IMG/VR virus record: IMGVR_UViG_3300048591_000730
Span: 1 to 36,391 of that record
Source: a virus
Strand: one strand, 5' to 3'
DNA length: 36,391 bases
The notes below the pieces were generated by a model. The model was not told the origin of the DNA and did no database searches. It saw nothing but the letters and a program-made list of their open reading frames with translations. A program made the translations under genes and the position numbers. The number at the start of each line of letters is the position of its first letter. Within the stretch, counting starts at the first letter, position 1. This document shows positions 1 through 36,391 of this stretch, one piece after another.

Positions 1-75
1 ACTTGTTGCGGAGGCCAGGGGAGGGGCTAAGGTCCAGGCCCGGGGCTACTAGCTGGAAGTAACTCGCGCCCGGTC
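1..75. other. Left host flank, no gene seen
   Basis: These 75 bases lie outside the left inverted repeat. All six frames contain stops or are too short to judge, and I see no continuation of the beta-propeller gene found at the right flank. Confidence 0.5.
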
Positions 76-107
76 TGACACAGATTCGCAGAGGTTTGAC
101 ACACTTT
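74..107. repeat. Left phage end with two transposase-type binding sites
   Basis: Two copies of a TYTGACACA motif lie at 74-82 and 95-103, exactly 21 bp apart (two helical turns). Positions 85-107 are a perfect 23-base inverted match to 35845-35867 at the right end. Paired, phased sites at each end are what MuA/Tn552-type transposases bind. No protein-coding potential is seen between 107 and 165. Confidence 0.8.
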
Positions 108-164
108 TGCGCCTCTGACCCCTCCGAAGTAACCGCCGCGCAGACTCCTTGCAAGGCTATTGCA

Positions 165-425
165 TCACCACTTCGGCGGGCTTGCGTAGCATCTGCCAGC
201 CAGCGACAACTGCCGCGCTCTGAGGCATCCCTTGCCTCCACGCGTGCACAGCCTGCAGCGCTCCTGGATTGGCATGTAATAGTCGCAATCCAGGCAGACA
301 GCCTGGCGCTTGTCGGCGGTAGCTTGGCGCTCCTCCAATGAAGGCTCTGGAACCTCCTCAATTCCTGGCCCTGAAGCCGTCTCTGGAACGGTGAAAACTG
401 CCCCGTTGAAACGTAGGATTTTCAC
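165..425 (-). CDS. Small cysteine-rich protein, last gene of the late operon
   Basis: This 86-residue protein of unknown function has a C-terminal cysteine cluster: CLDC, then ERCRLC, then a further GC and a final GRC near the end, finishing in PPKW. The pattern resembles small zinc-ribbon-like proteins that often follow phage tail genes, but I cannot name a family with certainty. I chose the GTG at 425 because it lies one base after the stop of the upstream gene. The longer reading frame upstream would overlap that gene by over 130 bases. It is the last gene before the left phage end. Confidence 0.6.
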   Translation of the reverse strand: MKILRFNGAVFTVPETASGPGIEEVPEPSLEERQATADKRQAVCLDCDYYMPIQERCRLCTRGGKGCLRARQLSLAGRCYASPPKW

Positions 426-426
426 C

Positions 427-1389
427 TCACCACGCCCCGCATCCGCAATGCACGTCCGTGCAGTCTCCGTTCGACCGGTCGCAGATGAACTTGTAGGCGT
501 AAATTTGGTCCTTTGGCGTGCGCACAAGCGTTGGAGGACCTGACACCCATGGGGCATTCAGGCTGGTGATTATTCTCTCTTGGCACTCGTAGTCCACTGA
601 CGTGTCGTAATTGATGTATTTGGTCGACTCGCAGAACGTTCCGAGCGTCGAGTTTAGCGCCTCATATTGGTGAATCACGAAGTAATCCTGTGCCCAGGAT
701 CTCGATCCACCCTCGGGTGACGTCCACTGTCCATACGGCGGCATCCATAGTTGGTAGTTTATCGCTGGAGTTACCGGGGTGGGAAGACTCTGAAAAAAGG
801 CGTTCGGCATGTTAAATCCGAGGTTCGTCAGGTATGCCGTGTAGGGGTCCTCCATGGGGATCGTCACGAGATCGTAATCCCCTCGCTTCCCTTCCCCCCA
901 CTCTATATCGTCCCAGTCCATCGAATCGCTGATATCCACAAGGTCGGAAAAAAGCTCATCGCGGGTGTAAGGCTCCGAAAGGCGCACATCCCAAGTGGTG
1001 AAATCGGTTGGATCTGCGTTGCCTGTATAATGCGCCGTCGAAATGATCTGGGTATCCGTCTTCGTGGTCACAATGCTCGCGTCGTTTGGCATCGGGGTGT
1101 AGACCGGCATCGATGGATCATAGCCTGCGTATTCGGCCACATCCGCGATTGTGATGTATCCGTTGTAGCGATTGCGCGTGAACGAAGCCACCAAACCAAA
1201 TGGGTGGGAAAGGGCGTTGTACTGGACCTGCTTGTAGACTGACATCTTGCGGTAGACCGGACCCGCCGTGTCATACACCGACGGCGCAAGTGTGAACCTG
1301 CGCCATCCCCACCAGATTTTCCCTGCCGAACGGACCTTCGCCAGCCCGTTATTGCAGCACCCGCACGCTCCTAATCCTCCGATTGCCAT
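427..1389 (-). CDS. Unknown protein at tail-tip position
   Basis: The gene encodes 320 residues starting at ATG 1389, four bases after the stop of the tail hub gene. It has a cysteine pair cluster at the N-terminus (CGCC) and another at the C-terminus (CTDVHCGCGAW). The middle is rich in Tyr, Asp, Thr and Pro, typical of a beta-rich virion surface protein. No known domain is recognised. Its place after the tail hub suggests a tail-tip or host-recognition component; that is inference. Base composition is visibly less GC-rich than in neighbouring tail genes, so it may be a recent acquisition. Confidence 0.7.
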   Translation of the reverse strand: MAIGGLGACGCCNNGLAKVRSAGKIWWGWRRFTLAPSVYDTAGPVYRKMSVYKQVQYNALSHPFGLVASFTRNRYNGYITIADVAEYAGYDPSMPVYTPMPNDASIVTTKTDTQIISTAHYTGNADPTDFTTWDVRLSEPYTRDELFSDLVDISDSMDWDDIEWGEGKRGDYDLVTIPMEDPYTAYLTNLGFNMPNAFFQSLPTPVTPAINYQLWMPPYGQWTSPEGGSRSWAQDYFVIHQYEALNSTLGTFCESTKYINYDTSVDYECQERIITSLNAPWVSGPPTLVRTPKDQIYAYKFICDRSNGDCTDVHCGCGAW

Positions 1390-1393
1390 GGCT

Positions 1394-3268
1394 CTATGCT
1401 GGTGGGTCGTAAGGCTCGCTCCCCAGCAGCCGCACCCGCTTCTCCACCGGGTTACCCGAGCCATCCACATCGCAGTATTTATACTCCCGCAGCTTGATCT
1501 CCTTGCCGCCCGAATCCCCGAGCGCGATGAAAACCCGCCCCACCGACGTATCCACAACCCCGTCGCCATTCCCCTTAAAAATCCTCACCTGTTGATTCAC
1601 CGGGTCGCTCTCCACCACGTTATAACCGCCACTCACCGACGCCACCTCAGCGGCATATTCGTTGCTCGAATTATCGCTCGCCGCCCACGTATTCGCCGTC
1701 TGCCGACCGAGCTGCACCGCCCCGCTCGCCATCGCCTCGCCATTCACTCGCGATTGTGGTGCGCTATAGAACAGCCTATGCCGGTTCACCCGTAGTAGTT
1801 CGATCATGTCATCCAGACCCAACGGCGCCACCGGGCCCACCATCGCCACCACACGCCCCTCCGCCGGCGTCTCCACGCTCTGCTGCACTGCCAGCCCCGA
1901 CAGCGTCAGCGCCGTCCCCGTCAGCGTTAGCGCCGCACCCGGCCCGCAACCCGTTTCCACCTCCGCGCCCACCAGCTCCACCGACCCACTGTATTGTAGC
2001 GCCGACCGCGCCTCGTAAAGCATCTGCGCCAGCCCCACCGGCACCGCCTCGCCCTGGCTATAGCTACCCAGCGCCGTGTAGGTCCCGCCCGACGAGTTCG
2101 TCAGCCTCACATTCACGCTCAACCGCGCGCTGATAGGCTTGTTCAATTTCAGCGTGCCCGAGCTGCTGTAAAGCTTGCTGTAAGTCACCGTCGCTGTCAC
2201 CCGCGCGCTCGCCACCTCCACACCCGACATCCACGCCGCCACCTGCCCGTCCAGCAGCTCATAGCTCAAGCCCGAAATCCCCGACCCCGTCGACGCGTCC
2301 ACCGTCGACACATCGCTAATCGTCAGGCCCGAAATCTTGTCGCTATTCAGCCACGGAATATGGCTCGACCACCACGAAGCGTTGCTCGGTGAGAAACTCG
2401 TCACCCCCAGCGTCGCGGACACCTCATTCACCCTCAGCCCGGCCAGCTCAATCGTGTGCACACTCGCCCCCAGCTCCAGACCCGTCGCCTCCGCGGGGTA
2501 CTTCTGGTCCGTGATCTCCACCCACTGCGTGCCATTGATCTCGTTGATGTTTTTGAACCTCAGATGCACCGCCGGCGGCACCAGGTCATGCCGCGGATTC
2601 AGTTGCAACTCACGAATCTTCGCATCCGAAACCGCCACCGATTTCGCTGTCAAATTTGCCTTAGACCTCGCGTGAAAAGTCGGCGGAGTCGTCGAGTAAT
2701 CGAACCAAGTCACATCCGCCGTCCAACGTAACATTTGCACGATCGCCTCCGCGCACGTGATGTCCCGCACATTGTAAATCGGCACATCCGCCGCCGCGTC
2801 AATCGTCCCCTTCTGCAGGCTCACCCCGCGCGCAATCGCCCAGTCCAAAATCTCCACCACCTGCGCCCCGTTCGTCTGCTTGTCCCCATCGATTTTTTGC
2901 CCCAAAAAAAGCTCGCTCGTATATTGATCAGCCAGCGCCGACCCATTGTAGATCTTCCAGGTCTGCTGAAACACCAGGCGTTCCAAATCCCACCACGGCC
3001 CCGCAAACTCGTAAGTCAAACCCTCCCCCTCGCCATTTCCCGACCGATGCACACTACGCAGCTTTCCCTGGAACCATTTCACCCCGTCTTTGGTGATCGT
3101 CATCGCATCACCAAAAGTGAACGGCGCCGCGCTGTCCATGTTGGCCCCCGGCGCGCTCACTGTTACCGTGTCGGCGCCCTGGTTCACGCGCGTCATCTGT
3201 AGATCGCTGCCTAGACCCCATTCATCCAGGCCCTTGGTGATACCTCCGTGTGTCAGCGTCCAGGCCAT
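1394..3268 (-). CDS. Tail hub / tip protein
   Basis: This 624-residue protein follows the tape measure gene by four bases, the usual place for the distal tail or hub protein of siphophages. The N-terminal third begins with a short beta-rich domain (AWTLTHGG, then VTVSAPGANMD) and contains the phrase YNVRDITCAEAIVQMLRWTADVTWFDY. It resembles tail hub domains of the gp44/late-control-D fold in layout. The C-terminal half is Thr/Ser/Gly-rich beta sequence. The function is inferred mainly from position and fold-like features rather than from a diagnostic motif. Confidence 0.65.
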   Translation of the reverse strand: MAWTLTHGGITKGLDEWGLGSDLQMTRVNQGADTVTVSAPGANMDSAAPFTFGDAMTITKDGVKWFQGKLRSVHRSGNGEGEGLTYEFAGPWWDLERLVFQQTWKIYNGSALADQYTSELFLGQKIDGDKQTNGAQVVEILDWAIARGVSLQKGTIDAAADVPIYNVRDITCAEAIVQMLRWTADVTWFDYSTTPPTFHARSKANLTAKSVAVSDAKIRELQLNPRHDLVPPAVHLRFKNINEINGTQWVEITDQKYPAEATGLELGASVHTIELAGLRVNEVSATLGVTSFSPSNASWWSSHIPWLNSDKISGLTISDVSTVDASTGSGISGLSYELLDGQVAAWMSGVEVASARVTATVTYSKLYSSSGTLKLNKPISARLSVNVRLTNSSGGTYTALGSYSQGEAVPVGLAQMLYEARSALQYSGSVELVGAEVETGCGPGAALTLTGTALTLSGLAVQQSVETPAEGRVVAMVGPVAPLGLDDMIELLRVNRHRLFYSAPQSRVNGEAMASGAVQLGRQTANTWAASDNSSNEYAAEVASVSGGYNVVESDPVNQQVRIFKGNGDGVVDTSVGRVFIALGDSGGKEIKLREYKYCDVDGSGNPVEKRVRLLGSEPYDPPA

Positions 3269-3272
3269 AAAA

Positions 3273-4838
3273 TCAACGGTTGATCAAGTCCTTGCTTACC
3301 CTTTGCTGCCGGGCAAGCAGCGCGTTGATCCGCTCTATGTGAGACTGTACGTTCTCCAGTGCTTGAATCGTTTTTTCCCGTTCACTGTTCGCCTCCACGA
3401 TACTCTGGTGCACTTGCTGCCTAGCCTGCTTCTCCATGGCCACACCTTGATTGGCCGCAGATACAAGCCTCTCCATGCTCCCCAATTCCGCCACACCACG
3501 ACGGGCCCGCCCTTCCGCGCCCCACACCGCCTCCTGCGTCGGCAGCCCGCGCCTGATGCCTTCCGCCCGCTCAATCGCCCCCTTTTGCGCCCCCTCGAAC
3601 TGGCTCACATCCCCCTGCGCCGCGCGGATCGCCGCTATCTGACCTGGTGCCTGTGCTTCCAACGCGCTCACTCGTGCCCGCTGCCGGTCGCGCATCAAGG
3701 CTAGTGAATCCGTCATCCCATACAGCCCAGATAGCTCCCTGTTCTGCGGCGTCGTCAGCAGAAACTTCCCGCGCAGCTCATCTATCCGCGCCGTCTTCGC
3801 CTCCAATTCCTGCTCCGTCGCGGCCAACCGGCTGCGCTCAATGCGAATCTTCTCCGTGATCTGCGCCTCGCTCCCTAGTGCCGCCGCGCGCTCCTTGGCC
3901 TTCTCCAGATTTGCGCCCGCCACCTGCGCGGAGATCTCCTCATTTGCCAACTTGCGGTACGTCTCATTCCGTTCATACCTCGATGTCTGCTCCTCCCGTT
4001 GCAGCTTGCGCGCCGCGTATTTCTCCTCGATTTGCAAGACCCTTTCAGCCCGCTTGGCAGGGTCTTTCTCGCCCCCTGCTTGCGCCAATTCCACCCGTTT
4101 CCGCGCCTCGTCCAGCCGCTCCTCCGCCGACATCTGCGCCTTCTGCGCCGTCATCAAGCGGTCCGCCGCCTGGCTCGCCGTATCCTGCGCCGTGGCCAGC
4201 CTCTCGATGTCATTCGCGTACTTCGCCGTCGCGATCTGCGCCGCTTCCGTCGCCTTTTTACCCTCCTCCGTCACCCGCGCATAGCTCTCCCAATCACTCG
4301 TCGTCAGGGAGGCATTCAGCGCCGCCAAATCATTGCGCAGCTTGCCAAACGCAAACGCCGCGGCCGTCGCCACGCCCACGATCGGGTTCATCACCATCCG
4401 CGCCGCCGCGCCCAGGATCGGAACCTCGCGAGCGAGCTGCTGCAGCACCCCGAACAAGCTCTTCTTAGCTCCCGTCGCCTTAACTGTCGTCTCGATCCCC
4501 CTGACATCCTCAGCCGTCAGCCGCTTCACTGAGTTGGCCAGCTCCTCATCCGCGCCGGCCGCGTAGCCTGCGGCCTCCGCCCGGTCCATCTCCGCATCCG
4601 CCGCCGCTCCCGCTTGTCTCGACACCAGGCTGGCTCGGCGCTCTGCCGATTTCGCCAGCATATCCGCTTCCATCGCGGCATCGCTCTGCGCCTCCGACAT
4701 CTGCCGCAGCGCCTTCTGGTACCGCTCGCTCTCGTCGACCAGCTTCTCCGTCGCGGCCGTCACCTTGTCCAGCGACGCCGCCGTCGCCTGCGCCCCCTGC
4801 GTATCCGCCGTGACCCTTAGATCAATATTTGCGCTCAC
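3273..4838 (-). CDS. Tape measure protein (short)
   Basis: The 521-residue protein is mostly alpha-helical and Ala/Glu/Arg-rich, with long coiled coil at about residues 15-90 and 175-515. A central hydrophobic stretch (about residues 140-170, with PILGAAARMVMNPIVGVATAAAFAFG) is typical of tape measure proteins. It lies directly upstream of the tail hub gene. Start ATG 4838 overlaps the preceding stop as ATGA. At about 1.5 angstroms per residue it would specify a tail of roughly 80 nm. No lytic transglycosylase or peptidase domain is visible. The usual tail-chaperone frameshift pair is not seen upstream, because fibre genes lie between tail tube and tape measure. Confidence 0.7.
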   Translation of the reverse strand: MSANIDLRVTADTQGAQATAASLDKVTAATEKLVDESERYQKALRQMSEAQSDAAMEADMLAKSAERRASLVSRQAGAAADAEMDRAEAAGYAAGADEELANSVKRLTAEDVRGIETTVKATGAKKSLFGVLQQLAREVPILGAAARMVMNPIVGVATAAAFAFGKLRNDLAALNASLTTSDWESYARVTEEGKKATEAAQIATAKYANDIERLATAQDTASQAADRLMTAQKAQMSAEERLDEARKRVELAQAGGEKDPAKRAERVLQIEEKYAARKLQREEQTSRYERNETYRKLANEEISAQVAGANLEKAKERAAALGSEAQITEKIRIERSRLAATEQELEAKTARIDELRGKFLLTTPQNRELSGLYGMTDSLALMRDRQRARVSALEAQAPGQIAAIRAAQGDVSQFEGAQKGAIERAEGIRRGLPTQEAVWGAEGRARRGVAELGSMERLVSAANQGVAMEKQARQQVHQSIVEANSEREKTIQALENVQSHIERINALLARQQRVSKDLINR

Positions 4839-7441
4839 CAGATCCTCCCATTGCCCGTGATAGTTCCCTCACCGCTCACTGCCGATGGTATGGCATCACC
4901 CGGCAAATCTAGCACCGTCAGCGTCACCGTGTCCGACCACACAAAGCCACCCACATTCGACACCCGCACCTGGTAATCCCCGGCGTCCGACAACTGCGCA
5001 TTATTGATCGTCAGCGTCGTGCCCTGAATCCCAACCGGCTCAGCGCCCGCATACCAGTCGTAAGTCAAATCCTGCCCTGTCGCCGCCACCGTGAACGTCG
5101 CCGTTTGCCCCGCGTAAACCGTCTGACTCACTGGCTGCGCGGTGATCACCGGCGGAGAGTTCGTCGGCTCAGGATCACCTATTGGCGGAGGCACACTGGC
5201 TACCGTCGCGCCACCCGACCCGGCATACAGCGCGGACACCTCATCCGCGCTCAGCACCCGCTCATAAATCCGCACGTCATCGAGGAGCCCGTTGTGATAA
5301 GCGTCATTCGGGAAACCGTCGCCATCGGCGTCACCGGTCGTTTCCCAAGTGTATGTTCCCTCCTCGTTGTATTTGTGCGCGCCGATGCTGATCCAATCCG
5401 TGGGTGCGCCAGGCCCGACGTCCAGCGTCGGGAAAACGATCGTCGTCGCATTGGTGTAGGTTGGCCTGCCGTTCAGGTAAGCGACCGCTCGGTCGTTCTG
5501 CAGGTCCACCGTGACCACGTAATGCTCCAGCCCGTTGGTGCTTCGCCCGATGCTCGTGGCGTTGTTCGGCCACCGGGCCACCACATCCCCGTCCGTGCTC
5601 GTCGTCGTCGCCTTGTAGACCCGCAGCTGCATCTGCGCGATGTCCGCAATGTTCACACGTCCGATGCGCCAGGTGTTGGTATATTGGCTCACGGGAGTCC
5701 CCCGCGTCGCCGCATCGATCAGGTAGGTAGTCGGCTGCTGGCTCTTGCCCCAGCTCTCCGACCAAAAGCTCACCGTCATATTCGTCAGGCTGGCCAGCCT
5801 CGTGCCGGGAATGTTAGTGATGGCGAGATACTGCGAGCCCTCGTAGCGGTTCACACCGTTAGTGCTCCAGAAGTTCGTCTCAAACCGCGCTGCCATGCTT
5901 CCGAATGCACCGTTTGTTGGCACGATCCAATTCGTGTTGAACCGCATCCCGTTGTAGCCGTTCCCTGTCACGTCCAGGACATACCCCGCATTCGTGAAGC
6001 CTCGGTCAAAGTCCAGGTGCACCAGCAGTGCCGGGTCCCGCTCGAATGCCCCAATGTCATACGCCCCCCCCAACGGCCGCGCGTTGCCCTCGTAATCATT
6101 CGGCACGCCGGCGAGAGTCACACCCCGATCAATCAGCACCGACCCGGCCGCCAGCTTGAACAGGCCGGTGTCAGGGTGAGCAAACTTAGGGTCACCGCCG
6201 TTCACACTGTTGGCGTTCTGCGTGGTGAACGTGCTGCTCTTGGCCGCGAATGGGTTGCTGCCCACGCCGCTGGCGAAGTTATTGGACCTGACCAAATTCA
6301 GCGCTGGAATCCCCCCGTTCGTGCTCCAGCTCGTCGAGGCCGCCTGCACACCCCAGCCCGCACCGCTAACCCCACCGCAGTCGTAGAAAATATTATTCGC
6401 GCAGAGGCCATCCACCGCGCTGGCCCTGTCCGCGCCATCCGTCGGCCCGTAGTAGCTCCAGGTCAGCACCGACGTGTTATTGTTCGTCGTGCAGCTCACG
6501 AAGGTGTTATTGAGCGCGTAGAATCGCGGGATGCCAATGCTCGCCATCTGGGCCGACCGGATGATCAGGTTGTTCCGAAAATAAATGCTGTGGATGTTCG
6601 TCACTTGCTCGTGGTTCAGCCCCGAGTTCGACTGGTGCAGCGCTGCCAGGTTATTGATGAACAGGTTCCCTTCGATCACGTTATACATGCTCGCCCGCAC
6701 CGGCTGGCTGCTGCCCACCACCATGATCTGGAAGCAGTCCGGGTGGTCGCCAGTCACCAACCCGTCGGCACTCGGCTCGTAGTTGCAGTTGGTGAACGTA
6801 TTCCCTCGCCACGTGTTCCAGGCTCCCATCGGGTGGAAGAAGTCGCGCGCGTTCGAGTCGTCGAAGTAGTTGTTGATCGCCAGATTATTCGTCCCAAACA
6901 TCTCCATGAACGCGTGCCCGCCATTCCGAAAGACGTTATTGCTCACCACCACGTGGCAAGCCGCCTCCGTGTCCTGGTGAATGCCCTGCCCGTCCGCGCT
7001 CCAGAACAGCCCGTAGTCGCCGCTCGGCCAGTCGTAAATATAGCAATTCTGCACCCGCGCGTAGCTCGCCAGCTTGCCAATATTGATCAGCACAATCGCC
7101 GTCCGGCCGGTGCTGCTGATGGAGTCCAGCGTGATATATGGGTGCCCGATTCCAAAGCTGCTCACCTGCGCCCATTGCCCGCCAGTCCTCAGCCCTCGAA
7201 TCGTGATCCGGTTCGTGTCGCTCGTGCCACCCCGCACAGTGTCCGGGTCTTCCTGGTAGTAGCCTGGCTGGATGAGCACCGTGTCGCCGGCCTGCGCCAC
7301 GTCGACGCCATGCTGCACCGTCAGCCACGGGCTCAACTCCGTGCCTGGATTCGTGTCGTTGCCCGTGGTCGAGACGTAATAGGTGGCACTGAAGCCGGAC
7401 CAGGCCAGCAAGGCCGAGATTAGAAGTGCGCGGAAAATCAT
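4835..7441 (-). CDS. Secreted right-handed beta-helix / LamG / Ig-like protein
   Basis: The 868-residue protein starts with a clear Sec signal peptide (MIFRALLISALLAWSGFSA). Next comes a parallel beta-helix domain (about 20-460) opening with the YYVSTTGNDTNPGT signature of the DUF1565/pectate-lyase-like superfamily. A LamG/concanavalin-like domain spans about 470-740 and an Ig-like domain about 765-845. ATG 7441 was chosen because a GGAGGA ribosome site lies four bases upstream; it overlaps the stop of the M14 gene. Such proteins bind or cleave polysaccharide, so tailspike or exopolysaccharide depolymerase is plausible. A Sec signal on a virion protein is odd. The catalytic residues of a lyase cannot be identified. 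Confidence 0.8.
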   Translation of the reverse strand: MIFRALLISALLAWSGFSATYYVSTTGNDTNPGTELSPWLTVQHGVDVAQAGDTVLIQPGYYQEDPDTVRGGTSDTNRITIRGLRTGGQWAQVSSFGIGHPYITLDSISSTGRTAIVLINIGKLASYARVQNCYIYDWPSGDYGLFWSADGQGIHQDTEAACHVVVSNNVFRNGGHAFMEMFGTNNLAINNYFDDSNARDFFHPMGAWNTWRGNTFTNCNYEPSADGLVTGDHPDCFQIMVVGSSQPVRASMYNVIEGNLFINNLAALHQSNSGLNHEQVTNIHSIYFRNNLIIRSAQMASIGIPRFYALNNTFVSCTTNNNTSVLTWSYYGPTDGADRASAVDGLCANNIFYDCGGVSGAGWGVQAASTSWSTNGGIPALNLVRSNNFASGVGSNPFAAKSSTFTTQNANSVNGGDPKFAHPDTGLFKLAAGSVLIDRGVTLAGVPNDYEGNARPLGGAYDIGAFERDPALLVHLDFDRGFTNAGYVLDVTGNGYNGMRFNTNWIVPTNGAFGSMAARFETNFWSTNGVNRYEGSQYLAITNIPGTRLASLTNMTVSFWSESWGKSQQPTTYLIDAATRGTPVSQYTNTWRIGRVNIADIAQMQLRVYKATTTSTDGDVVARWPNNATSIGRSTNGLEHYVVTVDLQNDRAVAYLNGRPTYTNATTIVFPTLDVGPGAPTDWISIGAHKYNEEGTYTWETTGDADGDGFPNDAYHNGLLDDVRIYERVLSADEVSALYAGSGGATVASVPPPIGDPEPTNSPPVITAQPVSQTVYAGQTATFTVAATGQDLTYDWYAGAEPVGIQGTTLTINNAQLSDAGDYQVRVSNVGGFVWSDTVTLTVLDLPGDAIPSAVSGEGTITGNGRIW

Positions 7442-8853
7442 CGAGTCCTCCAAGCTGCAGAGTTGCCCCGGATCGCCGCCGCGTTCCCTCGCAGCACCGC
7501 GACACTGGTCACTGGCGGATCGCCGTCGATCGTGAATACTGCGGCGCTCGTGATGCCATAGGTGGTCGGGTCGCTGGTATCGGTGGCATCCGCATAGACC
7601 ACGTAATCGCCGCCAGGCAGCGCGGACACGTCAACGGTGCCCGTGAAAGTGGCGTTGCCCGTGGTCGTCTTGGTGTAGCTCAAGCTGCCTGGTGTCGCAC
7701 CGGAGTGCCAGGTTGGCAGGCCGATCGAATACCGAATGCCAGCGATGTCGTGGTCAGTGGCCGCGTCGTTGTTGCTGTCGGTTGCGGCTCCGCTGATTGT
7801 CAGCGTGGTCCCGTCCAGGCTGGCCACGATGTTCGTAATCTCAGGGAATTTCGGCTCATTGAACGGCTGACGCCCGGCCCGCAGCATATAATCAATTGCT
7901 ATCTCGTTCGCCGGCCTGGTCGTGTTGGTATAGTTGGCGCAGCTCCACCCGTTGATTGGTCCGAACTCCCAGGTGAGCGTTGGCACTCCCCAGATTCCGA
8001 ACCCTGTATTTTTCATCGTCCCCGTGGTGTAAGACAGGGAATTGATAGCGTAGCCGGTATAATGACGACCCTTGCGCGCGAGGCTCAGGAACTGCGCATC
8101 ATTGGGCGTCGTGCCAGTCTCCGGGTAGTAATAGAGAATGGTGTTGGCCTGGGTGTGCAGGTCGATAATCAGGCCGCTGACCGTGTTGCTCACGCTGTCA
8201 CCCAGGGCGGGCCCGCGCACGTCGGCAAACAGGGCATGGCAGTAGTTGGTCACGGCTTGAGTCTCAGGCTCGGAAGCCGCGCTCGGCCCGCTGTAAGATG
8301 AATTGCAAGGATCACTCAGCGCAAAGTCATAAGGAAAGTTCCGGTTGATATTCACGCCGTTCGTCTCGCCAACCGAACACCCAACGTCCCGCTGGTTGTT
8401 GCGAAAGACCAGGGAAAGCGGGGTAGATGAGGCGTCCGCTTTGACTTTGGAATCGATGTTGACCACCGGAATGATGTGCACCTCCGAATAGTCCAGCACG
8501 TAGCGGTAGTTGCCGTTCGTCGCGTAGCCGGCGCAGAGCCGCTCGGCGAGATTCACGAGGAACTCTGGCGGGGACAATTCAGCGGCATGGATGGTTCCGG
8601 TGAAAAGCACCGGATATTTAGGACCTGGAGCAGTCTGCTTGCTGACCACCACTCCGAGGATTTGCCGATTCTCCACCGTCACGCCGACATTCGTCCAGCG
8701 CACCAGGTCAGGGTAAGTGGAAACGAGGTTAGTCAGGCTATCCAGCAGTTCCGGCATCGTCCGGTAGCATGGGTATCCTATCATTCCCGCTCCGCGTGCT
8801 GGCATTACCAGCAGCGCCAGGAACCCGACGAGCGCGAGAAGCTTAGGGCTCAT
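7438..8853 (-). CDS. Secreted M14-family zinc carboxypeptidase
   Basis: This 471-residue protein begins with a signal peptide (MSPKLLALVGFLALLVMPARGA). The M14 zinc-peptidase core follows with all key residues present: zinc ligands H89 and E92 in the HAAE motif, substrate-binding R171 in NINRNFP, third zinc ligand H233 in LIIDLHTQ, and catalytic E296 in LTWEFG. A C-terminal beta-sandwich of about 110 residues follows. M14 enzymes cleave C-terminal residues from peptides, and some cut peptidoglycan stem peptides. No other endolysin is visible, so a wall-degrading role is possible but unproven. It overlaps its neighbours on both sides, so it belongs to the late operon. GTG 8859 is an alternative start. 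Confidence 0.85.
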   Translation of the reverse strand: MSPKLLALVGFLALLVMPARGAGMIGYPCYRTMPELLDSLTNLVSTYPDLVRWTNVGVTVENRQILGVVVSKQTAPGPKYPVLFTGTIHAAELSPPEFLVNLAERLCAGYATNGNYRYVLDYSEVHIIPVVNIDSKVKADASSTPLSLVFRNNQRDVGCSVGETNGVNINRNFPYDFALSDPCNSSYSGPSAASEPETQAVTNYCHALFADVRGPALGDSVSNTVSGLIIDLHTQANTILYYYPETGTTPNDAQFLSLARKGRHYTGYAINSLSYTTGTMKNTGFGIWGVPTLTWEFGPINGWSCANYTNTTRPANEIAIDYMLRAGRQPFNEPKFPEITNIVASLDGTTLTISGAATDSNNDAATDHDIAGIRYSIGLPTWHSGATPGSLSYTKTTTGNATFTGTVDVSALPGGDYVVYADATDTSDPTTYGITSAAVFTIDGDPPVTSVAVLRGNAAAIRGNSAAWRTR

Positions 8854-11167
8854 TAACACGCTTCCCTTCCAGGGCCTTGCTCCACACGTTGGTCACATCC
8901 GCGCCACTCAGCGACCGGCGCCAGATGCCCGCCTCATCAAGCTTACCGTTCAGGTATGTTGACCATGCGCCGAGCCGGATCGGCACGCTGGCGGCATCCT
9001 TAATCCAGGGATCGAAGACTTGCTCCTTCTCCAGGACGAGAGAGTTCGCGTTCGTGGTGCCGACATACAAGGACACGGTTTTGTTGGTCGGGTTGAACGT
9101 GCCGGCCACAAAATACGGTTGCGCCGTGGCGTGATTATTTGTGGTCCCCGTGACATAGGTGATCGTCGCGCCGGTCAGGTTTGTGCAGATCGCGATCCTG
9201 AAGTTTTGCCCAGCACTTGAGTAGTAGGACGCAAACACGCGGTTCCCGTCCGATACCGAGTCCTTGACCACAAGTGGACCGTTGATATTCGTCGCATTGA
9301 GGTAAACCCAGATGGCAAACGAGAATCCATTAGTTACCATGAAGTCCGCAGTGGCAGCAGCAGTGAGCGCATCCGGCGATGCATCAAAACCGGACGCCAA
9401 TCCAACCAGGCCGGAAGGGAATGTGACCGTGCCTGCCTCGGTCAGGTTGTTAGTCCCAATCGAGTCGACCCACGGTTCGCCCTCGAATGACCAGAGCGCC
9501 ACCATGTCGTTGGTGAGCGTGTTGTCACCACCGCCGCCACCTCCGCCAACCGCCACCGGGTAGCCATTCGTCAGTGACTCAGTGAATGCCTTGATACTCC
9601 AGTTCACGCCCTCGTTCGCCGCCCCCTGTAAGGCGAAGACCAGTTGCCCGCTCACGTTTGTCGTCACGAACGCGCCCAGCCCGCCAGAGGCCGCGAAAAC
9701 ATTCGAGGAGTAAGTGAACAGCGGCGCATCACCACGGAAATAGAGCCAGTCCAATCGCCCAAAATACACATTCGTCGCGCCCGCTCCGCGCACCCATGCC
9801 GTGCCAGCGTGCGTATGGTTCGCCGCCACCATGTTCGTCAGCACTGGTTCAAACGTGTTATTAGTCGCCGTTCCTGACCATTGGACCTCGAACACATTCG
9901 TCGCGCTACCGCCGCCCCCGCCACCAGCCTCCAGAGCATCCAGCCGCCCATCCTGCTCGCTATCCTTTGCGACCTGCCCAACCACACCAGCCCGAGGCAG
10001 GTTCGTTGCCAGCCCAAGGTTCGCGAACGTCACGTCATTGGACGTCACGCCCATGACCGCCACCTGCGTGTTCGTATTCACCACCTCGAACCAGTGGCCG
10101 CTCGGAGACTGCTGGAACGTCGTGCCGCCATTCGTGCCCGGCGGCAAGGTTGCAATGGCGTTGCTCAGGTAGTTCAGCCATGAGGGCAACTGTGGCGTGC
10201 CGGCCAGCGTGAGACCAAAACCCTTTGCCAGGTTCACTCCTGTGCTGAAATCCACAATATGATCCAGCCCGATCCACATATCCGCCGGGCCGTTCGTCGG
10301 TCCCAGGCTCAGGATGTTAGTGCCGTTTGGCACCGGGACCAGTTGCTGCGCCGTCACCGCATTCGTCGCCGTTGCGGCCGTCGACGCTGTGTCCGCCGCG
10401 CTGGCACTCGCCACCTTCCCGCTGATATTCGTAGCCGGGACGATGTTCGTCTGCGCCACTTGCTGCGCGATCGAATACACCGCGTTCGTGTCCACGCCCG
10501 CACCTGGTGGGACAAAACTCAGCGGGTTCAGCAGTGCCCACTCATCCAGCGTCCCGCGCCCGGTCACGCTCGCCAGGGGCACACTCGTGGCCGTGTCTGC
10601 CGTCGCTGCCGCGCTTACCTTGCCGGACACGTTCGTCGCCGGGATCGGGTTTGTGCTCACCACGGTCCGCGCCGCCTGCAGCGCCAGCACGTTGACCGTG
10701 TTCGTATCCACCCCAGTAGTGCCCCCCGTTGTCGGTAGATTCTCCAGGAGTGCGTCCACCTGTGCTGATGTGTAGAAGCTCGGGGTTCCGTTCGTGTTGT
10801 TGATCAGGTCGGCCACGTTAAGCAGTGCGTTAGTGTCCGGCACTGTAAGCGGGAATGACCGTGACGGGCTCCCAGCGATGTCCAACCGGTAGGCCCCCGC
10901 GAGCACGTTGCTAAACACTGTCACGCCCGTCGTGTCGGTGTATTGAGCCACGGCATCACCAGGGATCAGCCATGGCCCTGCGACCACAGGCCCCGGCTCC
11001 AGCAACGTCATCGTAACTCTGCGCCCCTGCACCTGGGTGCTATTGAACTTGTACACTCGCACCTCCAAGTCCGCCCCCTGCACGCACCGCGCGCCGAGCG
11101 CGATCAGGAAGATGGTGACCCCGAGGGCCAGCCAAAACCGCACGCTGCAATCTGATGGTTGTCTCAT
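8843..11167 (-). CDS. Secreted fibre-like protein with C-terminal LamG domain
   Basis: The 774-residue protein has an N-terminal signal peptide (RFWLALGVTIFLIALGARCVQGA, cleaved about residue 32). A small beta domain (about 33-110) follows, then a fibre-like region with an internal duplication: IPATNVSGKV at 175-184 and VPATNISGKV at 243-252, each followed by an Ala/Thr-rich ADTA segment. Two poly-glycine linkers at about 415-420 and 541-547 flank a beta-rich block. A LamG domain (about 555-770) ends the protein. Start ATG 11167 overlaps the preceding stop. The fibre repeats suggest a tail fibre or adhesin. The signal peptide is unexpected for a protein assembled in the cytoplasm. Confidence 0.75.
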   Translation of the reverse strand: MRQPSDCSVRFWLALGVTIFLIALGARCVQGADLEVRVYKFNSTQVQGRRVTMTLLEPGPVVAGPWLIPGDAVAQYTDTTGVTVFSNVLAGAYRLDIAGSPSRSFPLTVPDTNALLNVADLINNTNGTPSFYTSAQVDALLENLPTTGGTTGVDTNTVNVLALQAARTVVSTNPIPATNVSGKVSAAATADTATSVPLASVTGRGTLDEWALLNPLSFVPPGAGVDTNAVYSIAQQVAQTNIVPATNISGKVASASAADTASTAATATNAVTAQQLVPVPNGTNILSLGPTNGPADMWIGLDHIVDFSTGVNLAKGFGLTLAGTPQLPSWLNYLSNAIATLPPGTNGGTTFQQSPSGHWFEVVNTNTQVAVMGVTSNDVTFANLGLATNLPRAGVVGQVAKDSEQDGRLDALEAGGGGGGSATNVFEVQWSGTATNNTFEPVLTNMVAANHTHAGTAWVRGAGATNVYFGRLDWLYFRGDAPLFTYSSNVFAASGGLGAFVTTNVSGQLVFALQGAANEGVNWSIKAFTESLTNGYPVAVGGGGGGGDNTLTNDMVALWSFEGEPWVDSIGTNNLTEAGTVTFPSGLVGLASGFDASPDALTAAATADFMVTNGFSFAIWVYLNATNINGPLVVKDSVSDGNRVFASYYSSAGQNFRIAICTNLTGATITYVTGTTNNHATAQPYFVAGTFNPTNKTVSLYVGTTNANSLVLEKEQVFDPWIKDAASVPIRLGAWSTYLNGKLDEAGIWRRSLSGADVTNVWSKALEGKRVNEP

Positions 11168-11565
11168 CACGCTACCTTTTTTCCTACGATTGATACCGTC
11201 ACTATGTTCGTCACACCGATCGGCGCCCCGCACCGCACCCGCACCGAAGCTCCCGCAATGGTGTAGGCCGTCTCCGTGCCGGTGTGGTCCTGGTGTGTGA
11301 GGACCACATCCTTCACCCCATTCCAGGTCTGTTCGCAGTGCAGCCAGAAGTCCGTCGCCAGCTTGTTCGTCGTGAACTCCTTGACCACCTGCAGGGTCAT
11401 TGACTTCGCGAACCCGGCCCGCTCGTAGTGCTTCATGTTCTCCGCGCGGAACAGCCGCTCCGTCTGCACCACCGGCCCGCCGTCCGACTCCATGGGCGTC
11501 ACCACGTCGTCGTAGGTGGCCAGGTCCGAACTGCCGATGTTGATTTTCCAGGTGCCTCGCGCCAT
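11167..11565 (-). CDS. Small tail-associated protein
   Basis: The 132-residue protein starts at ATG 11565, just downstream of the tail tube gene, and its stop overlaps the next start. It is beta-rich, beginning MARGTWKINIGSSDLATYDD, with a C-terminal VTIVSIVGKKVA-like strand region, as in tail tube or tube-capping proteins. No specific family is recognised. It may be a second tail-tube or tail-assembly component; that assignment comes from gene order. Confidence 0.6.
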   Translation of the reverse strand: MARGTWKINIGSSDLATYDDVVTPMESDGGPVVQTERLFRAENMKHYERAGFAKSMTLQVVKEFTTNKLATDFWLHCEQTWNGVKDVVLTHQDHTGTETAYTIAGASVRVRCGAPIGVTNIVTVSIVGKKVA

Positions 11566-11575
11566 GTGTTATTTA

Positions 11576-11605
11576 GGTAGGGCGACGGTGTCCTCACCGC
11601 GCCGC
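11576..11605. repeat. GTAGGGC-type palindrome at a gene junction
   Basis: This copy of the family GGTAGGGCnnCGGTGTC..ACCGCGCCGC fills most of the 48-base gap between the tail tube gene (stop 11614) and the next start (11565). The arms around GGTGTCCTCACC pair to form a hairpin in the transcript. Confidence 0.8.
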
Positions 11606-11613
11606 TCTGGTTC

Positions 11614-12561
11614 TTACGGCGCCGTATACGCGAACAGCGCGTCCCTCACACCCGACGTCCAGGTATGTTTCTGCACCATTTCAAGACCCCTGAAACGGTG
11701 TTGCCCGATCGCGTAAATGCGGTCCGTCCGCTTCGCGCCGACCTTTTTCAGCGTGAACACCCAACCCGTTTGCGTGCCGGTGATGACCAGGTCCTCGTTC
11801 GCCTTGGCGTAACTCATGCCGGGCAGAACCGCGCCAGTGTCCTGCTTGCCGAGCAACGTCAGCACTTGCGCTTCCGTCAGATTCGACGGCGCAAAGCTCG
11901 CTCCGACGCTCACCCCGCTCAGGATGATGTCCGCGATCCCGACGTCGCTGCTGGGCACGTCCGCTGTCTGCATGCCGAACTGGATCTCAAACCCATCCAT
12001 GCCGCCCATGGCGCTGTAGGGCGCGCTGCGTGCGCCGAGCGCCGCGCTGTAGATATCCGAGATGATGCCCGACTCCTCGAAAGTGATGTCCGCCGCTGCC
12101 ACGCCTTCCGCCGCGTGCCAGTACGTCGCGACCGTCGGCTGCACTGCCGCCCCGCCGATGCAAGTCAGCTCCATACTGCCGAAAGCCGTGGACGTGGGAC
12201 GGAGCTGCAGGTTCGGCGCTTTCGTCATGCCGCCGCGCTGCCAGGTGTAGGTTTTGTTCTCGGTCAGCGATGCAATCGCCACCGTGCCACTCAGCACGGT
12301 TGAGCCCACCTTCGTGCCTGGTGCCAGGTGCGCCGCGTAGAGCAGGTCGAGCAGCGCGGCGCTCACGATGCCCACCGGCGTGAAGCTGATCACATCCTTG
12401 CGCGACCGGTGCCGCTCGTCGATCGGTCCCCAGGCGGTGGTTGGAGTCCAGGATTCCACGTTCTCGTTCACCGAGATGTCGTTCTGCACATGCAGCACGG
12501 TTGACCCGAAGTGCACTCGCGCCGGGCCCTGGATGATTGTCGGTAACACTACGTCTGCCAT
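11614..12561 (-). CDS. Major tail tube protein
   Basis: The 315-residue protein lies between the tail completion genes and the fibre/tape-measure genes, where the tail tube gene is expected. It is beta-rich throughout, opening MADVVLPTIIQGPARVHFG, with a region SWTPTTAWGPIDERHRSRKD that resembles the loop of tail tube proteins. Residues about 200-315 may form a second beta-sandwich domain. No signal peptide is present. The assignment relies on order, size and fold-like composition; no diagnostic motif was identified. Confidence 0.65.
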   Translation of the reverse strand: MADVVLPTIIQGPARVHFGSTVLHVQNDISVNENVESWTPTTAWGPIDERHRSRKDVISFTPVGIVSAALLDLLYAAHLAPGTKVGSTVLSGTVAIASLTENKTYTWQRGGMTKAPNLQLRPTSTAFGSMELTCIGGAAVQPTVATYWHAAEGVAAADITFEESGIISDIYSAALGARSAPYSAMGGMDGFEIQFGMQTADVPSSDVGIADIILSGVSVGASFAPSNLTEAQVLTLLGKQDTGAVLPGMSYAKANEDLVITGTQTGWVFTLKKVGAKRTDRIYAIGQHRFRGLEMVQKHTWTSGVRDALFAYTAP

Positions 12562-12568
12562 AATTGTC

Positions 12569-13318
12569 CTATGTGGTTTTGCGGCTGATGCCGCTGGTGA
12601 TTAATGCGCTGTCCGGCACGAACGATGCCGCCCGGATTTCCAAGCCGACCGGAACGATCACCGGCCCGTTGTAAAGCTCCGCGCCCGAGTTGCTCGGCCC
12701 CGGCAAACTGCCGTCGCGCGTCCAGTAGATCTGGGCGTTCTCCGTCTCGCAGCCCAGAATTAGCTCGCGGTTCATGTCGTCGATGTTGACCCCGCCGAGC
12801 GCAATCCCCACGCGCCCCGCGCGCTGGCTCTGGCCGCGATTGCACGAGATTCGCAGCGTCGCGTTGTAAGCCCGGAGCGGTCGCCACTCGTCGGCCTCGC
12901 TCAACGCGTTCGCGTCCGCGCGCCACGTGCCAAGCCCCTCGACCACCCACAGGTGGCCCAAGTCCAGGATGCGCTGCCCGACCTGGTCGGCCGGCAGATT
13001 CGTCCCTGTCGTCGGCGCGTCATTCTCCATCGGGTCCTCAATCACTAGGCAGGTCAAAGTGATCTCGCCTTGCGGGCCCGGCACATTCGGCAGCGTCACC
13101 GCCAGCTTCGGTTTCTCCACGATGATGCCGCAACCGCGCCGGCCGTTGCGCTCGGTCAGATACGCGAGGACTTCCGCCGCGAGCGTCTGGTCCGCCTGCG
13201 TGCTCGCGTCCGCCACCAGGCGGTCGCGGGTGACGATGTTCACATTCGCGAGCCAGTCATCGCTCATCAGCAAATGCGCGACATCGTTCTGCAACTGAAT
13301 AAAATTCGTGAAACTCAT
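12569..13318 (-). CDS. Tail completion-type protein with chitobiase C-terminal-like domain
   Basis: The 249-residue protein follows the HK97-gp10-like gene, the usual place of the tail terminator or completion protein. The N-terminal ~170 residues are mixed alpha/beta. The C-terminal ~75 residues match the chitobiase/hexosaminidase C-terminal pattern: AQIYWTRDGSLPG, then ELYNGPV, then LEIRAASFVPDS, the last equivalent to the usual I-A-x-A strand. Those domains are common in secreted bacterial surface proteins and may bind carbohydrate, so its presence on a tail completion protein is a fusion worth noting. Start ATG 13318 was used; a palindrome precedes it. Confidence 0.7.
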   Translation of the reverse strand: MSFTNFIQLQNDVAHLLMSDDWLANVNIVTRDRLVADASTQADQTLAAEVLAYLTERNGRRGCGIIVEKPKLAVTLPNVPGPQGEITLTCLVIEDPMENDAPTTGTNLPADQVGQRILDLGHLWVVEGLGTWRADANALSEADEWRPLRAYNATLRISCNRGQSQRAGRVGIALGGVNIDDMNRELILGCETENAQIYWTRDGSLPGPSNSGAELYNGPVIVPVGLEIRAASFVPDSALITSGISRKTT

Positions 13319-13330
13319 TTTAGGTGTGGT

Positions 13331-13347
13331 GCAGGCATCTTGCCTGC
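13331..13347. repeat. GCAGGCA palindrome at a gene junction
   Basis: The arms GCAGGCA and TGCCTGC (7 bp) are separated by TCT and lie in the 32-base gap between two tail genes. The same element recurs at 13892-13908 and 17766-17782. Confidence 0.85.
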
Positions 13348-13350
13348 CTC

Positions 13351-13875
13351 CTACGTGATATTCCTTCCCTCGTAAAACTTCGTGAGCGCATCGCTCAGTG
13401 CCGTGCCAATTTTCTCTTCGCGGTCCTCGATGCCCCGGCGAATCGGCGCGCGCTCTTTAATCTCCACGTGCCGCTTGTGCGGACGCACATTCACATCCGC
13501 TTGCCGCACCGTGCGGCGCCGTCCGAAAATAACCATCTTGCCCGAGCGCTTCCGCTTGTGCCCCGCGACCTGGACGTCGCCACTGAACCCGAACTCGTGC
13601 GCGCCCATGTATTTCACATTGCTGCCGATCGTCACCAGCAGGCCGCCGCTCAGGATGCTGACCTTGCTTGCGCGCAGTGACCGGCGCAGACGCCCGGTCC
13701 GCACGCCCAAGGTCTCCGGCCCGCGCTGGCTCATGCGGTGCTCGATGATGTGGTTCGCCGTCAGCTCCGCCTGCTGTTGCAGCACCGGCGCCATGGCCGC
13801 CAGCACCCCGGCATCGTCGCGCAGCCGCCGATGCAGGCTCTCAATCTCGGGCGAAACTTTGATAACGATGGCCAT
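13351..13875 (-). CDS. HK97 gp10-like / virion morphogenesis protein
   Basis: The 174-residue protein carries the signature of the HK97-gp10 family of head-tail joining proteins: RTGRLRRSL at about residue 59 and IGSNVKYMGAHEFG at about 82-96. Family members link head completion to tail assembly. The C-terminus is rich in Arg and Lys. The start is ATG 13875. A GCAGGCA palindrome lies in the short gap on both sides of the gene. Confidence 0.8.
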   Translation of the reverse strand: MAIVIKVSPEIESLHRRLRDDAGVLAAMAPVLQQQAELTANHIIEHRMSQRGPETLGVRTGRLRRSLRASKVSILSGGLLVTIGSNVKYMGAHEFGFSGDVQVAGHKRKRSGKMVIFGRRRTVRQADVNVRPHKRHVEIKERAPIRRGIEDREEKIGTALSDALTKFYEGRNIT

Positions 13876-13891
13876 TGGTTGTTAGTGTGAA

Positions 13892-13908
13892 GCAGGCATC
13901 CTGCCTGC
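13892..13908. repeat. GCAGGCA palindrome at a gene junction
   Basis: The arms GCAGGCA and TGCCTGC are separated by TCC and sit three bases beyond the stop of the connector gene. Compared with 13331-13347, only a loop base differs. Confidence 0.85.
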
Positions 13909-13911
13909 TCC

Positions 13912-14538
13912 TCATACGCACTGATACCGGATGAACGGGCGCAACATCTCGCGCACCTGGGGAACGACATCGAGGCCGCCCAGCGACTCGGTCACGAACG
14001 TCGCGCCGCTGCCCACCTTCGTGACGTTCGACCCTTGCTTGTCGATCGATTCCCAGACCTTGCGCACCGTCAGCAGCCAGGCGGTCCGCACCGGGTCAGG
14101 CAACGCCGTGGCCCCGGCCGGCATCGGCTGGTCGCCCGTATCGCTGGTGTCCCACCAATAGCCGCCAGTGTAGGTGATGCGCAGCAGGGATGAGCGCACG
14201 CCGAGCAGGCTGCAGAAGCGGACCAGGCCCGCGGACTCCAGCACGCTGGCAATCGCGCCCGGTTGCTCGACCCACACCGATTCGAAGTGCTCTTTGTATT
14301 CCAGCTTAGCGATCGATTCGACGGGGTAACGCTCCAGCACCCAGCCTTCGCGTCCGCCCTCAAACGTGTCGGTCGCGTTCTCCACGCGTTGAAAGTGGCG
14401 GTTGCAAAAGTATTCCACGAACCCTGCAGCGCCCTTGCCGATCTCCAGCAAAGACGCGTCATAGTTCGACTGTGCCCGCAGGACCGGCGCGAGGATCTGT
14501 TCCTTCAGCGACTTCAGGTTGGAAAATCCAGCGTTCAT
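13912..14538 (-). CDS. Head-tail connector (adaptor) protein
   Basis: This 208-residue protein lies between capsid and gp10-like genes, the normal position of the gp6/gp15-type adaptor that binds under the portal. It has an alpha-helical start (SNLKSLKEQILAPVLRAQSNYDASLLEIGKG), a beta-rich centre with the ITYTGGYWWD motif, and a helical C-terminal part including DPVRTAWLLTVRKVWES. The phrase ending ITYTGGY followed by a prolinerich loop and helices is characteristic of the gp6-like connector family. It starts at ATG 14538, directly abutting the stop of the preceding small gene. Confidence 0.75.
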   Translation of the reverse strand: MNAGFSNLKSLKEQILAPVLRAQSNYDASLLEIGKGAAGFVEYFCNRHFQRVENATDTFEGGREGWVLERYPVESIAKLEYKEHFESVWVEQPGAIASVLESAGLVRFCSLLGVRSSLLRITYTGGYWWDTSDTGDQPMPAGATALPDPVRTAWLLTVRKVWESIDKQGSNVTKVGSGATFVTESLGGLDVVPQVREMLRPFIRYQCV

Positions 14539-14718
14539 TTATTCGGTGGTGGCAGGTTCGACCCACGCCTCCTGGTCGATGAGTTCGCGCAGCTCGCGCT
14601 TGGTCAGGCGCCGCTCGTGCACCCGCTCGCGGTGCTGCATGCGATTGCGCGGCATCGGACGCGGCTCGTGGTTCACCTCGATCTTCCGCGGCGTTTGATG
14701 GTTGGGCACGGTTGGCAT
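14539..14718 (-). CDS. Small basic protein between capsid and connector
   Basis: This 59-residue protein, MPTVPNHQTPRKIEVNHEP and onward to WVEPATTE, is rich in Arg, Glu and His and predicted to be helical (RERVHERRLTKRELRELIDQ). Its stop directly abuts the ATG of the connector gene (TAAATG), which supports it as real. Many tailed phages encode a short protein here with no known function. It could be a head-tail assembly factor or structural peptide. Confidence 0.65.
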   Translation of the reverse strand: MPTVPNHQTPRKIEVNHEPRPMPRNRMQHRERVHERRLTKRELRELIDQEAWVEPATTE

Positions 14719-14746
14719 GGTGGATTGATTATTGTTGGTTGAGGGT

Positions 14747-14779
14747 GGCGCGCCGGCCGGTTAGTTCAACCGGCGCGCC
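14747..14779. terminator. GC-rich stem-loop after the decoration-type gene
   Basis: A perfect 10-bp inverted repeat (GGCGCGCCGG at 14747-14756 with CCGGCGCGCC at 14770-14779) lies downstream of the gene ending at 14802. There is no clear T run, so it could be a weak terminator, a processing site or an RNA-stabilising hairpin that limits expression beyond the abundant head genes. Confidence 0.45.
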
Positions 14780-14801
14780 GGGTGCAACACGTGACTGCTG
14801 C

Positions 14802-15383
14802 CTAATCGTATCTCGCGGTAACCGAGTCCAGGGAACACGCGCTGGTACCATCCAGCACTACCCTGATCGGCCTGCCCCGCGTGCCCGCATAGAGCGCCTC
14901 GCCCTGGTAGACGGCCGTGGCCGCACCTACCTTGATCGTGGTGGCCGCGCTCAGCTTGTAGATCTGGTCACCAGCCGCGACAGCCGATCCAAATCCGCCC
15001 GACGTGAGTGTGACCTTGTTGGTCACCACGGCGGAGACAATGCCCGAAGCGGCCGTGCCATCAGCGCGCTGGAGCATCAGCACGTCATTCGCGGCCAGGC
15101 CGTTTGTGAACGTGAGGAAGTGGTCCGTCGCGGTAGTGGTCGCGTTGTTGCTGATGATCACATACGAGCTGGTGCCCGCGCGAATCGACAGCACGCTGGC
15201 CGCCTTGTCGCTGGTCGCGATCGCGCCGACCAGGCGCACCTGCTTCAGCGGTTCCGCATTGAAATAAACGGTCGCGGACGTTGTGCCGCTCGCGTTCTTG
15301 GTGACGTAGTCCCCTGCCGCGTTCGCACTCAAGGCTACAACCAGGACCGCGCCGCACGCTAAAATCTGCCGGAAAGTATTCAT
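14802..15383 (-). CDS. Exported protein following the capsid gene (decoration position)
   Basis: The 193-residue protein has a clear Sec signal peptide (MNTFRQILACGAVLVVALSANAA). The mature part is Thr/Ala/Val-rich beta sequence with the ending SLDSVTARYD. Gene order places it where siphophages put head decoration proteins, and its composition fits such a role, but a signal peptide is unexpected for one. An AAAGGA ribosome site lies five bases before ATG 15383, so the start, and therefore the signal peptide, is well supported. An exported coat or surface protein is an alternative. Confidence 0.7.
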   Translation of the reverse strand: MNTFRQILACGAVLVVALSANAAGDYVTKNASGTTSATVYFNAEPLKQVRLVGAIATSDKAASVLSIRAGTSSYVIISNNATTTATDHFLTFTNGLAANDVLMLQRADGTAASGIVSAVVTNKVTLTSGGFGSAVAAGDQIYKLSAATTIKVGAATAVYQGEALYAGTRGRPIRVVLDGTSACSLDSVTARYD

Positions 15384-15418
15384 GTTATCCTTTCGTTAAA
15401 GTTTGGATTGTGAGGGTG

Positions 15419-15442
15419 GGCGCGGTGACTTCACCACGCGCC
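15419..15442. repeat. Degenerate GTAGGGC-type palindrome
   Basis: The arms GGCGCGGTG and CAC..CGCGCC lie between the capsid stop (15455) and the next start (15383). The element resembles the intact copies but has lost the conserved flanking bases. Confidence 0.5.
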
Positions 15443-15454
15443 AACCTCGTTCGC

Positions 15455-16858
15455 TTATGCCGCCGGCGTAGCCAGGGCGCAGGTCACATCCACCTGCTGG
15501 TAGTCGAAGTCGATCTCCTCGATGAACCGCGTGGCCAGTTCGTCCGTGGTGAAATACACGTCCGAGCTGAAGTCCATGCGCGGGGAGCCGTGCTCGCCGA
15601 ACCACCACCAATCGAGCGCGCCGAACACCGCGAGGTAACTGGAGACCGACGCGGCCTCGCCGTAAGGCGTCAGCACGTCCGTCCAGATCACCGGGTAACC
15701 GTCAATCTTCGCCGTGCCGTCGGGCATGACCACGAAGAAATACGGATCGGCTTCCGTGTTCATCTCGCGCAGGGCGACTTCCCACGTGCTGTCCAGGTAA
15801 TACGCGGAGCGTTGGGCGCTCAGCGCGGCCTTGTTCACCAGCGTCCGCATGTTGCGAAAGTCGGTCTTGGTGGCGTCGCTAGGCTTGGTCTTGCCGGCTG
15901 CCAGCGTCCGCACCTTGCCGGCGTCCGTGGCGATCTTGCAGACACCCTTCACGTTTTCATAGGTGGCCGTGCCATCCGCCAGGAAACCCCACGTGTCTTC
16001 CGCGCGGGCAAATTCCACGGCGCCGTAGCGAGCCAGGAACTGGCCCATCGGCACGATGCTCTGCTCGTCGATTTCGCGGGGCACGCGGACGATGCCGCCC
16101 AGCTTGTGCGATTCCAAGGAGGCGAAATCAATCTGCGGTGATTTCTCCGCGAAGGCAGCGGACATGGCGATCGAGCCGAAGCTCGGGCGCGTCTTGAACC
16201 GGGGCGGCTTCGCCGTGCCACGACCGATCGGGAACCGCATCATTTTGCGGCGCACCACGCCGAACTCGCTGATCAGCTCGCGCACTTCCGAGAAGTATTC
16301 GTCCGGCAGCGGAATGTCGGTGGTGGTGATGGCGGCCTTGGCCTCGATGCCGAGCACGCTGCGCATCTGGTCAAACAGCGAACTGCGCATCTGCGCGTCG
16401 AGCAAGTCCAGCCGGCCGCTCTTCGCGTTGCCCAGGATGAACATTGCTGCCAGGTGCCGGGCGCAGGCCGTGGTCACCAGGCCGGGCTGTCGCACCTCCA
16501 GTGTGTTGCGGCCGAGACCCAGCTTGCGCAGCTCGGTGATGTCGCCCGCGTTTTTATTGGCCGCCGTTTCCAGTGCGGTGATTTTACCTTCGAGCGCTTT
16601 CTGGCCGTCGGTCAATTTCTTCACACCGTCGAGAACCTTCGTCTCGAAAGTGGCGGCGCCGCCGCCTCCGCCGCCCGCGCCTTCACCGGCGCCGGGGTCG
16701 CGCAGCAGCATGCCGAACGGCAACGCTGCGGCCGAAAGCAGCACGCCTCCGAGCATGCCGGTTGCCATCAGTGAATAGACTGCCAGTCCTGCCACCAGGC
16801 AGAGCATCAGCGTTGCGAACATCCAAAGGGTGTCCTGTCGTTTCCGAAACTTTTTCAT
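15455..16858 (-). CDS. HK97-type major capsid protein with N-terminal membrane hairpin
   Basis: The 467-residue protein has four parts. Residues 11-50 form two adjacent hydrophobic segments with a short loop. A Gly-rich linker spans about 56-67, including six glycines. A coiled-coil delta-like scaffold region (FETKVLDGVKKLTDGQKALE and on) spans about 70-113. The HK97 capsid fold runs from about 125 to the end, containing PLPDEYFSEVRELISEFGVVRRKM and a C-terminal SSDVYFTTDELATRFIEEID. The protease gene upstream would remove the N-terminal part at maturation. An AGAAAGG site lies before ATG 16858, supporting this start. A later ATG at 16711 would omit the hairpin but has no visible ribosome site. 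A membrane hairpin on a capsid is very unusual. Confidence 0.85.
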   Translation of the reverse strand: MKKFRKRQDTLWMFATLMLCLVAGLAVYSLMATGMLGGVLLSAAALPFGMLLRDPGAGEGAGGGGGGAATFETKVLDGVKKLTDGQKALEGKITALETAANKNAGDITELRKLGLGRNTLEVRQPGLVTTACARHLAAMFILGNAKSGRLDLLDAQMRSSLFDQMRSVLGIEAKAAITTTDIPLPDEYFSEVRELISEFGVVRRKMMRFPIGRGTAKPPRFKTRPSFGSIAMSAAFAEKSPQIDFASLESHKLGGIVRVPREIDEQSIVPMGQFLARYGAVEFARAEDTWGFLADGTATYENVKGVCKIATDAGKVRTLAAGKTKPSDATKTDFRNMRTLVNKAALSAQRSAYYLDSTWEVALREMNTEADPYFFVVMPDGTAKIDGYPVIWTDVLTPYGEAASVSSYLAVFGALDWWWFGEHGSPRMDFSSDVYFTTDELATRFIEEIDFDYQQVDVTCALATPAA

Positions 16859-16899
16859 GAGAACCTTTCTGTTGGGACTATTGGTTATTGGTTAATTGG

Positions 16900-17586
16900 T
16901 CACAGCTTGGCGACCAGCTTCATTACTGCGTCCGCGAGTTGCTCCCTTGCCCGGACCCGAGCCAGTTCGGCGAGTCCGGGATCGATAGCCTCGCTGGCGG
17001 TTTCATGTTTGCGTTGCTCTGCGGAAATCATGTCGAGGTCGGCATCCGTGAGCAGCCCGGCTTTGTAGCTCTTGGCCAAGGCGTTCGGGTTCGCGCCAAT
17101 GATGCAGGCGCTTAGCTCGACCTGTTGTTGTTCGAGGTAGACGACGCGCGGGCCGGTCTGCGCATCCAGCTTCAGCTCCATCAACTGCTGCTGGTAGGCG
17201 GATGGATCAGTGTCCCATTTGCTCACCCACTTGGTCGGGAAGAATCCCACGGACACCGCCTTCAAATAGCCAGCTTCGGTCATCTTCCAGCCGAGCTGCG
17301 CGAGCGTGTTGGTTGCCACGTCGATCGCCCACTGGACTGTTTCAACAAGCTGCTTCCCTCGCACTTCAAACGAGGTCACCTTGCCCAGGAGCTTGTCCAC
17401 GCTGTGGTAATTGTGGCTGTCCACGAACGGCGCGTTTTTCTTGAACTGGTCGAAGCGCCAGCCGCTGGCGCGGATCACTTCGCGATAGCTGTCCAGCGTC
17501 TCGTCGCTCGCGACGTATTCGACCGTGCCGGTCTTCGCGTCCAGGACTCGGACTTCGGAGTGGATGGTGCGGCGGAAAATATTCAT
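16900..17586 (-). CDS. HK97-family prohead protease
   Basis: This 228-residue protein is a herpesvirus-type serine protease of the HK97 prohead protease family (peptidase family S78/U35). It has the catalytic His in FVDSHNYHS (H58) and the nucleophile Ser in LKAVSVGFFP (S112). The C-terminal QQQVELSACIIGANPNA segment is also typical. It removes the scaffold-like N-terminal part of the capsid protein during maturation. It lies directly upstream of the capsid gene. The last ~50 residues are charged and helical. Start is ATG 17586. Confidence 0.9.
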   Translation of the reverse strand: MNIFRRTIHSEVRVLDAKTGTVEYVASDETLDSYREVIRASGWRFDQFKKNAPFVDSHNYHSVDKLLGKVTSFEVRGKQLVETVQWAIDVATNTLAQLGWKMTEAGYLKAVSVGFFPTKWVSKWDTDPSAYQQQLMELKLDAQTGPRVVYLEQQQVELSACIIGANPNALAKSYKAGLLTDADLDMISAEQRKHETASEAIDPGLAELARVRAREQLADAVMKLVAKL

Positions 17587-17590
17587 AGGC

Positions 17591-17758
17591 TCAGTGTGAT
17601 CGGGTCAGATGAAAGTGTGAGCAGTGCGGGCAGCGATAGGCGCTGAGCGGCACGATGCGTTGCGACTTCTCCAAAATTTGTCCGGCGCGAATCAGCGCCC
17701 GCTCGTGTGTTTTGAACTTGCGCTTGCCCGAGATGCGACATGGTTTGCGCTTGGCCAT
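17591..17758 (-). CDS. Small zinc-ribbon protein
   Basis: The 55-residue protein starts at ATG 17758 (MAKRKPCRISGKRKF) and ends YRCPHCSHFHLTRSH. The CxxC followed by HFHLT near the C-terminus is a one-knuckle zinc motif typical of tiny phage proteins, and the basic N-terminus is nucleic-acid-binding in type. It lies between portal and protease. The upstream MTGKMPAPH extension comes from the palindrome at 17766-17782 and is rejected as start. Confidence 0.65.
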   Translation of the reverse strand: MAKRKPCRISGKRKFKTHERALIRAGQILEKSQRIVPLSAYRCPHCSHFHLTRSH

Positions 17759-17765
17759 ATGTGGG

Positions 17766-17782
17766 GCAGGCATCTTGCCTGT
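17766..17782. repeat. GCAGGCA palindrome at a gene junction
   Basis: This third copy, with GCAGGCA and TGCCTGT arms, lies between the portal stop at 17782 and the zinc-ribbon gene start at 17758. One arm base has diverged, so the outer pair is a G-T wobble. Confidence 0.75.
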
Positions 17783-19989
17783 CATTCAGGTGCCTCCTCC
17801 ACCTGGCCGATCGCCACGCAGTGACAGTTGATGACGTTCCACGGCGCGCCCTCGGGATCGCCGGGGTGCGACACCTGGTCGACTTGCCCGGTCTTCGGAT
17901 CGATGACGGTGAACTTCTCGCCGATGGGCACCGTGGCGCCGTTGGCCATGCGATGCGCCGCGCGCACGTTCGCGTTGCCGCTCGTGAGCCAGCGCTTGAA
18001 CTTCAGCCCGGCGCTCTGCATCGCTTCCTGCCGCGCGACGCCGTAAGCCGCGCTGGTCTCGGTCATCGCGATGCGCGTGGCCCGCGTCTTGTTCATGTTG
18101 TTGAACTCGGAGCGCACGCGGTCCGCCAGTTCCTTCGTGGTGTCGCCCTGGTCAAGCCCTTCCTGCAGGGACTCCATCACGTTGTCGAAAACTTCCTTGC
18201 TCGCGCCCGCGATGCGGTTGTCGCGCTCTTTCAGGAACTGCTGCGCTTTCGCGGGAGGCATGCTCCACGGATCGTCTTTCGCGATCTCGGCATAGAGCTG
18301 CTCGCCGGCCGTCTGCAGGGCGTCCATCGCCACGCTGCGCAACGCGGTCTGCAAACCCTTCGTGAAATCCGCGAGCGAGAACATCAGGTCCGCCGCCGCC
18401 GCGCGCTGGCCGATCGCCCGCAACATCGCCATGCGTCCATCGCTCTCCGCGCCGATCTTGCGCAACACTTCCGCGCGGGCTTTTGTGAGCTCACGCGTCA
18501 CGCGGGTTTCGTAAGCGCGAATTGTCTTGCGCCGCTTGGCCATGTGCTCGCGCCATTGGGCGACTTCCTTCGGGTCGCGGTCCTTGGCGCGCGTGACCAG
18601 GTCGTAGCCGCCATCCCGTCCGCAACCGCACCCGCACAAGCCGCGCTCTTCCTCGTCGACTGGTGGAGTCGGCTCTTCGTCTTCGCCAAGCGTCGGGTCT
18701 TTGTCCGGCAGCCCGGCCGCGTCCGCGGGCACCACCGAGAATGGCAGATAGCCCGTGTCCCAGCCGTCGAACTCCGGCAGCCCGAGGTCGAGATACTCGG
18801 AGATCTCCGAGAGCGGCATGCCCTTGGTCCAGAGCACATCGATGGAAGCCAGGCGTTCGCGCCGGACTTCCTGCATCGTGTGGTTCTCGTCCCAGTTCAG
18901 GTAGACTTCGAGATCCCGCTTGAACGCCAGCACGGCCAGCCGTTGCAGCATGTCGCAGAACCGATCCCCGGCGGGCAAACACGTGTGCGAGACGAGCTGG
19001 AACAAATCGGACGCGCTGCCGATCGAGTATGCCGCTTTGACGTCGGCCAGCGAGGGAGGCACGCCAAACGCGATGTAAATTTCGTGCCGGTCTTCGGTCC
19101 GGCCTAATATGTATGAGGCATCGACCGTCTGGATCTTCGGGTCTTCCACCGCAATGTCGCCGCTCAAAAAGATGCCGGTGAACTCGCCGCGTTGCTGGGC
19201 CCGGCGCTTGGCGCGGAGCTGCTCCATGATTTGCGCCTGCTGTTCCGGCGTCGGGATGCCGCCCTTGGCGACGAGGATCGGGCCGGTGTCCCCGTTGTTC
19301 GCCATCAAATTCTTTTTGAACTTCGCCGAGAGGAAGTCCGCGTCGCTGGCCAGCTTCGCCGCTTCGTATTCGCCGAGCCCGCGGAAATCGTCGTAAGGAT
19401 TCCAGAGCTTCTCGTGGATCACCTGCTCGGGCAGGAGCGCGTGCGGATGCCCGAACGCATCGGTGAATCGCCAGCCCACCAGCTTGCCGCCCTCGACCAC
19501 GTGCTGCATCCGGTCCGGCCGCGCGACTATGACCTGGAGTGGTAGCGATGCGTCCCGGAACGGCAACAGCGTTTCGTCCGGCAGAATCCAGAACGCTTCC
19601 CCTCGCAGCTTCAGCCAGCCGATCGTTGATTCGACAAGCGACGCGTAGCCGTAGCCTGCCATCGGGCGACGCAGGAACTCGCGCAGCTCGGGCACCTCGA
19701 TCATCTGCTCGTCATCCATCCGCCGGATCCCGCGACCCGTGATGCGCCGCCGCTTCCCCGGAGTGCGGCCGTCCCCGGCCGCAGCAACCGGTTGGTAGAA
19801 CTCCACGCCCACACTGGCGATCGGTCCCGCGACTTTCTTGATCGCACTCTGCACCCAGGCGCTCTGCCGATACGGCTCCGCCATACCGTTCATCGCGCCG
19901 ACCATGTCGTCGCCGCGCAGGAATTGTTGCGGGCTGATGCCGCGCACCAGGACACTCGCCGCCGCTTTGAGTCGGGAGACCAGGTTCAT
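17782..19989 (-). CDS. Portal protein fused to SPP1 gp7 / Mu F-like head morphogenesis domain
   Basis: The 735-residue protein has two regions. Residues about 35-420 match the HK97-type portal fold, with markers PLQVIVARPDRM, HEKLWNPYDDFRGLGEYE and AFGVPPSLADVKAAYSIGSAS. Residues about 645-730 match the gp7/Mu-F minor head protein, with RIAMTETSAAYGVARQEAM and the WNVINCHCVAIG end. Separate genes in Mu and SPP1 are joined here. A short cysteine-rich linker (GLCGCGCGR) lies between them. A palindrome insertion at 19760-19788 encodes part of the N-terminal domain. Start is ATG 19989. Confidence 0.85.
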   Translation of the reverse strand: MNLVSRLKAAASVLVRGISPQQFLRGDDMVGAMNGMAEPYRQSAWVQSAIKKVAGPIASVGVEFYQPVAAAGDGRTPGKRRRITGRGIRRMDDEQMIEVPELREFLRRPMAGYGYASLVESTIGWLKLRGEAFWILPDETLLPFRDASLPLQVIVARPDRMQHVVEGGKLVGWRFTDAFGHPHALLPEQVIHEKLWNPYDDFRGLGEYEAAKLASDADFLSAKFKKNLMANNGDTGPILVAKGGIPTPEQQAQIMEQLRAKRRAQQRGEFTGIFLSGDIAVEDPKIQTVDASYILGRTEDRHEIYIAFGVPPSLADVKAAYSIGSASDLFQLVSHTCLPAGDRFCDMLQRLAVLAFKRDLEVYLNWDENHTMQEVRRERLASIDVLWTKGMPLSEISEYLDLGLPEFDGWDTGYLPFSVVPADAAGLPDKDPTLGEDEEPTPPVDEEERGLCGCGCGRDGGYDLVTRAKDRDPKEVAQWREHMAKRRKTIRAYETRVTRELTKARAEVLRKIGAESDGRMAMLRAIGQRAAAADLMFSLADFTKGLQTALRSVAMDALQTAGEQLYAEIAKDDPWSMPPAKAQQFLKERDNRIAGASKEVFDNVMESLQEGLDQGDTTKELADRVRSEFNNMNKTRATRIAMTETSAAYGVARQEAMQSAGLKFKRWLTSGNANVRAAHRMANGATVPIGEKFTVIDPKTGQVDQVSHPGDPEGAPWNVINCHCVAIGQVEEAPE
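19760..19788. repeat. GCGGCCG palindrome inside the portal gene
   Basis: The 29-base element GGAGTGCGGCCGTCCC..GCAGCAAC has 7-bp arms GCGGCCG/CGGCCGC and a TCCC loop. Here it is read in frame on the minus strand as VAAAGDGRTP within the portal N-terminus. A second copy at 31546-31574 differs by compensatory arm changes. Confidence 0.85.
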
Positions 19990-20008
19990 CGGGTTACCCC
20001 CGTCAGCA

Positions 20009-20076
20009 GGTAGGGCAGCGGTGTCCCACCGCGCCGCCCCATCGTCAGGTAGGGCAGCGGTGTCCCACCGCGCCGC
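20009..20076. repeat. Two tandem GTAGGGC palindromes
   Basis: Two near-identical copies, 20009-20037 and 20048-20076, repeat with a 39-base period in the gap upstream of the portal gene. Confidence 0.85.
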
Positions 20077-20089
20077 CCCATCATTAGGG

Positions 20090-20318
20090 TTAAACCCCAG
20101 TTGCAGACCGCTTGCGGGAGTGCCTTGAAGATCGCGCAGGAGGCTTGCAAAGGCCCCTCCGCGCCAAAAGACGTAGATTCATGCGTCAAGCTTCCTGACG
20201 CGCTATAAACGAAATTCCGCAGAACGGCAGCGCACCAACCCCAGGCGACTCGCGATACACCTGGGGGAACCCCTTCACGGTCCGCTGCCGTTCTGTGAAA
20301 TTCTCGTTCTCGATTCAT
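20090..20318. other. Structured intergenic element between terminase and portal genes
   Basis: This is part of the 331-base gap between the terminase stop (20321) and portal start (19989). It holds a hairpin with arms GCGTCA/TGACGC (20183-20188, 20196-20201). A nested hairpin follows, with 13-bp outer arms (20220-20232 with 20283-20295) and 7-bp inner arms CCCCAGG/CCTGGGG (20239-20245, 20260-20266). A minus-strand reading frame of about 110 codons begins with ATG 20318, but its end runs through the tandem palindromes and it does not resemble a known phage protein. I favour a dispersed host-type element or structured RNA over a gene. Confidence 0.5.
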
Positions 20319-20320
20319 AC

Positions 20321-21760
20321 TCAAATCAGTGTTGCTCCGTAGCCGCCGCCTTTGATGTTCCCGGCGTGGACGGCGAGGGCCTTGGCCCAAAATCGGTCGC
20401 AGTGTGAATCTTCGGAGTCGCCGACAAACCGGATGTTGCCGGCCGCCGTGGTCTCCTTCTTGATGCCGCGCAGATCGCTGCGCAGTTTCTCGTCCCGCGT
20501 GTAGCGGATGCGCCGGTCCTCGTGCACGGCCCGGAGCGGAAAGGCGAGGTCCTGCTTCACCTGGTTCGTGAAGTTCACCATCTCCACGCGATAACCCCAG
20601 CGCTCCTTGGCTTCCTCCGCGAGTTGGTTGCCGAGCCCGGTCGAGTCGATGCACGCGCGGCGCACGGACGGCAGCGCCATCAGGCGGTCCAGCTCGGCGC
20701 GTTGCTGACCGTAGGGCGTCTTGCGCAGCTCGATGCGGAGCCGCTCCCAATACACATCCCCGACCCGCTCCTCGACATCGATGACGCTCAAGTCCTGCTT
20801 GCGCGCCACGTCGAACCCGATGAACAGCGGATTCTTGCACTGCGCCAGATACGCGAAATCTTTGCGGGCGCCTTCGTCCTCCGCCTGGGAGAGCATCTCG
20901 TAAGTGATGAACGCGGAGCTTTCGTCCGCCGGGATGCAGCAGTATTCCTGCAGCCACTGCTCCTCGTCGATGCACTCGGCGCGTTGCCGGGCCAGCCAGG
21001 CTTCGCGCGTCTCGGTGCGGCCGGTGACTTTGTTGATGCGCTCGACCAGCCCTTCCTCCACCGCCTTCTGCACGGGCACGGTGTGCAGGCTCCAGCCCAT
21101 CGTGTTGCCGCGCTCCAGGATGTCCGTGACGATCTGGTTAAACACGGTGGCCGCGCCTCGGTGTGTGCTAATTATGCTGAGGGTGCCGCCCCATTGCGTC
21201 ACCGGCTTGGCCACCGCGTAAAGCGTGCGCTGATCCTTGTGAATCGCGAACTCGTCCAGCTTCACATGGCCGGTCTTGCCGACGATCGCGTCCGGGTTCG
21301 AGCTTAGCGCGTAGATGCTCGCGCCGCTGGCGAACGTGATCACCTGGACCTTGAAGCTGTTGCCTCTGTCATCCAGGAAGAGCTGCTCGCCCACGTCCTG
21401 GAAGGCGTGATTCAAGACCTTTGCCCACTTCTTGCAATACAGGATGTATTGCTTCGCCTGGGTCTCGTCGCGCGACATCACCCACACGTCCAGCCCGCCG
21501 CGCAGCGAGGCTTTCTTCACCGAATCGTAGGAGTCGCAATAACTGAACCCGAGCTGCCGCCCCTTCTGCACGATGCGCAAGCGCGACTGGTCATTGATCC
21601 ATCGTGCCTGATACGGCAGGAAGTAAGCCTCCTGCCGGGAAAGTTTGCTGGGTTCTGGAGCGCTACTCCCAGATTTAACAGCATCCACGGACTGCGCAGC
21701 CCGCTTCGCTGCACCGCCCCCCAGCCGGGCGGTTCGTTCTCGTTTTAGTGTTAGAGTCAT
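20321..21760 (-). CDS. Terminase large subunit
   Basis: This 479-residue protein packages phage DNA into procapsids with an ATPase and a nuclease domain. The ATPase Walker A-like segment is VQKGRQLGFS (65-74) and the Walker B is VKLDEF (D169, E170), with STHRG coupling motif at 198-202. The RNase H-like nuclease carries D317 in IGFDVARKQD, D372 in CIDSTGLGN and D455 in HCDRFWAKAL. It fits the Mu gp28-like group. The start was set at ATG 21760, 13 bases after the previous stop; a longer frame to 21814 would overlap the preceding gene. Confidence 0.9.
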   Translation of the reverse strand: MTLTLKRERTARLGGGAAKRAAQSVDAVKSGSSAPEPSKLSRQEAYFLPYQARWINDQSRLRIVQKGRQLGFSYCDSYDSVKKASLRGGLDVWVMSRDETQAKQYILYCKKWAKVLNHAFQDVGEQLFLDDRGNSFKVQVITFASGASIYALSSNPDAIVGKTGHVKLDEFAIHKDQRTLYAVAKPVTQWGGTLSIISTHRGAATVFNQIVTDILERGNTMGWSLHTVPVQKAVEEGLVERINKVTGRTETREAWLARQRAECIDEEQWLQEYCCIPADESSAFITYEMLSQAEDEGARKDFAYLAQCKNPLFIGFDVARKQDLSVIDVEERVGDVYWERLRIELRKTPYGQQRAELDRLMALPSVRRACIDSTGLGNQLAEEAKERWGYRVEMVNFTNQVKQDLAFPLRAVHEDRRIRYTRDEKLRSDLRGIKKETTAAGNIRFVGDSEDSHCDRFWAKALAVHAGNIKGGGYGATLI

Positions 21761-21773
21761 TGCAGCGCTGTGC

Positions 21774-22133
21774 CTAAAAATTCGGGAGCGGAACGGTTTG
21801 GCCTCGCAACTCATGCGTGCAATCAGACAGGAACTGAATCATGCCATCTCGAACAAATGAGTGGCAGACTGTCTCAACCTTCGTTTGTGGCCACGGTTGT
21901 TTCTGCCACTCAGGCAAGTTCTCCGCTGTTACTGGCGGCGCCCAAATGTGCGACCTGATCAGGATGGATGGTTCGAAGGTCGGCTTATCGGCGTTGCCGT
22001 TAAATGACCATGTTGCGCCTAAAATGTTATGCTGCGACGTCCAAACTCCGTGACCGCATTTGCACCCAGGGCAAAAGAACATGTAGTCAGGGTGCCCATC
22101 GCCTTGGGGGTGGTTGAGTGTTCGGAGAATCAT
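21774..22133 (-). CDS. DUF6527-like protein
   Basis: The 119-residue protein has the layout I associate with the phage family DUF6527: a cysteine pair FFCPGCKCGH near residue 20, the WSFNGNADKPTFEPSI motif, and near the C-terminus CHSFVRDGMIQFLSDCTH. It may bind a metal through the conserved Cys and His. Function is unknown. Start ATG 22133 overlaps the preceding stop as ATGA. Base composition (about 50% GC in a sampled 60 bases) is well below its terminase neighbours, suggesting a recently gained accessory gene. Confidence 0.75.
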   Translation of the reverse strand: MILRTLNHPQGDGHPDYMFFCPGCKCGHGVWTSQHNILGATWSFNGNADKPTFEPSILIRSHIWAPPVTAENLPEWQKQPWPQTKVETVCHSFVRDGMIQFLSDCTHELRGQTVPLPNF

Positions 22134-22675
22134 AGGAGTTTTAATTCCCTTTCAACCCGCTCGAAAGTTTCCGGCGAGATGCCGCCCGTGGATTTCGCCG
22201 CGTTGATCTCGCGCTCAAGTGCGCGCTTCCGCTCGGCGACCTGGTCACGGTATTTCGAGATCCTTAGCTCGATGTCCTGCTGCTTGATGTCCTGGTCCCT
22301 CGCCTTCAGCACCAGCATCAGGACCGCCTTCACATCCTTCGGGTTGGAGTTCGGATTCTCCGACAGCTCGAAGGCCCGCTGCTTGATCGCATCGAGCGTG
22401 GCCTGGTCAAACCGGCCCGGAGTCTTGTCAGCTTCCTCCGCGCGTTGCTCGGCCGTGGTCACCGCACGACGACGGCGGGCCAGCAAAGCCGGGGCGCAGA
22501 CCTCACGCCAGAACACGCCGAACGTGTTCAGCGACCGCACCGTGACTCCAAATTCTTTTTCGACGAGGACCTTCGCCTCGTGATACGGCACGCCGCTCAG
22601 CAGCCAGTCCGCCAGCTTCGCCTGCTGCTCTTCCGGCAGGTTCATCAGGACCGCGTCTGATCGGGTCTTGCGCAT
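22130..22675 (-). CDS. Terminase small subunit-like protein
   Basis: This 181-residue all-helical protein lies upstream of the large terminase gene. Residues 5-60 (RSDAVLMNLPEEQQAKLADWL, then FGVTVRSLNTFGVFWREV) resemble the HTH DNA-recognition part of Mu gp27/DUF3486-type small subunits. A charged coiled coil follows at about 130-180. The small subunit would recognise phage DNA for packaging. No sequence-specific family motif confirms this. Start is ATG 22675. Confidence 0.65.
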   Translation of the reverse strand: MRKTRSDAVLMNLPEEQQAKLADWLLSGVPYHEAKVLVEKEFGVTVRSLNTFGVFWREVCAPALLARRRRAVTTAEQRAEEADKTPGRFDQATLDAIKQRAFELSENPNSNPKDVKAVLMLVLKARDQDIKQQDIELRISKYRDQVAERKRALEREINAAKSTGGISPETFERVERELKLL

Positions 22676-22679
22676 TGGG

Positions 22680-22958
22680 TTATTCCAGGCCCGCTTCCGC
22701 CAGCAGATCCCGCCCGAGCGCCGTGGTGCTGTAGGTCGCCATCTCGGGCGACACCAGCTTGGTGTTCTCGCGCATCAATCCTTTCTCCGGGTCGCACAGG
22801 TAATTGATCTCCTGCTGCACCTGCTCGCGCGCGATGCCGCGGTGCCCTTCGCTGACCAGGTATTGGTGCGCGAGGCCGGTCGTCATGTAGCCGAGCCCGT
22901 AGCGCAGGAGTGAGTAGCGCACCTGCTCGCGCTGTTGTGGGGTGAGGGTTGTGAGCAT
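22680..22958 (-). CDS. Small helical protein, unknown
   Basis: The 92-residue protein starts at ATG 22958, one base after the preceding stop. It is helix-rich, with a winged-helix-like pattern (REQVRYSLLRYGLGYMTTGLAHQYLVSEGHRGIAREQVQQEI) and ends in TTALGRDLLAEAGLE. Position just before the terminase small subunit and the HTH-like look suggest DNA binding, but this is only inference. Confidence 0.65.
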   Translation of the reverse strand: MLTTLTPQQREQVRYSLLRYGLGYMTTGLAHQYLVSEGHRGIAREQVQQEINYLCDPEKGLMRENTKLVSPEMATYSTTALGRDLLAEAGLE

Positions 22959-22959
22959 A

Positions 22960-23349
22960 TCAGTTGTTGCTGTGCCCGATGGCGCCGAAATTCTTGAGGG
23001 TGGCAATCACGCGGTCCGGCATGCAGTCGATCTTGTCGGAGAGTTCCTTTCGCACCTGGTCGATCTGGGCGTAGAGACTCTTGCGACTGTGCGCCGCGTC
23101 CTTCATGTCCTGGATGCGCTCGGACCGCAGGATCTCGATCGCCTTCTCCAGCGCCGCCGCTCGCAGGAGACAATCCTTCTCCGTGGCGAACTCGTGCGAC
23201 TCGCGCACTTCCAATGGGGAGTTGGACACCTCGGTCCGCTTCGCGGTCCCGTTGAAGTTCGCCTTCGCTTTCGCGAGCTGGTTATACAACGCGATCACAA
23301 ACACCAGGCACGCGAGCCAGGCAGCGATTTCAGCGGGCGGTTGATTCAT
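22960..23349 (-). CDS. Membrane-anchored coiled-coil protein (possible inner-membrane spanin)
   Basis: This 129-residue protein has one membrane segment (about 8-27, AAWLACLVFVIALYNQLA) followed by charged coiled coil (about 45-107). That topology resembles the inner-membrane spanin Rz. The lipobox protein encoded two genes upstream could be a partner. Similar topology also occurs in unrelated phage membrane proteins, so the role is a guess. ATG 23349 was chosen; the upstream ORF region overlaps the previous gene. Confidence 0.6.
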   Translation of the reverse strand: MNQPPAEIAAWLACLVFVIALYNQLAKAKANFNGTAKRTEVSNSPLEVRESHEFATEKDCLLRAAALEKAIEILRSERIQDMKDAAHSRKSLYAQIDQVRKELSDKIDCMPDRVIATLKNFGAIGHSNN

Positions 23350-23359
23350 CTCGCGGCCT

Positions 23360-23566
23360 TTACTTCGGGTCCGGCTGATATTGTTTCTTGCCGGTCTTGG
23401 CCCAGAGCGCCGCGCGATAATCGGTCTCCAGTTGCGGGGTCCACTCGCCTGACTGCTGCATCGCTTTGCGGACCGCCTGGACAAACCCGATCAGTTTCTC
23501 CACGCCCGTCTGCGCGTAGGGCAGGATGGCGAGGACCGTTTGCAGAATGACAATCTCTGAACCCAT
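23360..23566 (-). CDS. Small protein in the lysis region
   Basis: The 68-residue protein starts at ATG 23566 (MGSEIVILQTVLAILPYAQTG). It has a weakly hydrophobic N-terminal helix and ends in KTGKKQYQPDPK. It could be a membrane-associated lysis accessory, by position between the holin-like and spanin-like genes. No family is recognised. Confidence 0.55.
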   Translation of the reverse strand: MGSEIVILQTVLAILPYAQTGVEKLIGFVQAVRKAMQQSGEWTPQLETDYRAALWAKTGKKQYQPDPK

Positions 23567-23595
23567 AGAATTGTGTGGTGTGTCTGGTGTTTTTT

Positions 23596-23624
23596 GGTAG
23601 GGCTGCGGTGTCCTCACCGCGCCG
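23596..23624. repeat. GTAGGGC palindrome overlapping a stop codon
   Basis: This copy supplies the stop codon (23614-23616) and last residues of the holin-lipoprotein gene on the minus strand. It shows how such elements reshape C-termini. Confidence 0.8.
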
Positions 23625-24234
23625 GGCCGCTGGTGTTAATCACCTGCTGCCAGGCTTCCGCCTGGGTGAGCGCTGACTTCATGGTGATGAACGCCGTATA
23701 GAGATCGTTGGAACTGGCCCGGCTCGCCTTGTAGTCGCGCTTCACGTCGTCGAGCTGGAACTGCATCATCAGCACGCGCGCGATGTTGGTCGCCCCGAAC
23801 TCAGGGGATTGGTAGGTGATGGGCGCCCGAAGCCATTCGCAAAACTCGTGGAAGGCTGGCGCGTTCGCTTGCCAGAAGGGACGATTCAGGTCATCCGCCG
23901 TGAGCACCAGGTCAAACGTCTCGCCCGCCACGGTCTGGGTCTGCTCCACCCGGACCACCAGCTTATCCGCACCGGGATCAATCGACGCGCACCCCGCGAC
24001 GCCGAACGCGAGGATCGCAATCAGTCCGGCTGTGGTCGCGGCTTGGGCTGCGGCTTTCTTGGCCTGCGACTTCTCCCAGATGGACCAGCCGCCGCCGATC
24101 AAAGTGATGACGGCGCCAACCATCTCCGTGATTTGGCCGTCCGAGGAAAGACCGGCGGTCACCAGGGCGCCGCCGCCGAAAGTGAGCAGGTGCCGAAGCA
24201 GCCCGAGAATCGTTTGTAAGTTCACGATGCCCAT
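23614..24234 (-). CDS. Holin-like / lipoprotein fusion
   Basis: The 206-residue protein begins with a Pam3-gp28-like holin pattern (LLRHLLTFGGGALVTAGL, then VITLIGGGWSIWEKSQ), giving two hydrophobic segments at about 14-28 and 36-53. A third segment (66-82) ends in a lipobox, VAGC with C82, and a ~125-residue soluble domain follows. Holins open the inner membrane. A lipobox after two membrane segments is odd because lipoprotein processing normally needs an N-terminal signal. I chose ATG 24234 because the upstream frame runs into the palindrome array and has no support. The C-terminus could serve as an outer-membrane spanin. Confidence 0.65.
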   Translation of the reverse strand: MGIVNLQTILGLLRHLLTFGGGALVTAGLSSDGQITEMVGAVITLIGGGWSIWEKSQAKKAAAQAATTAGLIAILAFGVAGCASIDPGADKLVVRVEQTQTVAGETFDLVLTADDLNRPFWQANAPAFHEFCEWLRAPITYQSPEFGATNIARVLMMQFQLDDVKRDYKASRASSNDLYTAFITMKSALTQAEAWQQVINTSGPAR

Positions 24235-24251
24235 TGCACCACAGGTGCAAT
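24233..24251. promoter_or_regulatory. Perfect 8-bp inverted repeat at the start of the holin-like gene
   Basis: ATTGCACC and GGTGCAAT (24233-24240, 24244-24251) overlap the start codon of the minus-strand gene. It could be an operator or an RNA hairpin that limits translation. A second small dyad, GGGG..CCCC, lies at 24252-24265. Confidence 0.4.
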
Positions 24252-24314
24252 GGGGTTGCATCCCCACCATGGGCGACGCCTTATTTTCTCGGGTTTTACC
24301 TACCTTGCGAAGTT

Positions 24315-24448
24315 GGTAGGGCAGCGGTGTCCCACCGCGCCGCACACCAGGTAGGGCAGCGGTGTCTCACCGCGCCGCACACCAGGTAGGGCAGCGGTGT
24401 CTCACCGCGCCGCACACCAGGTAGGGCAGCGGTGTCTCACCGCGCCGC
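24315..24448. repeat. Four tandem GTAGGGC palindromes, 35-base period
   Basis: Copies start at 24315, 24350, 24385 and 24420, each 29 bases plus a short spacer, with an exact 35-base period. They lie between the terminator at 24452-24489 and the holin-like gene. The second to fourth copies share the variant TCTCACC. Confidence 0.9.
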
Positions 24449-24451
24449 ACC

Positions 24452-24489
24452 AAAACGAAAAAGCCTCAACCCGGCTCAGGGGTTGAGGC
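24452..24489 (-). terminator. Rho-independent terminator for the small membrane-gene transcript
   Basis: A perfect 10-bp stem (24463-24472 with 24480-24489, arms GCCTCAACCC/GGGTTGAGGC) has a 7-base loop. It is followed on the minus strand by a T-rich tail (TTTTTCGTTTT). It should end the transcript coming from 24957-24522, so the holin-like gene needs its own promoter or antitermination. Confidence 0.85.
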
Positions 24490-24521
24490 GACCGTCATCG
24501 AACCACATCCAGTCTACGCTG

Positions 24522-24638
24522 TCAAGCGCGGGTCCGCTGCCAGGCCCAGCGCACCAGCTTCGCCGGCCAAACGAAGAGCAGGTGCATAACCAGCTCCCCG
24601 AACAACATCAGGAATTGCAACTGCGGATGGCGTCCCAT
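24522..24638 (-). CDS. Tiny hydrophobic protein
   Basis: This 38-residue protein (MGRHPQLQFLMLFGELVMHLL and on to RTRA) starts one base after the stop of the preceding gene and ends before the terminator. It is amphipathic or hydrophobic with a basic C-terminus, as in small membrane peptides. The tight spacing supports translation, but size alone cannot exclude a chance frame. Confidence 0.45.
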   Translation of the reverse strand: MGRHPQLQFLMLFGELVMHLLFVWPAKLVRWAWQRTRA

Positions 24639-24639
24639 A

Positions 24640-24957
24640 TCACGCCCTCCGCGGTTCGGCGTTGATCTCATCCTGCCGCTCCAGCGCCACCCCGCAGTGG
24701 CGGCACCGGCTCGCCTCCGCCGGCACTGTTCCCCGGCACTCGGGGCAGCGCGGCCGGTTCACCGCGTGCACGTAGAGCGTCCAGGCCACGGCCGCCCCGG
24801 TGACCAGCGTCGCCAGCCACGCCCAGCCGTAAGCCCCCCGCGCCACTGACCCGCCCGCGTCCAGCGTCGCGTCATACGCGCTCAGATCCCCCGCCGACAT
24901 CCACGCGTAGATCGTCAGCAACCCCAGCACCACCAAAACCGCCTTCGATATTTTCAT
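24640..24957 (-). CDS. Membrane protein with zinc-ribbon tail
   Basis: The 105-residue protein has two hydrophobic helices (KAVLVVLGLLTIYAW and WLATLVTGAAVAWTLYV). A short zinc ribbon follows: CPEC about residue 71, CRHC about residue 88. Such membrane zinc-ribbon proteins occur in many bacteria without known function. It heads a two-gene unit that ends in a terminator at 24452-24489. An AAGGAAC ribosome site precedes ATG 24957. Confidence 0.7.
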   Translation of the reverse strand: MKISKAVLVVLGLLTIYAWMSAGDLSAYDATLDAGGSVARGAYGWAWLATLVTGAAVAWTLYVHAVNRPRCPECRGTVPAEASRCRHCGVALERQDEINAEPRRA

Positions 24958-25280
24958 GCCTTGTTCCTTTTTTTACTCTCTTCTCTCGTTGCTCCCGGTA
25001 TAAGATTTGCGTGCAGTCTTTGCGGACTGTGGCCTGGCACTCGAAACCGCCAAACTTTGATCACACCAGACCACTGCTTCGCGCCCCTTGGCGCGGCTCG
25101 GTGGCTATGTGTGAAGGCGCTTGGCGGTGCCTGAGTGCGTGGGCGCCGGGTCCGCGCTGTGTAAACCCTATGGACACCTTACTGTCAAACCCCGAGACAC
25201 TGCGGTGGCCCATTCGTCCCCTGTCCTTGCAATGCCCTTGTCTGCACTACCCCCAAAGCTCCGTATCACTGCCTCCGTCC
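24958..25280. other. Noncoding region between repressor and late genes
   Basis: This 323-base region has no convincing gene. It holds a CAGTC/GACTG hairpin near 25014-25030. A TGTCAAACC (25183-25191) matches the core of the phage end sites, so an internal transposase-binding site like the Mu enhancer is possible. A TTATAC (-10-like) sequence lies in the minus direction upstream of 24957, so a leftward promoter may lie here. Confidence 0.4.
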
Positions 25281-25841
25281 TCACCCCTTCCGAACTCCGG
25301 GATCTCTCCCAGGAGTTGGACCGGTGGGCCCATGCCCTTCGCTGTGCCGCTGATGCCTGGCCTTTAGTCCCTCCGCCTCGGCATCCGCCTCGTCCTCGGC
25401 TGCATCCAGCGCAGCCTTCAGATTGGCTCCCGCCGAGCCTGGGGCTGAGCTAGTCGCCGCCATACCATCCACGATCCGTTCCAGTGCCGCCATTCGGTCC
25501 TGGATCTCCCGGATCTCGTCGATTGCTGCCCGGCGCATATGGCTGATGCGCGCCTGGTGTTCCGGGGTTGGCCAAGGGGGAGCCTGCTCTTTCATCACTG
25601 GCGTCGATGGCTCCGCCTCCTCGCCGTGCAAGTACGCGATCGAACAGCCCAGTTCGGTTGCCAGTTGTCTCAATGTCGCGCCAATCGGCGCGTTCCTTCC
25701 TTTCAGCCAGTTGCTCACCGCGCTCGGGGATATATCGAGACGCGATGCCAGTTCATTATTCTGTAACCCCAGTCGCAACATCCGGTGTTTTAACCGGTGC
25801 GCAAAAACCCTGAATTTCGTTGAACTTTGTTGTTGACTCAC
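25281..25841 (-). CDS. Cro/CI-type repressor
   Basis: The 186-residue protein has an XRE-type helix-turn-helix at about 16-72 (NNELASRLDISPSAVSNWLKGRNAPIG split by turn residues). A coiled-coil or Ala/Glu-rich C-terminal region follows. It is divergent from the Ner-like gene, as in Mu's c/ner switch, and likely represses the early genes. It has no LexA-type peptidase domain, so induction would not need RecA cleavage. GTG 25841 is the only sensible start. Confidence 0.85.
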   Translation of the reverse strand: MSQQQSSTKFRVFAHRLKHRMLRLGLQNNELASRLDISPSAVSNWLKGRNAPIGATLRQLATELGCSIAYLHGEEAEPSTPVMKEQAPPWPTPEHQARISHMRRAAIDEIREIQDRMAALERIVDGMAATSSAPGSAGANLKAALDAAEDEADAEAEGLKARHQRHSEGHGPTGPTPGRDPGVRKG

Positions 25842-25886
25842 GTCGGGAAGCGGATAAGCTTTGTTCAGATTTATACAACTTTGTAT
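25819..25886. promoter_or_regulatory. Divergent switch region with candidate operators
   Basis: The 43-base gap between the divergent repressor and Ner-like gene holds ATACAA-CT-TTGTAT (25873-25886), a palindrome overlapping the Ner-like start. A related AACTTTGTT site (25819-25832) lies just inside the repressor gene. TTGACT at 25833-25838 with TAAGCT 16 bases on is a plausible rightward promoter. A third related site lies at 26264-26277. Confidence 0.5.
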
Positions 25887-26085
25887 GGTAGATGCAAGAC
25901 AAAAACTCGATTACCTGGCGGCCCGCGCGGCTCTCCTGCGTCGGGGTAGCAACTTGCGCCGCTGGGCGCTCGCCAATAATTTGCCGGTAGGCTCCGTCTA
26001 CAACGCCGTCCGCGGCTGCCGCAACGGCGCTGAGGCCCACCGCATCCGCAACCTCCTCCACAAATCCCTGTTCTCCCACGTATGA
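25885..26085 (+). CDS. BcepMu gp16-like / Ner-like HTH regulator
   Basis: This 66-residue protein starts at ATG 25885. It contains LRRWALANNLPVGSVYNAVRG followed by NGAEAHRIRNLL, as in the BcepMu gp16 family of transposable phages. It likely opposes the repressor on the early promoter, as Ner does. It starts inside the palindrome 25873-25886, so it could autoregulate. TTG at 25861 is a possible but weaker start. Confidence 0.75.
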   Translation: MVDARQKLDYLAARAALLRRGSNLRRWALANNLPVGSVYNAVRGCRNGAEAHRIRNLLHKSLFSHV

Positions 26086-26294
26086 CCGACCACGAAGAGC
26101 TCATCGCATTCGTCCTGGAATGCGCTGCCAACGTCCCGAACCTACGCCGCGCCAGAATCTACCGCAGCCTCGCTGAGATCTGCGGAGACCCGGCCGAAGT
26201 CCACCAGCTCCGTCATCTCGCTGACCAGTTGACGTCCACCGAAAAGCTTTGCCGTCAGTTTGAGTTCAACTTTATTCAGCGAACCTCAAAGTAG
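26082..26294 (+). CDS. Small early protein, unknown
   Basis: A 70-residue helical protein (MTDHEELIAFVLECAANVPN and on), coupled to the Ner-like gene by ATGA overlap. No known family. The overlap supports translation and suggests a regulatory role in the early lytic switch. Confidence 0.6.
   Translation: MTDHEELIAFVLECAANVPNLRRARIYRSLAEICGDPAEVHQLRHLADQLTSTEKLCRQFEFNFIQRTSK
26264..26277. promoter_or_regulatory. Possible third repressor site
   Basis: GTTCAACTTTATTC shares AACTTT and flanking T/A with the sites at 25819-25832 and 25873-25886. It lies at the end of the second early gene. Confidence 0.3.
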
Positions 26295-26302
26295 TTCAAC
26301 CT

Positions 26303-26581
26303 GTGGATAACACCCTCAAACTCCTTTGCTACGACCTCGCTCGTCGGACTATTGATCTGACGACGCCCGACCCGACTTTCGCCAGTCGCCCGGTTGACGA
26401 ACAGCAGTTCTTTCGGTCCTACGCATTGGTCGCCCGCGAAGTTTCCCGCGGGCTCATCGCCGTGTGCCTGGCGGGGAACCCCAAGTTGCGCCGGCCTGTG
26501 GGTCGTTCTATCCGCGCGGCCATTGCTCACCTCCACGCCAAATCGTCCTCAACTCTCAACCCTCAACCCTCAACCCATTGA
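26303..26581 (+). CDS. Small early protein, unknown
   Basis: The 92-residue protein starts with GTG 26303, eight bases after the previous stop. The core is helical (RSYALVAREVSRGLIAVCLAGNPKL split). The last ten residues come from a short TCAACCC repeat in the DNA, so its C-terminus looks recently remodelled. Unknown function. Confidence 0.55.
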   Translation: MDNTLKLLCYDLARRTIDLTTPDPTFASRPVDEQQFFRSYALVAREVSRGLIAVCLAGNPKLRRPVGRSIRAAIAHLHAKSSSTLNPQPSTH

Positions 26582-27060
26582 ACTCCCCCGCCGCCCAACC
26601 TCAGCTCCCGATCCGCGACCCGCGCCACCGGCCGACCGTCGGCATCGAAGGTGCCAAGCACCTGGTCGACGTCTCGGAGGACGAGCTGCTCGCCCTCATC
26701 GAGGACGGCCGCGTCAGCCACGCCTGGCACATCGGCCTCGGGTCCCTGCACCGCGAGGTCCGCATCCTCCGCCGCTCCCTGGACAATTACCTCGCCCGCC
26801 TGGACGGCGCCAAGGTCACCGACCCGACCGACTTTGAAGCGCTCACCCTGCTCCTGCCGCCCGGTCACACCAAGCCCTTCCTTACCGGCACGGACATCCA
26901 GCGCGCGCTCAACTGCGTCAGCACCCACGTCATCAACCTCATCGAGGCCCGCGCCCTGGTGCTGCAGCCCGGCACCTCCTGGACCACCGGCCCGGCCGGC
27001 AGCCCGCTCGTCACCGTCAGCAGCTTCGCCCAATTCCTCAAGACCCGGAGGCTCGCATGA
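26578..27060 (+). CDS. Tandem helix-turn-helix protein
   Basis: The 160-residue protein contains two excisionase-like HTH patterns: VGIEGAKHLVDVSEDELLAL...SLDNYL (about 20-70) and FLTGTDIQRALNCVSTHVINL...FAQFLK (about 100-155). Such small HTH proteins commonly act as accessory regulators in phages. TTG 26578 overlaps the previous stop and lacks a strong ribosome site; it is the best placed start because the longer frame from 26464 overlaps the previous gene. Confidence 0.6.
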   Translation: MNSPAAQPQLPIRDPRHRPTVGIEGAKHLVDVSEDELLALIEDGRVSHAWHIGLGSLHREVRILRRSLDNYLARLDGAKVTDPTDFEALTLLLPPGHTKPFLTGTDIQRALNCVSTHVINLIEARALVLQPGTSWTTGPAGSPLVTVSSFAQFLKTRRLA

Positions 27061-27281
27061 GCAGCACCCCGATCAACGCCGGCCAGGCATACTACCGCCT
27101 CGGTGGTGAGCTCATCACCGCCAGCCAGAGCCTGACCTCCCTCTGCGCCATCCTGGTCAAGGAGACCGACGCCGACCAGAACACCCTCCGCGAAGCCTAC
27201 GCCCTCTATCAGGCCATCGAGAATTTCCGCCAACGGATTACCAGCAACCCCCCAACCACTCTCCGTCAACCTAAGCAATGA
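27057..27281 (+). CDS. Small early protein, unknown
   Basis: A 74-residue helical protein (MSSTPINAGQAYYRLGGELI and on) coupled by ATGA overlap at both ends. No known family. Confidence 0.6.
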   Translation: MSSTPINAGQAYYRLGGELITASQSLTSLCAILVKETDADQNTLREAYALYQAIENFRQRITSNPPTTLRQPKQ

Positions 27282-28150
27282 ATAGCTCTATCATCACCCT
27301 GGAACCCCAAGCCTCGGACCTGTTCGCGCAGGTCAATGCCCTGCATCAATCCAACATCGGCGCCGCCCAGAAGACCGCCGGTAACGCCATCCAGATCGGC
27401 TTCCTCCTGCACCAAATCAAAGAGAAGGTCGGCCACGGAAACTTCACCCAGGCCATGGAAGACCATGCGCCTGGTGTCAGCCAGCAGTGTTGCAGCAACT
27501 ACATGCGGCTGGCGGTCGAGCGCCTCGTCGAGCACCGCGCCCGCCTGCGGCTAGCCGAGACCAATCCACCCATGGAAATTCCCCAGGATGGGAAATTACC
27601 AACTGTTGGTAATTTGGATTCCGCCCCCCTGCCGCTGCCCAAAAACGCCCTGCCCAAGGACCTCATGGAGCAGGCCCGCAAAGATGTCGAGGAGATCTCC
27701 TGGCTCACGGTCGACACCAAACCCGAAGAGCTAACCAACGGCCTCAGCGGCAAGGACCTGACCGAGCTCTACCGCGACTACGGCATCATCCGCCCCAAGC
27801 TGCCGAAGACATACAATCCGCCCGCGCCGCAGACACCCGAGGAAGTCATCGCCGCCGAGAACCAACACGCCGAAGACCTGCTCAGCGATGCCGAGTATCA
27901 GATGAACGCCATCCAGATGTCGCTCCCGATGCTCACCGTGCGCGTCGCCCCCAAGCGCTGGAAAGAGTTCCTCCGCAACGTCGTCGCCGTCACCAAGGCC
28001 ATCCGCCCCCTCACCAGGCGCAAAGCCGACAAGCCCGCCAAGACCAAGAAGACCGTCGGCCAACTCGCCGCCAAAATCGCCAACAAGGTAGGGCGCGGTG
28101 TCCCTACCGCGCCGCCGAAACTGAAGGCGAGCACCCTAACCTCGGCCTAA
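27278..28150 (+). CDS. DUF3102-like protein
   Basis: The 290-residue protein has an N-terminal segment that fits DUF3102 (IQIGFLLHQIKEKVGHGNFTQ, then QCCSNYMRLA), a helical domain found near replication and transposition genes in phages and mobile elements. The middle and C-terminal parts are unrecognised. A GTAGGGC palindrome at 28087-28116 encodes VGRGVPTAPP near the C-terminus. It lies just before the transposase gene, so it may assist transposition. Start is ATG 27278. Confidence 0.65.
   Translation: MNSSIITLEPQASDLFAQVNALHQSNIGAAQKTAGNAIQIGFLLHQIKEKVGHGNFTQAMEDHAPGVSQQCCSNYMRLAVERLVEHRARLRLAETNPPMEIPQDGKLPTVGNLDSAPLPLPKNALPKDLMEQARKDVEEISWLTVDTKPEELTNGLSGKDLTELYRDYGIIRPKLPKTYNPPAPQTPEEVIAAENQHAEDLLSDAEYQMNAIQMSLPMLTVRVAPKRWKEFLRNVVAVTKAIRPLTRRKADKPAKTKKTVGQLAAKIANKVGRGVPTAPPKLKASTLTSA
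28087..28116. repeat. GTAGGGC palindrome inside the DUF3102-like gene
   Basis: Perfect 8-bp arms GGCGCGGT/ACCGCGCC with a GTCCCT loop. Read in frame as VGRGVPTAPP, the same peptide as in the transposase gene at 30157-30186. Confidence 0.9.
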
Positions 28151-28153
28151 GCC

Positions 28154-30262
28154 ATGATCTCCGATCTGACACCATACCAGCCGCAACCCGTCCCGGCCCC
28201 TGCGAAGGCGCGCCCCACGCTCAGCTTCGCCATCCCGCCCGACCAGGCCGCCGCGCTCTCCGCGTTCATCCCGCACGACGAGATGCAGCGCGTCCGTGTC
28301 CTGCTGGCTGCGTTGTCAGACATCCATCGCGCCCCCAAGATTCTGCCCGCCTGCAATCGCCTTGCAGCCGGCATGCACCGACGCGGCACGAGTGCCCAAC
28401 GGCTCCGGGCGCTCTACTACGCCTACACGCGCGGCACCGACACCTACCCGGCCGGCGACTGGCGGATTCTCCTTGACGGCAACAAGGCCCGCATCGACCG
28501 CCCCACCGACGAGCAGAGCATCAAGCATCGCCCGGCGTTCATCGAGTTCTGGCGCAAGCTCGGCGAAGATTTTCACCAGGATTGGGCCGCCGCCCACGGC
28601 GAACTGCTCCGCATCTGGACCAACGGCTACGACCAACTCGGGCGCAAATACACCGCGATCCCCGGTTACGACTCCTGGCCCGTGGCTGACGCCTGGCTCG
28701 GGCACCCGTCCGGCTGGAGCTACGCGAACCTGATGCGTTACCAGTCCGACCTCTACGACCAGGTCGCCGCCCGCATCGGTCACGCCAAGGCCAGCGCCCA
28801 CCGGCTGCCGGTCCTCACCACTCGCGTCGGGTTGGAGTTCGGCCAGTTCATCGAGCTGGACGATCATGAGTTCAACCAACGCACCCTCTTCCAACGCCGA
28901 CCCATGCGCCCGCTCGGGTTCGGTGCGGTGGAAATCCTCAGCGATTGTCCGGTGCACATGGGTTTCAAACCTACGCTCTGGGACTACGAAGCCGAAGTGA
29001 AGCGCAAGCTCACGGAGCGCGAGTTCATGTGGTTCGTCGTGTCGCTCCTGACGACGTTCGGTTATCGCGCCGACATCGGCACCACCTTGATCGTCGAGCG
29101 CGGCACGGCGGCCATCCGCAAAGAGTTCGAAGCCCGCCTGCTCGCCGTCAGCAACGACAAGATTGTTTCCTACGTCGGCGGTCGCTTCGGCAAGCCCTCG
29201 CACGCGGGCCAGTTCGAAGGGCGGTCAAAGGGTAACTATCGCACGAAGAAACTCGTTGAAGGTTTCTGGGCCATGGTTGACAACCAGACCGCCATGCTCC
29301 CGGCCCAGACCGGCCGCGGTCGCGACGACGCCCCCGAAGGTTTCACCCCGTCCGCCGGTGCGGAGCAATACACCGCCCGCGTGTTCCGCGCCGCCGACCA
29401 GGCCGGGCTCAGCGCCGAGCAGATCGCGCAGTTGCAATTCCCTTACCCGACCTACCAGCAGTGGCGCGAGTGGGCGATGGACGCCGTCAACCGCATCGCG
29501 CGCACGCGTGAGCACCAGCTCGAAGGCTGGGATAAACTCGGCTTCGTGCAGCCCGTGTGGCGCTTGCCCGCCATCGCCGGACAGGATTCGCCCTGGCTCC
29601 CCTGGCAGAACTTCCTCGCGCTGCCGGACACGCAGCAGGCTGTCGTCAAGTCGATGCTCGATGCCGACCGCTCGCTCATCAAGACCATGCGGCTCAGCCG
29701 GCACGAAGTGAAGTGCGCAAACCTGCACCTCATGACGAAGCTGCCGCTGGAGCTGATGTCCGAACTGGTCGGACCCGAGAACGCGCTCTCCGATCCTTTG
29801 GAAGTCAAGAGCGGTCTGTTCCGTTTCGAGTGCGCCGAGATCGACTCCGACCCGCTGGAGTTTTACGCCCGCGACTTCCGCAGCCAGGCGTTTCTCGCGA
29901 ACGGAACCAAGTGCACCGCGTATGTCAATCCCTACGCCCCGACGCACCTGGTGGCTTACGACGCGTCCGGCAAATTCGTTGCGGCCTGCCCGCGTTACGT
30001 GCGTGCGGTCCGCACGGACGAGCACGCGATCGAGAAGCTCATGGGTGCGCAGCAACAATTCGAAGCCGCCGCGCGCGTCCGCCTGAACCTCCGCCACTCC
30101 GACCAGGCCGCCGCCAAGCAGCAGATGCTCGCGAACAATACCCGCGTGCTAGCAGAGGTAGGGCGCGGTGTCCCTACCGCGCCGCCCGCCGCCCTCGACG
30201 ACGACACCGCTGATTTACTCGCCCGCTCGGGCGAGGTGAACCCCGAAGAAGACACCTGGTAA
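28154..30262 (+). CDS. MuA-type DDE transposase
   Basis: The 702-residue protein drives replicative transposition. The RNase H-type catalytic core lies at about 228-375. The first catalytic Asp is D236 in FIELDDHEF. The second position is occupied by E315 in LIVERGTAA, where Asp is usual. The third is E369 in KKLVEGFW. The 79- and 54-residue spacings resemble those in MuA (67 and 56). Residues 420-650 form the Mu-type C-terminal region. A palindrome at 30157-30186 adds VGRGVPTAPP near the end. It precedes the MuB-type ATPase gene. Start ATG 28154. Confidence 0.9.
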   Translation: MISDLTPYQPQPVPAPAKARPTLSFAIPPDQAAALSAFIPHDEMQRVRVLLAALSDIHRAPKILPACNRLAAGMHRRGTSAQRLRALYYAYTRGTDTYPAGDWRILLDGNKARIDRPTDEQSIKHRPAFIEFWRKLGEDFHQDWAAAHGELLRIWTNGYDQLGRKYTAIPGYDSWPVADAWLGHPSGWSYANLMRYQSDLYDQVAARIGHAKASAHRLPVLTTRVGLEFGQFIELDDHEFNQRTLFQRRPMRPLGFGAVEILSDCPVHMGFKPTLWDYEAEVKRKLTEREFMWFVVSLLTTFGYRADIGTTLIVERGTAAIRKEFEARLLAVSNDKIVSYVGGRFGKPSHAGQFEGRSKGNYRTKKLVEGFWAMVDNQTAMLPAQTGRGRDDAPEGFTPSAGAEQYTARVFRAADQAGLSAEQIAQLQFPYPTYQQWREWAMDAVNRIARTREHQLEGWDKLGFVQPVWRLPAIAGQDSPWLPWQNFLALPDTQQAVVKSMLDADRSLIKTMRLSRHEVKCANLHLMTKLPLELMSELVGPENALSDPLEVKSGLFRFECAEIDSDPLEFYARDFRSQAFLANGTKCTAYVNPYAPTHLVAYDASGKFVAACPRYVRAVRTDEHAIEKLMGAQQQFEAAARVRLNLRHSDQAAAKQQMLANNTRVLAEVGRGVPTAPPAALDDDTADLLARSGEVNPEEDTW
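30157..30186. repeat. GTAGGGC palindrome inside the transposase gene
   Basis: Identical over 30 bases to the copy at 28087-28116 and read in the same frame, giving VGRGVPTAPP about 25 residues before the transposase C-terminus. Confidence 0.9.
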
Positions 30263-30278
30263 GAACCCACAAAAGCAA

Positions 30279-31271
30279 ATGAAGTATCAACTCGCAGAAA
30301 ACGACCGACGCACCCTCGAACAACTGAAGGCCGAGCAGGCCCTCGAAATCTCCGCCGCGGATTTCGTCCGCAACTACCTGCCGTTCTCGGCGGGCAAGTG
30401 GAGCAAGATCCTCGACGCCATCGACCCGGCCGCGCCGGACTCCTACCTCGACAGCATCAAGCCGGACACCGCCCGCGCCTTGCTCGATGATCTCAAGGAG
30501 ATCCTCATCAGCATCCCGCGCTTGCGCGCCCAGGCCGAGCGCCTCTCGTCCACGACGATGCTCGACCTCACCCAGTTCCGCGCCGTGAAGACCGCCGTGG
30601 ATGAGGCCACCACCAAGCGCAACCCGGAGCGCCTGGTCAAGTACCTCGCGCCGACCGGTGGAGGCAAAACCAACCTCTGCTCGTACCTCCGCGCCAAGTG
30701 CCAGGCGAAAGTCGTCGAGTCCCGCGAAGCCTGGAAGCGCAGCTACTTCACCGTCCTCCACGACTTGGCCAGCGCGCTCGGCTGCCGTCTCAACGACGAG
30801 TCACGGCCCTCCGCCATCGAGGACATGCTCATCGACTTCCTCGCCAACCAGCGCACCGTGCTGGTAATTGACGAAGCGGAATTTTTCGGCCCGGCCGGCA
30901 TCAACGGTCTCAAGCTGCTCCTCAACAAGACACGCCTCGTCGTGGTCCTCTGCGCCATCGCCGCGCAGCACGACAAGTGGAACCGTTACTACCCGGAGGA
31001 GTCCGCCCAGCTCGACCGCCGCACCCACGCCGTGGTCCGCCTCAGTGTCATCAGCCCCGAGGACACCAAGAAATTCTTCCCGCCGAAGCAGTTCGAGAAC
31101 GAGGATTCCTCACTAGCACGCATCTCCGAGGAGGCAACACGCTTCGGCGCGTATTCTCTCGTCGCCCGCGTCGCCCACATCCTCGGCAAGACCGAGAAGG
31201 CCGACAGCAAGGAAGTCGAGAACGCCATCAAGCGCGCCCTCCGCGCCATGAACCGCACGCCGTCAAGGTAA
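30279..31271 (+). CDS. MuB/TniB-type AAA+ ATPase
   Basis: The 330-residue protein has Walker A LAPTGGGKTN (K130), Walker B TVLVIDEAEF (D198, E199) and an N-terminal HTH-like part (about 5-60) as in MuB. MuB-type proteins bind target DNA and activate the transposase. The first glycine of Walker A is replaced by Ala. It follows the transposase by 16 bases. Start ATG 30279. Confidence 0.85.
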   Translation: MKYQLAENDRRTLEQLKAEQALEISAADFVRNYLPFSAGKWSKILDAIDPAAPDSYLDSIKPDTARALLDDLKEILISIPRLRAQAERLSSTTMLDLTQFRAVKTAVDEATTKRNPERLVKYLAPTGGGKTNLCSYLRAKCQAKVVESREAWKRSYFTVLHDLASALGCRLNDESRPSAIEDMLIDFLANQRTVLVIDEAEFFGPAGINGLKLLLNKTRLVVVLCAIAAQHDKWNRYYPEESAQLDRRTHAVVRLSVISPEDTKKFFPPKQFENEDSSLARISEEATRFGAYSLVARVAHILGKTEKADSKEVENAIKRALRAMNRTPSR

Positions 31272-31312
31272 GATACGTCCCATTTGTCCTATCCGTCCCA
31301 TCAACAAAAACC

Positions 31313-31498
31313 ATGAAAATCAAAAAGACCGCCCACGATCAGCCCGGCACGCAGCGCCTCTTTGCGACCAACTTCTCCTGGTCCACCTCGGACGGCGCCC
31401 GCTACTCCTCGCACACAGCCGCCAAAGGCCGCACCCCACGCGAAGGCGAAGCCCGCCTCCGCGAACTGTTCAACCGCTTCTCCCCGGAGGTCGCATGA
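31313..31498 (+). CDS. Small early protein, unknown
   Basis: A 61-residue basic protein, MKIKKTAHDQPGTQRLFATN and on to RFSPEVA. Its stop overlaps the next ATG, supporting it. ATG 31313 is the first sensible start after the ATPase stop. No family is recognised. Confidence 0.6.
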   Translation: MKIKKTAHDQPGTQRLFATNFSWSTSDGARYSSHTAAKGRTPREGEARLRELFNRFSPEVA

Positions 31499-31857
31499 TG
31501 AACGCCTTCGACGCCCTCATGCCCGCGCACTCGGCTCTCTCCATCGGAGTGCGCCCGTCCTCGGGCGCAGCAACGTCAACTGTTCCCGCGCGCGGGCCCG
31601 ACCGCGAGTTGCCCATCCGCAAATACATCATCCTCGCCCACCCGACCGGCGACGGCCCGGAGCAGGTCCTCCTGTTCGACCGCGACGTTCAGCACATCGA
31701 CGCTTTGCCGCGCTATCGCGTCGCCCTCTCCGCCGGCTACTGCATCGTCACCGGCGACAGCCGGGTGATCCTAATGGAGTTCCCGTCCCATACCCTGCGC
31801 CTCGGACCGCGTCCCCAGGACAAGCAGATCCTCCAACAGTTCATCGGCCACCCATGA
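31495..31857 (+). CDS. Small early protein with palindrome-derived segment
   Basis: The 120-residue protein has a palindrome at 31546-31574 that encodes GVRPSSGAAT at about 18-27. The rest (ELPIRKYIILAHPTGDGPEQ and after) is beta-rich, with the phrase YCIVTGDSRVILMEF. Function unknown. Two starts are possible (ATGATG). Neighbours overlap at both ends. Confidence 0.6.
   Translation: MMNAFDALMPAHSALSIGVRPSSGAATSTVPARGPDRELPIRKYIILAHPTGDGPEQVLLFDRDVQHIDALPRYRVALSAGYCIVTGDSRVILMEFPSHTLRLGPRPQDKQILQQFIGHP
31546..31574. repeat. GCGCCCG palindrome inside an early gene
   Basis: The second copy of the 29-base family at 19760-19788. Arms are GCGCCCG/CGGGCGC with loop TCCT. The arm change C for G at position 9 is balanced by G for C at position 20, so pairing is kept. 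Confidence 0.85.
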
Positions 31858-32363
31858 AAACCGCCACCGTCAAACTGAAAGCCGGGTCGCACTTCGCCAC
31901 CGCGCTTGAATCCCTCTGGCTCTCGCTCGTGCCCGGCGAGAAAGATCGCGTCACCGACCTGGAACACCGGGCCTTCACCGAGCGCGACCTCACCCTGCTC
32001 GACCCGTCCTCCTGGACCTCGCCGATGATTCTCGGCGCGGCCATGCTGCACCACAACCTGGTCGCCATCGAGACCGCCGACGGTTGCCGCCTCCAAATCA
32101 CCGACACCATCACCGGCACCAAGCGCTCCCGGCTCCTGCCCGAGTCCGTCTTTCACGCCCTGCTCCAGGTCCGCGAGTTCGCCCTCGGCCTCGTGCGCGA
32201 GGACATCAATCAACTAATCACCATCATCTACGCGGCCGGCCCCTTCGAAGGCATGCCGCGCGGAGCCTGGCGCATCAACCTCAACCTTTTCTCCAACGCG
32301 ATGCGCGAACGCTTCGGCCTCGCTGTGGAGTTCAACCCCAAGACCCAAACCCAAGGAACCTAA
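31854..32363 (+). CDS. Early protein, unknown
   Basis: The 169-residue mixed alpha/beta protein starts at ATG 31854, overlapping the previous stop. It opens MKTATVKLKAGSHFATALES and ends NPKTQTQGT. No domain is recognised. The overlap with both neighbours supports translation. Confidence 0.65.
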   Translation: MKTATVKLKAGSHFATALESLWLSLVPGEKDRVTDLEHRAFTERDLTLLDPSSWTSPMILGAAMLHHNLVAIETADGCRLQITDTITGTKRSRLLPESVFHALLQVREFALGLVREDINQLITIIYAAGPFEGMPRGAWRINLNLFSNAMRERFGLAVEFNPKTQTQGT

Positions 32364-32587
32364 TGAGTAATCTGGATATGACCAAAGCCTACAAAGACGA
32401 AATCCGCATCCTGAAAAAAGCCAAGCGCAAAGTCATGGCCGACTGGCGCGTGGTGAACCTCAAGTCGGAACGTGCCATCCGTGCCGCCAGGCGCGAAGCC
32501 GATCTCGCCGCGAAACGCACCAATGCCGAATTTAGGCGCATCGACAAACGAATGGCCATCCTCGAAGCCCGACTCAGCAGCAACTAA
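32363..32587 (+). CDS. Small basic coiled-coil protein
   Basis: A 74-residue Lys/Arg-rich helical protein (KSERAIRAARREADLAAKRT). Start ATG overlaps the previous stop as TAATG. It is probably DNA- or protein-binding; no family is recognised. Confidence 0.6.
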   Translation: MSNLDMTKAYKDEIRILKKAKRKVMADWRVVNLKSERAIRAARREADLAAKRTNAEFRRIDKRMAILEARLSSN

Positions 32588-32588
32588 A

Positions 32589-32618
32589 GGTAGGGCGCGG
32601 TGTCCTCACCGCGCCGCC
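32589..32618. repeat. GTAGGGC palindrome downstream of the coiled-coil gene
   Basis: Begins one base after the stop at 32587. Arms around GGTGTCCTCACC form a hairpin. Confidence 0.85.
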
Positions 32619-32644
32619 ACCACCGCAACCAACCAAACCAAAGC

Positions 32645-32773
32645 ATGAATGTATCCCAACTCGTCGAATACCAGCGCACACCCGCCTTCGCCGTCGACGC
32701 CACCGCCAGCTCGGTGAGCCTGCTCAACGAGATTCACTCCGAGATTCAGTCCACCAAACCCCAGGAAGATTAA
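32645..32773 (+). CDS. Tiny protein, unknown
   Basis: A 42-residue protein (MNVSQLVEYQRTPAFAVDAT and on to KPQED), placed between two palindromes. It has no known family. The codon use fits its neighbours, but there is no overlap to confirm it. Confidence 0.4.
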   Translation: MNVSQLVEYQRTPAFAVDATASSVSLLNEIHSEIQSTKPQED

Positions 32774-32776
32774 CCA

Positions 32777-32805
32777 GGTGTGGCGCGGTTGTCCTCTCCG
32801 CGCCG
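32777..32805. repeat. Degenerate GTAGGGC palindrome
   Basis: Begins three bases after the stop at 32773. Diverged from the consensus by several bases but retains GGCGCGGTTGTCC and CGCGCCG arms. Confidence 0.65.
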
Positions 32806-32826
32806 ACTCCAATCAAATAAAGAATT

Positions 32827-33024
32827 ATGGAAGCTATCCTCTTCGCTCTCAAATTCGCCGCCACATCGACCGTGTTCACCCTCGCGATGATTGTTTCGAC
32901 CGTCCTGTTCATTCTCGCGTTTGATGTCATCCGGGCCGACCTGTCGACCAAAACCAAGTGGCGCGCCCTATTAGCCTTCTGCTTAGTCGCGTCCATCACC
33001 CTCACCTGGTGTTTATCACGCTGA
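32827..33024 (+). CDS. Small two-helix membrane protein
   Basis: The 65-residue protein has two membrane segments (about 10-32 and 45-62) separated by a polar loop, DVIRADLSTKTKW. Unknown family. It could act in membrane control or superinfection exclusion, but there is no evidence beyond topology. Confidence 0.6.
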   Translation: MEAILFALKFAATSTVFTLAMIVSTVLFILAFDVIRADLSTKTKWRALLAFCLVASITLTWCLSR

Positions 33025-33028
33025 GCGT

Positions 33029-33193
33029 ATGCAATACTTCCTCGACGTCTCCGCCATCAATCGCGACCGCAAACGTCGCGCCGCTCTCCGGTCCAGCTTT
33101 CTGATCGGCCGTTTCCTCCTGGCCGCTGCGCTCAGCGTGGCGGCCGGTCTCGGACTCGGAGCCTTCATCGCCACCGTCATCGCCAGCCTATGA
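33029..33193 (+). CDS. Small membrane protein
   Basis: A 54-residue protein with a polar basic N-terminus (MQYFLDVSAINRDRKRRAAL) and one C-terminal membrane segment. The stop overlaps the next start (ATGA), which supports it. Unknown. Confidence 0.55.
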   Translation: MQYFLDVSAINRDRKRRAALRSSFLIGRFLLAAALSVAAGLGLGAFIATVIASL

Positions 33194-33555
33194 ACATCAA
33201 CGCCGCAGGTCTGACGCGTGATGATGTCCGCCAGGTCCGGTCCATCACCACGCTGGTCGCCCAGCATTTTCACCTGCGCGCCTCCGACCTGGTCGGGCGC
33301 GCACGTCCGTGGCACATAGTTCTCCCACGTTGGATCGCCTGGTCCATCCTCCATCACCACTACGGATACGCGCCGCCAATCATTGCGCGCATCTTCCGCC
33401 GCGACGACGGCACCGTAACTCACGGCCTTGCCCACCTGGACAAAGATACGGACACTTCAGCCATGGCCCGCGCCGCTAAAGCTGCCGTGTTGCAAAAGCT
33501 GGTAAAGCCATCCGTCCCGCCCGTCCTATTGGTCGCATCCCAGGAGGCCGCATGA
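33190..33555 (+). CDS. Stand-alone DnaA domain IV-like DNA-binding protein
   Basis: The 121-residue protein matches the DnaA C-terminal helix-turn-helix: ITTLVAQHFHLRASDLVGRAR, then PRWIAWSILHHHYGY and RRDDGTVTHGL (compare the DnaA signature RDHTTV). It has no AAA+ domain. Such isolated domains could bind DnaA boxes and modulate replication. The conserved H and first T of the signature differ. Start ATG 33190. Confidence 0.8.
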   Translation: MNINAAGLTRDDVRQVRSITTLVAQHFHLRASDLVGRARPWHIVLPRWIAWSILHHHYGYAPPIIARIFRRDDGTVTHGLAHLDKDTDTSAMARAAKAAVLQKLVKPSVPPVLLVASQEAA

Positions 33556-34115
33556 TGAGAGCGCTAACACTCCATCAACCATGGGCCCATCTCGTCATGA
33601 TTGGTGCAAAAGTCTGGGAGACTCGTTCCTGGCCAACCAAACACCGTGGCCTTCTTGCTATCCACGCAAGTAAGAATTGGCACGCTGGTAACACTGTTTT
33701 TGAGCTCTCCTCCTTGGGTGCAGATCGTCCCAAGTTTCGTCCGTGTTTTGACCGCTACTTCGAAGAAGACTGGAATGATTATTACGGGGACCTTGCGTTC
33801 GGTGGAATCGTGTCGATTGTGCGGCTCCGTGGCTGCTACCCAACAGAAGTGGTTTTGCCTGGGCTGCAACGGTGTCTAGATAGCAATGACGCCAGACTCC
33901 GAATGTTTGCAGAGGAGCAAATCGCATTCGGAAACTTTCAGCCTGGCCGTTGGGCTTGGCTCCTGGAGCCGGTAATTGAAATCCGCTACAGCATGGTTGT
34001 TCGTGGGTATCAAGGCCTCTGGACGTTGCCGAAGCCTGTCGAGTTGTGGCTCCGATCGGCCTCCGCTGGAGCCGGCGTCTACCTAACCGATGGTCACAAA
34101 CTACTTGCCGCATGA
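33552..34115 (+). CDS. ASCH domain protein
   Basis: The 187-residue protein fits the ASCH domain (RNA-binding-like beta-barrel): LTLHQPWAHLVMIGAKVWETR at the start, then GLLAIHASKN and at the end GNFQPGRWAWLLEP and VRGYQGLW. ASCH proteins are thought to act in RNA processing or nucleic-acid modification. The GC content (about 50% in a sampled 60 bases) is lower than its neighbours. Two ATGs occur at 33552. Confidence 0.85.
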   Translation: MMRALTLHQPWAHLVMIGAKVWETRSWPTKHRGLLAIHASKNWHAGNTVFELSSLGADRPKFRPCFDRYFEEDWNDYYGDLAFGGIVSIVRLRGCYPTEVVLPGLQRCLDSNDARLRMFAEEQIAFGNFQPGRWAWLLEPVIEIRYSMVVRGYQGLWTLPKPVELWLRSASAGAGVYLTDGHKLLAA

Positions 34116-34636
34116 CCACCAAACAACGCATGTCCATCCTGGTCGACCGCTGGCCGGCCGCCTGCCGCGCCCAGGGCTGGAACAAGTCCGACCGCGAGCT
34201 TCGGCTCAGCGTCATCAGCTCCGCCGTCGGCCGCCCGGTCAACTCGCTCAATGACCTGGACAACTCGCGCGACATCGACGCCGTCTACGCCGCGCTCGGC
34301 CGGCTCACCGACAATGTTGGGCGCACGGTCGAAGTCGACAACGACGAGCCCGGCTACCGGCGCCGTATTCTCTGGCTCGTCCGCAAGCACGGCCACGAGC
34401 TCGGTGGCGAACCTTACATCCTCGCGCTCGCGCGCGATCGCTTCCACCTCACCGCTGGACTCCGCACCATCGAGGACCTCAGCACTGAGCAGCTCGACCA
34501 GCTCATGATCACCCTCAACGCTCGCCGCCAGGCCAAGGCCCGGAACGAGCGCAAAGAGGAATTGCAACGCGTCGTCGCCGAGCTCGAACTGGCCGACGCC
34601 GCCGAAGTAATGGAAGAAAGCAACTGCCCGTTCTGA
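34112..34636 (+). CDS. GemA / Mu gp16-like regulator
   Basis: The 174-residue protein has the DUF1018 pattern (YRRRILWLVRKHG, GGEPYILALARDRF, and DLSTEQLDQLMITL). In Mu, gemA modulates host gene expression and late transcription. The N-terminal ~80 residues (WPAACRAQGWNKSDRELRLSV) differ from the basic family. Start ATG 34112 overlaps the previous stop. Confidence 0.8.
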   Translation: MTTKQRMSILVDRWPAACRAQGWNKSDRELRLSVISSAVGRPVNSLNDLDNSRDIDAVYAALGRLTDNVGRTVEVDNDEPGYRRRILWLVRKHGHELGGEPYILALARDRFHLTAGLRTIEDLSTEQLDQLMITLNARRQAKARNERKEELQRVVAELELADAAEVMEESNCPF

Positions 34637-34640
34637 TCCA

Positions 34641-34925
34641 ATGAAATTACGATGGAAAGATCCCACACGTCGGACTCATAGATTGTGCTTCCCTGACCAC
34701 ATCCTCGAAGACGGAATGTGGTGCGCAACTGGCACTGGAAAATACCCGCGTCGGTATGATGTTGAAGTCTACTTCCCGCCGACTGGCGTTTTTGACTGGT
34801 ACCAAAACGAACGGTATATGTCCTGCCGCTTCAGTGATGGAATATGGTGGATATTTAATAGTTCCCCGGCCATCTACAGGGCGGTTGTTCATTCCCCCAC
34901 TCAACCCGATCTGGCCCTCAAATGA
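34641..34925 (+). CDS. Small early protein, unknown
   Basis: A 94-residue protein rich in Trp and Tyr (DVEVYFPPTGVFDWYQNERY), with about 47% GC in a sampled 60 bases, clearly lower than its neighbours. It starts five bases after the gemA-like stop. No family is recognised. It may be an accessory gene acquired recently. Confidence 0.55.
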   Translation: MKLRWKDPTRRTHRLCFPDHILEDGMWCATGTGKYPRRYDVEVYFPPTGVFDWYQNERYMSCRFSDGIWWIFNSSPAIYRAVVHSPTQPDLALK

Positions 34926-35269
34926 CCTCCCAAACTAACCTGTTTTCCGCTCCTGTTTGCGACCTTCCAAAAGGCGTCACGGCCGTCGAGCAAGCTGAGC
35001 TCCGCGCGCACCTGGTCTCGCACGGTTGGCAGACCCGGCAGGCGGTCACCGCGGCGCTCGGTTGGGACGAGCGGAAGCTCCGGGCCGTAGCCGAATCTCT
35101 GGGCGCTGACGTGGTTCGCTGCCAGCTCGGCTACAAGCTCACCATGGCCTGCGATCGCAACGACGTTCCATACGCTTTGCAAGCCTGCGACGCGTTCGAA
35201 AGCCAGGCCAAAAAGAACCTCGCCTACGCCCAGTCCCTCCGCCGTAAAATCCACTCCATTGTCGGCTGA
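34922..35269 (+). CDS. Winged-helix-like protein
   Basis: The 115-residue protein has a winged-helix pattern (LRAHLVSHGWQTRQAVTAALGW, then ERKLRAVAESLGADVVRCQLGYKLT). This wing ends in a GYKLT strand, common in phage replication regulators. A C-terminal helix follows. Unknown target. ATG 34922 overlaps the previous stop. Confidence 0.65.
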   Translation: MTSQTNLFSAPVCDLPKGVTAVEQAELRAHLVSHGWQTRQAVTAALGWDERKLRAVAESLGADVVRCQLGYKLTMACDRNDVPYALQACDAFESQAKKNLAYAQSLRRKIHSIVG

Positions 35270-35781
35270 TGAAACGATCCAAAAACGCGCCCCGTCTGAA
35301 GCAGCAAACTCCCCAGGAATTGCTCGACGAGTTGCTCGCGTTTTTGGAGCGGAAATTCTATGCCGGACACCCCCTGAATTTCGCCAAGGATCGGCCCCGT
35401 CTCCTGGACTGGGTTGTCCTCTGGCCGGCCACCTGGTTTGACTCCCGCGGCGTCACCGTTCCGACCGACCGTTACCGCGAGATTTTCACCTCCGTTTTTA
35501 TGGACGCCGCGGCCTTCCAAAAGGCGTCCAAAATCACCTACCTGCCCGCCTATCTCCGGCAGGTGATTCAGTCCCACTTTTCCCACCACGGCGAGTCTTA
35601 TTACGAAGCCGCAAAATCCATGCGCAACCTGGTCGAAGCCACCCTCCTCGCCACCGGTCGTTGCGCCGCCAAGACTGAGCCCGATCCCGTCCGCGAACTC
35701 GCCCATGCGCATCGCCTCCTCGTCACCTCCCGCCGCGCCAAAAAGTCCGCCCCTCCCGCCCGCCAACTCGGCCTCTTCTGA
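35269..35781 (+). CDS. Early module last gene, unknown
   Basis: A 170-residue mostly helical protein (TPQELLDELLAFLERKFYAG). It ends in RQLGLF, a beta-clamp-like C-terminal motif (QLxLF), so it might interact with the sliding clamp; this is only a short match. TGATG overlap with the preceding gene supports the start. Confidence 0.65.
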   Translation: MKRSKNAPRLKQQTPQELLDELLAFLERKFYAGHPLNFAKDRPRLLDWVVLWPATWFDSRGVTVPTDRYREIFTSVFMDAAAFQKASKITYLPAYLRQVIQSHFSHHGESYYEAAKSMRNLVEATLLATGRCAAKTEPDPVRELAHAHRLLVTSRRAKKSAPPARQLGLF

Positions 35782-35844
35782 CCCCATGCAACACCCTTTC
35801 AACCCACTTTCAGCAGTTCTGAAAAACCCGCCGTTTGAGGGTGG

Positions 35845-35899
35845 AAAGTGTGTCAAACCTCTGCGAACCACCGCGATCACCTGGTCAGACTGTGTCAAA
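35845..35899. repeat. Right phage end with two transposase-type binding sites
   Basis: TGTGTCAAA occurs at 35849-35857 and 35891-35899, exactly 42 bp apart (four helical turns). Positions 35845-35867 form the 23-base inverted match to 85-107. CTGTGTCA at 35890-35897 mirrors TGACACAG at 76-83. Confidence 0.8.
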
Positions 35900-36022
35900 A
35901 GCCTCCCCTCCTCCGTGCGTCTCCGCAAGTCGTTGATTTGCGGAATCTTCCGCGCTCTTCCTCACTAATCCTCACTGCATCATCCGCCGCGCGAGACTCT
36001 TCTTTCCACTTCTTTTCGCCCC

Positions 36023-36391
36023 GTGGCGAACGGAACGCTGAACATCAGGAGCGTGGTGACTCATGAGGTGAACGACCCGTTCTGGGGTAACAACACAGCG
36101 TTGAACGCTATCGATGTTTCTCCCGATGGTACGAACATTATTGTGCTGAATCTTGCCACCCGCGACCTCGTATACGATGCGGAAGCACAACTCCTGTATG
36201 CGTCCATCCCCGCCAGCAACAGGATCGGCGGGAATATCGTCTGCTCCCTGGACCCGACGACTGGGGAAACGAAGTCCATGGTCCCAGCCGGGTCTGAACC
36301 CGGCCGGTTAGCGATATCCGCTGAGGGGCGCTCGCTTTACGTGGCGCAAGACGGCAGCATGGGATTGCAGAGAATTGACCTCGCGAAAGGC
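36023..36391 (+). CDS. Host beta-propeller protein (partial)
   Basis: The reading frame is open from 35969 to the window end. It contains repeat-type phrases ALNAIDVSPDGTNIIVLNLA, LVYDAEAQLLYASIPASN, and PGRLAISAEGRSLYVAQDG, typical of a seven-bladed YncE-like propeller. No ATG occurs early; GTG 36023 is a candidate start. The gene may be 5'-truncated by the phage insertion 70 bases upstream, or simply begin with a rare start. Confidence 0.65.
   Translation, partial: MANGTLNIRSVVTHEVNDPFWGNNTALNAIDVSPDGTNIIVLNLATRDLVYDAEAQLLYASIPASNRIGGNIVCSLDPTTGETKSMVPAGSEPGRLAISAEGRSLYVAQDGSMGLQRIDLAKG

Follow-up and report, generated by a model that had tools for sequence, protein, structure and literature searches.

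Capsid precursors of tailed phages from Verrucomicrobiota often begin with a hydrophobic hairpin, suggesting head assembly at a membrane

The window, by which we mean the whole 36,391-nt stretch of an IMG/VR virus record analysed here, carries a head-gene block in the order terminase, portal, small zinc-finger-like ORF, protease-type protein, capsid, signal-peptide protein and head-tail connector genes; all evidence reported below is derived from sequence. The genes around the capsid gene are located as follows.

20321..21814, minus strand: terminase large subunit (PF17289, E 3.9e-12), the query that led to 35 related loci
17782..19989, minus strand: portal protein with a Mu F-like C-terminal part (PF04860, E 1.9e-24; PF04233, E 3.1e-13)
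17591-17785: small zinc-finger-like ORF between the portal and protease genes
16900..17586, minus strand: putative prohead (head maturation) protease (phrog_80, E 5.4e-9; phrog_4523, E 5e-8; phrog_617, E 1.2e-13)
15455..16858, minus strand: major capsid protein precursor, 467 aa (PF05065, phrog_10, AlphaFold2, Foldseek)
14802..15383, minus strand: 193-aa all-beta protein that begins with a signal peptide; its gene follows the capsid gene directly

The putative protease gene, which had no Pfam match, adjoins the capsid gene on its upstream side. The capsid product itself was readily classified: residues 184-453 matched PF05065 (E 4.5e-19; 69.4 bits against a curated cut-off of 24.2), phrog_10 matched with an E-value of 1.6e-19, and an AlphaFold2 model (pLDDT 86) had a confident HK97 body. 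Foldseek ranked this model with the GTA capsid (E 5.3e-14), HK97 Head II (E 1.6e-10), D3 prohead 1 (E 1.4e-9) and T5-like capsids, placing the protein among HK97-fold capsids. From its start codon, the precursor is laid out as follows.

16864..16870, minus strand: AGAAAGG, a ribosome-binding-like site 5 nt before the ATG (from sequence)
16829..16858, minus strand: K/R-rich start, residues 1-10 (MKKFRKRQDT), five K/R in ten, expected on the cytoplasmic side
16766..16828, minus strand: hydrophobic segment 1, residues 11-31 (19-residue hydropathy mean, KD19, 2.14; AlphaFold2 helix 2-32; homologues)
16703..16759, minus strand: hydrophobic segment 2, residues 34-52 (15-residue Kyte-Doolittle mean 2.0; counterpart in loci L171 and L045)
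16652..16696, minus strand: Gly-rich linker, residues 55-69 (sequence, AlphaFold2)
16514..16651, minus strand: coiled-coil part of the scaffold (delta) domain, residues 70-115 (AlphaFold2 helix, pLDDT 80-96 over most of it)
16310..16513, minus strand: remainder of the scaffold and presumed cleavage region, residues 116-183 (helices 130-169; exact site putative)
15500..16309, minus strand: HK97-fold capsid domain, residues 184-453 (PF05065, AlphaFold2, Foldseek)

A first-pass annotation had described an HK97-type capsid with two N-terminal hydrophobic segments, a Gly linker and a coiled coil, preceded by AGAAAGG; PF05065, hydropathy and AlphaFold2 confirm this layout, and the motif is where that reading had it. 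The N-terminal coiled coil (helix 70-115, helices 130-169) precedes the body as in capsids with a fused scaffold, and probably has a scaffold role; model confidence was low at about residues 171-190, near the start of the PF05065 match at 184. The maximum 19-residue Kyte-Doolittle mean of segment 1 is the highest value among the head genes of the window. AlphaFold2, suggested earlier as a check, bore out half of the hairpin, with residues 2-32 forming a helix of fair confidence and residues 35-69 falling below pLDDT 50; the second predicted arm is thus supported by hydrophobicity and by homologues, not by the model. Hydrophobic segments were called throughout from Kyte-Doolittle hydropathy windows.

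Neither the capsid nor the portal protein recovered any relatives in short-pattern searches; the terminase led to 35 related loci, in which homologous capsids were then located. These fell into two families, A1 (window-like) and A2, and profile searches extended them to 80 viral loci for A1, 49 viral loci for A2 and 30 loci in bacterial genomes. Because nearly all named bacterial genomes with such capsids are Verrucomicrobiota metagenome-assembled genomes (Limisphaerales, Opitutaceae, Verrucomicrobiales, Pedosphaera), the exceptions being one record labelled Patescibacteria and a few labelled just 'bacterium', we take the hosts to be Verrucomicrobiota.

Removal of near-copies at 90% identity left 124 capsids across both families, in which we scored a hairpin where the KD19 after the start codon, picked by rule in the relatives, was at least 1.9. 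The threshold was passed by 56 of the 124, and 51 remained as clean hairpin starts once near-copies and wrong hits were dropped, 49 of them with two segments; the condition under which the first-pass annotation would have fallen, a hairpin missing from every homologue, does not hold. Examples are L131 MKSFLKKYKHTTALIAVVLLSVILLPGAAAFFVIGCWQLSQIAMSKRR, L161 MHKHKYLKPFALPVLALVALPLLLCIALFAFVMLPAAAQAGVSCAIAPLVIPKGK and L041 MKKRMRVRNNRIMAAGLVLLVLVAVCLLPALLALITVHPEAGMLMAFPAALAVGKK. Hairpin homologues have on average 4.0 K/R and 0.2 D/E before segment 1, a loop of seven residues with 0.2 K/R and 0.3 D/E between the segments, and 1.8 K/R and 2.3 D/E just after segment 2, so that this last flank is not net positive overall; it is clearly positive in the SKR-type group. 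On hydropathy, two segments joined by a short uncharged loop make a hairpin, with a positive flank after the second segment clear in part of the set, and the charge pattern fits a predicted N-in/C-in hairpin with both ends cytoplasmic.

The same threshold scored no hairpin in an unrelated capsid family (0/74), in other PF05065 capsids of Verrucomicrobiota genomes (0/21, although L210 and L212 each show one weaker hydrophobic segment) or in distant named phages of Campylobacter, Streptococcus, Oceanotoga and the human gut (0/6). When the three forward frames of the same DNA were searched for ATG-started runs of at least 45 aa with a hydrophobic segment, such runs occurred in the capsid frame at 55 of 123 loci, against 0/246 in the other two frames. 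Hairpin dN/dS in the closest pairs was below 1, at about 0.2-0.4, rough figures with dS near saturation (L019/L167 0.23/1.32, L161/L172 0.35/1.03, L055/L117 0.38/1.51). In most of these pairs, hairpin dN was two- to threefold that of the body (L161/L172, 0.35 against 0.11), the excess being small in L019/L167 (0.23 against 0.19); faster drift with dN/dS below 1 would be expected if hydrophobicity, not sequence, is what is selected.

A start at the alternative ATG at 16711 (Met50), which sits within segment 2, was raised earlier as a reason to doubt the hairpin, and it fails on several counts, dN/dS among them. It lacks a preceding SD-like motif, the homologues closest at the N-terminus have a residue other than Met there (PFGCILRD in L171, TPFLILRD in L045), and codons 1-50 are coding-like, with a GC3 of 0.70 against a GC2 of 0.44. 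By these comparisons the hairpin is neither a product of chance nor of a wrongly called start, and every indirect test used indicates that it is translated.

We asked how the hairpin is distributed over the capsid phylogeny. A tree of 91 A1 capsid bodies forces at least 14 changes between hairpin and no hairpin, counting well-supported branches alone. The sisters of the window by body, L010 and L037 (about 67-74% identical), lack a hairpin; the best match of window residues 1-115 is not to these but to L171 and L178 of family A2 (E about 1e-9), whose bodies are just remotely similar to that of the window. The hairpin, Gly linker and first part of the scaffold therefore move as a module, and the hairpin is dispensable, optional and exchangeable between capsid families. 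At least 14 gains or losses fit a part that is missing from the mature shell.

The gene directly downstream of the capsid encodes a protein that AlphaFold2 models as all-beta (pLDDT 90), with no Pfam or phrog family match and no confident fold relative; its position suggests a candidate decoration protein. Its family, of about 190-227 aa, is present in 28 loci after duplicate removal (L006, L010, L037, L038, L041, L045, L046, L073, L131 and others), in 25 of which a Sec-type signal peptide was called; an alignment of 25 members has the signal peptide well aligned, with an AxA-like site. Such a conserved signal peptide is odd for a head gene, and the product looks exported. By raw count the gene was present in 18 of 34 genomes with a hairpin and in 7 of 34 without, with no association in phylogenetically independent pairs, and no other tested gene co-varies with the hairpin. 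Signal peptides also begin three tail-region proteins of the window, all on the minus strand: a LamG/Ig protein (4835-7441), an M14 zinc carboxypeptidase (7438-8853) and a LamG fibre-like protein (8843-11164). Sending late proteins to the envelope may be more general among these phages.

The comparisons show that the hairpin is encoded, that selection acts on its amino acids, that it recurs and is exchanged as a unit, and that it sits N-terminal to the scaffold. Tailed-phage capsid precursors are regarded as soluble, with any membrane contact made via the portal. With a protease-type gene just ahead of the capsid gene and the hairpin on the N-terminal side of the scaffold, a membrane tether cut by the head protease is the best reading of this arrangement, and we give about an even chance to a hairpin that would place the precursor in the cytoplasmic membrane as N-in/C-in and then be removed with the scaffold. 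Nascent or newly made precursors would insert into the cytoplasmic membrane with both hairpin ends and the capsid domain cytoplasmic; capsomers would be concentrated at a membrane patch, where portal and protease would join them; the shell would grow with its concave face towards the membrane, as the geometry of D3 and HK97 suggests; and the adjacent protease would remove the hairpin together with the scaffold, leaving a mature shell that should be the same as in hairpin-less relatives.

The geometry needs care. The coiled coils at the N-terminus of the HK97 and D3 scaffolds are directed inwards, at the middle of the prohead; those of D3 form towers of 5-6-stranded bundles aimed at the procapsid centre (PMC12749128). 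With the scaffold in the interior, a simple external tether is impossible; the tether would therefore be inside the shell, and the membrane would be enclosed, or the hairpins extracted or cut before closure. By analogy with these phages, an inside tether implies a shell around a membrane or an internal hydrophobic core. The first-pass proposal of a tether to the inner membrane until protease cleavage thus holds in that the hairpin is real and recurrent, and needs amending in its geometry, with the tether inside the shell (PMC12749128), and in its generality, the hairpin being optional and absent in L010 and L037. Weighing against insertion are the uncertainty of AlphaFold2 over the second arm, the lack of a co-varying gene and the assembly of close relatives without a hairpin. 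Membrane-associated prohead initiation has a precedent in T4, in which it takes place at the inner membrane through the portal with YidC (PMC9958956).

The hairpins might instead stay out of any membrane and pack against one another where the scaffold towers end inside the prohead, strengthening a scaffold core that would be digested as the head matures. The D3 towers do point inward and bundle (PMC12749128), which would put hairpins at the tower ends; the patchy occurrence of the hairpin among close relatives is in keeping with an optional extension of the scaffold, and a rough estimate gives room enough. Yet about four K/R and almost no acid in ten residues, followed by about 20 uncharged hydrophobic residues, a short uncharged loop and then another segment, is what a membrane hairpin looks like, and such a start would normally meet the insertion machinery during translation; we hold a purely internal core to be a serious but clearly less probable account, and favour membrane insertion over it.

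If insertion and an inward-facing scaffold are both granted, it follows that the shell could assemble around a real membrane vesicle in the manner of PRD1, which would make this a tailed phage that has, at least for a time, an internal membrane. Assuming shell thickness, helix area and an HK97-like size, we estimated that helices would occupy 43-51% of the surface of a sphere drawn through the tower tips, so that a vesicle of some 25-31 nm could fit geometrically; the PRD1 coat is probably scaffolded by a vesicle that has pinched off (PMC6356626). Such a vesicle would need clearing before DNA packaging, however, and hairpin-less close relatives need none, making this improbable. We know of no tailed phage with an internal membrane vesicle.

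We think it a little less probable still that one gene yields two products, a minor full-length one whose hairpin would anchor or nucleate proheads and a major one that is shorter and initiated internally. An in-frame ATG lies at residues 41-85 in 37 of the 51 hairpin proteins, and initiation at Met50 would yield MLLRDPGAG..., which resembles the way the hairpin-less L018 naturally begins; but just 6 of the 51 have an SD-like motif ahead of such an ATG, which is weak either way since such motifs are rare at called starts too (7/51), 14 of the 51 have no such ATG, and the Met50 of the window is inside segment 2 and unconserved. Export of the capsid protein by a Sec signal peptide is very unlikely: several late proteins of the window do have signal peptides and a few relatives look signal-peptide-like (for example, L012 with FFCGSAEAAG), but a second hydrophobic segment is present and is followed by positive charge, and the scaffold must meet cytoplasmic portal, protease and terminase. 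That the hydrophobic stretch is an untranslated upstream extension, with the real start at 16711 or later, recalls the hairpin-less relatives that start just before the scaffold domain, and can be dismissed almost outright given the SD-like site upstream, the GC3 pattern, dN/dS, the frame-specific recurrence and the unconserved Met50.

The capsids of HK97 (gp5) and D3 share with that of the window the body fold, the order of scaffold, linker and body, a coiled-coil scaffold and a protease gene just upstream (PMC12749128). Their scaffolds, of about 102-113 residues, are described as beginning with the coiled coil, whereas in the window about 52-69 extra residues with two hydrophobic segments come before it. 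T4 likewise starts head assembly at the cytoplasmic membrane (PMC9958956), but there the portal gp20, not the capsid protein, makes the membrane link, together with the chaperone gp40 and host YidC. PRD1-type phages assemble the shell on a membrane that ends up inside (PMC6356626), as may happen here; unlike the phage of the window, they have a double jelly-roll capsid, a soluble capsid protein, separate phage membrane proteins and no such tail. We found no capsid protein of this kind in the open-access literature, mostly judged by titles and the beginnings of abstracts. To our knowledge, no characterised head protein has a removable, membrane-seeking double hydrophobic start.

Our comparisons suggest that in tailed phages of Verrucomicrobiota the main head protein often opens with a pair of hydrophobic segments that is membrane-seeking and removable, and that the heads of these phages may form on or around a membrane. 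The bolder version, to which we give little credence, is that a lineage of these phages builds HK97-fold heads around a piece of host cytoplasmic membrane through hundreds of scaffold-fused hairpins and later removes both membrane and hairpins; if true, this would join the assembly of tailed phages with that of internal-membrane phages. A hairpin gained and lost many times, and swapped between families, is a natural experiment in whether head assembly can move to the membrane, and closely related capsid bodies with and without it make the question of membrane assembly directly testable.

Other N-termini were seen among the relatives. A second, weaker type with one hydrophobic stretch (QYLAAVTxxTAHNLL...VPLxFxVV; L137, L138, L044, L115, L181) is common to both families, for example in L137 of A1 and L181 of A2. 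In L044, L042 and L115, an ORF of 44-49 aa with a single hydrophobic helix (for example, MDIIITILITAVVVGPVCWFGGANNARKTL) lies just after capsids with a weak N-terminal segment only. Small hydrophobic ORFs near the capsid gene, considered as possible stand-ins for the hairpin, occurred in 10 of 71 hairpin-less and 0 of 53 hairpin genomes; they are of several unrelated kinds, and we claim no replacement. Elsewhere in the window, an AAA-domain protein (30279-31271, plus strand) lies beside a 702-aa protein without a Pfam match (28154-30262, plus strand), an arrangement that resembles Mu-like transposition genes.

Follow-up and report, generated by a model that had tools for sequence, protein, structure and literature searches.

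In-frame GTAG-tagged REPs of a Verrucomicrobiota family in two adjacent genes of a putative Mu-like phage

Two adjacent genes of a 36.4-kb virus record carry, toward their 3' ends and in the same reading frame, identical copies of a 31-nt repeat, AGGTAGGGCGCGGTGTCCCTACCGCGCCGCC, which is a GTAG-tagged REP of a family found in Verrucomicrobiota. Very probably, this REP family colonised a Mu-like phage or prophage by dispersal of the RAYT type, as we infer, with selection acting on the coding result. The record was analysed over its whole length and is called the window here. With a 23-nt terminal inverted repeat, a MuA-type transposase and a MuB-type ATPase, it is, judging by its sequence, a Mu-like phage or prophage, probably with host DNA at both of its ends. 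The features concerned are the following.

85..107, plus strand: terminal inverted repeat, left copy, perfect, 23 nt
27278..28150, plus strand: ORF of 290 aa, function unassigned; its REP is part of a C-terminal extension that the homologue in the viral record L001 lacks
28086..28116, plus strand: intragenic GTAG-type REP, read as VGRGVPTAPP, with the stop of ORF 27278-28150 about 11 codons further on
28154..30262, plus strand: MuA-type transposase of 702 aa; the REP lies in a variable linker before the C-terminal end
30156..30186, plus strand: identical intragenic GTAG-type REP, read as VGRGVPTAPP, with the stop of ORF 28154-30262 about 26 codons further on
30279..31271, plus strand: AAA ATPase, MuB-type DNA transposition protein
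35845..35867, minus strand: terminal inverted repeat, right copy, 23 nt

An extra tgtgtcaaa near the right terminal repeat has the look of the transposase-binding ends of Mu-like phages. Beside these Mu-like ends, the early genes lie on the plus strand and the late genes on the minus strand, in opposite directions.

The initial annotation had described two copies identical over 30 bases, both encoding VGRGVPTAPP near the C-termini, and both statements held, the identity extending to 31 nt. At the window's length and G+C content, an identical 31-nt pair is expected by chance about 8 × 10-10 times. The 40-nt flanks of the two copies agree at only 11/40 and 7/40 bases, which is background, and the 31-nt repeat is thus the copied unit rather than a part of some longer duplication. 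The two-copy picture itself was right as to the pair, but the pair belongs to a larger set, since 12 copies of the family exist in the window, all of them on the plus strand.

As the remaining copies in the window differ from the pair, which is identical over 31 nt and spaced by only 2.07 kb, local gene conversion, or else illegitimate recombination, might have made one copy from the other, and the shared frame would then represent one event copied once. We regard this as unlikely, because similarity of sequence stops at the very borders of the repeat and an outside donor was available: the 27-mer of the phage copies, with five occurrences in one listing of copies (two of these in the window), is also present in a host genome at G004:C108. 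Among the viral contigs, the exact 27-mer was found in no other contig.

Anatomy and distribution of the REP family

The repeat is composed of an unpaired GGTAG tag, a 9-bp stem and a 4-nt loop, and GGTAG precedes the stem in both phage copies and in most of the host copies. The GTAG-tagged REP super-family is defined, in the available part of its description (PMC3733652), by a GTAG tag, a stem of 5-13 bp, a loop of 2-20 nt, compensatory changes and frequent head-head dimers. The tag, stem and loop found here fall within this definition. The changes in the stem were compensatory in 48 of the 58 two-mismatch host copies, versus 1.3% expected for random pairs of changes (the count covers all 58 two-mismatch copies listed outside genome G003, from 22 genomes of a 387-genome draw). 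Eight of the ten non-compensatory copies came from one genome. In genome G257, eight copies have a G-A/A-G double mismatch at the same place in the stem, a non-Watson-Crick variant common in one genome. The 16 stem types picked by hand are 100% paired, a figure that is partly by choice, because they were selected as well-paired types. The family is dispersed in multiple copies (1 to 45 per genome in 23 genomes), and inverted pairs, that is, head-head dimers, exist in host genes, with none in the window. In short, the repeat is a GTAG-tagged REP of a Verrucomicrobiota family.

The repeat was recognized in 23 of 23 genomes that had been chosen as its carriers, where a reversed-pattern control gave 0, and in 23 of the 387 genomes drawn from the phylum, G003 being common to both sets. 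In the remaining 22 carriers of the draw, the listed copies deviate from the pattern at two places. Scanning bacterial genomes yielded at least 120 stretches, and most of the 80 shown are titled as Verrucomicrobiota lineages and some otherwise, although the titles of MAGs may be wrong. A variant of the REP with an A bulge, which occurs in the window, was found in none of the 23 repeat-bearing genomes and, in two-mismatch forms only, in one of the 387 genomes of the phylum; the assignment of a phage host by this variant was therefore dropped. With a looser pattern, the same family was recognized in two other viral records, one of 35.9 kb (L183, L184 and L186) and another (L185), and the window proteins tested against these stretches had no match in them. 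An ORF in L184 appears integrase-like by eye.

The phage genes and their relatives

The initial annotation had assigned the two REP-bearing ORFs to a DUF3102-like protein and a transposase, both as transposition genes. The second assignment stands, since the 702-aa protein matches phrog_310 (MuA-type transposase) with an E-value of 2.2 × 10-6. For the 290-aa protein, however, Pfam gave nothing and PHROG only a weak match, to a family of unknown function, so that the label of a DUF3102-like transposition gene is not established. The only relatives of the transposase found above 50% identity are in L001 and L002, two near-identical viral records in which the protein is about 51% identical and the repeat is absent. 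For the window protein P0001 and the MuB-type protein, no closer relatives were found in viral_contigs, while P0002 matches the two near-identical records in viral_contigs, none in genome_contigs, and distant homologues in 36 of the 387 phylum genomes.

After a shared NN, the transposase tail measures 40 aa in the phage and 41 aa in L001, and the ends are conserved. The tail region varies freely among 12 aligned, more distant homologues from Verrucomicrobiota (taken from the 30 loci L153-L182, after leaving out those with a minus-strand match or no reported match), and the REP in the transposase thus occupies a variable linker. Since the repeat-free tail of L001 is equally long, a gain of ten residues without compensating loss is not demonstrable in the transposase. 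In the case of the 290-aa gene, the L001 homologue stops just before the position of the REP, and the REP together with the next ten residues therefore constitutes a C-terminal extension; an in-frame stop there would cost the gene little, so that this gene says little about selection on the frame. Clean insertion, which the initial annotation had proposed to confirm by an alignment of homologues, was thus not borne out in the phage genes. The observation that it had named as evidence against an insertion, a related segment in a repeat-free homologue, was not encountered either: the L001 tail matches the REP at 14 of 27 positions, and 51% of shuffles are as good.

The presence of the same peptide in two adjacent genes, each time near the C-terminus, might suggest co-option, in which the phage would retain the REPs for the hairpins they form in the transcripts or because they tag both proteins in a functional way. 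We consider this highly improbable, because the homologous genes of L001 are without the peptide, the tail region is variable in the 12 aligned homologues, and the peptide also occurs in unrelated host enzymes.

Reading frames of copies within host genes

In the 160 host loci listed, 279 distinct copies were recognized: 221 are intergenic or partly genic, and 58 are intragenic, in frame, as is also recorded for the super-family. These loci comprise 120 among the matches listed (at least 120) and 40 further regions chosen by hand in the 23 genomes. Genes were called with a home-made codon model that was trained on host loci with the repeats masked. The count was made with a looser pattern, scores partial overlaps as intergenic, and overlaps with an earlier count of 212 copies, 51 of them intragenic.

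All ten of the REP-bearing host genes chosen for a Pfam search gave a match, that of L083 only below the curated cut-off. The REP peptide lies just before the activation domain in MetH (L072), within the protein in UvrA (L046), internally in a class I tRNA synthetase of the IleRS type (L010), and before the DUF3656 domain in a U32 peptidase (L044). The complete decamer VGRGVPTAPP, which the initial annotation proposed to look for in Verrucomicrobiota proteins, is encoded by ORFs of the host loci L082 and L083. In uvrA, two genomes (L046 and L052) have an inverted REP pair in frame at the same position, with differing peptide sequences, which may reflect either common inheritance or repeated insertion, and the stretch is absent from all nine other relatives aligned (from the 29 loci L228-L256; those with a minus-strand match or no reported match were left out). 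In this host gene, therefore, the stretch was gained without loss of the frame.

The frames are distributed unevenly. The sense intragenic copies of hosts number 28: the VGRG frame accounts for 21, a GRA[RG]C-type frame for six, and the frame of the tag's TAG for one, a degenerate copy. Among the copies with the stem type of the phage, the VGRG frame was found in 16 of 17 sense copies (two-sided p = 3 × 10-4 for two equally likely frames). As the members of a dimer cannot count as independent, and 14 of the 21 VGRG copies are near another copy, the unclustered single sense copies were counted separately, and seven of these nine are in the VGRG frame. The 30 antisense copies are divided among a RRGEDTAPY frame (18), a GAV.TPRPT-like frame (nine) and a third frame (three). 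As the sense intragenic copies of hosts are mostly in the VGRG frame, the frame shared by the two phage copies is to be expected.

As to the cause of the shared frame, the initial annotation had offered two suggestions. That the repeat tolerates only this frame is contradicted by the phage copy, in which four of the six frames are open, two of them sense, and by host proteins that carry the others. Selection to avoid stops was rejected as the full cause, because the frame bias exceeds simple stop avoidance. The peptide of the VGRG frame is small, Gly/Pro-rich and free of cysteine, whereas that of the other open sense frame is Arg-rich and contains a cysteine, and this difference may be what causes the bias.

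A bias beyond stop avoidance, with two sense frames open and 16 of 17 copies of one stem type in the same frame, would also be produced by target-site phasing without selection, if the REP machinery preferred a motif whose codon phase in G+C-rich genes gives VGRG. We consider this distinctly unlikely: the base before the GG of the tag is little biased (A 32, C 22, G 19 and T 27%), and copies with the stem type GGCGGGCT favour the other frame (GRAGC in three of three), a preference that speaks for an effect of the peptide or for dimers passed on by descent.

In the preferred reading, namely colonisation by host REPs with selection on the coding result, a REP-associated tyrosine (HUH) transposase of the host, RAYT/TnpAREP, would copy the unit in the form of single-stranded DNA. 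Insertions would be lost when the TAG of the tag fell in frame, when the downstream frame was shifted, or when the added peptide was damaging. Insertions would survive where the protein gains a small Gly/Pro-rich peptide in a variable linker, as in the transposase tail, or at a dispensable C-terminal end, as in the 290-aa protein. The shared frame would then need no function of the peptide, which may be a tolerated by-product. One of the two open sense frames is strongly favoured, and the choice of frame could serve as a gauge of the resistance of proteins to small inserts.

Orientation, copying and comparison with known REPs

The 12 family copies of the window are arranged in eight separate sites, which include singles, a pair 39 nt apart and a tandem array of four with a 35-nt period. 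A second REP-like family, TGTGGNGCAGGCATCTTGCCTGC, is present at three sites; it has matches in 11 of the 23 repeat-bearing host genomes, some of them GTAG-tagged. Besides the two intragenic copies, the sites are as follows.

11576..11603, plus strand: REP of the same family, intergenic
13325..13347, plus strand: second REP-like family, between listed ORFs
13886..13908, plus strand: second REP-like family, between listed ORFs
17760..17782, plus strand: second REP-like family, between listed minus-strand ORFs
20009..20074, plus strand: two A-bulge-variant REPs, 39 nt apart, intergenic
23596..23623, plus strand: REP of the same family; a minus-strand ORF overlaps it with its 3' end
24315..24446, plus strand: four A-bulge-variant REPs in a 35-nt tandem array
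32588..32618, plus strand: REP of the same family, 94% identical, immediately following the TAA of the gene before it
32777..32804, plus strand: REP of the same family in degenerate form, just downstream of a TAA

All 11 REP-like sites (eight of the family and three of the second family) are thus on the plus strand, although they span genes of both directions (p = 0.001, treating the sites as independent and calculated after the pattern had been noticed). In the 23 repeat-bearing host genomes, by contrast, copies exist on both strands overall. This one-way orientation is the most unusual feature of the window. The REP is also denser in the phage, with three matches in 36 kb, than in the hosts searched, where the highest counts with a similar pattern were 43 (in 4.7 Mb) and 45 (in 7.9 Mb).

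We propose that single-strand copying coupled to replication in a transposable phage would account for the orientation. Carried further, and only tentatively, the Mu-like phage may be a strand-biased trap and vehicle for host REPs: if REPs were copied as single strands into the lagging strand while the phage transposed replicatively in one direction, all REPs of its genome would end up in one orientation. Phages would in this way carry REP families from host to host, and their own transposition proteins would acquire a stereotyped peptide. Should the same one-sidedness be seen in further phages, transposable phages would offer a natural test of whether the copying of REPs keeps to the replication fork.

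The available parts of two papers (PMC8266576, PMC3733652) treat REPs as presumably non-autonomous elements that HUH-type RAYT transposases copy. RAYT-family genes (PF01797) exist in 21 of the 23 repeat-bearing genomes. However, 50 PF01797 loci, fetched with up to about 1.5 kb on either side, gave no clear pattern of a dedicated RAYT beside family REPs; only three of them (L132, L134 and L257) hold a family REP, and the copying machinery is accordingly a presumed one.

In-frame palindromes, as first described in this DNA, were right in kind, and have been known for bacterial genes since 2013. In the available part of that work (PMC3733652), intragenic GTAG REPs are already reported, most of them in Opitutus terrae, a verrucomicrobium, and they include copies in uvrA of O. 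terrae and in tRNA synthetase genes of other bacteria. What is added here is the phage as carrier, a measurement of the frame preference, and the one-sided orientation. Among the open-licence papers listed, no title on REPs inside phage genes was found, and the word "phage" has no occurrence in the main text of Di Nocera 2013 (PMC3733652). In-frame REP peptides, known from bacterial genes, occur in phage genes too.

The initial comparison with RPE-type palindromes in coding sequence was apt insofar as host-type palindromes do lie in frame here; like the Rickettsia palindromic elements in the available description (PMC3733652), they are read in frame inside unrelated protein genes. The family name was the wrong one, however, because the intragenic RPE-4 and RPE-6 of R. 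conorii are classed there among CGTC repeats, whereas the phage element is GTAG-tagged and lies outside Rickettsia; identity with a Rickettsia palindromic element was thus dropped. With the REP/RAYT (TnpAREP) systems, so far as the available part of PMC8266576 describes them, the present family shares the GTAG hairpin, the presence of PF01797 genes in most of its genomes and inverted REP pairs in hosts, but differs from those systems in that few PF01797 loci hold a family REP. As to a REPtron, in which a RAYT is flanked by cognate REPs, the observations are PF01797 genes in 21 of the 23 genomes and a family REP in three of the 50 loci. The closest likeness is to the GTAG REPs as far as they are set out in PMC3733652, including those of O. 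terrae, to which the likeness is by description, the O. terrae consensus sequence being outside the comparison. The tag, the short hairpin, the covarying stems, the head-head dimers of hosts and sites near 3' ends are common to both, as are in-frame genic copies, uvrA and tRNA synthetase genes among them. What distinguishes the present case is the carrier, a Mu-like phage, and the arrangement of the REPs there as singles or as direct tandems of one orientation instead of head-head dimers.
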